The translations under genes were made by a program, and so were the position numbers. From Cytospora piceicola (lineage: Eukaryota; Ascomycota; Sordariomycetes; Diaporthales; Cytosporaceae), in NCBI GenBank assembly GCA_023375675.1, contig JALQBC010000031.1, positions 434,001 through 498,000 of the forward strand: a stretch of 64,000 bases of DNA, given 5' to 3'. This document shows positions 1 to 64,000 of this stretch, in pieces; positions within the stretch are counted from its first letter, which is position 1; each line of letters begins with the position of its first letter. The notes under the pieces were generated by a model. It was given only the letters and a program-made list of their open reading frames with translations, was not told the origin of the DNA and did no database searches.

Positions 1-2704
1 TGTAAAATAACTATATAAGTATCGTTATATAAACCTTACTATATATTAAGATTCTGTATAAGAATTATAAAAACTTTAAACTTTAAATTTAAATAGGCAG
101 GTAGAATAAAAAGAAACTTTATAAACTATAAAAACTCCGGCGAAAAGCTAGCTATAAGGATATCCTTAAAGCTGTTTATAACTTCTATAATAGCTAAACA
201 GGCTGTAATATTACCGGGAAAGCGATAGAAGGTAGTATAATTTAACTTTATAATAGTAGTATTTATCCCGGATAGTATATAACAGTCTATAAATATACCC
301 GGGTTAAAAAAGGCTTATACTAATAGCTAGTTTAAGTATACCGCCTAAAAAAAGTCTATAATATCGAAATATAAAAAGATTATAAGGTATAACTCGATTA
401 ACCTATATAGTTCCGGCTTATATAGTATATCTTATAACTACTAAATAAAGCTACGGTTCTTTTTATTAGCCTTTTAAACCTATATATTCTCTATAAAGCG
501 CCGAACCTATATATTAGACTAGATATACGACCGTAATAAAGATACCTGTATAATTTATATACGTACTTCTTTCTATATAACTAAGAGAATTTAAGTAAAA
601 TTACCGTTAAAAGCTATAAAGATCCTGTTAAATAACTTATCGCTATATACGATATCTTATAACGTATAGTTTATAGCTTTAAAGCAGTACTTATACTATA
701 TAAGAACCTTATTTTAGATAATAAGAAACGTAGCTTATAGTAGGTTTATAAGCTTAGAGTTTTTTTTAATATTATATATAAACGTTTAGTAAATCGATAT
801 AAGGATCCGGAAGTAGGAGTAAGCTATATAACCGCTTAAAAGGAGTAGTACTATAATACTAAAGGAAGCTATATAAAGAATAACCTATCTATAAGCCTAT
901 ATATATACCGTAAAAGCCTTATAAAGAAAGGTCTTTCTTATTCCCTTCGGGCTTTAAATAAAGAAATATATATCTTCGGGTATAGTTTCTACCGTAATAA
1001 TAATCTCTTAGAAAACAGACGACTACTACTTATTAAACCGGTTATAAGCGTTATTATAAAACAGCTGTTAATTATCCGTATTATAGTCTAGCTTAATCTT
1101 TAACTATAGGTTTAACTATACCGATTTTTAGCTATACTACGGCTTAAGAAAACCGAAATCTTTAAGGTTCTTTTCGTACTTATAAAGCTGTTATTAAAAG
1201 AGGAAAAGGCCGTAATTAAGATATAGCTTTTAAAAGTTAAGTAAGATATTAGTATAGCTACGAAAACAGTATAACAGATTATCGTAAATCGAAGCTATAA
1301 ACGTGTTCTATAACCCGGTATAGTCTAAAACGTTCTTATAAAGAAGTATAATAATAAAAAGACGTCGTAACTTAAAGCCGGTTTATTAAGCTATAGCTTT
1401 TTTAAAACAGGTAGTTTAATAACTGTTATAGTTTAATAAGCTTATAATAAAATAAATAGCCTTATAAGTAAGATAAATAACGTTATTAATAGTTTATATA
1501 TACTTAAACGACTATAAGCCGCGGATATTATAAAAGAAAAGCTATAAAAAGTACGGCTTACTAGTAACAGGTAGTATATAGTATATATAGCTAACCGTAG
1601 TACTACGTTACTAAAGCTACTATTACTTTTATTATTATTTTTAGACGTAAGAATAAGGAAAGTTAATATATAAAAGCTCTTACTTATCTGTATTATCTTT
1701 ATTATAGTTAAAGAACGTTATTAACTAAGACTTACTATAGTCTATAATACCTGTAACCTCTTATAAAAAAGTATTATCTCGGAAGTATATAAACTATTAA
1801 CCTTTTAAATAAACCGGTAAACGTATTATAAGTAAGAACTCTTTATAAATAAGATATTTAAATAGATATATAATCGCCTTTATAAGGCTTATATACCGGC
1901 CCTATAAATATATAGTAATTATATTAAAAATACGGCTATTCCGTAATATAACCGTAGCCTTATCTATACCTTTATATATATATTTATAAATATACTTTAT
2001 AGCTTTTACAGTTATATAGATCTTTACGTTAATATATACTTAGTATTTATAGTAGAGGTATAGGCTATACGGTATAACTTAACGGTTATTTAGCTAAACC
2101 TTTTAGTTATTTACCTTTTTCTTTATAATCTAACTATTATTATAACGTCTGTAAAATAAGTATCTATCCTTTAATACTAACGTTTCGTTTATAAAGTCTT
2201 TCGGAAAGTTCTTATAATAAACGACCGGGGCTATAGTTTTAAAAGGCCGTATATAAGGGCTTTACAGGTTTACTATACTGTATAGACTATATATTATAGA
2301 ATTTTCTATAATACCTTATAATACGCCGTTTAAATCTTTTTCCGAGGTAAAGAGTTTTATATAAATTATATAGTCGATATTTATAAGAAGTCTATAAAGA
2401 TTTATAGCCTTATAAGTAAAAAATAGTAAGATATACTTATAAGGTAAGCTTTATTTTTAAAACTCGATAGTTTAAACTACGTTTATAAAATCCTTAAATA
2501 GCTTATCCTATAGTTCTTTTAAAAAAGCGTTATACTTAAGCTAAAATATACGGCTTACGATATTTAGATAGTTTATAATAAACTCGTTCGGATTAAGTTT
2601 ACAGAGGATTTCCGGCTATATAAGGTTTATAGTAACTATAATAAAGAACGTAAGCGTATTAAAGGCTTATATAATAGTAATAAAGTTTTAATAGTATTAA
2701 CTAA
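1..2704. repeat. RIP-degraded AT-rich repeat, left flank of Gypsy element
   Basis: The sequence is extremely AT-rich with TpA everywhere and almost no CpA or TpG, while CpG is kept, which is typical of RIP. No intact gene is present. On the minus strand, roughly 2520 down to 2150, one frame stays coherent if TAA/TAG are read as mutated CAA/CAG/TGG, so this is a dead coding repeat. I could not assign it to a transposon family. It is cut by the window start and interrupted on the right by the Gypsy insertion at 2705. Confidence 0.75.
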
Positions 2705-2709
2705 TAAAC

Positions 2710-2947
2710 TGTTATACACCTACCGGTGGGTTTGTAGCGAACCTACCTGTAAACGCACCTACGAATTTACTATATATTTACCGGTAATTCGGACGGTTAA
2801 ACGTATAGTGATTATATAGTAAACTTAAGGTAAGTTTATAATAGGTTCGTAGGTCTATATATAGTTTATAAGAGTACTCGGTTATATAGAAAGAGAAAGA
2901 GAGAATCTATCTTTATTATATACTACTATACCGTACCGTTACTATTA
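2710..2947 (+). repeat. 5' LTR of Gypsy element
   Basis: The repeat starts TG and ends TTA, the ending being what RIP would make of a CA terminus. Hand alignment with 13072-13309 is gap-free over 238 bp with about 17 differences, all transitions, as expected for RIP acting on two once identical LTRs. Confidence 0.93.
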
Positions 2948-5900
2948 AATAATAGCTATAATTTAAATACGCTCCGTTACGTATCGCCTAGCCTTTTAAC
3001 ACTACGAATTAGGTTTATCGGACTATACTACGATAGTTATCGAGTTATTATTACTATAATAGCTAGTAGGTAATTAGCTTTAATCTCCGGATTTTAAAAG
3101 ATCGAAAAGCGTAAAAGCGTTATTTTATTTATTTAGCTAGTATTATTACCTGTTTATTATAACTTACCGGTTATTTACTATAGAAATTCCGTATTATAGC
3201 TATATCGGGTTTAAACGATATACTCGATATACGCTTTCCGGATATATTCTTAGTAGTATTCCGAAACTATACGGTTATTAAAGATATTTAGCTTTTACGT
3301 TATATTAAAGTAGTTATTACCGAATACCTTACCCGATACTGACTTTACGTTATAAATTATAATCTTACTTTTTTAAAGTACTTAACTAGCTATATTAATT
3401 AGTAATAGCTTTATACCTTTTACTTTAAGTATTACTATAATAATTAAGATAAAAATAACTAACTTCGCTATATTTAAAAACGCCTTATAGAATATATTTA
3501 TAAGGTATACTACTTTAGTTGTTAGCTATAAAAGCCCGATAACGTTTATTTCTTTATCGTTACGTATAACTAGTCCGGTAAGAATATTAAGTTTTATTAT
3601 AAATTCCGGTATTTCTATAACCTATAACGGTTAAGCTATACTTATAATCTTAAAGAACGTAAACCGATTTATTAGTTTTTATGAAAACTTAAGTTTGAAA
3701 GCCTATTTTACGAAAGATAAAGGCTACTTTTTAAGGTAATACTCGGTTTAAGCTAAATAAAATATAAACGAAAAGTAATTATTTATAACGTTTTAAAAAC
3801 TCCGTTCTTGTTAAAATACTAACCTTTTACTTATATTTTAGTTAAACCGGTAGTTTACGTAATAGGAGAACTTAAAGAGTTAAAAAGCTAAAAAATAACG
3901 GTCGAAACGAATAAAAAAAACGAAAGAACTGCTTAAAACCCCGAACAACGATTAAAAACGATAAAGAGTATATAACGTAATAATTTAAAGGTTTTACCTT
4001 TATTTAAATTAATAACCGAAACTATCCGTTTATATATTATATCGTTTTTAATTATTTTTATAATACTACTATAAAAAAGAGATTTAGTTTTATAAGCCGT
4101 TTAGACTAATATATTTAACCGACCGGAAATTACTTTAATATAGGTAAACTTATCGGGTAGTTTTAAAAAGGAACGTTATATTAACGTTATAATTTTTATA
4201 TTAAAAAATATCGAGGTATTCCGATTATACGAGTAAAAGATAAGTTTATAAGTACTATCGTTTTATATACTACTAAGTAATCTTTTTAATTTCTACTATA
4301 CTACTTATAAACCGGCGGCTCGCCTTAAGAATTCTCGTTAATATAGTTATATTGCCCGAGGAAGTAATATATAACCTGCTAAAAACTATATATACTATAT
4401 AGCTAGTAGCGGTAAAAACCTCGGTAACGATTTAAACGACAGTTTAAATAATAATAACTTTATTTATAATTATAATTAAAACGGAAGCTTATTTAGTTAT
4501 TATCTTAACCGAAATAAAGGCTGAGATATATATAACTATAAGTATAAACTATCGATTAGCGTTTTTTAACTACTTATAAACCTATTATTTACCCGAGAGT
4601 TTAAAGAAAATATTTTCGGAAGATTTAAACTATATATTAGCTAAAATAATACCGAAAAGCTTATAAAAGTATCTTATATAGATAATAAAGTAACGGTATA
4701 GAAAAACCTGTTAGCGTTTATTTAGCGTTATTATATATATATCGTTAATATTAAAACTTAACGATAAACCTTATATTAAAATCTCTTTATTTACCTTACC
4801 GGATTTACTTATTTATAGTTTTAAAACATTTTATTAGATAAAGAAAGATTTAACCTAACTATTTACTTTAATATATAAATAAAGTAGAAGAAGTACTTTA
4901 TTACAGACTTTAGTATACCTTATAATATAGCCGACGGAATTTTAAATAGCTTTCGATATATATAACGTAATACTTAAAATAATAAGAATATTTTAGACTT
5001 TACTTAACGTATTTATCGCTTTACCGTTTTAGCTGAATAGTTAAACAGTTTCGTCGTTCGAAATATATAAAACCGAATCGATAAATAAATAATTACCTAT
5101 TACTTTAATCGCTTCGAGTATAGTATTAACTCTTAAGACTTCGAATATAAGCTTAAAGCTAAATAAGAAACTTAGTATATACTCGAAAAAAAGGCTACGT
5201 CTATTTATATAAGGCTATAATAGCCTGTTATAAATAAACGTCGACCTGAGCTATTATAATACTAAGCTTAGCTTATCTGTTTCCGGCTATAAAGGGCCGG
5301 CTTTTAATAACCGGTTTTATTGTTTAACCGTTTTAACTTTTAACGGTTTAAATAAGCTTTACTTTAGGCTTAAGTATTAAAATAGCCTTTATAGCTTAGT
5401 TTAAGCGATTATTAAAAGTTATTACTTAAGTAGTAAAAATAGTTAATCGAAATATAAAAGGCCGTTTAAAACTAATAATAAGTTACTTATAACCTGTTAT
5501 TACTTAAGCTAGCGTTATAGCTATTAACTAATACTATAGACTAAAGTCCTTTTAAATAACGTTACTTATAAAAGCGTTATAATTAGCTTAAAATCTTCCG
5601 ACGTTTCGTTTATTAAGATAGCGAAAGTAACGTAATAATAAAAGACGTTTAACTCTTTAACGTAAATAACGGTACCTTTTAATATAATACTACTTACGAA
5701 AAGGAGCTAATATAAAACGGCTTTTATCCGGTTAATAAAGAAATAACGTTTATTATAACAGACGAACTATTAAACGATATTAGTAAACAGATAAGCTTAA
5801 AAGACGATTAACTTACCGATAAAGAAAGACTTTCGAATAACGAATATATAATAGTTAAAGACGTTAATATATATAACTTTAATATAAAACTATCTGCTTT

Positions 5901-8900
5901 AAAACTATTAGACGACGGTATTTATTACGAAAAATATCCGTTTTATCCGGACGATCTTTATTATATCGATTATAGTTACGTTTCCTTATTTAAACTACGT
6001 TTTTTTAAATACTATCGTTATTATAGTAACGTTAAGACGTATTATAATACGATAAGATAAGAAAGTTTCGTTTTAAACCTTAATATATTACTTTAAGTGT
6101 TACTATATAAAGGTTATAGCTATACGTATACTTATACCGAGGTATACGGTTCTTTAACCGGTTATACTTTTAATATTTATTATAATACTAAGGCTTTTAG
6201 ATATACGATCTTTTAAGCGATATTAAACCTAATACTTAATATTAAGGTAAACTAAAAAGCCCGAGCTAATTTTTAAAGGATAGGTAAAATAAGTACTTTT
6301 AGTTAAGCCGAGTTTAATATCTTTTATTAAGCTATTTTAGACGGTTTACCTATTATTTTATTAGTAAAGATAAAAGCGTAAGTATTTAAACGTTTAAACG
6401 TAAAACTACTAGTAAAATAAGAATTTATAGTATTATATTAGGTAAATATCTTTAACTCGGTAGCTAACGTATCGTTTAATTGCTTTAACGGTATACGAGT
6501 AAAGGTATCGGTTTTTATTAAAACCGCTTTATATACTTATAAAATAAAAGCCGCCTTCGCCGCTGTAATTCTATTACGATTAAGCTGTATTATACCTATT
6601 ATTAAACTACTTATAAGAAAATTAAATCTTTCTTATTTAAGTTAAAGTAAGAAGGTTAGGTAAATACCTTAATTAGTTAAGACTTTTATAACGTAATAGC
6701 TATAAATTAATTATCTTTTCCTTTAAAAATTAGTAAAAACATTTATTTAAATATACTCGAACCTATTTCCGAAAAATATATAAAACGTATAAGATAGAAA
6801 AACACTATTTAAACCTTATTAGATTATAATTAATTACTTTTCTATTATTCCGAGCTATTTATATAAAACGTAATTGTTAACTTATCTTCTAAGTTTAACT
6901 TTACTAATATATTAAACGCTTTAAATAATATCGAATAACCTGTTAGCATTAAAGAATTTATTTTAAATAAGCCGTCTTTAAATAAAACAGACGTAAAGAT
7001 ATATAAATATCTTTATTTAAATAAAAAACTTAGTATTACTTATATTAAGGATTTACCCGAAATAAAGCTATTAAACAATATATATATATACCGGTATTCG
7101 CTTAAGTTTATATTAAAGGTAAACCGTCTTATACGCGAGTTTATATATATATTTAAAAATACTTCGAATATTCGAGTGTTTAAAGGTAAGCAGATACAAG
7201 TTCTTTTAGTCGAAAGCTAGTAAAATTAAAAGATATTATAACAACTATACTACTTTAATAAAAAAGACTAAAAAATTATTAATAATATAATAAACAGTCT
7301 TTATAAATAAGGTTATACCGAGTAGGTTATTTAGTTTACTTTATTCGGCTTACCTGTTTTCGTAGTATAAAAGATAGTAGAAGATAAGCGTAAAGAACGT
7401 ATAGTCGTAAACCTTTATACCTTTAATAAAGTAACTATTCTCGATATGTATTTGCTACTCTTTTAGTTAAACGTTTTTAAAAATATTCGTAGTAAGTCTT
7501 TTTTTACTATTATCGATATAAGCTTATTTTTTTATTAGTTTTAAGTATACCCGCCGTATTATAAACGGTTTACTTTAGTTAATTACTATAGTTAAAAATA
7601 GCTAAAAGTTATATTTATAAATTTCTATAACTTACTAATATATATTTAACGGTATATAAACTATATACTCCGGCCGTTTAAGTATTTTACTACCGCGTTT
7701 ATCGATAATATTATCGTTTTCTTTAATATTGCCGAAGAGTATATAAAGTATTTAAAGCAGCTATTTATACTGTTTATAAAGCGTTATATATCTTTATTAG
7801 CTAAGAAATTCTTTATCGGATATTCTTTAGTAAAATTACTTAGATTTAAAGTTAACAGACTAAGTATATATAATACTTTAAACTAAGTAAAAACTATTAT
7901 TTAGCTATAGTTCTTTACTACGTTATAATAACTTAAAAAGTTTATTAGCTTTATAAGTTATTTTTACTATTTTATACTACGGTATATTAAACGTATCGAT
8001 TTATTATAAAGACAGAAGACTTAAATACTTACTAAAAGATAAGAAGACGGGAAACTTCCGAAAGGTAACGCCTAGAAGAACTATACTTATTAGACCTCCT
8101 TTAAGCCTACCCGAAAAAAGGTATACTCTTTTAACGATTTTAAGTCGGCTTTAATAGGTAAAAACGTCTTATTTTATTAAAACCCGGATAAGCCGTTATT
8201 TATTTAATTAAATACTTTAAAAGAAGTTAAATTTTTAGATATCGTTTTTTAGCTAAACGATAATTTTAAATAAAACCGGAAGTTACCTATACCTCGTACT
8301 TAAATCCGTTTACTATAATATTTAAATAAAACTATTAATATAGCTAAACGTAAATATTAGTTAACTAAACTCGAAGTTACTTATTTAATATAGTTAGTTT
8401 ATAAACTTTATACGGTTATTAGTTTAAACTATAAATAACCTGTATATATCTTTATAAATTACGTTATTACTATCGGTATTATTAAACAGACGTTTTTCGA
8501 TATAGTAAATAAAACTAAAATAAATATAAAGCTTATTTTTATATTAAAGTACTTAAGCTAGTATAGTCTAAATATTTATTATATTCCGGAGGTAATTAAT
8601 ATATTAGTAGATACTATCTTTAAGCTGCCGATAAGTTAATAGCTTATAAAAGATAATAACGTATTCGGTAAATTATAAGAAGATACCGCCTTATATAGTA
8701 TATCTAAGATCTTTATTAACTAAACGTTTAAAAATTATATCGTTATAAGATATTAAGAATATATTAGTTAAACTAATATTATTTAATAATTATAAAGTAA
8801 TTAAATAAAGATAAATATACCGTTTAAGTTAAATACAGATAAACTCTTATATTTTATAAAATTATTAGGTAAATAACGCTTTTATATCCCGGTATAAGTA

Positions 8901-11900
8901 GCTACAGATTTTATCGTTAAAGCTTATAACGTTAAGTACTACTTCGGTAAAAATAAAGTTTAATATAACTTTACTAACCGGTTTATAATTAAGAATTACT
9001 ATCGGAAGGTTTTCGAATATATTAAGAATTATCCGGTTTATATAGTAAATCGTAGTAAAAACTAATAGCTATTAAAGGAGATATAGCTTATTTTCTTACT
9101 ACTAATTTTATTCTATACTATTATTATAGACTTTATAACGGTTTTACTTAACGTTTTAGCTATTAATACTTCGTAGGTAATTTTTAAAATACTTTTTTTC
9201 GATACTTTTCTCTTAATTATAAATAAGTATAATAAGGTAACTATCGTTATTTTTAGTAATACTATATATATAGCTATAGATTAAGTATATATATTATTAC
9301 GTATATTATATCTGTATAACTAAGGTATTTTATAACGTATTATTTCTAATAAAGATTTTAAGTTCTTTTCGGACTTTTAATAAAGTTTATAGTCCGGTTT
9401 AAATATTAAGCTAGTTTATTTAACCGCTTAACACCTATAAACCAACGGCTAATCCGAAGATAAAAATAAGATAATAGAATTAGTAGTCCGGATATTTACT
9501 ATAACGTATCTTAAAGTCGAATAGACCGATATTATTTTAATATTATAGTTTAACTTAAATAACGCCTATAATAAGGCTACGAAATACTCTGTTAATTAAT
9601 TAATATATAGATTTAATCTTACCGGAATAAGCTAGCTAAAAAAAGGTATTCCGGTATTAGCTTAAAATATATTTTAAAAAAAAGCGTAACTTATAATCGC
9701 CGAGGCTTAAATAGCTATAAAACTATAATATAATAAAAAGTATCGTTAGTATAAGTTTACTTTAAGTAACTAAGTTTTTATTAAACTTTACTATAGCTAT
9801 ACGTTATTTAAGAATTTAGCTCGAAAATATTCTTAATAACGTATAAAACCGTTTTAAGTTATATATAAGGTAAGTAAACTAATATATAAGCTTAAGATAG
9901 CTTTATATATAAATATTTATTTAATATTATTTATAATTTATTTATCTTTAAGTAAGCTATTATAGTTTAACCTATATAGATAAGATTTACTAGCTATAAA
10001 GCTTATAAAAGTAAATAATAATAAAACGTAAAAGTATAGTAAAGCCTTTAAATATTATAATTTATAACGTATTATAGCTAAACGTAAACGGAAGTATAAT
10101 TATAAACAGCCGTATATCGAGTATTTTATAAAATAAACCGATTACTTTAGCTATTTTAATATATAAATACCGCGAAATACTTTAAATACCGATAAAATAA
10201 TTTAAGAATTCGAAATAAAATAAGAAAAGATAAAAAAGCTATATATTTAATTAGTAATAAAAAAGGAACTGCCTATAAGGTAATCGGAACCCGGAGAAAT
10301 AGTTATTTAAGTATTATAGCCCCGGCTAAAAAGAAAACTACTTAATAAATAACCGGCAGATCGGCCGGTAACGTCGGCGTTAAAGCCGAAAAGTAATATT
10401 CGACGTTTATAAAAGGTTATTAAATAATAAAGGTTAAATATATTTATATTAATATTAAGTAACGAACGATAATAAAGAAAACCTATTTATTAACCGACTA
10501 TTAACCTAAATTTCTTTTTTTATATTATCTATTACTTTTCTTTATTTCGTTTTTTTCGTTAAAGCTTACTTTTAAAATATTATATCGTTAGTTTAATTAT
10601 TATACGAAGTATTCTACTTAAAAACTTACTTTAAAGTTACTATCTATTCGCTATTTTATATAATTTAAAACTATTATATCGAACTCGCTTTATATTTACC
10701 GTTAAATACGTATACTAAACTAAAAAACCTATATAAAATATTAATAACCGAATATTTTATAAATACCTTAAAATATTAAAGTTTTACTTAGTATTATACC
10801 TTACCTTTTATAACCCCGGTTATTTATATCTATAAAAAAGCTATATAAAAGAATACTCGATAAAGGTTTATAAAGCTTTATATCGGAATATATTAAACCT
10901 TAATAGATATAAATAAAGACTTTACTTATATAAAAGAGAATCGACGGTATCTATTAAAACGTCTACTACTAATACCCGATTTAATATTTACTTATATTAC
11001 CGTACGGCTAAGTAAATACGTTTTCGATAAAAAGTAATCGATAAAAGATATATTAACCTTACCGACCGAAAGGTAAAGTTTAATATATATATACCGCTTT
11101 TAAAGCTTTTAGTATACCCGATTAGCTATAAGGTTACTTATTATAAAGCTTAGTAATATTTTAGTTAATATCTTATTCCTATATAGATTAACTACGATAG
11201 TATATTATACCGTAGATAAAAGCTTTATTTTAATACGTAAAACGGCCGTGTAAGCTAAGCGATAGATTTATTTATAAACAGATATAAGAAAACTAACTTA
11301 GTATATTTATTAAATTCTTTTATAATATTAGCTCGAAAAGGTTTAAACTTATTCGCTTATAGTCTTTTTACGTTTCTATTTACTTTATCTTATAAGCGTA
11401 ATAAATATATCCGTCGTAATAAAAAAGGCTAATTCGCTTAAAATATAAGTAACCTTATTATTAATAAAACAGACTTAATTACGATATAGTATGCTACTAT
11501 AAGCTTATAGTTCTTAAGCATTAAGCTTATAAATACCGGTTACGTTACTATAAAGGAATAATAGAAGATTAAAAAGAAATACTATAGCTTTATATCCGAT
11601 ATTATTACCTACGTCGAGGTTATTATAAACGCTTTTAAAAAACTTAAAATATAGTTAACTCTCGGACGTTTACTATAAAACCTATAATTATTAAGCCGAA
11701 GAAGCTTATCTACCGCTTTTATCCTTATAAAGGACGATATTAAAAAAGAACTAATATATAGCTTTTAATTTAACTTTACTAAAAGCTCTTTTATAAGTAA
11801 AAAACGTTATACTACCGATAATAGTTTACCTATTATAGTTTATAAATCGGATAAGTTTAAAGTAAATTCGCTTTCTATAAAACGTAAACGCTTAATATAC

Positions 11901-13071
11901 CTCGTCGTCGTTATTAACAATATATATAAAAATAATAAGCTTAAAACGTCCGCTTAGTTTAATACTACTACGTTTACTATATATATTATCGAAGCAGGTT
12001 ATAAGCTTAAAACTAACGCTTATATTTAAATAAATAGCTAAAAGCTTTACGTTATTTTACTATTTAACGTAACTAATACTAATATTATAGTATTATATAA
12101 TACCGCTATATAAGTAGTAAACTTTATCTGTTATATTTAAAAACTCGATAAAAAGTCGTATACGTAATACTTTAGCGTTACCTTTATATTTAAGTACTTT
12201 TTCCGCTACCGAATAAACTTCGATCTTATTAAAACTAAGTTTTAAGAAGGCGGCGATATTAATTAAGCAGGTACTCGCTATAAATAAAAACGTTTTTATA
12301 TAAGTAACCTCGGTTATACGTCTACCGAAACGTTTAAACGTCGCTTATACGATATAAATTTATACCTTAAGGCTTATAGTATAATTAAGGCTATAGCTTT
12401 AACGTTTAACGAAGTCGTAATACTAACTAAAAACGTCTTTAATAAAGACGTAAAAACGTTATTCGGTTTACTATCCTTCTTAGCTAAAAAAGAGTTAAAA
12501 CTCTGTTAAATTCTTTAAGAATACGTTTTATTTAATTATCGTTTAGTCGTTATTTTATAGTTATTTTTATATTTATTATTTTACGTTTATAGGTCTATAG
12601 GCTTTTTCGTAGCGTCGACTATATATATAGGTAAACCGACGCCGTATAATAAGTGCTTAAAAATAAAAACAGTCGTTACCTTTCTCTTTTTATTCGTTTA
12701 GCAGTATTAATAGTACGTATAGGTTTACTAATACCGTAAAGCAGGTGCTTAAAAATAAAAACTATTTTCGCCTTCTTTTTTTTATAGTTAACCGTACTCT
12801 TTTCTTAACTATACCTTATATTTTTATAAGCTTTTATTTCTTTTATTATATATACTACTATAGTTTACCTAAGCCTTCGCCGGTCTTTTCGTCGTATTAT
12901 AATTTAAATACCGTCGTTACCTAAATATAATATCTTTTTCGTAAATTAGTAACAGTTCTTTTCCTTATTTTATAAATATAACTACCTTTATATTATAGAC
13001 TTACTATTAATTTAATTACGACTATAATACCTATATCCCTATAAATAAAGATTTTTTCTTCCGGAGGTAAT

Positions 13072-13309
13072 TATTATATATCTACCGGTAGGTTCGTAGC
13101 GAACCTACCTATAAACGTACCTACGAATTTACTATATATTTACCGGTAATTCGGACGGTTAAATATACGGTAATTATATAGTAAACTTAAAGTAAGTTTA
13201 TAATAGGTTCGTAGGTTTATATATAGTTTATAAGAGTACTCGGTTATATAAAGAGAGAAAGAGAGAATCTATCTTTATTATACACTACTATACCGTACCG
13301 TTACTATTA
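13072..13309 (+). repeat. 3' LTR of Gypsy element
   Basis: This is the exact-length partner of 2710-2947, offset 10362 bp. The initial TG has become TA, and the copy is followed immediately by the TAAAC target duplication. Confidence 0.93.
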
Positions 13310-13314
13310 TAAAC

Positions 13315-15050
13315 CGTTAGCTTTTAATATATATTATAAGTAAAATAATATAGGTTTCGACCTAAGCTATATCGCCGTTATCTTATTATAGCTAGTCTAT
13401 AATACTATTATATAAGTTTACTTATAAGTTAGCTTAATAAGTCTTTAACTAAGTAAGCTTTATCTAGTTTATTATAGCTTATAAATCTACTAATAGCTAT
13501 TAAAATAGCCGTCGAAAGGAGAATAATACTTATAGATTCGCTATTCGTAGGTAAAGGATATATCGGCTATACTCTCGTAAGCTTATATAGTCCGATTTAC
13601 AGCTAATATCTTATAGATCCCGGACCTTTATTCTTTAGTATTAGCTATAGTCGCTATATAGTAGTATAAAAAGGTATATAAAAGGAAAATATATAAGATA
13701 AAACGGCTATATATAACGAAAGGCTATAACCTTTATATTATTTATAGTTCGCTTTATAAAAACAAAATCCCGAAAACTAACGTTTATATACTTATATAGA
13801 ATAATAATAATAACCTTATCGGCTATAAAAAGGTTTATACGTTTTTAGTCGGCCTTATCTTTAAGTATTAACCGTATTTATAGGTTTAAAGTTACCTATA
13901 TTAAGCTTATTATTTATTAAAACCGCTTTTATATAATAAAATATATATTAATAAACAGGTTATTTTTATATAGATAATTTATAATATAGTTAAAGATTAC
14001 TATATTTAAGTTATTATTAAATATAAAACGAAATATAAAAACGTAGTTAAAATTATAGAAATATAGCTATATATATTACAGCCTTTAACTTAATACCTTT
14101 TATAACAGGCCGGTTTAATAATATAAAGCCTTATAAATCTAAAAATTTATAAGTCTACTACTTATAATATTATACCTTATCTTTTTATAGTCGATAAAAG
14201 TAAAAGTAAAGATATTATTATACTACTATATATCTTTATAAAAGGCTTTACTATATAATATAATATTATATAATAGGTTATATAAGAAAAATAGTAAAGG
14301 CCGGAAAGCCGGAATATATACGTTACCTTATAGGTAATACTTTTTAAACTTCGGGTTTATAATTATAAATTACTATATAATAAAATTATTAATATTCTAT
14401 TTAACTATAATATAATATCTATACCTATAATATATATAAAAAGTCTTTTATTTATTTAATATATAGTATTATAAAATTTATACTTAACTATTATAAGCTT
14501 TAAATTAAGTATAAAAATATTTTCGATACTATTTATAGGTAGTTAGCTATACGGTTTTTTTAGCTTCGGTATATAAATAAGTATAATAGCCGGTTACTAT
14601 AACCGTATTATATATATATTTCCGGAAATCTTTTTTAAAAGCTACTTACTATAAGTAACGTCGTAAGGTAGATATATAGTATAAAAAGCACTATTATAAC
14701 GTAATCGAAAAGCTATAGTAAAGTAAAAGTTTTTATAACAACTATAAAAGCTAGTTTAAGAAAAGCAGGTAAGACGATTTACTTAAGGCGGTATAGTAAC
14801 AGGGTAATATAGCAGATATATAATATATATATACCGGTATATAAAGTTTTACTTTTTATAACGATAAGTAGTAAAATAAAGGCTTAATAGCTAATATATA
14901 TTATCTGTTAGTATTTAGCCGTTTTATAAGTATAAATCGTTATCGGCTAACAGGCTGTTAGTATATAGACGTTTTACAGGTAAAAAAGACTAACCGTATA
15001 ACCGCTAAATAAGATAGAGCTTACATATATAAAGGAATAATATTGTTGTA
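13315..15050. repeat. RIP-degraded AT-rich repeat, right flank of Gypsy element
   Basis: This has the same RIP composition as the left flank. A plus-strand frame around 13760-14260 stays coherent when TAA/TAG are ignored, suggesting a dead transposon ORF of unknown family. It could be the other half of the repeat into which the Gypsy element inserted. Composition returns to normal near 15045, at the edge of the gene island. Confidence 0.7.
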
Positions 15051-15518
15051 GAAAACCCGGGATTCCCGATACGGCAGGTCAATTGATTAGGACTGCCTCG
15101 GTCCTTTCTTCATGATTTTGAGTATAAGATGGGCATAATAGTAGGCTATAAACTGATGAGTATCATAATCCCTTTTCGAACCGGGCAATCCAGACATCCA
15201 TGTTTCTAGCATTATCCAATCCTCCCTCTAAATTCTCCACGCTGGCTGCAACTGCATCGATCATGCCATGTAACATGATACCAATCTTGCACATGTGGAA
15301 TCCATACGGGCAACAACTTCATCCAGGTCAGCGCGGAACATGCGCGACTTGACCACCATTCGCACCTCCATCTTAGCATCAACCTGTTTGGGCAAAGGCG
15401 TGGCGATCTCCTCCTTCGCCAATGTCCAGCCGACTTCCCCGGCGAGGCCCGTAATCTGACGCGGGCTCAGGGTGCAGCGAATATTTCGTTTCGATTCCTC
15501 GCCGCGGAAGCTCTCTAG

Positions 15519-16310
15519 CGTGTTATCAGCGTGACCCACAATCCAAATTTGGCAATCCAAATCGCCCACTCTGCAGCCACAAACAACTCAAATCTGGCCT
15601 GTAAATAGCTAAATCTAATAGCCTCGAGGTTTACCAGATTATCTAAATATCCCCTTTAGGTTTAGCCCTATATTTCCGTAGTGTTAAGGGTCCTTAGTGC
15701 CTGCTGTTATATGCTGTTATATGCTGTTATATGCTGTTATATGCTGTTATATGCTGTTATATGCTGTTATATGCTGTTATATGCTGTTATATGCTGTTAT
15801 ATGCTGTTATATGCTGTTATATGCTATTATATGCTGTTATATGCTGTTATATGCTGTTATATGCTGTTATATGCTGTTATATGCTGTTATATGCTGTTAT
15901 ATGCTGTTATATGCTGTTATATGCTGTTAAGGACTATAAGAATGCCGGCTAAGGCTTGATTAGTAAGCAGCCTCGAAAATAAAGGCTTCTGATTAGCCCG
16001 TTAGCCCTACTTATACGAGAGGATATTTAGTATAGCTAAACTAATCATTATTAGCTAGAGGCATTAGATAGGGCCGGATATGCTTAATATTCTGCAGTAT
16101 CTTAAGTGTTAGGTGCGAATCGATAGGCTAGTTTGGTGGTAGCCTTATTTTAGTGATAGTCTGGGGGGGGGGGGGGGAAGTGGGTCAAATCTAGCAATCC
16201 AATCTAAATCACAGCCGCCGGAGGCAAATCTATGGCATTACTGAGGCAAACAATCTAATTCTGATGCCGAGATTTGAGTTGTCTGGATTGTGGGTTACGC
16301 TGCGTGTTAT
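15519..16310. mobile_element. hAT-type MITE with 8 bp target duplication
   Basis: The insert 15527-16302 (776 bp) begins CAGCGTGACCCACAATCC and ends with the reverse complement of CAGCGTAACCCACAATCC, an 18 bp terminal inverted repeat with one transition. The 8 bp CGTGTTAT flanks it on both sides (15519-15526 and 16303-16310). CAG-starting termini and an 8 bp duplication are hallmarks of hAT transposons. A further ACAACTCAAATCT block lies inside both ends, offset by about 38 bp at the left end. There is no transposase, so the element is non-autonomous. Removing it restores the methyltransferase frame at the TDNT codons, independent proof of the insertion. Confidence 0.92.
15701..15929 (+). repeat. 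Decamer minisatellite (ATGCTGTTAT)n inside MITE
   Basis: About 23 head-to-tail copies of the 10 bp unit occur, 21 of them complete between 15711 and 15920, with a single variant (ATGCTATTAT at 15821). Because the unit is not a multiple of three, all three forward frames are open with a 10-residue periodic peptide; these are artefacts, not genes. Confidence 0.95.
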
Positions 16311-16596
16311 CTGTGAGGGCGGGCAGAAGGTGAAGTACCTGAGCTGGTAGTGAAACTGAGAGACCATACTCGGCGATAACGACGCTTCGGGCATGTTGAC
16401 GGGCCCTCTTGGAGTATCCTGGTGAGGATGTGCGGGTTGGAGAAATACCAGATTGAGTAGCCGAAGACGATGAAGTCAAACGTTTGGCCTGCAGTGCCTT
16501 CGGAGAGACACGCAATAGGGTCGGCCTGTACGAAGCTGATTAGATGCCCAACAGCCGAAGCAAGAACATGAACCTGAGATGATGCGTAGTCTTGGG

Positions 16597-16782
16597 TACC
16601 TATGTGTCACGATATTAAGGTAGTCGCTATTGCACAGCAATAGCGGTTCCGTTTTTGCGTCACACTATGTGGCGAGTTTGTTTGGTCTTATAACTCTCGT
16701 TATGTGGAGCCGAGAGGGAAGGACAAGAATTGACAGACCCCATTCAAATGGCGCATTACCAATATTAGCGACTACATAGGTA
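16597..16782. repeat. Possible TA-flanked short palindromic insertion
   Basis: The segment 16599-16780 starts CCTATGT and ends ACATAGG, is flanked by TA on each side, and contains GTAGTCGC near both ends and an internal hairpin around TCGCTATTGC. It separates two conserved blocks of the methyltransferase. It may be a tiny Tc1/mariner-like MITE; alternatively part of it is an original intron. The inverted repeat beyond 7 bp is imperfect. Confidence 0.35.
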
Positions 16783-16969
16783 CTCTGCCTCCGCATCCCA
16801 CTGCATCAGCCAGCACGACCGTGAGTTCACCCTGACCAGGTCCAATCTCGAGCACAAATGCTCCCGGCGGGATGCCCCAGGCCCTTGTGAGTTGTTGACG
16901 ATGTTCGACAGAGTAAAGAAGGCACGCTGACAGCTCCTGAAGCGAAAGGTGGTTCATTTCAGTTGTCAC

Positions 16970-18062
16970 CAGGCAAATGGAAGCCGAATGACCACAAGAG
17001 CCAGATTGGAGGAAATATGGGACAATTTCGTTGTGCCTTGATGATAGAACGAATGCAAGTGCTACATACCCCCAACCCTAGCGATTTTATTCGACTATGA
17101 TGTTGTCATAATGTTGAGAAATAAGGAGCAGGAGAAGGGAACCAAGAGAGGGGGGAATCGAGAGTATCCCAAGATTCCTGTGCTAGCCTGGATCAAGTCG
17201 CATTGCAGACGAAGATACCTCTAGATCCAACACCTGTCGTCGCAGTGAGACCTCAAGGCTTTAAGGTTCTATCCAGGGATTTCCGTACTAGTAATTATCT
17301 GTTGCCTCCGCACGGTTATCAGTACACTAGGGATCCTTCACCCGCTTCCGCCTGTTGAACCCATAGGAGGCTGATTACTGATAGGTTAGGTTCTCAGAGC
17401 TACTGTGCGGACCAGCCCGGGGTGGGTTCCCAATACGTGTCAGGTCCGGGGAAGGAAGGTAACCTGCAGGGACCCTTGTATATAGCATCTTTGAGCGGGG
17501 TCATACAAGCTCAGCCAATGCCTATGTAGGTACAGAAACTGGAACACAGTTAGCTATTACTTTAGAACAAAATGATGTCAGATTAACTTCCCAAGGGTTA
17601 TAACCCAAGCCTACCTTGCTTGCCGGACCGATCATAATCCTGCCGTTTGGTATCTCCAGCGCTAACTTATGCAGCGCTAGAACCTTTCTGAGGAGAGAGC
17701 CGGCCTCGTTAAAGAGGCCGAGAGGGTGTCACAAGGTTTCCCGACATATTGGGCGCCAGATCCAGCCCCTACCATCGGTCTGAATGCTTACATGATCAGA
17801 CGGAACTTCGGAGCGGGCGGTATTTGATACGTTATCTCATATTGTATGTAAGATGTTGGTGCTTTGAGATGGTGTGATTTGTTGATTGTAACATGCATTC
17901 AGCCACTCCGGAAAATCTAGGCAGGCTATATGCATTGATCTGGCAGCTAACAATATGGCCGGCTAAAGACCAATCGATCCAACAATACTTGACAAAATGG
18001 TGAAACACTTCGGTGCGATGAACGTCCTCTCAGTCCCAATAGAAACGCAAGGCATGTGGGTT
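16970..18062. other. Intergenic, no gene seen
   Basis: Composition is normal. I see no coding frame with recognisable content on either strand. It separates the methyltransferase pseudogene start from the 3' end of the UstYa-like gene, both on the minus strand. Confidence 0.6.
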
Positions 18063-19157
18063 TCACTCGAAATGCTCGCTGTGATCCTTCTCGCTGTGAT
18101 CCATCTCACTGTGATCGTGCTCGTTGTGGCTATTCCTGCTGTCTCCTTCTGGCCACACCGGAGCCAAATCGTGCGTATGGTCATCCTTATGGTCATGGTT
18201 ATGCCCGCCTTGAATCTGAATTTCGCCGTCGACCATGGGGAATGAGAGACCTAAGGAACATCATACCAGTCAGCAACCATTCAAATGAGCAGGTAAAAGC
18301 ACAGTCATTATGCGGCTTACCGAGTTGCGGATGCACCAGTGTCTTTTGGTCAAATATGGAGAACGACCGCTTCGATGCCCATTCGTCAAGTGCATCCCAG
18401 TTCACGCACGTCTGGTCAGTATGGAAATTTGGCATTGGTGCGCGCATTTCCGGATGCCAATAGAACGTCACAACCGACAGGTCTGCGTGGCACATGAGAG
18501 ATTCTCGGATATCGTTTATGCAGTGGTCTGCGTGGCCGCGAAGGTCGGGGATGCTGACATTGTACTTGTCATGCCACAGGACCTGTCTCAGCATACTTAG
18601 GCAATGAAGATGGTGGTATGCGCTGATCTGGCCGAAAAACCCGCCCCCGTTTCTCAGCTCGATGGGTTCGGGATCTTGAGTTCGGTTTAACTTCCGCAAC
18701 TCCTCTGCGGTGAAGCGAAGGTTGTAGTGTTTGAAGAGATGGGTCCATGCCTCTTCTACCTCGGGGCGCGGCTCGCCAGTATATTTGGTGCTCAGGCCGA
18801 GACTCCCATCGAACGAGTGTCTGTGGTACTCTTTGATGGCTTCCTTTGCCGGTGCTGTGATAGACAGGCATTAGTTACACGGCCAATGGATCACATGTGT
18901 CTGAGACATTGCAACATACTGTACGTGAGAAATGGATCGAGACTCGAAGAGCTCCAGGAGCGAGGCACCGTGAGTAGAACCAGGCTGTAGACGACGAGGA
19001 GGAAGACAGAGAAACCCCGGTGCTGCCACCACCGATAACGCTGCTTCTTGCCGTATGAGGGCGTATGAAACATTGTTGGCAATCCGTCCATCGAGTCTTT
19101 CTCACACTCATCAAGGAGCGGTGCCGCAGAGGTGCTGGACCTATCTGGCGACTCCAT
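18063..19157 (-). CDS. UstYa-like (DUF3328) oxidase with His-rich tail
   Basis: Three exons: 19157-18920, 18854-18321 and 18250-18063, with introns of 65 and 70 bp starting GTATGT and GTAAGC. The model closes in frame at 319 aa. A single membrane segment lies at about residues 49-65 (GFSVFLLVVYSLVLLTV), followed by the DUF3328 core with two HXXHC motifs, HHLHC (about 160-164) and HADHC (about 187-191), the family's metal-binding signature. In ustiloxin and phomopsin-type pathways UstYa proteins form oxidative crosslinks in the core peptide. The third exon adds about 60 residues with 11 histidines, including a DHSE repeat, which I do not know as a normal part of the family. It is divergent from the repeat precursor at 20303. 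The start is the only ATG consistent with the frame; codons upstream are non-ATG. Confidence 0.88.
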
Positions 19158-20302
19158 AATGAACAATAATGATTCGAGTGAAAGACCTTCCTAACGAAAG
19201 GGAATGAATAGAGGTTTTGATGAGAAAGAAGGAGGTGGGAAACCCATGAGACAAGCAAAGAGAAACACAGAAGCATTGTCACTTTCTCAGATATACTTTC
19301 ACTGCCCCCCCTTGAGCCGACTTGTCTCTACCCTCTATCGCCCATTGATTTATGCAGGACCTGACGTGATTCTCTGGAGTGCGGGGTGATACGGATGTCG
19401 ACATGATCAATTCCTTGGAAATTGCCAACATTGCCACACCGCTATGCACAAACAATGCGACAGTAACCCTTGCGTTCAGCTGAAGTGAGCAATACCCCGG
19501 GGCTTCGGAGATCCTTAGATCAAGTTCCTATGATAGGGCTTGCATCTAACGTGGGACATCCTTTCCATGATCCGATATTGTTCTACTTCGATATCGAAGA
19601 TGAATGTCTTCCAATTTGAGTTGCATTAGGAAGTACAATCGCTTGGCCATTCACATGAAATCTGATATCTAATTTGGGAAAATTATTTGATGCTGAAGTC
19701 TAGAACTATCGATGTCCTTCCTTCCGCTCAGTGATGCATTTCGATACCTCGTTGCGAGTACATATAGCCCCAGTACCATTTGGGAGTAGTAGTCTCACCG
19801 GCTTATCGGTTGCCCAGGATCCATGCATGAAGACACCGCTCTGCACTGCAACCTAGTGTATGGTTATCAACTGACACCATCGCGCACTTACTCTCTCGGA
19901 GGCATCGCCAGTGCAGATCCATCAGCATCTTGAGGAATCGTTGGACTACAGCCTATAAGTGGTTAGAGATAAGCTGCAAGGGAGTAACAATAGTCCAGGG
20001 AAAGAACTATACGTTACCTGCATACTTGGTGTCGTTTGGTTGGCGGCAGGTTGCTGTCCGAGAATGGATGTGAAGATCAATGTGCAATTTGCAAAGACGA
20101 ATCAGGCGTGGGGCAAACTGGATATCTTGTTGCTCCAACAGCGGTGTCTTGTAAATCGGCCAAATATAAGATGGGAGACAATTCCCGTCTAAAGAAGCAG
20201 AGTATGAATCAACCCATTCTCGACATCACTTCTTCATCAGCCGGCGTCTAGCAAATAGTCCGTCTCCAAAATCATCGATATTTCTTGCCCCCATTCTCCA
20301 CC
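19158..20302. promoter_or_regulatory. Shared divergent promoter region, UstYa-like / precursor
   Basis: This 1.1 kb spacer lies between the start codons of the minus-strand UstYa-like gene and the plus-strand precursor. No coding frame is recognisable. Both 5' ends face it, so co-regulation from this interval is likely. I could not identify a specific operator. Confidence 0.45.
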
Positions 20303-20726
20303 ATGAAGCTCACCCCCCTTATCATTGCTCTTTTGCCGTTCCTGGCTGCGGCGATCGCGGCGCCCACAGGCGGTAAGTCTGATCTACTCGCCACCGCTAC
20401 CAATCCATCAAGGTTACTAATAACTGCCTACAGCCAGAGAGGGTGCTACTCAGCTCTACGACAAGCGTGCCGACTCTGAGGATGCTGTCCAGAAGGGCTA
20501 CAAGCGTGCCGACTCTGAGGATGCTGTCCAGAAGGGCTACAAGCGTTTCGACTCTGAGGATGCTGTCCAGAAGGGCTACAAGCGTTCCGACTCTGAGGAT
20601 GCTGTCCAGAAGGGCTACAAGCGTTCCGACTCTGAGGATGCTGTCCAGAAGGGCTACAAGCGTTCCGACTCTGAGGATGCTGTCCAGAAGGGCTACAAGC
20701 GTGCCGACTCTGAGGATGCTACTTAG
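20303..20726 (+). CDS. Secreted Kex2-repeat RiPP precursor (dikaritin-like)
   Basis: Two exons: 20303-20372 and 20434-20726. The 61 bp intron runs GTAAGT..TACAG with a TTACTAATA branch site. The 120 aa product starts with a signal peptide (MKLTPLIIALLPFLAAAIAA), a short pro-region ending LYDKR, then six 13-residue repeats of the form XDSEDAVQKGYKR at residues 36-113 with X = A, A, F, S, S, S, then ADSEDAT and TAG. Each repeat ends in KR, the Kex2 site, with a Tyr just before it. This architecture (signal peptide plus near-identical repeats split by KR) is that of UstA-type precursors and of other Kex2-processed repeat proteins. The neighbouring UstYa-like oxidase argues for a dikaritin cyclic peptide whose core includes the Tyr; the exact core is inferred. 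There are no Cys or pheromone-like motifs. In-frame repeat-like coding continues after the TAG to 20786. Confidence 0.87.
20469..20702 (+). repeat. 39 bp tandem repeat encoding precursor units
   Basis: Six exact-length 39 bp units differ almost only in the first codon (GCC, GCC, TTC, TCC, TCC, TCC). Near identity at synonymous sites points to recent unit duplication or gene conversion. Confidence 0.95.
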
Positions 20727-20786
20727 AACTACAAGAGTCACAACTCTGAGGATTTGAGTCAGGACTACAGTCAGAAATACGACTAA
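20727..20786 (+). other. In-frame coding-like extension after precursor TAG
   Basis: The same frame runs 19 more codons to TAA at 20784-20786 and still contains degenerate repeat residues (NSED, SQDY, SQKY). This suggests the TAG at 20724-20726 replaced a CAG and truncated an originally longer precursor. Confidence 0.5.
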
Positions 20787-21887
20787 GTGTCAAGCGTGGG
20801 GTCTGTTTCAGGGGGAGCTGTGGTGTTGGACTGTGGTGTGGGAACTATGTTCAGCACGAGCAAAGACGGACTGTAGACAGTGGGCAGTGAGCAGTTGGCA
20901 GGTCATCAAATAGACATAATTCAGAGGGTTCTGGGCTTTGTCTCTCAGTTGAATACTCTTTTGTTGGTTTCCTGGACGTAGTGTTTCCCTGCGAAAAGCA
21001 CACAAATAACGTCCCTCAAGCAGTCAACCCTCAAGCAGTCAACTCTCAAGCTGACAGCCCGAGGTGTAATCTGGTAGCCCCTCAAGGATGACTGTTCAAG
21101 TGGTAATAGTAGATTCAAAATTAGATTGCCCATACGAGCGCCGGATCAACTGCTGCAACCACTCTTCGAAGTGGAGGACGTTTTGGGTAGTGGGACTCGG
21201 TAACCAACAAAACTGATTGGAACATGCCGTCGTGGCCCTCAGACCCACTGAGGGCCCACTTACATGTGCATAAGCTTACATGTACCTAAGCGACATGCCA
21301 GCCAGCCAGCCAGCCAGCCTTGAAGTCGATAAGAGATAGAGGATCCAGTTTTGTGTGAATTCTGTATCCACTCTAGCTGCTTGTACCTTTTCACCTGAAG
21401 GATACCTAGCTAGGTACGTAACTCCTGGTTGGCATAACAGGGACGGGCTGTGTTACACGGAGTAGGACCTGATTATATCTACTGTTTCGTATCTGAAGGT
21501 ATTAGTAGAGAAAAACTCCTGCTACTACAAATCGGTCTAATCAGATGATACGGAATAACTACTATTCGATATACCGACTAATTTATGGGATTTAACAATA
21601 TATTAGTTATCTACCTAACCACGTAGGATTAGTACTTTTCGAGTTAATCCATGGCACGTTTCCTAGCCCCTTGTCACCCCGCGGCACACAGCGGCCGGTT
21701 TTCTTTCCCGCCCCCAAGGTCATGTCTTCTCAACTCACCTCACCACACCAGCCCCGGGAATGAACCCGACTCTCTCTTCTTTCTCTATCTCTCTTCAAAA
21801 GATACGCCCCTGACTACCACCCAAATCAAAACAGGCGCCACAGTCGATTCTGGTCTACTGTTTGATAAGCGTCTTAGATGCATTACA
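20787..21887. other. Intergenic with short tandem repeats, promoter of MFS gene
   Basis: It contains an imperfect 15 bp tandem repeat of CCCTCAAGCAGTCAA at about 21011-21055, and a (CCAG)n microsatellite at 21297-21318. An AT-richer patch lies around 21470-21640. No gene is recognised. The start-proximal part is the likely promoter and leader of the transporter. Confidence 0.5.
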
Positions 21888-23405
21888 ATGTCGACTGCGA
21901 GACACGAAGAGAGGCCTCTGCTGGGCCCCAAGGGCGATAGCCATGAGCAGAAGCTCCGCCGGCGTGTTGTTGTTGTGAGCTTCACCCTGGTCCTGCTCAA
22001 CGACTTCGCTGGATTCTTTTTGGACGCTCCCCAGACGAGCATCCTTGAAGGAAACATTTGCAGCCGTTATTACCAATCCACGCCCAGCCCGGCCGGCAGA
22101 GACTGTACAGCTGGCCCAGTCCAGGCTGAGCTTGCGATCGTCAACCAGATGCTCAACACTTTCAACCGTCTGCCAGGCCTCTTCGCAGCCATACCCTTCG
22201 GCATCATAGCCGACCGCTACGGCCGTCGCCCCGTGTTCGTCTTGACTATCCTCGGTGCACTCCTGCAGGATGTCATTTCCAAGATCATTCTCTGGCGACC
22301 TGACGTCTTCGCACCGCGTCTTATCTGGTTATCGTCTCTTGCCACCTTTGTGGGCGGCGGGGATGCCGTCGCCACTTCCATGGTCTTCCTGGTCGTCGCT
22401 GACGTCGCCCAGCCACACCAGCGAGCAGAGCTGTTCTTCCTCCTGACCGCCTGCGAACGCGTCGGTGAGATCGTGGGTACACCATTGAGTGCCCTGCTTA
22501 TGTCTATCTGGAACCCCTGGATACCGTACCTCATGTACAGCATTTTGACCCTGCTCGCTGGTATGGTCCCGGTGCTCTTTCTGCCAGAGACTTTGCGGAG
22601 GTCCAGACCGCCGCCTGATACGGGAATAGAACCAGACACCCCTTTGTGCGAGTCCAACTCAAGGGCTGACGAAGGGTTGCCAGCCTCAGCGAACGGGACG
22701 CCGTCCACACCTACACACTCCACCATCATATCAAAGTTCCGACCTCTTATCAAGCACAACGTTGTTGCTGTTCTGTTGGCCTTTTTCGTCTCAGCATTGG
22801 GTCGTCAGTCAACGGGTTTTCTGTTACAGTACACCCGACAACGATTCAATTGGACTTACGAAAAGGTACTTACTGACATTGGCCATCCTTACCCGCTGAA
22901 CACGGGCCAGATTTACTAACCACCGCGTCGACTCCAGGCTAGTGTGTTACTCACAATTCGGGCTGCTGTAGACCTTGTTCTGCTACTGGTTGTGCTCCCA
23001 GCCCTGCACAAAGTTCTCGTCAAACGCGATTCAGGTTCCCAGGGCAAGGATCTCCTGATCAGTCGTCTTTCTGTCGCATTATTCGGCATTGGCTCACTAG
23101 TTATCTCGTTGGCTCCGGTTGTGCCTGTACTCGCTCTAGGCATCGTCGTCTTCGCATTTGGCTCTGGCTTTTCGCCTGCCGCCCGCAGTCTGGCGACCAC
23201 CTTCGTCCACCAAGATGAAGCAGGGCTGCTCTATACTGCCCTTTCCATAACGCAAACGGTTGGGGGGCTCATAGCAGGCCCTTTGCTAGCTTTGTCCTTC
23301 CGTTGGGGACTCAGCCTTGGGCCTCAGTGGACTGGCATTCCATTCACTCTGGTGGCTGGCTTGTTTGCCTGTGGATTCATTGCAATCTGTTGTATACGGC
23401 TGTAG
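21888..23405 (+). CDS. MFS transporter
   Basis: Two exons: 21888-22865 and 22938-23405, with the intron GTACTT..CCAG in phase 0. The product is 481 aa. It has multiple hydrophobic segments typical of a 12-TM major facilitator, with the motif A-like loop PFGIIADRYGRRPVFVL at residues 103-119 and a hydrophilic central loop before the second half. An upstream in-frame ATG at 21651 would add 79 residues of low-complexity Pro/Ser sequence, so I prefer MSTARHEE at 21888. It lies just downstream of the RiPP precursor on the same strand, consistent with export of the peptide, but substrate specificity cannot be read from sequence. Confidence 0.85.
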
Positions 23406-23835
23406 TGTATAGAAGTGTTTGATAAAGCAAAGGTGCTTGGAGTTGTTTGCGAGTAAAGTGTATTAGAAAAAGAGGTGACTATACAACATAACCAGGTAGT
23501 TTTGGTGTTTAAGGTGGAGACGGGGCTTAAGTGGTTGTAAACAATCGAAACATCAGTTGTCGGTATTAATGACCGACTGTCCCATGAAATATTTTTCTTT
23601 AACCCATGTTGTTCCATTCTTACTACCGTTGACACGTCTAAGTATGTAGAGAAGTTAAGACATGCTACTCTCCTCCGTCACAGGCCAACCACGAAATTAC
23701 TGAACAACTACCAGAACGAGAATCAACGTCATTTCAATGCTAGAGTCAATTAATCACTCTTCATTGTGCAACCGATTAACTACATATATATATACCTTCT
23801 CATGATCTGTGTTATATTCCACCACCAAGCATCAT
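23406..23835. other. Convergent intergenic spacer
   Basis: A 430 bp spacer lies between the 3' ends of the MFS gene and the carboxylesterase. It probably holds both 3' UTRs. Nothing else is seen. Confidence 0.6.
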
Positions 23836-25902
23836 TCATGCCGGAATGTAGGCTCCCAACTCAGCCCAGAGATCACACCTCGCCCCCCTACCTCCCTCCC
23901 AGAGCATCCCATCCGCAACCCTGAAGCTGGCCGCATTAGCTGCAGTCACATTCAGGTCCAGCAACGCATACTTCCCATCGCCCGCGCCGTCAACGGGCCC
24001 GGTACCCTGGCCCCAAGGCTGCCAGTACTCGCTCTGCGCAGCCGTGATATTGTCCGCGGTAATATACGAGACCTTGACCTTGTCCAGATACCCCGAGGCG
24101 AGCGTGGGGTCGCCCCTGACGATCATGGACCCCCATATCCCCTGGAACGCCGCCCGGAAGGCGGCGTCCTCGCTCGAGCCCACCACGTACACCGGCGGCT
24201 TCTGCAGGGGCCCGAGGTCCACCGCGTGGAACGCGTTGGGCGGGGAGAACTGGTACCGCCAGGCCTTCTTGCCCTCTGCGTTGGGGTTGATGGCGGGCGA
24301 GTAGGCCGCGGCGAGCCAGTACGCTGGGCAGACCATGGTGACTTCCGCGTAGAGGTTGTCGGTTGCTTGTTGCCAGCCGCCGGCGGCCTTGCTCATATTC
24401 GTTGCGTATGGCGGGCTTAGGCCGTTGCTGTCGAACATGCCCGAAAATGGTCCAGATAGCCCCAGTGGGTATGTGACTGACCAGTTGGAGTCGAGACTAT
24501 AGACATCCATGATTGCTGCCAAGTTTGATTCCGAAAGTAGAGGATAATTGTAGCTGAGGTAGTTGGTGAGGTTCGCCTTACTAGAGATGTTCTGGTGAAC
24601 GAACTCGTAGCCTTCATTCGCGTTTTGCCCAATGACTAAAGACTGTCCGTTTACTTTCCCGCTCAGCAGCTGGACAGTCGGACGCTCCTGGACGAAGGTG
24701 CCGTCGGTGACGGGGACGAATGCCCATTGTCCAAATAACGCCCGCGCGCTGACCTGGGCACTTGCATTCTGTAGTGTGTCTGAGTCCACGGTCGAGAGAC
24801 ATTGGAAGGTTTCTTCAGAGCTTGAGACGTCTTCACCATCGGCGCAGCCTGCAAAGTCCGCAAGCAAGTTGTAATACTTTGTTGGCCATGCACCGTCATA
24901 GTCCCTAGCCAGGGGGTAGTGTTAGTGATCTAATTGTCCATAAGTGCACATAATCCAGTCCGACTCACCATTGTTGCGGGATATAAGGACTACTGACAAC
25001 ACCATTCTGCCATAGTCTTGTCCCGTCGGTGCCACCGTAGGCCATAGCTTGCAGTGCTACCGAGCCGCCTCCTGCTGACTCCCCAGCAATTGTTACATTG
25101 TTAGGGTCGCCACCAAAGGACGAGATGTATTTCTGGACCCATTCCAAGGCATGATACTGGTCATATAATCCAGCGTTCGCGATGCCATGTTGCGATATAG
25201 ATGTCGAAGAGGCGAATCCAAAGGCGCCTAGGCGATACTGAAGAACCACGAACATGAATCCATCGTCCATGAGCTCTGACATGAATGTGAAGTCGTAGGA
25301 AGAAGCTGAGCCTGTCCCGTAGCCGCCACCATCTAGAGTGCTCCAGTTAGTGATTGTCCCCCTTGAGCAAGGCCGAATAACCTACGGATGTAAAACATGA
25401 CAGGTAGCAAGTCATCGGCGCTGGACGGGGTGTATATGTTGAGAAAAAGGCAGTCTTCGTCCCCTGAATATCGAGCGCTGGTGATCGTCGGGACACTGAT
25501 CCCATGTAAGTGCCATGTTTAGAATAACGTACAAGGCTTCTTCAAGCATACTAAGGGCCAATAGACAGCATAGATTGTGGACACTGGGGAGGGTCCGTGG
25601 TAGCTGTGAAGATGTCCGTGGAATTACCAGAGGGCCACTTTGGAGCTTGCCATCTCGTCGGAGGGGCGGCGTAGCGAACGCTGGAAATTTGATTAGTTAT
25701 CTACAGTATTGTGTTTTATAGAACGAGAAGCCCCTCGTTCAATAGTAGGAAGATTGACCGACCTCTTCCAGACATTGAATCCAGATGTATTGTTCGTATA
25801 GCCTACATAAGTACCGTAGTCAAGTGTGACTTTGAGATTGTTTCCTAGACAGGCAGCCCCTGAGGCGGATAAGAGTAGACTCCAGAGAAATTTTGGTGAC
25901 AT
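23836..25902 (-). CDS. Secreted type-B carboxylesterase/lipase
   Basis: Five exons: 25902-25763, 25680-25552, 25495-25386, 25332-24969 and 24904-23836; all joins keep frame, giving 603 aa. A signal peptide is present (MSPKFLWSLLLSASGAACLG). The alpha/beta-hydrolase features of the type-B family are in order: VRYAAPP near the N-terminus, EDCLFLNIY, the oxyanion loop HGGGYG (about 127), the nucleophile elbow GESAGGGS (Ser about 212), the acid in NANEG (Glu about 345) and the His in NAFHAVDL (about 474). It therefore has a complete Ser-Glu-His triad and usual family length. It likely hydrolyses ester or lipid substrates outside the cell. It lies convergent to the MFS gene; a role in the RiPP locus is possible but not shown. 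Confidence 0.9.
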
Positions 25903-27843
25903 TGTCGATCATGAACAGTCCAAAGAGATGTGAATATCAGCGACAATTTAGTAAGATACCATCGCTTCTTCGCCAGCTTTAGGACGGCTTATATATAAGC
26001 ATATACATGTTGATGCTGAAGCTTGTGTCGGCGGCGATGTCAGGTAACGTGCCCGGCAAGAAATAAAAAACAAAGACCGACAAGCATCACGATCTTGGGT
26101 CCGTATTGCCCACTTGATTTTCCATGTTACGGTGAGAGTCACGAATCGGAAAGCATCGCCGCTGAAAGAAGCTGTGACCATGAGCACGACATGCATATAG
26201 TCCATACCATTAGGGCCGCTCCAGTTACCCTCACGGCGGGTATAGCCTCCCGAGTCTGCTTCAGGGTGTGTAAGCCCTAGGCGCTTCTACCGATACAGAG
26301 ACTGAGTTTGTACGACTGTCGGTGAAATAATGTCTTTCCTTCCGCCGGAACGGCCTGTCACTTCCCTGATGACCACCTAATTTGCAGCAGGACTCTGATA
26401 TACAGTCTTCGAAATTTGTCAATATCATAGAGGGGGTTGTCCTATAAGAACGTGCCAAGCAAATACTACATGTGCGGTTTCAGGACGCACATCTAGAGGC
26501 TCTGAGGCTAAGATAAACGGGCCGTCCGTCACCCTGCGGCCTGAGTATGTCAGCCTTCGACCACGTCATTTTTTACTCAGAATATCTCTTGAGTATGATG
26601 TCATTCAAACAAATAGGCACACGTCTATGTGCCTGCTTGACGGTCGTCGTCTGGGAGATGATGGTGATAGAGAGGGGGCAACTAGGGGGGATAAGGGGTT
26701 CCCGCCGGAGTCTCACCACCCAACCATATTTGGAGCTTAATGCCTCCCGAAAAGACACCCTCCGTACTTAATCCACGAAGAGACAAAGAGATATTGGTAA
26801 AGATTGCGCCGGTGCGGGTAGCGGCATCAAGTCGCTGATGCAAGGGGAAGCCTCGGCTGCAACGACGGACGTGTCGTTCTTGTCGGAGCACACAATAATG
26901 CCGCGGAGCCGCCAGAGATTCGAGGCAGCCCGGCCGAGAGCCTCCTGACCACTGACAGCTCTGTAGGTCGGAGGTTATGCGTCGTTTTCGCCGACTTGGG
27001 AGGTTAGACGTGAAGATAAGGTTGTATCACGGCATCTGTGGCGTCGCTTGATGGCTTAATATTGGACTTTGACGTTGCCCTTATGCGGGTCGCTAACTCT
27101 GCATGGCATAATATTTGGAAATCTCTTCGAACTGACTGTCAAGTGCTATATCGGAGTGACTGGCAAGGATTTAGTAGGACCCGTTGACACGTCCCGTGCA
27201 TACATACCACCTTCCGTTTAGAGGTGGACGCGAATATCACTGCTTTTTAAGCACTTCCCACATCATGCATGGCACCATGTGTATATGAATATGGAATTGT
27301 CTAGATCTTCAATCATTTGGGCCAAGTCCGCCATATCTTTATAACGTGGCAGTGCTAAGGCCATGGGTCCAGGAACTCGGCACCTCGGTTGGTAGTCCTG
27401 TCCTCAGTTATAGACACATGACGATGGTATCAGCGGGATGAAAGTGATGCGATTTTGCACAAGGGATAAATGTGATTGGTAATTGTTCAGTTACGAGGTC
27501 TTTTTCCCATGACTTGGCTCAACTTCGCTGTGCAATCGACCCCCTCCCTGGGGTCTACCTTACCCAGGTAAGCCCCGTTTCGGCTGCAAGTAGGGTCTCC
27601 CCGACGCTGCGGAATGGTTTCCCTTTGTGAACCACGCTACAACGTTCCCACATGGACTTCTGCGAGATAACAATGCGCGTGATAATGATCCAGATCTTAT
27701 ATTTGAAGTGAAATCATCCGAGGACCCAGAGGGAGTGCGTCAAGCTGCTCACTGGCCGTTTAACCTATGCCGAGGTTACCAGCAGGTAAGTAATTGAGTA
27801 CTGAAGTTGGTTCTCCCGGATTCCAGTGTAATTATTCAACTTG

Positions 27844-27874
<31 letters not shown>

Positions 27875-28078
27875 AAGCCGGTGAGTATGACTGAAGACCG
27901 GTCCTGTTCTCAAACTCCCATATTGAATATGTTCACGGCTCGGGATAGAGCCTGCACTTAGTTCTCAAATCGGTATTATTTAATCTGACACAGTCCACGG
28001 GTCACCGAGGGAACATTCACTACTTTACACCAACTTCGGCCATTTTTGCAAAGATTCATGTGGTATTTAGCCCTATAT
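25903..28078. other. Intergenic 2.2 kb, poly-T tract
   Basis: No recognisable gene on either strand. A 27 bp T homopolymer lies at 27844-27870. The right part is 3' flank of the amine oxidase, the left part promoter of the esterase. Confidence 0.55.
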
Positions 28079-29741
28079 CTAGGCATCTTCATCGTGGTTC
28101 CAACCCGGCATCTCGCTGAGATCCTTGGCCGGCGCTGCCCGTGTGGACTTTCTCGCATCACCAGACCCGGGCCGCCATTTCCACGCTTCGGCCAGTTCCG
28201 GGGCCAACGTCCCCTCCATAAGAGCGACAATGTGCTTGCCTATATTCGGCAGATTTTTGAAAGAGTGCCTGCAGATGTGTGAGTGAGGGTTGGATATTGG
28301 TTGATTGAGGACAACTTACCCGCTGTCACCTGTTGCAAGTATGAAGTTCTTCCACTTCGGATGCTCACATATCAGCAACGCCGAGTTTGCTGTGTCTGTA
28401 CACCAGCAAAGCGATCGGTTAAAGAGCTCCTTGCCCTCGCAGCGTGGGAGGTATGTCGAGATGGCCTTGCGGATAGTCACCTCCGATGCATCTGGGTACG
28501 TGTCGGTGGGGTGTTTGGCGTGTGACCGGGGAACAGAAATCTGCGAGGATTTCTCGGCGCCGTAGGGTTGATGTAGCTTATACCGGGTGAAGCCTGGGAA
28601 CTCGTCGCAGACCTTGATAACTCCATGATCATCTGGCTCGAAGAAGAAACCGATGTCACCGTGGTAAACCACGGGGACCCCTTTGTACTCTTCGACCTCC
28701 TCCGGTGTAAGTTGCATGTGTGCGTACACCCAGGCCTACTCATGGCAGTCAGCTTCTAGGACACCTGGCTTAGATTCTTGTCTCATCGACTTACCTTAGA
28801 GCAGCATTGATCTTCCAGGTCTACCAATACTGGGCTCCATGCTCCTGCGGCGAGGACAACCTTGTCACCGAGGTATTTTGTCCCATCTTCTGTCTCGACA
28901 CCGACGCAGGTCGTTCCATCGTCGCCAAAGAGAGGGGCTTTGAAAGATCCCGCACTGCTCGAAAAAATAGGGTCAGCGGTACCATTCCTCTTGGCAAGGA
29001 CAGGACTCCGTTCAGGAATCTGCCGTGTAGGGTCTGCCTTACCCTCCGAAACCAAACTTTACACCTTGCTCTTGGCAATATTCACCTATTGCGTTGATCG
29101 CCTTTCCAGCAGCTAACCAGCCCCCATCAGCACTGTAGATAGCTTTCCAACCCTAAGGTGAACGCACATTAGCGACCGCGGCCTTTCGACTCATGGATTG
29201 TCGAGTCTGGTTCTAGATACGGCGATCTCACCTTGATATTTTCTCGTGGCAGTAGCGGTACTTTTGCCAGTATCTCATCTTCATTCTCCAGCCACTCGTG
29301 GGTCTCGCCCACCCCTGCCTCTATGAGGGTCTGGTATTCGCGTTTAAGTGAGGCCACGCCCGCCTCGGACACTTCACAGTCCAACTGAACATGATGTGCT
29401 TGTCAGCTCCCATAGAAAGATTCGTGCTTGAGAAGTGAAGATTCAAGACCTTGGCTTACCCTGCCAGTGTTGTGAAAGAATGGCTTGAACAGCTCATCGT
29501 TCCTCCACATATCTCGGGCCTCCATGCTCAGCTGTATCGTGGCTTTATCCCGCACCCGTATCCCCATGATCTTGTTCAGATCGTTTCCAGCGGATTGGGC
29601 CGACGGAAACTGGTAGGTGTCCAGGACCGTGATGTTTGAAGGCGTATACCCGGATCGTAGGAGGTGCAGGGCTGTCGAGGAGCCGAACGTGCCCCCTCCT
29701 CCGATGACAATAACCTTGGTCGTTGTGCGAGAACTGGCCAT
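28079..29741 (-). CDS. Fructosyl amine oxidase (amadoriase-type FAD enzyme)
   Basis: Six exons: 29741-29460, 29384-29232, 29152-29043, 28954-28795, 28735-28320 and 28268-28079, giving 436 aa, the usual family length. The N-terminal Rossmann FAD motif VIVIGGGGTFGSST (residues 10-23) is followed by AGNDLNKIM, typical of fungal fructosyl amino acid oxidases. KVVLAAGAWSPVLVDLE marks the second FAD-contact strand. The C-terminal block CWCTDTANSALL then LATGDSGHSFKNLP contains the cysteine region that binds FAD covalently in this family. Family chemistry is oxidative deglycation of Amadori products, releasing glucosone, amine and H2O2. No C-terminal SKL-type peroxisome signal is present (it ends HDEDA). 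It is divergent from the UNC93-like gene. The ATG at 29741 is chosen because an upstream extension has no conserved content. Confidence 0.92.
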
Positions 29742-30535
29742 GTTGCTTGAGGTTTTTGGGTTGTCAGTAAACACCTATTGTTCTTCCGATAGAATATGTT
29801 GTTTATTTGGCTGTTGTTTTTGTTACTTATTAGCCAGGCAGCGATCGACGTTTTTGCATTGATTATCACCCACTCACGTGTTCGTGGTGTGGACGCGGAT
29901 CAAACCCCCGCGTGTGTGTTTCCTCGCTTCGACCTTCCCAGTCCCACAATCCCGGGTTCGGTGGTCGGTCCGGTCCGGAGATAGACCTGCCAAGCAGCCG
30001 GAAACATGGGGTCTTGCCGACGTCTTATCAAAATCAAATACACATCCAAACTGCCCCGATTTGCTAGGTCTACTGTTGCCTGGTAAGCCACCAGTCAGGT
30101 TTCTATCATGGAACCTAGTTCAGTGGTCGCTTTTACCCTGCGCTGATGCCAAGATGCAACACCAACAAGTCCGTCCCTTCACCCTGGCTCGTATCACAGT
30201 CCCCCAGCACTCCTGATTCTAGCACTGGTTGAGGTGCTCAAGTTGTACTACATCGTGCATACCATGATCCATGATCGACGAGGCCAGGATCCATAGATAA
30301 GCACGTGTATGTAACCACCAATGTCTGGGCTAGTCTCTCCGGGGGAAACCACAATCATTCAAATACCAAGGCTGGTCAGGCCACCTGTATTCAGAACAGA
30401 GAAATCAGTTCCCGAAAATACTTCTCTATAGCCGTATGAGCAGGGCAGGAGAATTCTATTGGCTTCAGTTGACTACCTCATGTGATAAAATCAAAGCCAG
30501 CACTCATCCAATTACCACGCGGAACTTGAATCGCC
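29742..30535. promoter_or_regulatory. Divergent promoter region, amine oxidase / UNC93-like gene
   Basis: A 794 bp spacer lies between two facing start codons. No gene is seen. It could coordinate both genes; no specific binding site is identified. Confidence 0.4.
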
Positions 30536-32765
30536 ATGTCCGGAGCCGACACCGCTTCTCATATAGTCAAAGATGAAACCTCTGAGAAGAGGTCGTCCCC
30601 GGTTGTCCTCGGTGGGACCGTGATTGAAAATGCTGCTCTGGTTGACATGGAAGCGTACAGGCACCAAGTCCCACTGTGGAAGAGAGTCTGGCAGCACAGT
30701 CTTACGCAGATGTTGCTCTTGAGTGTCCAGGCATTCTGTGGTCCGGCTATGGATGATGCCATCTCAGGTGAGCAGTCAACCCCTCAAAGGTCCTCAGGTT
30801 CATCTTTGCAAATTGTTAATCTTGTTGTCCAGGGCTGGGCGGTGGTGGTCTTGCAACGCCGCAGACATCCAACATTGCGTATGTCCATTCATATCACTGT
30901 TACGCTGTGAATCTGCAACAACGCACCATAGCCTGGGGAAGGGAGGATCATAGTTTTGCTAATAATGTGTCGTATTCTACAGTACCGCGATCAGTTATAC
31001 TATGCTTGCCGTCATCTGCGCTTTTGGCGGGCCTCTGGTAAACAAAATTGGCGTCAAATGGTCTTTGATCATTGGAGCCGCGACCTTCCCCATCCGTGGA
31101 GCTTCATACTACACCAACAGCAAGTATGGAAACCAGTGGGTGAGTCTCGTTGCATTCCGGGGAGACCTTATGACACTGTCTACATCTTCTAACGGGTACG
31201 GCCTTCTAGTTCCTGATCTTTGGCAGCTTCCTCAGCGGCACTGGTACGGGCTTCTGGTATGTTGCCGAGGCTGGTTCCATCCTGTCTCTGGCACCTTCAG
31301 GAGTTCGTGGGAAGTACCTGGCCCTTTGGATTGTGTCTCGTAACCTTGGGCAGCTCGTTGGCGGTGGCATCAAGTGAGTGATCTACATATGGCCAACAGT
31401 TCCTACCCTCACGGGGGGAGAATACAGGTGCTCGTGCTGATTATATTCCTCCACAAAAGCCTAGCAAAAAACCATGTCAAGGGCGTTGACGGCGGAGTCG
31501 CCCCAAACACGTACATTGCCTTTGTCATTATCGAGTGCCTTGCGTAAGTACAGATCGTTGTACACATAGTAGTTCTGGTATATGGCAACTAGTGATGCTG
31601 AAATACACTCTGGACAGACTTCCCTTTGCCTTTCTCATCACACCCTTGGAAAGGGTTGTCCGGTCTGATGGTACACGTATTGTCATGTCGGATTCTCTCA
31701 GCACAAAGCAAGAGCTCAAGAAAATCCGTTTCACCATGACCTCGAAGCTTATATTACTTTCCGGCCTCTGGGCGTTCTGGTCTTTCTTCTACAGGTAAAT
31801 TATCGGTCCATGGCAGGACTCGCTCTGATACTGACTACTGACGATTGCTGTAGTGGTACTTGGTCTACATATCTGGCCGACTACTTCTCCGTCCGGGCCC
31901 GGGCGCTTTCATCCTTAGTTTCGCCTTTCTTCTGCATGTCAGTTATTACCCCATACCTTTCCTATTTGATATTTATCCACAGAATTTTCACGGGCGCTCT
32001 GTTGACCATTACGCTTAGTGTGGGCTGTTTTGGTCTTGGATTCATCCTAGACATTAAGGGCCTGAGCCAGCGAAGGAGGGCCCAGCTTGGTCTTTACACC
32101 GTAGTTCTCTTGAACCTCGGTGTTTATATCTGGTCCATCGTCATGCAAGTCAGATTTGACTCCAATACTCCAGGCGCAATTGACTGGGATGACTCGCTGT
32201 TCCCAACGGCTTTCCTTCCCTACTTCTTCGTCCAGACCACCGGCCCTCTTTCCCAGTCTTATATGTACTGGCTGATCTCTTCCTTTGCCACGGATGCTCA
32301 ATGTGAGTACATCCGATTCCCGGTTACAGGAGTTCGGGAGCCACAGGTGCTGACTACGAAATATAGCCAACGTTCGCAATGGAGCTGCGTTTCGGTATGC
32401 ATAATCAGACTTATTATGATATGGGGCAGTGGACAAACGACTGACTGCGTGATACAGATGCATCGAAGCAGTTGGTCAAGCAGTCTCCTACGGAGTCAAT
32501 ACTAATGCCAATACGAGCACCCTCGTCGGATTGTACGTTCATCTCTTCCTTCCGATGCGGCAAGTGTCACTTGTTGGTACTGGATCCTAATAAGCTTTAT
32601 TCTAGCTGCATTACCTTTGCCCTCATGGCAGCAGCGCTTGGCCCGATGATAATCCTAACCAACGACACTCCGGACCGCATTCCAGCTGATTTAATTGCGG
32701 AGGAGCAGGAAGATGTCATCGAGGGCAAGACAATAGTCGATGGGAAAATTACCAGTGGTGTCTAG
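30536..32765 (+). CDS. UNC93-like (DUF895) multi-pass membrane protein
   Basis: Eleven exons: 30536-30767, 30833-30878, 30983-31139, 31210-31373, 31460-31543, 31618-31794, 31854-31937, 31983-32302, 32367-32394, 32458-32532 and 32606-32765. All introns are GT..AG and all phases close to give 508 aa. The product has about ten hydrophobic helices and the fungal UNC93/DUF895 hallmarks GLGGGGLATPQTSN, RGASYYTNSKYGNQW, FLSGTGTGFWYVAEAG, and VRGKYLALWIVSRNLGQLVGG. Fungal members are MFS-fold proteins of unknown substrate. The C-terminus is a hydrophilic acidic tail. The gene is intact despite its many short exons. Confidence 0.88.
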
Positions 32766-34553
32766 TTCTACTTTGTATGGCTCTTGGGAAATGACTGACC
32801 ACGAAGTCGCCGCTGCTGCCCAGGTGGTATAGTTGCGCACTGGGCCTCCGCACAAAAAACATTCTTAGGACCCCCAGCTGTAGTTCCATACCGACGTGGA
32901 GCTCTCTGAAAGTAAACAAATGTTATTTTCCAACCGAAACAGCGCGGGGTAACCTCACACGGGCTGACTCCTTGAATCCACCCGAACCATCCGTGTACTA
33001 CCTAGTTAGGCTTGGTAGCATCTGAAGGCTGATCAATGATCAAAACGGTAGCTGTAGCCTAGATAATGACACCAGGAAGCCATCCCAGTCCCGTTTGGTC
33101 CCCTTCTGCCATATTTATTTTTCATACTGAGATATAGATGCTGTGAATGGTAACCGAACCTGTACATCTGTTTCTCGGACTGAACCGTGAAGTTAGTGAA
33201 GTACCAATTTTGTAAGACGTCGTTTGGCCGTGCAATTCTAGAAGTGTTCAAGTGTTGTGTAATGCCCATGTGTAAAAGTGGCTGCTGCGGGACTTGGCCA
33301 ATGCCATCGCAAAAGACAGTATAGTGTTGTTTGGAAACCTCGGTCGACAGTCTGGATTTACCTTTGCTGCACTGGAAGGTGGGTGGGCGGGCGTGTCTTC
33401 TACTGCTGCGTCAGTGCTGAAGTATTGAGAGGGGGCGCGTGGATTGTTGTGTGACCTGGTGATGAATACTCAATGCTACATTGGCAGCTCACCCATTTCT
33501 TGGGCAATTTCTCACACCAAACTACAGCTTTGCCTCGGTGCAACCAGCTGAAGAGCGATTCTGAGGAAGGACTCCCAAGTCTTCCTTGGCTGAAGGCTCA
33601 CCTTGTCACACACCATGAGTGGCTTGAAGAGTGACTAATCTGATCGGTTGACCGTAGCACCTATTTAATCATCAATGCCGGTCGTCGCCTTTTCTCGATA
33701 GTACCCAAGCCGTCTCGGTAGATGTGGCAGACTCTTGTATCTTTGGATCCCCCAATAATGGCATTGATAATGAAGTCCTTATCTTCGGTTTTGTAACTGG
33801 GCTGGTAAACCGAGTTTCTTTTCCTTGACCTGCTACCGCTTAGTTCTATAACTACCTAGGTACCGATCGGAGGATTAATTTGAACAAGGAGTTCCACTCA
33901 AGGTGTATTGAAACTCAAGACATTCATACTTTTTGTTCATTCATATAGTATAGTACTTTATCAACTGGACAAAGCCAACACGACTTTCCCCAATGCAACT
34001 ATGTAAGTCTAAATCCTTTCCTATCTAAGATCTAGAGCAACATATTAGCAGCAGCAGCATCGTTAAGTAGGCTTCCTACTAGCACTTTCTTCATTGTTAT
34101 ATTTATAGTAGTTCAACTTTTGATAGTAGTTGTCATTATCGGATTATAGCAGCTAATTAGATACTGAACATAACTTACTGTGGTTACAGGCCTATTCATC
34201 ACCTTTAGGAGTGTACGGGCCAGATATATCATAGGGCGGTTTTATTTACCTAGGTACCCTTATAGCCACAGTATGTGTTTAGATATGTAGCTGCCTACTT
34301 AAGTAGGTATATGTCAGGTATTATTGTCGGCCCGTGCCCGTGGCGCTTATAGATCCAGCAGCCACTAATAATCAATTCTAGCTCTTGTCACCTTTGCTGG
34401 CAAACACACCTGGCACATACAAATAAACATACGACGTGTTAAGCACGCGGGCACGACTCTTCACAACATGTTTTACCTGCGCCTGGTCGATCCATTATTT
34501 AACATCCTCAGACTTCTATCCTCTCCTCATTCCTTTCGCTCCTCTCAAACAAC
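32766..34553. other. Intergenic 1.8 kb
   Basis: No recognisable coding or RNA gene. CCTAGGTACC-like motifs occur at about 33855 and 34248, also seen near 59920 and 60560. Confidence 0.55.
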
Positions 34554-36031
34554 ATGGGCTCTATCCTCAAGTGGGCGAAGAATTCGGTGCGCAGAGCGCC
34601 GTTGGCTCCACTATAGTTTCCCACATCCGGTTGCCAGGTCGTTGAGGATTCAGTCTTGTTGGATGAGGAGCACCTCGACGTGTTCAAAAGTCGGTAGTAT
34701 CCTGTTAACATGTGCGTTATTCTTGCTTCTAAGTACCAGGTCATTGGAAAACTGGGCTTTGGCACCACTTCGACTGTATGGCTGATTAGCTCGAAAACTC
34801 GTGCAAGTACCTCAAGTATGCCTTCATGACTTTTGACTTCCAAGCCTAACAACCAGCGGATAGGAGCCATGGACACGTCGCACTGAAAGTGTATACCCAG
34901 AACCGAGGGGACCGAGAAGGGTTTCGAATCCTGGAAACCATTGCCAAGACGAATCCATCACATCTTGGTCACAGTTATGTCCGAACGGCACTGGAAATAT
35001 TCGAGATTCAACGGCCGGGAGGCAATCATTACTGCCTTGTCCAACAGCCAATGTGGGAGAGCTTCAAGGAACTGCTTGGTCGAAATGAAAGCGGTCGCTT
35101 TTCAGAGCCTCTTCTCAAGGCAGGGCTGAAGCATATATTCGCTGCCCTGGACTATCTTCATTCCGAGTGCAAGCTGGTACATACCGGCAAGTATTCCTGT
35201 TCATGACCCTTACCCAGGACCCGGCCTCTAACATGGTTAATGCAGACATCAAGGCAGACAACATTCTTCAGAACATCGAAGACCAGGGCATATTGGAAGC
35301 CTTTACAAACGCAGAGCTCACAACTCCTTCCCCCCAAAAGTCCGTCGGTGGTGTAACAATTTACGCGTCTCGGGCATTCGACCTGCCACGAATCTTTGGT
35401 GACCCGGTGTTGAGTGACTTCGGTTCGGCTGTTTGGGGACACTTAAAGCGAAATCATGATGCGCAACCAGAAATATATCGGTCTCCAGAGGTTATGCTCC
35501 GGACCGAGTGGACTTATCCGATGGACATCTGGAATGTTGGTGCCATGGTACGTAATGATCAGTCGTCTCTTTTCCCGCGCTGACGTACATGGAAAATGGC
35601 TAATCTCAAGGATTAGATATGGGATATATTCCAAGGTCGACACCTTTTCTACAGCAATGATCCCGACAGCAAGGGCTACTCAACGCGCGCCCACCTGGCC
35701 GAGGTGATTGGATTACTAGGCCCGCCGCCCCTGGAATTGTTGAGCAGAGGTCAGCGGAGTCATAAGTACTTTGCGGAGAATGGTAAGCTTGCATGTACTT
35801 CTGATACCCTCATGGGATAATGCTGAATGTTTATGGACAGGAAAATGGATTGCGGAAGTGATGATAACGACGGACATGAGCCTCGAAAGCTGTGAAAGGT
35901 TTCTTGAGGGTGAGAACAAAAAAGGCTTTTTAAATCTGGTGAGGGGCATGCTGCAGTGGCGCCCAGAGGACAGAAAGACGGCGAAGGAACTCCTCCAAGA
36001 TCCATGGATCTGTTCATGTAAAGATATATGA
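34554..36031 (+). pseudogene. SRPK-type serine/threonine protein kinase, 5' half decayed
   Basis: Kinase motifs are in order: Gly loop [13 protein letters not shown], the Lys strand HVALKVYT, DYLHSECKLVHT then DIKADN (catalytic Asp), LSDFGSA, YRSPEVML, DIWNVGAM, and a C-terminal WRPEDRKTAKELL. This is the fungal SRPK-like family. The 3' half is well kept with introns 35548-35616 and 35783-35840; the intron after LVHT (35187-35245) uses a GC donor. The 5' half has in-frame TAG codons near 34612 and 34715, a shift near 34790, and a TAA in the frame leading to HVALKVYT. I could not find introns that remove them, so I call a pseudogene, though an unusual exon structure is possible. Confidence 0.65.
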
Positions 36032-37036
36032 CCCTAATTCTGATTTACACAACTGGCAAATGGTATGAAGACAGCGCTTTCTTCTCCTTTCTTTTTTTCT
36101 ACTTTCTTTTCTGCTACCTAGAATTTTAGGGAAGTCTATTAAACCCTATTCTCCACGCTCGGTACATTTCCCTCCCGAGTTCGTGCCTTTGAGCAGGCTC
36201 TATGCTAGCAAAGGTGGTGCGGAGAGGGGTCAACAGCTTTCAGCATGCCGGATGGGCAACATTTTGGTCTAAGGTGGCAGAGATGGCTTAAAATACCTAT
36301 TGAAATGCAGGACGTACTGTACCAAGCCACAAAAACCTAGAATTACTGTCCAAGCCGGGCTTTACTCCCCCAGACACCCATTGACGTATGAAAGCTTTGT
36401 ACAATGTACTAAGTGATTGTGCTCATTGCTACCTACTTAGGCAGTGCAGACCTTTCCAAATTATTTCTCCATGAATTCCTTATCCGCAACAATCTTACAG
36501 TGCTTTCCGACACGATCCGAAGCCGTTGCAGTCAATGGAGACACTATCAGTTCCTTGCATATGTGGCGTCTAATAGATGCAATGACTAAAGATCTAGTAA
36601 GCACAAGCACACCCTCAGCAACGCATTAGGACTAGAACAATGATTATCATTCCATTTGGGTCAAGCCTCCTGCTGTGATACTCAATTCTCATGCACGTTG
36701 GGATGGATATGGTAGGTCAATAGCCCAGGGCCAGGTGGGAATGCAGCTGAGTTTCCCTCCTAGCAGATAATATCGATTCTGTAATTGGAAATGTGGAAAT
36801 GAGGCGGGTGGGACGGTGCACTGTGGTGTGCGCATTTCGCTAATTACTCTCCCAGCCTGATTTGAACCGAACGATATATATTACATGTATGACCAAAGCC
36901 GTGGTGTATTGAGGCCTGGCCTCACTTACCTGTCGAACATTAGCTTCGATTCACCCTGCTCAATGCATGTATCTGCTTGCGGAATCTTCTTCGTCTATAA
37001 CCAACACGAGTCCTCCGTGACAACTTCACCGAAGAC
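36032..37036. other. Intergenic 1.0 kb
   Basis: Probably the kinase 3' flank and the HET-gene promoter. No further feature seen. Confidence 0.55.
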
Positions 37037-40000
37037 ATGGCCCACGCGCGGAGAATCCTGAAGTTGGAAGACAACGATTATGAACTCGTACCGGTCCAGT
37101 ACAAACAGACTAAGACTTCGGAACTCCGGAAATTCGATGACCCGCAATTGAAGGACATTGAAGAATATCGCTATAGGCCACTGAGCGGTGCAAAGAAGAA
37201 GATTCGGCTTCTGCAGCTTAAAAGTGGAGCAATTGACGGTCCCGATATATATTGTGAGCTGGTTGAAGCTGATTATGACAATATTTTCCACATTCCAACG
37301 GTGCCTGAGACACCAGAGAATCCCACCGAATCGTCTGATGGCGTAGACAAGTCACTTGAAATCACGACCGATGACAAGGAATTGAAGAACAAATTGGATG
37401 AATACAAGAGGTTGAGCAAAAGGGAGATCAAGTACGAAGCACTATCCTGGTGCTGGGGCACAGATGAACCAGAATACGTTGTGATGATTACCGAGAAGAT
37501 CGGCTGGAGAGAGAAGACCTATAAGAAGAACGTGAGGAAGCAACTTGCGCTGGCACTGAAATATTTGCGTCATCCTGATAAGGGGAGGACTCTCTGGATA
37601 GATGCTATCTGTATAGACCAGGACGATCCTAGCGAGCGGAACCACCAGGTGCAGATGATGTCAAGGATATATACCCGGGCGAAGGAAGTCTGCATTTGGC
37701 TAGGCGACGGTGACCTCTCCAGCAAACGAGCAATCGACTTCATACGGGACGAAATCATGGAGTTGCGGAATTTCGATGCACTGTGCAACGACAGGAAATA
37801 CACCGACCAATGGAAAGCATTAATGATGCTCATGCAACGAGACTGGTTCTCTCGTCGCTGGGTTGTCCAGGAAATTGCTCTCGCCAGCAAAGCGACAATT
37901 CACTGTGGGCCGGATTCGATTTCATGGAAAGAATTCGCAGTGGCAGTGGAACTTTTCGTGGAGGTTGAAACAGCCACCCATCGTCTCTCGGAGATCATGC
38001 AGAAGGACGAAAAGTTCCGGCACGTACCAGGTTGGTTCGAGTACGTCTCGGAACTCGGCGCCAGTCTTCTAGTTCAAGCAACCGGCAAAGTTTTCCGTGC
38101 GCAAAGATCACCACTGGAGGACAATGGGACCCCCACAGAGTCGAAGAAGACTGAGGAAGGGTCGAAGAAGAATGAGGAAGAGTCGAAAAAGACTGAGGAA
38201 GAATCAAAAAAGATCGAAGAAGATAATGTCAGGAACAGATTGAGCAGGTACCAGACCATCGACCCATTGGACAGAAGAAGCCTCCTCAGCCTGGAATATC
38301 TAGTGTCGACTATGTTCATCTTCAAAGCATCAGAGCCTCGGGACACCATCTACGCTATGCTTGCCATCTCAAGAGACGCCGCCCCTTTCGCAAGCTCCGG
38401 TGAAACTATCAGAGACCACCACGATGATGACACTCGTCTTATAATGACGGCTTGTGAGTCTTTTCTTGAGGAAAAACCGTTCACCGTGGACTACAGCCGG
38501 CCATATGCAGATGTCTGCAAGGACTTCGTACAATTTGCCATTCAGCGCAAAGCCAAGTTGGATCCGGCACAAGCGCTAGACATCTTGTGCCGTCCATGGG
38601 CCCTGGGTTTCAAACCAGGCAAGTCGATACGGGAGACAGACGCTTCACAGAAGAAGCGAAAGTTAGAAGAAAAGCATCCTGGACCCGAATCCGAGGATCC
38701 ATTGCAGAACCCCAAAGAAAGGAAACGGCGCAAACGAGATCCAGACAGCCATGTTGACAACAAAGACGACCCAGAGAGCTTTCAAAGATACCTCAAAGAC
38801 AGCGAGGGTGGAGATGTTTGGTATCCGGAGCCGGATTCACGGTCAACTGAAGATTATTGGGAAAACGTTGAAGAAAATGAAAAGGGGGGTTCTGAGAGGT
38901 GGAAACGTATGAAATACCGCTATTTCCCCAGTCGCCATGGCCAAAGAGGAGGCGGGAACACCACCAACAATTCCGCGGCAGACAACAGGACTGTGAAGAA
39001 TGACAAGGAGTATACAAAGCTTGAACGGAGGAATGAGCAGGAACTTCCTCTTCCGTCTTGGATTGCACGCGTATCTCAAGCACCAATAAGTCTTGATTAT
39101 AGTCCCGGCATCGACATTCAAAAAACCGGTCGAGCAAATGCAGATCCTTTGGTTGGACACCCTCTGGATGGCCACCGGAACTACAGCGCTGCGCAAACAC
39201 AGAGGGTAAGACCTTTCCAATTCAAAAGGAGACCTCAAATGGGACACTATAGTCTGTATGTGAAAGGTTTCATTCTGGATGAGGTAGACGAAGTGATGGA
39301 CGCCTCACAGGGGGGAAACATTCCTAAGTCTTGGCTCAACATGGCAGGCTGGACAAATTATAATCAAGATCCACCGGGCGAGTTTTGGAGGACTTTGGTG
39401 GCAGATAGAGGTCGGGACAACCGAAACCCTCCGTACTATTACGCCAGGGCCTGCAGGGAGTCGGTCAACAAAGGTGGCATTGCAAGCGGCAGAGTCGACA
39501 CAGCGGCGCTTATCAACAACGAACGGAACTCCATCGTCGCCGAGTTCTGCAGACGAGTCCATGCAGTCATTTGGAACCGCCGTCTCTTCAAAACGAAGGG
39601 CGGCAGGCTGGGTCTCGCAAGCAATGTCGACAGGGGTGATAAGGTTTGCATCCTCTATGGGTGTACGGTGCCTGTTATTTTACAACAGCAACCTGACAAG
39701 CTTGATCATATCTGCGCGTTAGAAATAGAAGAAGACCAAGTCGAGGCATTGAAACGATTGATTCGGGAATGCGAGAGGATTCGCGAGCGTAAGGAAAGGT
39801 ATATGGAGAGGTTGGATAGGAAAGACAGCAAAAGGTGGACGGATGCTGATATTGAGGAAATGAAGGTAGCGAGGCAAAAAGTCAATGAAATGCTAAAGGC
39901 TGAATCCAAGTCGAACCAGGACGAAAATGTGGCACGTGTTGACAGGGAGTCAGAGGGGGACGGGGACACAGGAGATAGGACATCAAAAGGCTCAACTCCA

Positions 40001-40186
40001 CCTGGACTTTCCCTCAAAAGACAAAAGACACTGGGCAAGAAGAACGAAGAAGAGGCTAAGGAGAATGACCCAAAACTCTGGTATGATTTCAGGGGAGATT
40101 GCTACATCCACGGTATGATGGATGGAGAGGCGATACGAGAGCGGCTGTACAAGGAGGTTGCGGATCGAACATTCGAGTTAAGGTAA
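37037..40186 (+). CDS. HET-domain protein, 1049 aa
   Basis: A single uninterrupted exon. The HET (heterokaryon incompatibility) domain starts at KYEALSWCWG (about residues 132-141), followed by GRTLWIDAICIDQ (about 183-195) and SRIYTRAKEVCIWLG (about 210-223), the three blocks that define the family. The N-terminal 130 residues before the domain are unusual in length. A Lys/Glu repeat (SKKTEE-type, about 369-397), basic clusters resembling nuclear signals (KKRK near 534; KERKRRKRD near 560), and a charged coiled-coil-like stretch (about 903-952) follow. HET proteins trigger cell death on non-self recognition; the partner here is unknown. No nonsense mutation is seen in over 3 kb despite nearby RIP blocks. 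Confidence 0.92.
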   Translation: MAHARRILKLEDNDYELVPVQYKQTKTSELRKFDDPQLKDIEEYRYRPLSGAKKKIRLLQLKSGAIDGPDIYCELVEADYDNIFHIPTVPETPENPTESSDGVDKSLEITTDDKELKNKLDEYKRLSKREIKYEALSWCWGTDEPEYVVMITEKIGWREKTYKKNVRKQLALALKYLRHPDKGRTLWIDAICIDQDDPSERNHQVQMMSRIYTRAKEVCIWLGDGDLSSKRAIDFIRDEIMELRNFDALCNDRKYTDQWKALMMLMQRDWFSRRWVVQEIALASKATIHCGPDSISWKEFAVAVELFVEVETATHRLSEIMQKDEKFRHVPGWFEYVSELGASLLVQATGKVFRAQRSPLEDNGTPTESKKTEEGSKKNEEESKKTEEESKKIEEDNVRNRLSRYQTIDPLDRRSLLSLEYLVSTMFIFKASEPRDTIYAMLAISRDAAPFASSGETIRDHHDDDTRLIMTACESFLEEKPFTVDYSRPYADVCKDFVQFAIQRKAKLDPAQALDILCRPWALGFKPGKSIRETDASQKKRKLEEKHPGPESEDPLQNPKERKRRKRDPDSHVDNKDDPESFQRYLKDSEGGDVWYPEPDSRSTEDYWENVEENEKGGSERWKRMKYRYFPSRHGQRGGGNTTNNSAADNRTVKNDKEYTKLERRNEQELPLPSWIARVSQAPISLDYSPGIDIQKTGRANADPLVGHPLDGHRNYSAAQTQRVRPFQFKRRPQMGHYSLYVKGFILDEVDEVMDASQGGNIPKSWLNMAGWTNYNQDPPGEFWRTLVADRGRDNRNPPYYYARACRESVNKGGIASGRVDTAALINNERNSIVAEFCRRVHAVIWNRRLFKTKGGRLGLASNVDRGDKVCILYGCTVPVILQQQPDKLDHICALEIEEDQVEALKRLIRECERIRERKERYMERLDRKDSKRWTDADIEEMKVARQKVNEMLKAESKSNQDENVARVDRESEGDGDTGDRTSKGSTPPGLSLKRQKTLGKKNEEEAKENDPKLWYDFRGDCYIHGMMDGEAIRERLYKEVADRTFELR

Positions 40187-41525
40187 CGTACATACAGCGT
40201 ACAGGTACAATCAACATTTTTTACATGGACTTTCGCGTCCCCTGCCCTTCCCCCCTGGAGTTACTGAGTTCATTGGTGGAGTTCTTTCATAATCATACAG
40301 AAACATGTGTCCCAAGCCTTCCACATCGAGATAAGTTGAAGTCGCATTCTTACCCGGCGTCGGTGGCTCATAACCTGACTTAGCGCTGATCATCCACATT
40401 CTTCGTATTGTATGTAACGTGTCATGGTGTTGCTTCGTTATGTTCCGTGTGACCATTCTCGTATGAGTCCGAAAGCATCTATCTTCGACGCAGCGAGAAA
40501 CACTCCATATTGAGTCACTCTCGGGTCGCTCGCCTTCTCTTTCGAGATCCAGGTTTACAGCTCTCTCGGTTCTATATGCCGGCTCACTATGACTTGTTCT
40601 TTCCGTTTTTTACAGACCGGTGTGTCTGATAGTAGATCGGCCTTCGAGATCCAATTGTTGGTTCCGATAGCTTTGAACTGGCGCGACAGTCGTAACAGTC
40701 GTGCGTAGACAAGTTTGCGAGTCTCTACTGTTGCCGTGTTCTTCGGCCCTTTCCAGACGCTGAAGCCCTTGGAGGCAAAACTTTGTGCTAAACCAGTAGC
40801 CTAGAAGGACATTGATTTGGCCAAGGATGATCGACACGATGCAAAGCAGATGGTCTATTGTTGACCCATTTGGAATCGAAACGGATTTCAATATTACATA
40901 CTTACTCGGAGACAAGTTGCATTGTACGGAATTGGAGAGGAGGCATATACATGATTCCATGTACCGCCTGATTCTTCACATCGGTCATATCTTGGTGTTG
41001 CCTGTTGGCTCCGCCGTCGATATCGTGATTGAGTACGGGTAATAGTAGTACATGGTGACCAAGTTTTCAAATATAAGCGAGCTTCTCACTCGTCCTTGCC
41101 GAGATGTGTTATACTCCCTGGAAATATGAGTGCCATCGGCTGTATACAGACTTGTGGTACTTTCTTGCGGTTCTTTATTGGACCCTTTCCCTTGAGGTTT
41201 CTCACCTGGATGTTTGCTTGGACTCTGCGACGCGAGCTGTTCATATGTGGCACTGGTGACCGGCAAGATGGAGCCTCGAGACTCGAAAGCAATCCGGTGT
41301 CTGGATTTTACTCGGTCCTTTGGAATCAACTGCGTAAATCTTCCCTCGTCTCGATTTGATTCTCGTGAACCAGTTTCATATATCAGATTTTCTTCCTTCG
41401 CAGTCATTTTCACGCAGCTTCTTTGCTGGGGCCCCTCCCTACTTCTTAATTTCATCGCTCAACCCCATCACCCTAGAAATACTGAAGTACTGTTTCTACA
41501 TCATCTCACAACCCACTTCATAATC
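40187..41525. other. Intergenic 1.3 kb, weak minus-strand ORF
   Basis: A minus-strand frame at 40960-40610 contains one hydrophobic stretch (LLCIVSIILGQINVLLGYW) and a possible GTAAGT..ATAG intron, but I recognise no family and codon content is weak. I do not call it a gene. Confidence 0.35.
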
Positions 41526-42098
41526 ATGGACCACGAGGACACCACAGAGGTGGGTTCCTGGAAGTCCCGAAACTGCCTCAGCCCGGGCGAGTACGCCAAG
41601 TTCTGGTCGCTCACCAGGACCGCCAACGCGCAAGTTCTCTTCCGCCGTATCTTTATGTGGATCATCATCCTCTTGCGGGTGGTCCAGACAATTCTCATTA
41701 TCTCGTATAACACCTTCGTCTCGAGAGTCTCGAGCATAGTGTTCGGCATCTTATTCGGCATCTTGTCCTTTCTGTTTGTCTTTTGGTGTCTTACTATGAT
41801 CGACCGAGCGCAAGGACGACGCAAGCTCTGCGGACTAGCAATTGTAGGTGACTTCCTGATTAGCCCTTTTCTGTTCCTTCGTGCGCTTGCTTTAGGACTA
41901 TACACAGAAGGAATGGCGCTGCCCATGGGAGATGGAATGATTCCTTGGAGACAACAAGAGAGCCCACCTCCGTTCTCTTTTCAATCTTTCGAAAGTTCAT
42001 ATCCACCATATCATCATTATCTCCAGCTAAGGACGTCAAGTTTTACCCCCTATGATTCCCACAGCTTGACTAATAAAACCTTCTATCGGAATGAATAG
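41526..42098 (+). CDS. Small multi-pass membrane protein, hypothetical
   Basis: 190 aa with three strong membrane segments: MWIIILLRVVQTILIISYNTF, the SSIVFGILFGILSFLFVFWCL segment and the VGDFLISPFLFLRALALGL segment. It is reminiscent of fungal MARVEL-like four-helix proteins. The frame ends at TAG 42096-42098, but the same frame continues for 57 codons to 42272 and encodes an apparent fourth membrane helix (LILLVGFWTFLGYI...WASIVLYGF). No GT donor in the correct phase was found near the TAG, so the gene may carry a premature stop. Function unknown. Confidence 0.6.
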   Translation: MDHEDTTEVGSWKSRNCLSPGEYAKFWSLTRTANAQVLFRRIFMWIIILLRVVQTILIISYNTFVSRVSSIVFGILFGILSFLFVFWCLTMIDRAQGRRKLCGLAIVGDFLISPFLFLRALALGLYTEGMALPMGDGMIPWRQQESPPPFSFQSFESSYPPYHHYLQLRTSSFTPYDSHSLTNKTFYRNE

Positions 42099-42272
42099 TC
42101 ACGCCTCCATCTGGACCTGTTCGTCGCGTGTTGCGCTGCCCTTCACTTGATTCTCCTGGTCGGCTTTTGGACATTTCTCGGTTATATCAGCTTCAACGCG
42201 GCCTGGTTCAGTCTCTGGGCTTCTATCGTCTTGTACGGTTTTATCTGCACCAAATCACCAAGAGGAGCATAG
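42099..42272 (+). other. In-frame fourth-helix extension after TAG
   Basis: It reads in the same frame as 41526-42098 and encodes a hydrophobic helix-rich stretch ending CTKSPRGA and TAG. This is the probable original C-terminus of that membrane protein. Confidence 0.5.
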
Positions 42273-43765
42273 GTCTTGTCAACCAGGGGCACCCTGGGGC
42301 GGTGGAAAGGGCAGGGGTGGGATCGGTTGGTTACAATGGGGGGGGGGGGTACACTAGGACGTGAAAGAGTCATTTTTTCATATGCTGGGAATGGTAATGG
42401 CTGTTAATGAGATGTCTCTCTCTCTCTCGTGAATCTAGCGGCTACTGCTGTGTACTCGTTGAATACGCACATCAGTCGCTCCGAACGCCACCACTTTGTT
42501 GCCCTCCCGCACCTTTTTGAGCTCTGCGGCGACCCTGTGTGTTTTCCACGTTGTGTCCGACGTGCGCACCACTGATTATGTTGTTTTCGCCTGTGCAGAA
42601 GACTACCTCGCCTGCGGAGAGGCCATATTCAAACATGGAAGAGATGTACCTGGGATACATCACACGCTAATTTCGGTTTCTGGAGAGTCTAGACTGGCCT
42701 AGACGGTGGAAGAGGTCAACAAGGATTGGAACATAGATGCCCAGATATTCCTGGGGTATGTGTCACCGCAAGTGGGGATAGAATGGATGGGCCACATGTG
42801 CACCTTGTTACGGGACGACCAAGGAAATCCCAGGCATACAGGCGTCGTGATGCTTAATTGGTTGAAGTATACAAGGTTTTACCCCATACTGCACAGCTAT
42901 TGAACGCCCCGCAAAGTAAAACTTCATTGTCCGGGGCTGTCAGCTGCAGCCACGAGTCTAGACCTCTTCCACCATTATTTCTCCTTTTTGAGACCAGGGA
43001 CGTCCCAAGCCCGTGTGGACCAACTTCATCAAATAAGGGTCAATGACCGTCCTGGTCACTCGAAGAACAATAAGCCACGAATGGCTGTATGCGTCGTGTG
43101 GTGGCTTATTGTTCTAAGTTCTCCACCACACCCACTTGTCAAATAATTAGTGTTTACCACTTTGAATTGGCTAAACTCTTTCGAAAACGGTACAGTAAGC
43201 ATTTGTCCCAATACAGGAAGTATACTCGACTGCATACCCAAATGGGTTCGCCCCGATATCGTCCATTCACTAGCCTCGAGTCGCGTCTATTCTAGAGTCT
43301 ACAAAATGGACATGCTGGGGACTCATGAAGACCCTCAGAATCTCCACTATAGTACGATTCTCCATCTAGTGCACTGGCACGGCTGAAAATTATATTCAGC
43401 TTTGCAGCTAGAGGGTATTCCCAAGACTCAGCTCCTCGGCGCCGCCGGGCCTAGAATCAGTCCCAATGGGTCCAGACAACGAGAGGATTAGTTGCGATCA
43501 TCCATATTGGGGTATCGAGTTGTCGTCGCGATGTTTTCCAGTGGATTGGTCCTCATCGTGATTATTCGTGGCTGGCTGATGCCATTTTAGGAATGTCTTG
43601 CGCTGGCATGGCAAGCGGGTTGACTGATTTCTAGAATATGCCGCCATGTATTATCTAGAAGTACTTAAAGACCATGCAGTCCTTGCAGAAATTTGACTCT
43701 CACAACTCAGCAGCAAGCAGAACTTTGATTTGTTTCCGTACAACACTCAAGTGCTATCAACCAAG
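42273..43765. other. Intergenic 1.5 kb with hairpins and homopolymers
   Basis: It holds a G homopolymer around 42340, a (CT)n run near 42415, and a perfect 15 bp inverted repeat at 43064-43115. No coding family is recognised. The right end is the promoter of the GLEYA-domain gene. Confidence 0.5.
43064..43115. repeat. Perfect 15 bp inverted repeat (hairpin)
   Basis: AGAACAATAAGCCAC at 43064-43078 pairs perfectly with GTGGCTTATTGTTCT at 43101-43115 across a 22-base loop. It may be a small RNA hairpin, a terminator-like structure, or ends of a decayed miniature element. Confidence 0.7.
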
Positions 43766-45174
43766 ATGCGTTCCGTGGTCGCCTCCGCTCTCCTGAGCAT
43801 CCCTCTTGCTGCAGCCCTGCCTGGAGCAAAGTCAGAGCTCGATGAGAGGACTTTCCCTGGTGCTCTAACCCCCAAATGTCTCGTCGTTGATGCCGTTGTC
43901 ACTGCCTTGCATGCTTCGGCCGAGGCAACACCATTTTGCTCCAGCTTCCTAGGGATTCAGACCTCGACCGTCTTCACAACCTCCACAAGCACCAGCTTCA
44001 TCACCGATATCGTCACGGCTACCACTGGTACTGACACCATCACGGCTCCAACTACGACTCTCGCGACCATTACACTCGATGCGGTCACGGCTGAAACCAC
44101 GACGTACACGGAGACGGCGGATGCTGTAACAGTGACTACTTGCGTCAGCACGGATGCTATTGCAAAACGAAACAGACCGGCCACTACGACCAGCTCTTCC
44201 TCCATCAAAACAACATCCCCATTCGGCAGTAAGCCTACTCCGGCATGTTTGGCCGGCCTGGCCAACACTGCTGTCTCCTTGGCTTGCTCTTGTCTCCAAG
44301 TTCCCACACCTATCAGCACGATCGTCGTCGTTTCTACCGTCAATCCTACTACTGTCTTGACTTCCGATGTGGCAGCTCTTGCGACAGTCACGCCTGTGGA
44401 GACTCCATACTTCACACCTACCGTTACACCTGTTAGTCAACCCGGTATTTGAATCTGTCAAAATACATCCCACTAACAGTTGTTGATTAGAGTACCACTG
44501 TTACCGTGACCCCTACTGCCACGGACATCTTCTGCCCCAGCCCCACTCCTGACCTGTCCTGCTCCAACCAAGGTGTCCAGTTCGGGTACTACTCCTCGCC
44601 CTTCGGAGTCAACAGCGACGGTGGCTACTCCCAATTTGATCCCACCTACTTCAAGTCTGTGAAGCCAACCGTCTCGGGCGTAGCTGGGTCCGCTGGTGGC
44701 ATCGGCGGCTCGTGCCCAAGCTCCTCTTCGACTTTCAGCTTCTACGGAAACACCGAACATTGCGACTACGTCGCTCTCAACTACCGGGGCTACCTGTACG
44801 CGGGACAGTCTGGCGCCTTCACCTTCGACGTCACCGCAGCCGACGACATCGTGCTCGTCTGGGTTGGGTCGACGGCCTATTCTGGGTGGACCCGCGCCAA
44901 CTCCCTGCTGGACGTGACTTACCCTGAGCTTGGCGCAGGTACTGGTGGCGGCGGTACCATCACTGGGACATACGTCGCGACTGCTGGCGAGTACATTCCG
45001 CTGCGCATTCTGTTCAGCCAGGGTGATGGTCCCTTCGGGTTCGGTATCGACATTACGGCGCCCGATGGCACGGTCGTGCTCAGCGCTGACACGACTACGA
45101 GTGACTTCCTTGTCACCCAGTCGTGTGATGGTGTATCAGCTCCTGCTTATGCTTCTTATGGAGCAGAGCCTTGA
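43766..45174 (+). CDS. Secreted GLEYA-domain cell-surface protein
   Basis: Two exons: 43766-44431 and 44491-45174. The intron has a CACTAAC branch and closes in phase 0, giving 449 aa. A signal peptide is present (MRSVVASALLSIPLAAALP), with an adjacent Cys-containing N-terminal segment, then a long Thr/Ser-rich region with TVTT-type runs, likely O-glycosylated. The C-terminal GLEYA domain has CDYVALNYRGYLYAGQSGAFTF, ADDIVLVWVG and WTRANS. GLEYA domains are PA14-related lectin folds of fungal adhesins. There is no obvious GPI-anchor hydrophobic tail (it ends ASYGAEP), so it may be wall-bound or released. The ATG is placed at the signal peptide; the in-frame upstream ATG at 43730 adds a less hydrophobic leader. 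Confidence 0.88.
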
Positions 45175-45562
45175 AGTTGGCCACTGGTTTAATTGTACCA
45201 AATGTCTATAGAGAGGCCATTTGATAGCTATGTAGACATTGGTATTCCCAGCCAGCTTGGAGTGGTTACTTCTTTCAACTCTTTCATATTCTTTTTAGAT
45301 TAGACAGAAAGGCTAGGGTCAACTGGTCTTAACCGACAGCTTCCACTTAGCACGGTCGGTAGATTAATATACACACACGAATTGATGATCTCAAGAAGTC
45401 GAGAAGCCTGATATTGATCGTTCCGGCTGTGACTCTAAATGACGTATTCCGATTAGGATGGATTCCTTGGTCTTTGGGATACTGGGCTTTGCTAAACCCG
45501 CTGCGCCACCAATCGTGATACCGTGTCAACCTTCCCAAGTCGTTCCAACCCCCCGTAGAACC
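45175..45562. other. Convergent intergenic spacer
   Basis: A 388 bp spacer between the 3' ends of the GLEYA gene and the monooxygenase. Nothing else seen. Confidence 0.6.
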
Positions 45563-46945
45563 CTAAAGGGCCTTCATTTTCTCCAGTGCTTCCTCATTGT
45601 AAGCCTCCAAATCGATGCCGGCAATGAAGCCCCACCTGGGAGCCAAGACGCCCCTGATTTTATCTGGATCCAAGCCAGCGTCTGGGTTTTGTCCACAGAA
45701 AATCAGCCCCGTCCCCCTACTAGAGTCGATAACCCGCTGGCATCTGTCTCTCCTGACGGCATCGTAGGCCTGGAGAGCGCGGGCAAGCTCAGACGGCACC
45801 TTAATCTCGCCGAGTAGTGTACCGAGGATCATGGCATCCTCAAAAGCCTGACCGGTTCCAGCGCCTTGCCACGGGGTACTAGCATGGGCCGCATCGCCGG
45901 CGATACATACTCGACCATTCGAATAAGTCCTGGTAGATTTGTGTTCCCACTGAGAGTACGCATGAGGCTCATCTTGATCAAGTATAAGCTGGCTCGCCAA
46001 ATTTGTTAGTCTTTCAAGATCATGACAAGTGGGTAGGGGAGAATCTCACATCTATCATGCCTTTCCCAATAGGCCCATCCAACCATTCGTGCATAGTCTC
46101 CTCCAGGAAATCTCGCGTCAAGGGCCGCTTACGGTCTTTTGGTGGGTTCTTCTCGATGGCTGATATCACACACTGAACTTTCGTCCTGTCTTCAAGGACA
46201 TCGTGCATGATAAAAGCCCCGTTTCCTGCCCATCCGTATTGTCGGTCTTGTTCGAAGTATTGAGCACCAAGCGTCTCTTTCGCCTTGTCAAATGGAACGA
46301 CATTCCTGCAATCCCAGAAGCCGGCAGGAGACGCCCCATCAGCATCCGCGGATTCTTGCAAAACATAGCGTCGCACTGCACCGAATATCCCGTCCGCGCC
46401 GATTACCGCGTGGAAAGTCTCATTCTGTCCATCACTAAAGGTGACCTGAACATCACCGGCGGCAGTAGTTGTGATATCGGATAGCGTCTTGCTTGCGTGA
46501 AGCCGCTCGACTGGAAGGGGAGCGAGCAGTTCGCGAAGAAGCGAAGCCCGATGCACAACTTTAGTGCCGCTTTCTGGGTCACTTCCCATGTCCATAATGA
46601 TAGCTCCCGCGTGTGCGCCTGAGCCCTGTTGCATCATTAGAATGGTGACGTGTCAAATCAATACTTTGGAACCTGGCTTACGATGCAGGTTCGCGTCGAT
46701 GCTTGAAGTACCGCACCCGCCCTCTGAAGCATCGCACTGGCTTCTGGCACCCCGACGACCTGCTGCAGCGCCCCCCGTGCATAGCTAGGGAGTCCAATGG
46801 CTGCACCGCGCTCGGAGAACACGGGTGCCGACTCGTAGACATGGACTTCGAGGTGGGCATGTCGAAGGAGAGCATTCGCGATGGTGGCACCAGCCAGTCC
46901 CCCGCCAATCACGGCAATCTTGATAACTGAAGATGATTCGGCCAT
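45563..46945 (-). CDS. FAD-dependent monooxygenase (salicylate hydroxylase-like)
   Basis: Three exons: 46945-46682, 46625-46050 and 45988-45563, giving 421 aa with both introns in phase 0. Group A flavin monooxygenase features are in order: IAVIGGGLAGATIANALL (FAD GxGxxG), the HAVIGADGIFGAVR DG motif, and GRVCIAGDAAHASTPWQGAGTGQAFEDA (GD motif contacting FAD ribityl). Length fits salicylate hydroxylase-type enzymes that use NAD(P)H to hydroxylate aromatic rings; the true substrate cannot be told from sequence. There is no signal peptide, so it is probably cytosolic. Its upstream region shares a non-coding block with 54948-55073. Confidence 0.9.
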
Positions 46946-47598
46946 GTAGAATCAGTCGATGTAGGTAGAAATAATAAGGAAGAGTGGTGAGAGAACAGCT
47001 CGGTGTTACGGACAGATATAAAGGACGAGCATTGCATTTATGAGTCGCTGCACATGTGGTGGAGAATTCTGAATTTGGAATATCAATTACAGCGCCTTTC
47101 GTAACCCCTGTGGTTACAAGGTTTTGATAAGGCATGGCGACAAATGGTTGGACGAAATCAGTAGATTTATGCGCCCGTTGGTTGCTTTAAAGCCAACATG
47201 AAAGCAACATGTGAGTTTGATCCCTGGATTCTCGCTTGCGTTGGCTTTGACGCAAGGTCGGCCGATAAGAAGCCGGCTTTAAAAGAGGATTCCCAACACA
47301 TCTTCATTGAGAATAGGGTACCTACTAAGTAAGTACGCTGCCTTCGAAGTCTTTCCTTGCAACATCGCAGTATGTTGTCGTCGGAAAAGAAAACTGGTCG
47401 GAGCGAGGGGGTCTTATAACCGGAAGAGATACCAGTTGACTATACATTTGAAGATTTAAGATTGATCCGATATGCAGCCAGTTTACCACATTGTCCCTTT
47501 GATTGACCCGCTGTCGCCGGCTAGTAAGGATTTGGAAACCCGAGTGGGTATGGTGCGTAGTACTTCTCGAAATCTCTACTAACACCTTTCTACGTAAT
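46946..47598. promoter_or_regulatory. Monooxygenase promoter region with duplicated block
   Basis: Non-coding. Positions 47190-47291 resemble 54948-55073 on the far side of the Copia element, in the same orientation and at a similar distance upstream of a minus-strand start codon. A shared core reads CTGGATTCTCGC then TGCG, followed by ACGCAAGGT and GGCCGA. Confidence 0.5.
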
Positions 47599-47603
47599 CT
47601 ATA

Positions 47604-47753
47604 TGTCACGTATCTAGGCATATCTAAGCCTACTCTATTATAGAGCTCGCTACTAATATAGTCTATATAAAAGAGCTTTTTACGCCTATTATAAATAGTA
47701 TATAATAGCAGTTAAGTTACTTTATTCGATATACCTTACTTTAAATCGTTTTA
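47604..47753 (+). repeat. 5' LTR of Copia element
   Basis: It begins TGTCACGTAT and ends TTTTA. It aligns gap-free with 54091-54240, with differences that are all transitions by hand alignment. Confidence 0.93.
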
Positions 47754-50700
47754 GTTATAAGCCTGGCTTTTTAAACCTTTTTAGTAAAAATCTATTAAAC
47801 ACTCTTCTCTTATCGTTTAAACGCTTTTTTCTTATAAAATAATTACTTTAATTATATCTTTTAACAGCTTAGAATCTATTTTTACAGGTTCGATACTCTT
47901 ATATAATCGTAAAAGCTACTTAACCTAATTTCTTTAACTTAAATTCTATTATATACTTTATAATATCTAAAAGTAAATCGATTCTAAAAAGCTTAATTAG
48001 CTAAACTCTTTAACTAATATCTTTATATAACCTATATTTAAAAACGTACTTAATTTTAAAAAAGCAGCTACTTAAATAAACTATATTAAACAGCTTAAGA
48101 ACTAAAACTAAAGCGATTAAGCTATTCGCGGTATAGTTTTAGTTAAGCCGGAAGAACTTAATTACGATAAAGCCGTTTTAAAGCTTAATTAGCTTTAAAA
48201 GTAGTAGAATATAAGTAATATAATTACTTCGATTGTTTCGAACTACTACCTTACGGTTTAAAACTAAGTAAACCGTATAGTAAACGTTAATTTACTCGTT
48301 TTTACTTAAGTTAAAATCGTTATATAAAGTATTATTACGTTTTAAAAAGTTATCCGAATATTAAAAGATTATTTAGCCCTTTTTCCTTCGAATATAAGAA
48401 TAACCGCCGTAGAAAAATACCGGGCGACGTTTAAAATAACGAAAGTAAAAAGGAAAAACCTTTTTAAATAATACGTTTAGTAATACCGAGTATTTCTTTA
48501 TATTTAAGTATACGATTTAACAGATATAAATAATATACTTATTATTAAAGATTTTATTAACGTAATTAGTAAACGTATAACTTTAAATTAAGCTAGTTGT
48601 ATTATATAAAACTTCGTTAAAAATAATAAGCTAAATAGCCTTATACTTACTTTAAAGTAGCTCGGTATATAGTTTATTACTTTTAGCTACGAAAAAGCTA
48701 ACCGCTTTTTTAAAAAACCTGCTATATTTATTACGTTTTTAAATTAAATATTTTAAAAAGGATTTTATAACGATAAGCCGAAAGTTTTTTGTTTATATAG
48801 TTAGATATATTTATAATAACCTAAAAATTACGTTAAGCTCGAAATAGTAATAAAAGGCTTTTTAAAGCTTATTTAAAGGCTCGGAAAAAGCTTACTTACG
48901 CTTTTATAAATAAGCGAGATACGTAAACGCCTTAAAAAAGTAAGCTAGTCTACTCTTAAAAAATAGCTTTCTAATAAAGGGTAGATTAAAAGTAAAAGTA
49001 AAACTAAGTAAAATTAGTTTATATATCCCGAGGAAATTAATACCTTTTTCCGAGAATACTCCGCTTTTATTAAGTAAGGTATTTATTTAACTATTTATAC
49101 TTTTTTTTACTAGCTTTTATATAATACTTTAATCGATAACTATAAAGCTTTTTACTTAGTTAATACTATAAATCTACTTACTTCCGACTCGGTTTAAAAA
49201 GCTAAGCCTAAGGATATAGTAAAGGCTAATACTATAGCCTTTCCGATTACTATTAAAAAAACTTAAGTAATTAAAAATATCTTTAATAAAGCTCGAAAAC
49301 TTAATATAGAAAACCTAGTCTTTAAAAACGTTATATATATAAAAGGCTTTTATATTAATATTATTTCGGAAGCTTATTTAAAACAGGCTAATATATAGTA
49401 TATAAAACTAAACTATATCCTTCGGTATAAAGTACTCGATAAAAACGTAGTAGTTAAACAGTTAATACGTTATTATAATTTAGTTTTCTTTAAATATAAA
49501 CCTCTTTCTACCTATATAAATAACTAAATAGTAATTCCGATAAGCGACGTTAATATCGTTATATATATAATACTTATAGTAATTTAAAAAAAAAATATAG
49601 CCTTTACTAACTAAAGAAGATTTAAAGTATCTTTAATACTTATAATTAAAGTATTTAAGGCTAAAAGTTTTAAAGGTAATAGTTTAAGCTATATAAAGAA
49701 TAAAGATTAATAGTATATAACGTATAAAGTATAAGTATTACGTAATAACGTATACTTTATATATAATATTAAAATAAGTTTTTAAAAACCGCTTATTACG
49801 TCTATTTTAACGTATTAATTAAAATCTGTTTAATTTCTTATATAAGTTAAACGGCTTATTTTAGTTATTAGTAATTAAAAACGAGTTTTCGAAGGTATTT
49901 TATATAAAAACATTTTTATTAAAAAGTAAAAGAGATATATTTCTTATATTTAAAGAGTTTTAAAATATAGTAAAAACTAAATATAAGCTTACGGTTTATA
50001 AAGTTTATTAAAATAACGAAAAAGTAGTAATCTTAAAATATAGTAGTACTAACTATATAAAGTAGTATATATATAAAAGAATCGAACTCAAGCTTATATT
50101 AACTTATATTTATAAGCTAAATAAAAGTAGTAAACGTATAGAAAAAAAGGTTATTACTAAATCGATTAAAATATATACTATAGCTAACTTACTTAAAAAG
50201 CTATAGCTATAAATAAGTACGGTAGTTATATATCTTTATAACTAATCTTCGCGTTAAAGAAGAGTATAAGCGTCTTTAAACTAAATACTCGAAATATAGT
50301 TCGTTTAGTATTTCCGTTAATATACTTTCTACCGAGTTTATAAGCTTACGATAAACCTACGCTTTAATTAAAAGAATATATATATATATAAATACCGAAT
50401 ATATCTTTTAATTAAAAACCGAAAAGTAAAACGTAGTAAACGTTTATTTAAAGTACGACTAAAGGCGTATATCGGCTATTTAATAAGTTATAAAACGTTT
50501 AATATTTACTTAATTTAAGTCTTTATAATCGACTAAGTAATTACTATACGTAACGTCGTTTTCGATAAAGAGCTCTTTTATAAACTAAAGAAAAAAGCTA
50601 ATAGTCTAACTATACTTAAATATATAGATATACTATTTAAAATTACAGATAATAAGGTAATAAATATAACTCTAGTTATTAAAGCGCTTAAAATCCTTAA

Positions 50701-53700
50701 CGGTTTTAAAGAATAGGCCGTTATAATACGTTTACTAGAAACTAAGCTTTTAAATAAGCCGTTCGAAAGCTTAAAAGTAAAAAATAAGTAATTATTAATA
50801 AAACTACCGAGCTTTAAAAATATACTTAATCTACCGCTTAAAATAATAAAAGGTAGTAAACTACTTACTTTAAATAAAAAAGACTAGTAAAACCTAGCTT
50901 ACGATAAATAAGGTATATAAAACCTTTAATACGAAAGTAACGAAATCTTAAACGTAAATATACAACTCTTTTTATTAGATAAAAGAATAACCGGTAATAC
51001 TATCGTAATATATATTAATAATTTATTATAAATAGTATTTTTTCGGCTTAAGCGCTTTTAATAAATAAAGCGAAAACCGAGAATAAAAGTAAGCCGGCGC
51101 TAATAAAGGCTTCCGCTAAAAAATAGTAAAGCTTTTATAATAATACTTTTCGAAAATAAACTAATTAATATCCCGAAAAAACGTAAATAGTTAACCTTTT
51201 TTAATACCTTTATACTTAATTAGTAAAAAGCTTTAAATAAAAGTAACCGAGTATATAAAATGTTATATATAGTCTTATTTATAACGGTATAATAATACTT
51301 AGCTGTTTATAAAAGTATAAGACTTACTTATTCTCTTTTATACCGAAATAAGCTTATTAAATTACTACCAGATAATTAAAAAGAGCTTTAAAATTATCCG
51401 GTAGCCGAGTTTTTTATAAAAGTTATATACTTAAAACTTTAAACTTTAATTATAAAAAGAACGTAATAAAAGATAAATAGAAACGTAGTCGATAGCCGGC
51501 TACTTCTTTTTAAATAGGTTTTTACGTATAAATAAAATAAAGACGGTTTTTTAAAGTATAAAAAAGTACAGATATATATATATAGCGATTTTTAGCCGGT
51601 TAATATACTTTAAAGTACTTATATAGCTATACTTATTATATAGTTGTTTCGAATCGTTATTACTATAGCTGTTTAGTTTAATTTTAAAATTAAGTAGTTT
51701 AATATAGTAAACGCTTTTTTAAACGTTTTACTCGAAAGCGAGCCGGTTTACTATAAGCTTCCGGATAGCTTTAAAAAGCTTAAAAAATACGTATAGTTAT
51801 TAAACGTATTATATAAACTATAGGACGTTTTATTACTATAGTATAAAGAATTTACGTCTATATTTAAAAAGCTTAGTTTAAAACCTAATAAAAAAGAATA
51901 GTATCTTTTCTAAAACGAGTATAAGACTATTATTATAGTATTTTATATAAATAATTACCTTATAATCTATTATAAATATAACTAATAAAAAGCTTATAAA
52001 GTAATCGATAAACTTATATAAACGTATAAAGTAAAAGCTTAAAAAGTAACGGAATAATACCTCGGAGTTTATATTATTAAAAATAAAGTAGTAGAATATA
52101 TCTACCTTACTTATAATTCTTATATCGAGAAAATCGTTAAACGTTTTAGGTTAATAGAACGGAAATCCTTAAGTATTTTTTTATTATTTATACCGTTTAA
52201 GAAATATAAGAAAGTAACAATAAAGAAGTAGATTAAAATATATTAAAAATAAGTTAAATTACTTTTATACTTAGTAATAATAATCCGAGTAAACGTAACC
52301 TTCTTTTTTACTTAGCTTTTTTACTTTTTAATAAATCCCGGCTTAAAGTATTTAAATACTATTAAATAAAATATTTTATATTTCTATAGCTTATATATAC
52401 TTTCGATTCGGTATAAAAATAATTAAAAAAAAGTTTTTATTTTTATAGTAAATACTTCTTTTATAAATAATAAAGAATTTAAATAATCGTTTTATAAGTA
52501 TATTATAATACTTTATAAAAAGCTTATTTATTAATAAGCTACCCGGTAAAATACTATAATTATATTAATTATTAAAATAAAGGTTTTAAGTATAGTATAT
52601 ATAGTAAAAAAGCTTATAGTAATTAAAAAGCTATTTTAAAATCTAATATTTAATATCGGAAGCTTATAGAACTTTTATAATAATAACTAATAAACTATTA
52701 AACTAATTATTAAAAATAATAAAAAAGTAATTATAAAGCTCTATTACGTTAATATTTATAATATATAGCTTAAATAAAAGTACGTTAAAGGCTTATTTTA
52801 CGTATAATATATACTTACCGAGTTTATACCGGTAAATAAGCTTATAAAAAACTTATTAAAAATATAATTTAAATACTTTAAAATACTATTAAATTTTTAT
52901 AACGTTATATAGTTACTTAAAATAAGTATAGAAAAAAACTTTTAATTTTAAAGGGATTACCTTTTACTAATACTAAAAAGCTTAAAATATAAACTTTTAT
53001 TTAAAAAAGCAGGTTAACTAAAGTATATAAGCCTTTCTTTACCTTACGCTTAAACGTAGTATACTTTTTATTTTTATTCTTATCTTACTTTTTTTCTTTA
53101 TTTTCTTTCTCTTTTTACTTACTATAAATAAAAAAGCTACTTTTATCTTACTTATTCTCTTTATTTTCGACCTTACCGAACAGTACTTTTATATAAAGGT
53201 AAATAGTAAACACGGCTTTAAAAATCGCGCCGTTCTTTTCGAAAAGCTCGATAAGCTTAGCGATAACGTAAGTAGTAAGCTCGGAAACCGGCTTATATTT
53301 ATACTTTAAAATATACCGAATATAATAAGTAAAATAACCGGGGTTAGCTTAATCGAAATAAGTACCGGTCGAGTAGCCGGTAAAGGTAAAGCGAAAATAG
53401 CTAACGTAAAAGACATTTCGATAAACGCTAAAGCCGTTATCGTTATCGTCCGACTAAGTAATAAGCTACTTAAAGTAATTAACGAAAGATACTTAAAGAC
53501 TTAAAATAAATAATATATATATAAGTAGTTAGCTTACGTTAAGCTTACTATTTTTCCGGGAAACGCTTATAAAAGAGACTACCGAGGTAAGAAATCTTTT
53601 TAATAGGCTTATCTTACTTTTAAAGTTAGTTTTAAATTAGAAAAAAGTTCGGAAAAAGCCTACTTACCTTTCTCGTAGCTAACGTAAGTATTTTAATAAA

Positions 53701-53720
53701 AGCAGAAGGCGGTATTTTAT

Positions 53721-53793
53721 ATATATACGTATATATTTATATATATACGTATATATTTATATATATACGTATATATTTATATATATACGTATA

Positions 53794-53835
<42 letters not shown>
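53721..53835. repeat. 20 bp tandem repeat and (AT)n in Copia 3' region
   Basis: Four exact copies of ATATATACGTATATATTTAT (53721-53800) run into a pure AT dinucleotide tract to about 53835. The unit contains a TACGTA palindrome. It is probably a replication-slippage product within the dead element. Confidence 0.9.
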
Positions 53836-53836
<1 letters not shown>

Positions 53837-54090
53837 GCGTATGTATAGGTTTATTAGCTCGAAAAATATAGAAAAGCGTAGTATAGAAAGAAGGGGAGCT
53901 TTTATAAGTTTAAAAGAAACATTTAAAAAGTACGTAATAAGCGTTATTTTATTATATTATATCTATTTAAAAGCGCTATTATAGCTATTAAAGCCTTTTA
54001 TAGCTATATTTCTTTTATTATTATTTAAAATATTATAATAGTAAGCTTATAATATATATAACAGACGATTCGAGTATCGTCTAAAGGGTA

Positions 54091-54240
54091 TATTACGTAT
54101 CTAAGCATATCTAGGCCTACTCTATTATAAAGCTCGCTACTAATATAGTCTATATAAGGGAGCTTCTTACGCCTATTGTAAATAGTATATAATAGCAGTC
54201 AAGTTGCTCTATTCGATGTACCCTGCTCTAGATCGTCTTA
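54091..54240 (+). repeat. 3' LTR of Copia element
   Basis: Partner of 47604-47753, offset 6487 bp. Its right half keeps more G and C than the 5' copy, so it is less heavily mutated there. The CTATA duplication follows directly. Confidence 0.93.
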
Positions 54241-54473
54241 CTATATATATATCCTAGCTGTTTAAGTCATATCTGACATAGAACCCAAAATCCAACAATG
54301 GCACCGACTACATGTATTTGTCCATCCATCGAGAGTACCCTAGGGTACCATCCCCACAAGCCATCAATGATGCCTTCCCATACTGTTCAGCTGCAGCACT
54401 GCAATCATATCGAAGTACCCAGGCCAGCAGTCTGAAAGACAGTCTTCAATGGGTGTATCAAGTCGTGAAGTTT

Positions 54474-54615
54474 CCTGTATACTAGTTAGCGACTCAATCA
54501 GATAGGCGCAGAAGATGGACGGCCTTCTCGACTAACCCACAGGAGGAACCGCAGCAGCAAGTGTGTGTGCAACAAGCAGGCACAGGATGGTGACGGTTCG
54601 ATTGAAGAGCTGCAT
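54474..54615 (-). pseudogene. Small secreted protein, broken beside Copia LTR
   Basis: The minus-strand ATG at 54615 opens a clear signal peptide (MQLFNRTVTILCLLVAHTLA) running to 54537, where a GTTAGT donor, a CTAAC branch and TAG/CAG acceptors follow. Beyond the intron, between about 54474 and 54300, Cys-containing frames (..DCLSDCWPGYFD.. and ..CSAAAEQYGKASLMACGDG..) look like pieces of one small cysteine-containing secreted protein, but they lie in different frames and none joins cleanly to exon 1. The gene is probably frameshifted; a different intron model is possible. The Copia insertion lies about 60 bp beyond its likely end. Confidence 0.4.
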
Positions 54616-57600
54616 GTTGGAATTTTGATTCCTGACTTGCCCGGTGGCAAGTTTTTTTTTAAAAATTTGTTGAACAAAGGAGATGGCAAATTGGAAAATT
54701 GTAGTGGACGAACTGCGATGAAGCCCCGGACAGAACTCCTTGAAGATGGACGGCCGGCATCCCATTGCCTTCCATACTAAATATGCTGCTTGGATGGGAG
54801 AGCCCAGATGCCTGATCTGAAATAGTGAGAGCCTCCTCGGGCCTCTGAAACGCGGGTAGATACTATGCCGTTCGAACTCTCTAAGGTTTGTGATGAGACA
54901 TTGCGTGGCGGCACACGGTCGGACCAAGTCAATAGGTGATCATGCCCACGTTGGCCTTTGGGGCTGCTTGATGCCAAAATCAAACGAACATGTACGTTGG
55001 ATACCTGGATTCTCGCATGCGTGGGCTTGAAACGCAAGGTGGGCCGACATAGGCTGTCTTGAGGAGAAGGGCTCGCGACAACGCGTCTCTCGAAATTCCC
55101 GGCTAGATTGCCCTCCTCATCAGTGCACAACCAGTCCCCTAATAGCCAGAAACGACCTTGACGTCGGGAATTTTCCAGGCGCTCACTTCTTCCTGAGACT
55201 CACCTCGCGCACCCAGCGTTATGACGAGCTCTAGTCGCGCCTTGATTTCAACGTCTACTACGGTATTACGCTGCACATGTGCTTCCCTTCTTAATAGCCT
55301 CGATCCCCCTCCGTGATCTTAACGATATTCCCATATTGCCCTTGATACCGAGGAGAACTTGCAGCGATATATAACCAGGTCGAACATGCCTTCGGATCAG
55401 CAGACCGGGGCTTGGACCGTCTATTTCCAGTCGCCCACCTCGAAAACTCGGCATTACCTACTCAAAGTACTGCTTTCGTGATCTACAAGACCTTTGAATG
55501 CAATTGGAAGATGCAGTGATACACGATATTACGCGCACCTTTAGCTATGAAGCGACCCCCGGCCTCGCATTCACTTCCGTGAAGTTGGGGGGGGGGGCGG
55601 TTCTAGGCCTACGCTGATTGCCTCCGTTATTACTAACGTTTATGCCGATCTCGAGTTTTCTGGCCCTTTTCAAGGTTTCTTTAATTCTCCCCCTAACATA
55701 CCATTTGACACAGATATCGAGCAAAGCGTACTTGTTCTATCCAACCGGTGTTGCTGGAAAGCACTTACACTAGAATTAAATAATCCGTAAACTTACCGAT
55801 ATGGAACTTGATACAGTGATGTTTCCCACGGGCAGTCAGATTGTTCGCATACACCTTGATAGTTAGGAGTTGCAAAGACCTCTCGTATATATTCCAAGTT
55901 TGTTCACATCATCCACTCCTCGAACATAAACCTGCTCGCGCGAGTTACGCCCGATTTTAGTCCGAGATTGCTCGTCTAATTTTAACGTGCTATATGCGCC
56001 AGTCGAGGTATATGTACTGACGGATATTGAGACCATGATTGTTAAATCTTGCTACGGCGCACTCTAGCGTCAATGACAAATTCATACTTGTACCGGAAGA
56101 TGCCTTCGCATAAAAACTAGATCTAAGACTATGTAAATATCATCGAGACGTTTTCAATTCAGAATAATTCAAAGTGCTAGTCTCTTAAGCACAGGGAGCT
56201 CTTCCGTAAAAATTAGCCTTGCCACCCACAGATAGATGATAGACCTAATTATGAACTACTCAACTAGTATCCATGGGTCGACCTATCCAAGAGCTAAAGG
56301 TACGCGCCAACAAGGAGACGGGACAAGGCGCAAAAACTGTTGCTGTACACCATGTACGAGTCCAGACAGAGATAGAAGAGTCCACACCGTATTCAAGGTT
56401 GTCTACCACTACCGGGGATACCCCTAAGTTCCATGCACTATGTATTTGTAGATGCTATATAAACCTTCCCCGACTTCCGGTTTCTCGTCAACTGTTCCGG
56501 TATGAAATGGCACCGCTCCGAGCCCCGAAACCAGCCTTTGTCATGGGGCCTGGTCTTCCTGACACTAGGACGTCTATCTCAATCGATCGGTAATCGGTGC
56601 CTCCTAATGCCCAACACCTTCACAGTCGACATAAGATTCTTGATACCCTCGACGATCTCACTACTAAGGCCAAGGAAGCTGGTCTTATAGCATTGAAACA
56701 AAGCCTCCGGTACCAGAATCGCAAAGTAGTTTACTGACTTCAAAGGTGGGCCCTCAGGACGCGGCGGAGCGGACACTTTTTCCGTCCTACCACGCGTGAT
56801 AAGTAACCTTTACAACCACATCTATCCCGAAGCAGATATTGATGTGCTTGTTGACCACCTGGCCTTCTGTCAGCTGCTGAGGCGAAAGGACAATCGGACT
56901 CTAGAGTATACGATACGCCGACTCAGGCTCCGTGAGAACCGTAAGATCCGTAGCATCCTGATCGCACTCGGCCGTGCTCTGTTTTCAGCGAGATCAGGTC
57001 ACTTTCTGCCTTCATGGCCTCCAGCAGTGGCCAAGCAACAGTGAGGCAGCTGTACAGCCCTCGGTGCGACCTGGGAGTACTTGCTCAGATCAGGACCGGA
57101 GGCGTGAATGTGTGTCCGAGCCTTTGAGATGCAGCTAGTCCTGTCCAGAATTCATGGATAGCCTAAACATGCAATAGCCGATGTGTGAGGCAGCGGACGA
57201 TTCGATTTATGTATTCATCCTTTGTCGGTTGCTCCGAGTCCCATCCTCCAAGCGCAGAGCGGCAATGGTCTGCTAAGTTCTCATTTTGGTTCATGAAAGT
57301 CTTGCTCATAGTGCTGGATGACATCTAGGAGAAAAGATATCAATCCGCAGGCCTTGGACAGTTGAATAGCGTGGTCCCGAGGCCGCCTTACCGGTGTTTT
57401 GCATAAACCTCGGAAGATATCTGCATGGGAGCGAGGAACGCGACATATTGGGGGCCTCTGGGTGTTACACCGTTGCCAAGTGCGGTGAAGCCTTTTCTAC
57501 TTCTTCTTCGACCAGCTGTGACCTGCAGGCTGGTCGGGCGGGTGTGGTCCCACATGACAGTCCAGGAGGTGTGGTATATGAAGGGCCCTTCCAATCGGTT

Positions 57601-58826
57601 GATGCCAGTCAGAAAAAGGATTAAGTACACAGGTAGCCTCACTGCCTAATAGTACTTCGGTCCGTGCTATCCAGCAGTTCAGGCTGATAAGCAGTGAGAC
57701 TAGGCCCATGGTTACAACGCAACTTCGCGGCTCACTTGTCACCGTGCTGTGATCAAAGGCCACAGTAACACATATCTTGGTGAACATGCCAGCTGGTCGC
57801 CTTCTAACACCACCGCAGAAGTAGATGACTGAGACGAAAAGCACTATGCCGAATCTCATGCAGCACAGGATACTTGTGCAGGCCATGATAGCGGATAGTT
57901 ACCTTTCTCTGAATGGCTTCCCATCACTTGATGAAGCCAAGCCTTCCGAAGGTAGAACGAAGTGCTGATCGACAGAACGGTTGCCTGCATGGCGCCTGAG
58001 CTCGTCCTGCAGACTGCAGTAGGGGGCGAGAAGATCCCGTGTTTGCGAGCTCCGGCACATCAGGTTTATTGCCCCGGAAGACAGAATACCAGAGAAAGGG
58101 AATGGCCCCTTTCCAATTTTCTGCATGCGAAGCTCTTGTCGGAGCATCCTGTCCCCAAAGCGCCCCCTCCCTCATTACGCGACCAAAGATCGTTGAACCG
58201 TCCCTACTACCCCCGCAGACTTCGTGACACAAACTACTCGTGCGATATCCGACCAATTCATGCTTACTTTTGAAACGACGTACACGGGCGGATGAGACGT
58301 GTGATGCAAGTTGTTCCAGTGTGTAGCTTCTAAGGGGCGAGGAACCGGCCGCCCGTACCGAACTAACACCGGACATTATTGTCTGAAGCTGGCGAAATCC
58401 ATGCGGTTCAGTTCAGAACGGATGGTAGTGGGTGAAGATCCCGCCGTAGCCCGAAGTTTGGAGGCAAAGTCGGCGAATGACACGATGTGGACGATCTCAT
58501 GTGCTGACCGGTGTGCTCGTTACTGGATGCCCTGCAGAAGAAAGATGCAAGTTGAAATGTTGGGGCGTCTGTCCTGGTGTCCTGCTGTTTTATGCATCCA
58601 GGCCTCCGAACTCTCTGGAAGGCTGCCATGGAGGGGCTGAGAACGCACTAGGGTCTCAGAAGACATAGCTTGGGGTGTTTGGGGGCCCTTCCGGCTCTTT
58701 TGTACACCGCAGTAGAGCCGTGATCCACCTGCCGGATACTTGAAACCCCTGTGGTGCGTTGCATATGCACTGTATGTACAATCAGTGGCCCTCAGCCCAT
58801 TTTGTGACGCGTATTCAGTCGCTCAA
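54616..58826. other. Gene-poor 4.2 kb with decayed coding traces
   Basis: No intact gene found. 54948-55073 resembles the monooxygenase upstream block at 47190-47291. Between about 55340 and 56200 plus-strand frames keep protein-like stretches (e.g. NQVEHAFGSADRGLDRLFPV, HDITRTFSYEATPGLAFTSV) broken by stops and shifts, and a G homopolymer lies at 55587-55597. Minus-strand open frames at 57388-58376 and a plus frame at 56796-57044 have no family I recognise. It reads like the fossil of one or more genes. Confidence 0.4.
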
Positions 58827-59168
58827 ATGAAAATCAGGGCCCTGATCGCCTTGATCGTCTGCGTATGTGCAACGTATCGAGAGATGCAAGATGTCGCACA
58901 CGATCGACATAGGTTTTGCGGGCCGGAGGGCCAGAGCATTCGACCGGGGTCAACGTGTTTACATCTTATTGATAATCGGCAGAATGTGTGCACATTCATG
59001 GTCAACTTGGAGAGCAGGTGCTCTAATGCCGTGTTGATGTTCCGAGACGGTCAAGATCCGAGGGTCGAGGGCATCTGTAGATTTCCCAGAATTGAATTTA
59101 TTTCCCAGACAGTCGAGGTCGAGACGATGTCGCCAGTTGGTTCTTGGGTCGCTTGCTTAAACAAGTAA
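58827..59168 (+). CDS. Candidate small secreted six-cysteine protein
   Basis: A single frame of 113 aa begins MKIRALIALIVCVCATYREM, a plausible signal peptide. The remainder contains six cysteines (in RFCGPEG, GSTCLHL, QNVCTF, ESRCSN, EGICRF and WVACLNK), an even number that could form three disulphides. I recognise no family. Small secreted cysteine-rich proteins are common fungal effector candidates, but a chance frame cannot be excluded since there is no intron or homology support. Confidence 0.35.
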   Translation: MKIRALIALIVCVCATYREMQDVAHDRHRFCGPEGQSIRPGSTCLHLIDNRQNVCTFMVNLESRCSNAVLMFRDGQDPRVEGICRFPRIEFISQTVEVETMSPVGSWVACLNK

Positions 59169-61188
59169 CTGGCCGACCTTTCTTTTCTGTTTTGAAATTC
59201 TTCAGCATGTGAAAGCCCGTGAAGTGGGGCGCCCTTCTGGCCTCGGCGACATACCGGTGAGCATCTGAGCAATCATAGTAACAAGATGAGTTTTCCTCTG
59301 CAGCTGCGCATGCGCAACATCACATCACGATACCTGCCGTTATAGGTAGAAAGCTAGAATAAGATTCAACCTTCTGCCGGTCGCATGTGAAAGGAGCACA
59401 GAGCTCGGAGGTATCTTGCCGACAGGTGCAGATGCTACCACACACACCCACCGTCTTGTCAGTCGTGAGTTTGTTGTCAGGTCAGTCGAACCAGTCAAGC
59501 CACCTCTGACTGATGATGGGCGCTGCTGCAAAGGTGGCGTGGTGTTGCACAGCATTTATTAGGTTGGAATGAATGTTCTCGGTCAGGAAAACACGGCAAC
59601 AGCAGCGACAGTGACATGATACGACCAACCAACGAGAACAAGAAGGGAAGGGCTGCTTCCGTCTTCCGTCTTTCGTGATGCTTCTTGCGTCTGGCGTCTG
59701 GCGTCTGGCTGTGAGTGGCAGACACAATCATGTCGTCATCATCCCCCATATGAGCAGATGCAGAAGGCGCCATATTCCATCCACTCAGTGACTTTGCATT
59801 ATAACAACATTGAACCTCCAGCACAGAACTGACAGGAGAACCTAGGTATAGCGTGCCAGCGTGCCGGAGTGTCTACACCGATCACATCCCTACCAAGCCT
59901 ACCTACTAAGCATCCCTAGTACCTAGGTAGGTACAGTATTTAGATGAGCGTGGTCGTACAACGTTCCAAGGTTCCAAGGTTATTAGAGCCGACCTGGGCA
60001 GATACCTGGTCGATCATGGTAGAAGCACACAGGAGCGAGAAGAAGAAAAATGATTTATCATTCCGTCGAAGTGATATTTCAACGATTGGCATCACTGGCA
60101 TCGGAAGCATCGCAAGCTCCCAGGTCGATCTGATCTCTCTCGTCAATCTTTGGGGCCGCTTTCATCTCATAGGCTTTCACATGCTTTTTGACAGGGCACT
60201 GATAACAGGGTTTCTACTGTGGTAGGCAGGGGGTTGCCCCTGCACTCTGCCGTCAGGGCTCCACCATTACTGTAAGCCACACCAAACGCCCCGGGAATGC
60301 GCATGTACATATTCAGTACCTACGACAGCTCCAACAATCAGGCTTCCTCTACGTCCGCACTGCATGTAGGTGAATCAAATCAACCATAGACAGCAGGTTT
60401 GAAAGTCAGTTTCGGTCCCAATTCAACCCTATATCAATTGGCTAGAAGGTATCTGTTCATTGTAAGAGGAAAGCAGAAACTGCATCGATACATAAGAAAC
60501 AAATTACATGAGGTGGGTGGTAATAGGTACCGGGTAGAGCTATGAGGAGGCGGGTATACCTAGATAGGTACCTGGATAGGTACCAGGATAGTTACCTGGG
60601 TAGCTACGCACGTACGGTATCCATCAATTGGCGCCTTCCACACATCTTTCTTCTGGCATCACATGCCAAATGATGGCTTTTCCTTATCAGACAGCAGCCC
60701 ACCTTTTCATCTTTTCCCACAAAGCTGCCAGCGCGTGGCGTCAGTCCCGTCCACTTGTCGTCAGTCCACTCGATAACAGCAACTACGTAGGCCTGAGAGG
60801 CTACTGGCTACGTAGGCACAGTAGGGCAGGTAGATAGCCAGGTACAACTGCTACCAGTAATATTATGCATGTCGACCACCTACAGTTGTCTCTTTTTTAG
60901 CTTTTGACCCCTCCTCCAGTTCCCACGAATTTCTCTCTTCCTCCTCCTACTCCTCCTCCTCCTCCTTTCCGCATCTTAATTCCACCTGTCTCCAAGTTTC
61001 AGACTCCCAGTCTCGGTCTCAGTCTCACATCCTCTCCCAATACCTTTCCCACCGCATCAAACCACTTCATATCCACATCCACATCCACTTTACTTTTTCT
61101 TCAAGTCGAGTCAGCATCAGCATCAGCTCTGCTCCTCTACATTCCACAAGCCACCATACCATAAACAAGAGATTCGACTAACACCGCG
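59169..61188. promoter_or_regulatory. Intergenic 2.0 kb upstream of CAP20-like gene
   Basis: No gene recognised. It contains several TAGGTACC/CCTAGGTA-type palindromic motifs (about 59918-59935 and 60525-60605), and a pyrimidine-rich CCTCCT tract at 60907-60970, typical of strong fungal promoters and leaders close to the start codon. Confidence 0.5.
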
Positions 61189-61897
61189 ATGTCGGGTCCT
61201 CAAGTCAACGGCAACGTGCCAAAGTCTTCATTCCTGAAGGTAAGCTCGTCTTTGCCTCGCTCATACCATTGACCCTTGGCCTTTTGAATATGACCATCCC
61301 CAGTGTCGCGCCCCAACCCGGAATTCGTTGCTGTCGTGTAACCGCAGCAGTGGCATCTAATTCGACTACCCATACTAATTGCCATCCCAGCACCTCACCG
61401 ACTACCCCGTTGTACACGATGGTGTTGAGACCTTCAAGTCGAACCCATATGGCGCAAGGTCAATCCAACTCGGCGACTCTGCATACCAGACCTTTGCCGC
61501 ACCCGTCCTCCCTTACCTCTACAGGCCCTACCAATACGTCGAGCCTTACGTGAAGAAGGCCGATGACCTCGGCAACAAGGCACTGGCCAAGGTGGACGAG
61601 CGCTTCCCCGTCGTCAAGAAGCCCACGAACGAGATCTACACCAACGCCAAGGGGCTCGTTCTGTTCCCACTTCACAAGGGCTTCGAGGGCAAGGACCACC
61701 TCCTGGATGTCTACTCCAGCGAGTACAAGAAGGCCAACGGCGACAATGGAAACGGCTTCGGGCTGATCCCCACCGGCAAGGCCGCAGTTGCCACTGCTCT
61801 GGTCATCACGGGAGAGACTGTCAGGTTCATTGGCGACTTCCTGAGTGCGAAGAAAGTTCAGACACAGAATGCCGTGGACAACAAGGTAAACAACTAG
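61189..61897 (+). CDS. CAP20-like perilipin (lipid droplet coat protein)
   Basis: Two exons: 61189-61239 and 61391-61897, phase 0, 185 aa. The sequence matches the fungal perilipin-like CAP20 family: a short MSGPQVNGN start, HLTDYPVVHDGVETFKSNPYG, then YLYRPYQYVEPYVKKADDLG, DERFPVVKKP and a C-terminal LIPTGKAAVATALVITGETV segment. Family members coat lipid droplets and, in appressorium-forming pathogens and insect pathogens, support lipid use and turgor during infection. The gene is intact with normal GC-rich codon use, unlike the decayed region to its left. The 150 bp intron after codon 17 is long compared with others here. Confidence 0.9.
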
Positions 61898-64000
61898 AGA
61901 GAGTTGACCTACTCCACAGTTGATAGTCAAAAGAGAGGTGGCTCTTTATCCTACTGCCCAGAACCGAAAGTCCTACTACCGGTTATCTCGGATTCGACGG
62001 TCGATGGGAGCTGCGGGCCCAATGTCCAAGGTCCAGCCCACGACCGAGTCGCTACGAAAAGAGAAGAGCAACGAATTCAACAGGAAGAAATTCCAAAATA
62101 TTTCCGACGCTGATATTGGCATCCGGTTCCGCCGAGGATGCGGGGTCACGAGCTGCCAACGGAGTTGGGCATGATGATATCCTGGTTTTGTGTTTGGCAT
62201 TGTATTTCTGTTTCCGCTACTGTTGTGTTCTGTTTTCTCTGCTGCTGTTTGTCAAGTAGCTACAAGACCACAGCAATCTTGTATCCTCGTTTTGTAATGA
62301 CACGGCCGCAATTTTCACTTGAGATCAGTTTCTTGGGCGCGGAAAATGCTACGAAGCAATTGATTGTCAATTTTTGGTCTTCATGAGCGATGTTATCTCG
62401 GAGGTATGGCGGTAATGGAAAGATGTTGAGCTTCGTATAAGAATAATAGCGAATAGATTCTTTTATTGCGTGTTGCACAATCTCACTCTGCAAGTGTATC
62501 GAACGGTCGGTCCCTCTGTGCTGGTTCACCTCATGGCTTCCACTAGCCACATAAGCCACAACATAACCATGATGGAGAGTTCCCAGGAGAAACATCGTTG
62601 AACAGGTAGGGTGTGGAAGACGAGGTGCTGCGAATAGCTGGAAGGCGACTACAAGGGCTACAGTGGGTAGCCCTGACAACACATGTGCGTGAACACTGGC
62701 ACTATATCACAGAGAGCTGCAATGGGAAATATGTCTGACGGGAGATCTCTCCATTGGCCAACCCACGACATGCCTTGATATGCCTTCGTCCTCGTTCCCC
62801 GGCATTCTTGTCAGTCTGCGGGTGTGCCTCTACTCTCACTTGTCAATACATAAGGTCGCAAGAATAGCACACACACCAAGGGAAGCTGACGTCCATCTTG
62901 GCCATTCTCGATATTCTGTACAACACAGTCACTTTAGTATCCAATCCAGTGCAAGCTTTACCGGCAACCACTTGGTTGCGGAGGTTGCTTTTCCGTGGTG
63001 TCAAGTTGGAGTAGGCATTGGCGTTCGATCCAATACAATGACAAGCTGGGTGCTCCCTACTAGGCCTTGGTGAGCATCTCGAGTCTCCTTTGGCTCCTAA
63101 GTGTTAGTGACCACGACGAAGAATTCGTTCCTGAGGATGGTCGGGAAGCCCATGGGAATGGCACCAGGGCTAATGAGATGCCCATGTAGGGGCTTCACAA
63201 TCTACAATCCTCCAAGTCGCTAAGTATATCGACCATGTTGGCATCTATTATTCCTGCGGAACCCTCCTGGTTAAGCGACAAGGCTCTCACCCCTTTTCGA
63301 GGTTGGCACTCTCCCCAAACCCCGCGTTATGGCAGGGGCTGCACGAGATATGATGTCTTGTCACTAAAAGGAATGTTACAGAAACCAAATCGAATCGATC
63401 CAGTGTGCATACCTCATAGTCCCTTCGTGTATATATCCCTAAGCACACATAGGTGTGCCTAGAATGGACCCCTGGCTGGGGGGGGGGGGAGCGATGTGCT
63501 GCTTATTGCTGACCACCATGACTTTGGAGTCGCTCGACGATACCTGATACCACCCACCTAAGAGCCTCGATGATCACCAGGACTCTTAGTATCGCCAATT
63601 ATTCTTGTCATGGCTAGGGACTTTGGCGGGCGGCGTCTACTATCGACGAAGACCCGGTTGAGAACCCTGGGAAACCACCGGCCGTAGGAGCGTCTCTGCC
63701 TTTCCACTGCTGGGAAATCATACCTCGCTCTACCCACCTTCTACCTGACACCTCTGCCATGCCATGCCCACTCATCAGTCGTCGACGAGGGCATCAACGA
63801 TACGCCGCGGAGGCAGACCTTTCCGTGCCACGCCTATGCTCGTCGCACACCCATGCGATTCCTGACCTCCCCACGATGTTAGTAGAGAGGTAGATGAGGG
63901 TCGAGCTATCATCGCCAACTCCAAGCGTCAGTGTCGCCCGAGAAGAACCCCGAGCTTGGAACGGGCCGGACCGTAATAGTCCAAGCCACTGGCCGGACCG
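61898..64000. other. Intergenic to window end
   Basis: 3' flank of the CAP20-like gene and further non-coding sequence. A G homopolymer lies at about 63480. Short open frames have no recognisable content. Confidence 0.5.

Follow-up and report, generated by a model that had tools for sequence, protein, structure and literature searches.

A probable dikaritin-type RiPP cluster with an xDSEDAVQKGY repeat precursor in Cytospora piceicola

Within the 64,000-nucleotide stretch of Cytospora piceicola DNA that we analyzed (here called the window), a locus of about 8 kb is probably a dikaritin-type RiPP cluster, combining a KEP gene with a UstYa homologue and acting by the mechanism proposed below. 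The precursor is flanked by UstYa on one side and an MFS transporter on the other, with a methyltransferase remnant beyond UstYa (Table 1). The start codons of the precursor and UstYa lie 1.1 kb apart in divergent orientation, placing a KEP and a UstYa homologue in one cluster. Support for the cluster type comes from this adjacency of a putatively secreted Kex2-repeat precursor to UstYa and MFS genes, together with UstYa-MFS and UstYa-methyltransferase neighborhoods in some other Sordariomycetes. The class of cluster is already known; the peptide unit, xDSEDAVQKGY, is new within the protein and paper collections that we searched. With one precursor, one oxidase, and one transporter, the set is compact and would offer a clean test of one UstYa on a single-Tyr unit.

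Table 1. Positions of the features of the locus within the window
Feature	Position	Strand	Details
Broken class I SAM methyltransferase	15166..16969	-	Insertion and two frame breaks
776-bp insertion in the methyltransferase	15527..16302	.	Inverted ends and target duplication
UstYa/DUF3328 oxidase, 319 aa	18063..19157	-	Exons 19157-18920, 18854-18321, 18250-18063
UstYa exon 3	18063..18250	-	Encodes almost the entire His-rich C-terminal tail
Kex2-processed repeat precursor, 120 aa	20303..20726	+	ATG 20303, stop TAG 20724-20726
Precursor gene model	20303-20372, 20434-20726	+	Intron 20373-20433 (GTAAGT..CTACAG)
Degenerate repeat tail	20727..20785	+	Past TAG up to TAA; unit-like (SED, Q, Y)
MFS transporter, 481 aa	21888..23405	+	Exons 21888-22865, 22938-23405

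Repeat precursor and the search for its relatives

The precursor has a signal-like N terminus, MKLTPLIIALLPFLAAAIAAPTG, as judged by eye, and contains six complete xDSEDAVQKGY-KR units, each an 11-residue unit plus KR encoded in 39 bp. Only the first codon (GCC, GCC, TTC, TCC, TCC, and TCC) differs among the six units, and the identity of their synonymous sites suggests recent turnover of the array. A seventh unit is broken off at the TAG, and a degenerate eighth lies beyond it. Tandem Repeats Finder reported 6.7 copies with a 98% match and a score of 492; with six full units and this DNA match, the gene has more than the at least three near-identical, KR-separated units by which a KEP is recognized. 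Tyr is present in every full unit and is the sole conserved aromatic residue. In a scan for KR-separated units, a 33-kb stretch shuffled 20 times at the mononucleotide level gave no match and the real window gave three, namely the precursor frame, a second plus-strand frame of the array, and a lysine/glutamate-rich stretch inside an ORF near 37 kb.

Among the 8,000 candidates scored from the protein collection, none was related to the precursor at an E value of ≤1, and within its own genome the precursor itself was the only match at an E value of ≤10. In a scoring control with 30 altered copies, up to 5 of the 10 unit residues could be changed with E values still below 1e-30 once a copy was scored; because candidates must share exact five-residue words, a far-diverged unit would escape the search. 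A search of solved structures gave no match at an E value of ≤1. When 45 loci were scanned for KR repeats, only L001 and L040 matched, both being the window's precursor; L041 to L048 were among those without a match. Loci L002 to L031, which cover 30 of the 36 PF11807 matches in the genome with 1.5-kb flanks (several overlapping), also lacked KR repeats, a result that is uninformative because a flank of this length ends short of the window's own repeats (L002 was negative too). The unit sequence was absent from the paper collection searched, in which the two matching papers concerned unrelated proteins.

An earlier note on this DNA had not recognized the unit from any described product, with which the protein and paper collections searched agree. 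It had also proposed looking for the same neighborhood in other fungi; UstYa and MFS do recur together (see below), and the precursor had no relative among the 8,000 candidates. The parts of the locus that it had named were all recovered: the precursor reads as described there, and the UstYa-like oxidase with two HXXHC motifs, the MFS transporter, and the SAM methyltransferase remnant are each backed by the matches given below. Its description of the UstYa sequence as divergent did not hold, as close relatives occur in many fungi.

Oxidase, transporter, and recurrent neighborhood

UstYa matched PF11807 with an E value of 7.7e-53 (180 bits, against a curated cutoff of 25). It has a single N-terminal hydrophobic stretch and the motifs HHLHC and HADHC, which together give the copper motif HxxHC(x)nHxxHC. 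Residues H160, H163, C164, H187, H190, and C191 do not vary among the 21 proteins aligned, namely the window's UstYa and 20 of the 23 hits. At least 50% identity was seen for 19 of the 23 relatives, and most of the named ones are Sordariomycetes, in a list limited by word sharing.

The transporter matched MFS_1 through exon 1 (E value of 4.1e-19), exon 2 alone giving no match, and its relatives reach 85% identity over the full length. Recurrence of the UstYa-MFS neighborhood was seen for 3 of the 23 UstYa matches. In Diaporthe helianthi, a contig of 24,097 bases carries both, with locus tags that differ by two (UstYa, DHEL01_v207457; MFS, DHEL01_v207459), and the two genes match contigs equal in size for Lasiosphaeris hirsuta (both 6,674,962) and Nemania sp. 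FL0916 (both 338,453). Both genomes of Ophiocordyceps australis gave contigs unequal in size, and the remaining named UstYa species, Cytospora included, had no named MFS match, both lists being limited by word sharing. Sporothrix, Seiridium, and Ilyonectria are in the MFS list and missing from the UstYa list.

UstYa has relatives in several genera, and the precursor was not found beyond this locus, a pattern that would be expected if the UstYa subfamily had kept a single ancestral substrate encoded at another place in the genome, the adjoining repeat gene being a newcomer. We regard this as improbable. Small repeat genes are often left unannotated. RiPP precursors are also described as highly variable (PMC12048977).

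The C-terminal tail of UstYa holds 11 His in the 64 residues past the DQKTLVHP motif, and part of it is a 15-bp tandem repeat (18075-18128). Ranked by His density among 30 UstYa loci of the genome, the window's UstYa came first with 9 His per 40 residues; the runners-up, L003, L008, and L021, had 7 His each, the L003 tail being in frame and the L008 tail probably a separate exon. Of the 30 loci, L008 alone fit the stricter pattern HxHxHxH, which occurred 3 times in 146,984 translated residues of control stretches; the window's tail did not fit it. Nor is a His-rich tail universal among the orthologues: counted past the marker motif, His number 16 in P0001, 10 in P0002, 9 in P0003, 7 in P0006, 5 in P0008, 4 in P0015, 3 in P0009 and P0020, 2 in P0017 and P0021, 1 in P0019 and P0022, and 0 in P0010, P0012, and P0013. 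P0018 and P0023 lack the marker motif and stand outside the count, and the models of P0004, P0005, P0007, P0011, P0014, and P0016 have ends that seem cut or merged. It is conceivable, though we think it doubtful, that these proteins form a conserved Sordariomycetes UstYa subfamily with its own copper-loading tail (His-rich, luminal, and in cis), working within a constant UstYa-precursor-MFS frame on precursors whose cores differ so much from species to species as to be hardly recognizable. If the tail did load copper, it would answer how DUF3328 enzymes obtain copper in an oxidizing compartment and would bear on the copper/electron donor that the authors of the CctR study postulate for the family (PMC12435403).

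Known systems and the proposed pathway

Like the dikaritin systems for ustiloxin, phomopsin, asperipin-2a, and victorin, the locus pairs a Kex2-repeat precursor, here putatively secreted, with a UstYa homologue; unlike them, it has the unit xDSEDAVQKGY, a single UstYa, a broken methyltransferase, and no tyrosinase among the gene models that we made within 8 kb. The cores of ustiloxin and phomopsin hold branched residues, of which xDSEDAVQKGY has only Val, and this counts against the assignment. The asperipin-2a core ends in Gly-Tyr, like the unit here. Its cluster likewise contains only one UstYa (PMC7329392). In contrast to asperipin-2a, there is one Tyr per unit here, and therefore at most one Tyr-based link. 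The small gigA cluster of Epichloe, which makes epichloecyclins, also joins a repeat precursor to a DUF3328 gene, but its repeats are imperfect and 27 residues long and it includes a kexin gene (PMC7317419), whereas the repeats here are near identical and of 13 residues. The cyclochlorotine hydroxylase CctR is also a DUF3328 protein, with HxxHC(x)nHxxHC and one membrane helix, and is a binuclear copper enzyme; it hydroxylates a nonribosomal peptide (PMC12435403), whereas the UstYa here, which carries a His-rich tail, lies beside a ribosomal precursor.

We propose that Kex2 would cut the precursor after KR in the ER/Golgi, with trimming to xDSEDAVQKGY, in which the acidic xDSED portion may be a recognition spacer. 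UstYa, as a binuclear-copper oxidase, would act on the C-terminal AVQKGY, probably tying Tyr to a neighboring side chain (-2 H). The [M+H]+ values calculated for the linear and the minus-2-H forms, respectively, are 1198.522 and 1196.507 for SDSEDAVQKGY, 1182.527 and 1180.512 for ADSEDAVQKGY, 1258.559 and 1256.543 for FDSEDAVQKGY, and 665.362 and 663.346 for AVQKGY. Transport of the product or of an intermediate may fall to the MFS protein, and the methyltransferase of relatives may belong to the same pathway. The title of a 2025 paper by Chiang, Ohashi, and Tang reportedly links a DUF3328 enzyme that depends on copper to macrocyclization of fungal RiPPs. Of 7,878 KEP genes, 1,758 (22%) have a DUF3328 gene no more than 15 genes away, the adjacent position being the most frequent, and Tyr occurs in 65.6% of DUF3328-near KEP repeats versus 38.2% otherwise (PMC7329392). 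A 2022 review counts five dikaritins reported, though 22% of KEP genes are near UstYa genes (PMC10512285).

In the survey of 7,878 KEP genes (PMC7329392), 78% were without a DUF3328 gene in the vicinity, and linear KEPs exist; here UstYa has many relatives while none was detected for the precursor. The precursor might accordingly be an ordinary linear KEP, a secreted signal or matrix peptide, with UstYa serving another substrate or acting weakly on it. To this we give little credence, given the divergent adjacency with UstYa, the Tyr in each full unit, and the MFS gene opposite, as in D. helianthi. The unit also lacks a Ste13-type XA/XP start and the two-Cys and PYGxPxG pheromone signatures (PMC6339444), grounds on which a mating pheromone was rejected.

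Broken methyltransferase and its insertion

Residues 227 to 443 of P0005, a Cytospora chrysosperma gene model that joins UstYa and the same methyltransferase, gave four tblastn pieces with 56 to 90% identity (best E value, 1.7e-54). Pfam matches for the methyltransferase pieces all stayed below threshold, those for 16772-16969 being to the SAM fold. The frame breaks lie at about 16.40 to 16.45 kb and about 15.29 to 15.30 kb. A methyltransferase acts in ustiloxin- and phomopsin-type pathways (PMC12048977). Since the gene here is broken, the product of the proposed dikaritin-type cluster should lack the methyl group, which predicts a natural product difference from relatives such as Cytospora.

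The lost methyltransferase, with its insertion and two frame breaks, and the array ending at a TAG within unit 7, with decayed units after it, mean that the locus could be decaying. On this basis, and with an AT-rich block of strong RIP-type dinucleotide bias reaching about 15.2 kb alongside, the whole might be a relic cluster that yields no product. This seems unlikely to us: the gene models for UstYa and MFS are open, as are units 1 to 6, UstYa keeps all its motif residues, and the synonymous identity of the six units points to recent array turnover.

The insertion has 18-base inverted ends, CAGCGTRACCCACAATCC, and is bounded by an 8-bp target duplication, CGTGTTAT (15519-15526 and 16303-16310), as in a nonautonomous element of the hAT type; it contains a (TGCTGTTATA)n array (15702-15929). 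Both of its ends match the ends of two relatives of about 3.04 kb elsewhere in the genome. Of the two, one on C66 and one on C2 (loci L033 and L036), the C2 copy has no internal ORF of at least 100 aa; with no hAT transposase found in this C2 copy, we grade the insertion as no more than hAT-like.

The cluster and its genomic setting

The earlier note had proposed a dikaritin-type RiPP locus, and the cluster is indeed real and compact, joining a Kex2-processed repeat protein (KEP) precursor, a UstYa (DUF3328) oxidase, an MFS transporter and a remnant methyltransferase. Pairing of a KEP with a UstYa is frequent (1758 of 7878 KEP genes; PMC7329392), so the cluster type counts as already known; its core, xDSEDAVQKGY, was not found elsewhere within the collections searched, which agrees with the note's view of it as unfamiliar. 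What we describe is thus a core new to those collections, together with an enzyme-transporter frame that apparently recurs in certain relatives and a tailoring gene that has been lost here.

The surrounding genome is fungal (43.6 Mb, 99 contigs), and the cluster lies at the edge of a GC-balanced island between AT-rich blocks. TpA/ApT is 1.57 to 1.67 in the AT-rich blocks versus 0.61 to 0.96 in the measured island blocks, and eight short stretches elsewhere also passed the same RIP-type index. A carboxylesterase-type ORF (COesterase, E 1e-10) stands immediately beyond the MFS gene. Farther on are a 1049-aa ORF that combines a heterokaryon incompatibility (HET) domain (E 1.1e-30) with a short tandem repeat rich in lysine/glutamate, and a GLEYA-domain ORF (E 4.2e-27) adjoined by a Thr/Ser-rich ORF with no Pfam match.

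Features of the window and relatives of the insertion
Feature	Position	Strand	Details
AT-rich flanking blocks	1-15250; 47251-54250		GC ~22-27%, strong RIP-type dinucleotide bias
GC-balanced island	~15.2-47.3 kb
Methyltransferase	15166-16969	-
Insertion in methyltransferase coding sequence	15527-16302		18-base inverted ends (one difference), CGTGTTAT duplicated either side
Stretch between methyltransferase pieces	16606-16770
UstYa gene	18063-19157	-	three exons, 319 residues, PF11807 180 bits
Precursor gene	20303-20726	+	canonical intron 20373-20433; 120 residues
MFS transporter	21888-23405	+
Carboxylesterase-type ORF	23836-24867	-
HET-domain ORF	37037-40186
Thr/Ser-rich ORF	43730-44452
GLEYA-domain ORF	44506-45174
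Longer relatives of insertion	same genome (G000), contigs C2:1098437-1101480; C66:22465-25506

Precursor, oxidase and predicted product

The precursor has a signal-like N terminus and a short KR-terminated leader, followed by six full xDSEDAVQKGY-KR units (x = A, A, F, S, S, S) and a seventh stopped by TAG, beyond which lies a decayed repeat. Because the six units share every codon but the first, we read the array as having probably turned over recently. A protein search of the same genome returned only the precursor itself.

The main piece of UstYa scored highest among 36 PF11807 matches in the genome. The protein search gave 23 relatives, of which 19 reach 50% identity or higher; the best shares 80% over 97% of its length, and one fragment 82% over half. 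Named relatives include Lasiosphaeris, Nemania, Cytospora, Canariomyces, Neopestalotiopsis, Ophiocordyceps and Diaporthe, with Polychaeton and Aspergillus more distant. In both HxxHC motifs the residues do not vary between the window protein and the 20 relatives aligned (P0004, P0005 and P0018 were left out). In the DUF3328 cyclochlorotine hydroxylase CctR, this motif is reported to bind two copper ions per monomer, activity to require oxygen and electron input, and an accessory protein for electron transfer or Cu(I) delivery has been hypothesized (PMC12435403).

The UstYa C terminus carries 11 His in the 64 residues downstream of a DQKTLVHP motif. The same region holds 7 to 16 in relatives P0001, P0002, P0003 and P0006, none in three Ophiocordyceps proteins (P0010, P0012 and P0013) and few in the rest. 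His-rich stretches also occur at or just after the ends of two other UstYa loci of the genome, L003 on contig C1 (GGHAHDH) and L008 on C79 (HEHEHGHEHEHQH). Such a tail may assist copper loading; in the portions of the literature covered, DUF3328 and "histidine-rich" were mentioned together only in the CctR study, in a passage on histidine-rich glycoproteins (PMC12435403).

Dikaritins are defined by a KEP precursor cyclized by UstYa homologues (PMC10512285), and the window's genes fit this definition, with the product part predicted. By analogy with characterized clusters, the precursor would be released by Kex2, the peptide trimmed, and the C-terminal, Tyr-bearing part of each unit oxidized. 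One UstYa and one Tyr per unit suggest a single oxidation (-2 H). Hydroxylation, chlorination and desaturation have also been reported for DUF3328 proteins (PMC12048977, PMC10512285, PMC12435403), so other mass shifts are possible.

The neighborhood in other fungi

Most of the cluster's protein relatives are from Sordariomycetes. The MFS search listed 110 matches, including the window's own ORF (P0027), and the named ones with identities of at least 44% were fungal. Taking equal contig size and species as indicating one contig, we compared the 23 UstYa matches with the MFS matches and found three cases: Diaporthe helianthi (24,097 bases; locus tags v207457 and v207459), Nemania sp. FL0916 (338,453) and Lasiosphaeris hirsuta (6,674,962). 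One tag number separates the two genes in D. helianthi, like the one gene between them in the window. Against this, both Ophiocordyceps australis genomes have their matches on differently sized contigs, and none of the remaining named UstYa species reappears in the MFS match list. We infer that the UstYa-MFS frame recurs in some relatives.

Protein P0005 of Cytospora chrysosperma begins as a UstYa (90% identity to the window's over 178 residues, tblastn) and continues into a methyltransferase matching that of the window (85.5%, 90%, 61% and 56% over 76, 41, 96 and 52 residues, tblastn). We take the fusion to be a merged gene model; as read from these alignments, it shows the two genes adjoining on one strand in this species too. 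The neighborhood that the earlier note suggested seeking in other fungi was recovered in part, as a probable UstYa-MFS pair in three species and UstYa-methyltransferase in P0005, but not for the precursor: among 8000 candidates that were drawn from 5.8 billion proteins and scored, none was a relative at E ≤ 1, and a control showed that the scoring step itself was not limiting.

A broken methyltransferase

The insertion in the methyltransferase holds 22.8 copies of the 10-bp unit TGCTGTTATA and has eight genome matches, one being itself. Its two ends recur as pairs on C2 and C66 and singly on C28 and C23; because the pairs hold both ends ~3.04 kb apart, the insertion resembles a repeat-family member that has lost its interior. 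The C2 relative contains no ORF of at least 100 aa, so it is by end sequence and duplication length that we call the insertion hAT-like. Two additional frame breaks lie at ~16.40-16.45 and 15.29-15.30 kb. Judged from its sequence, the methyltransferase is therefore a pseudogene in the window. By eye, the ends of the stretch between two of its pieces appear inverted (ACCTATGT..ACATAGGT), and this stretch may be an intron or a second small insertion.
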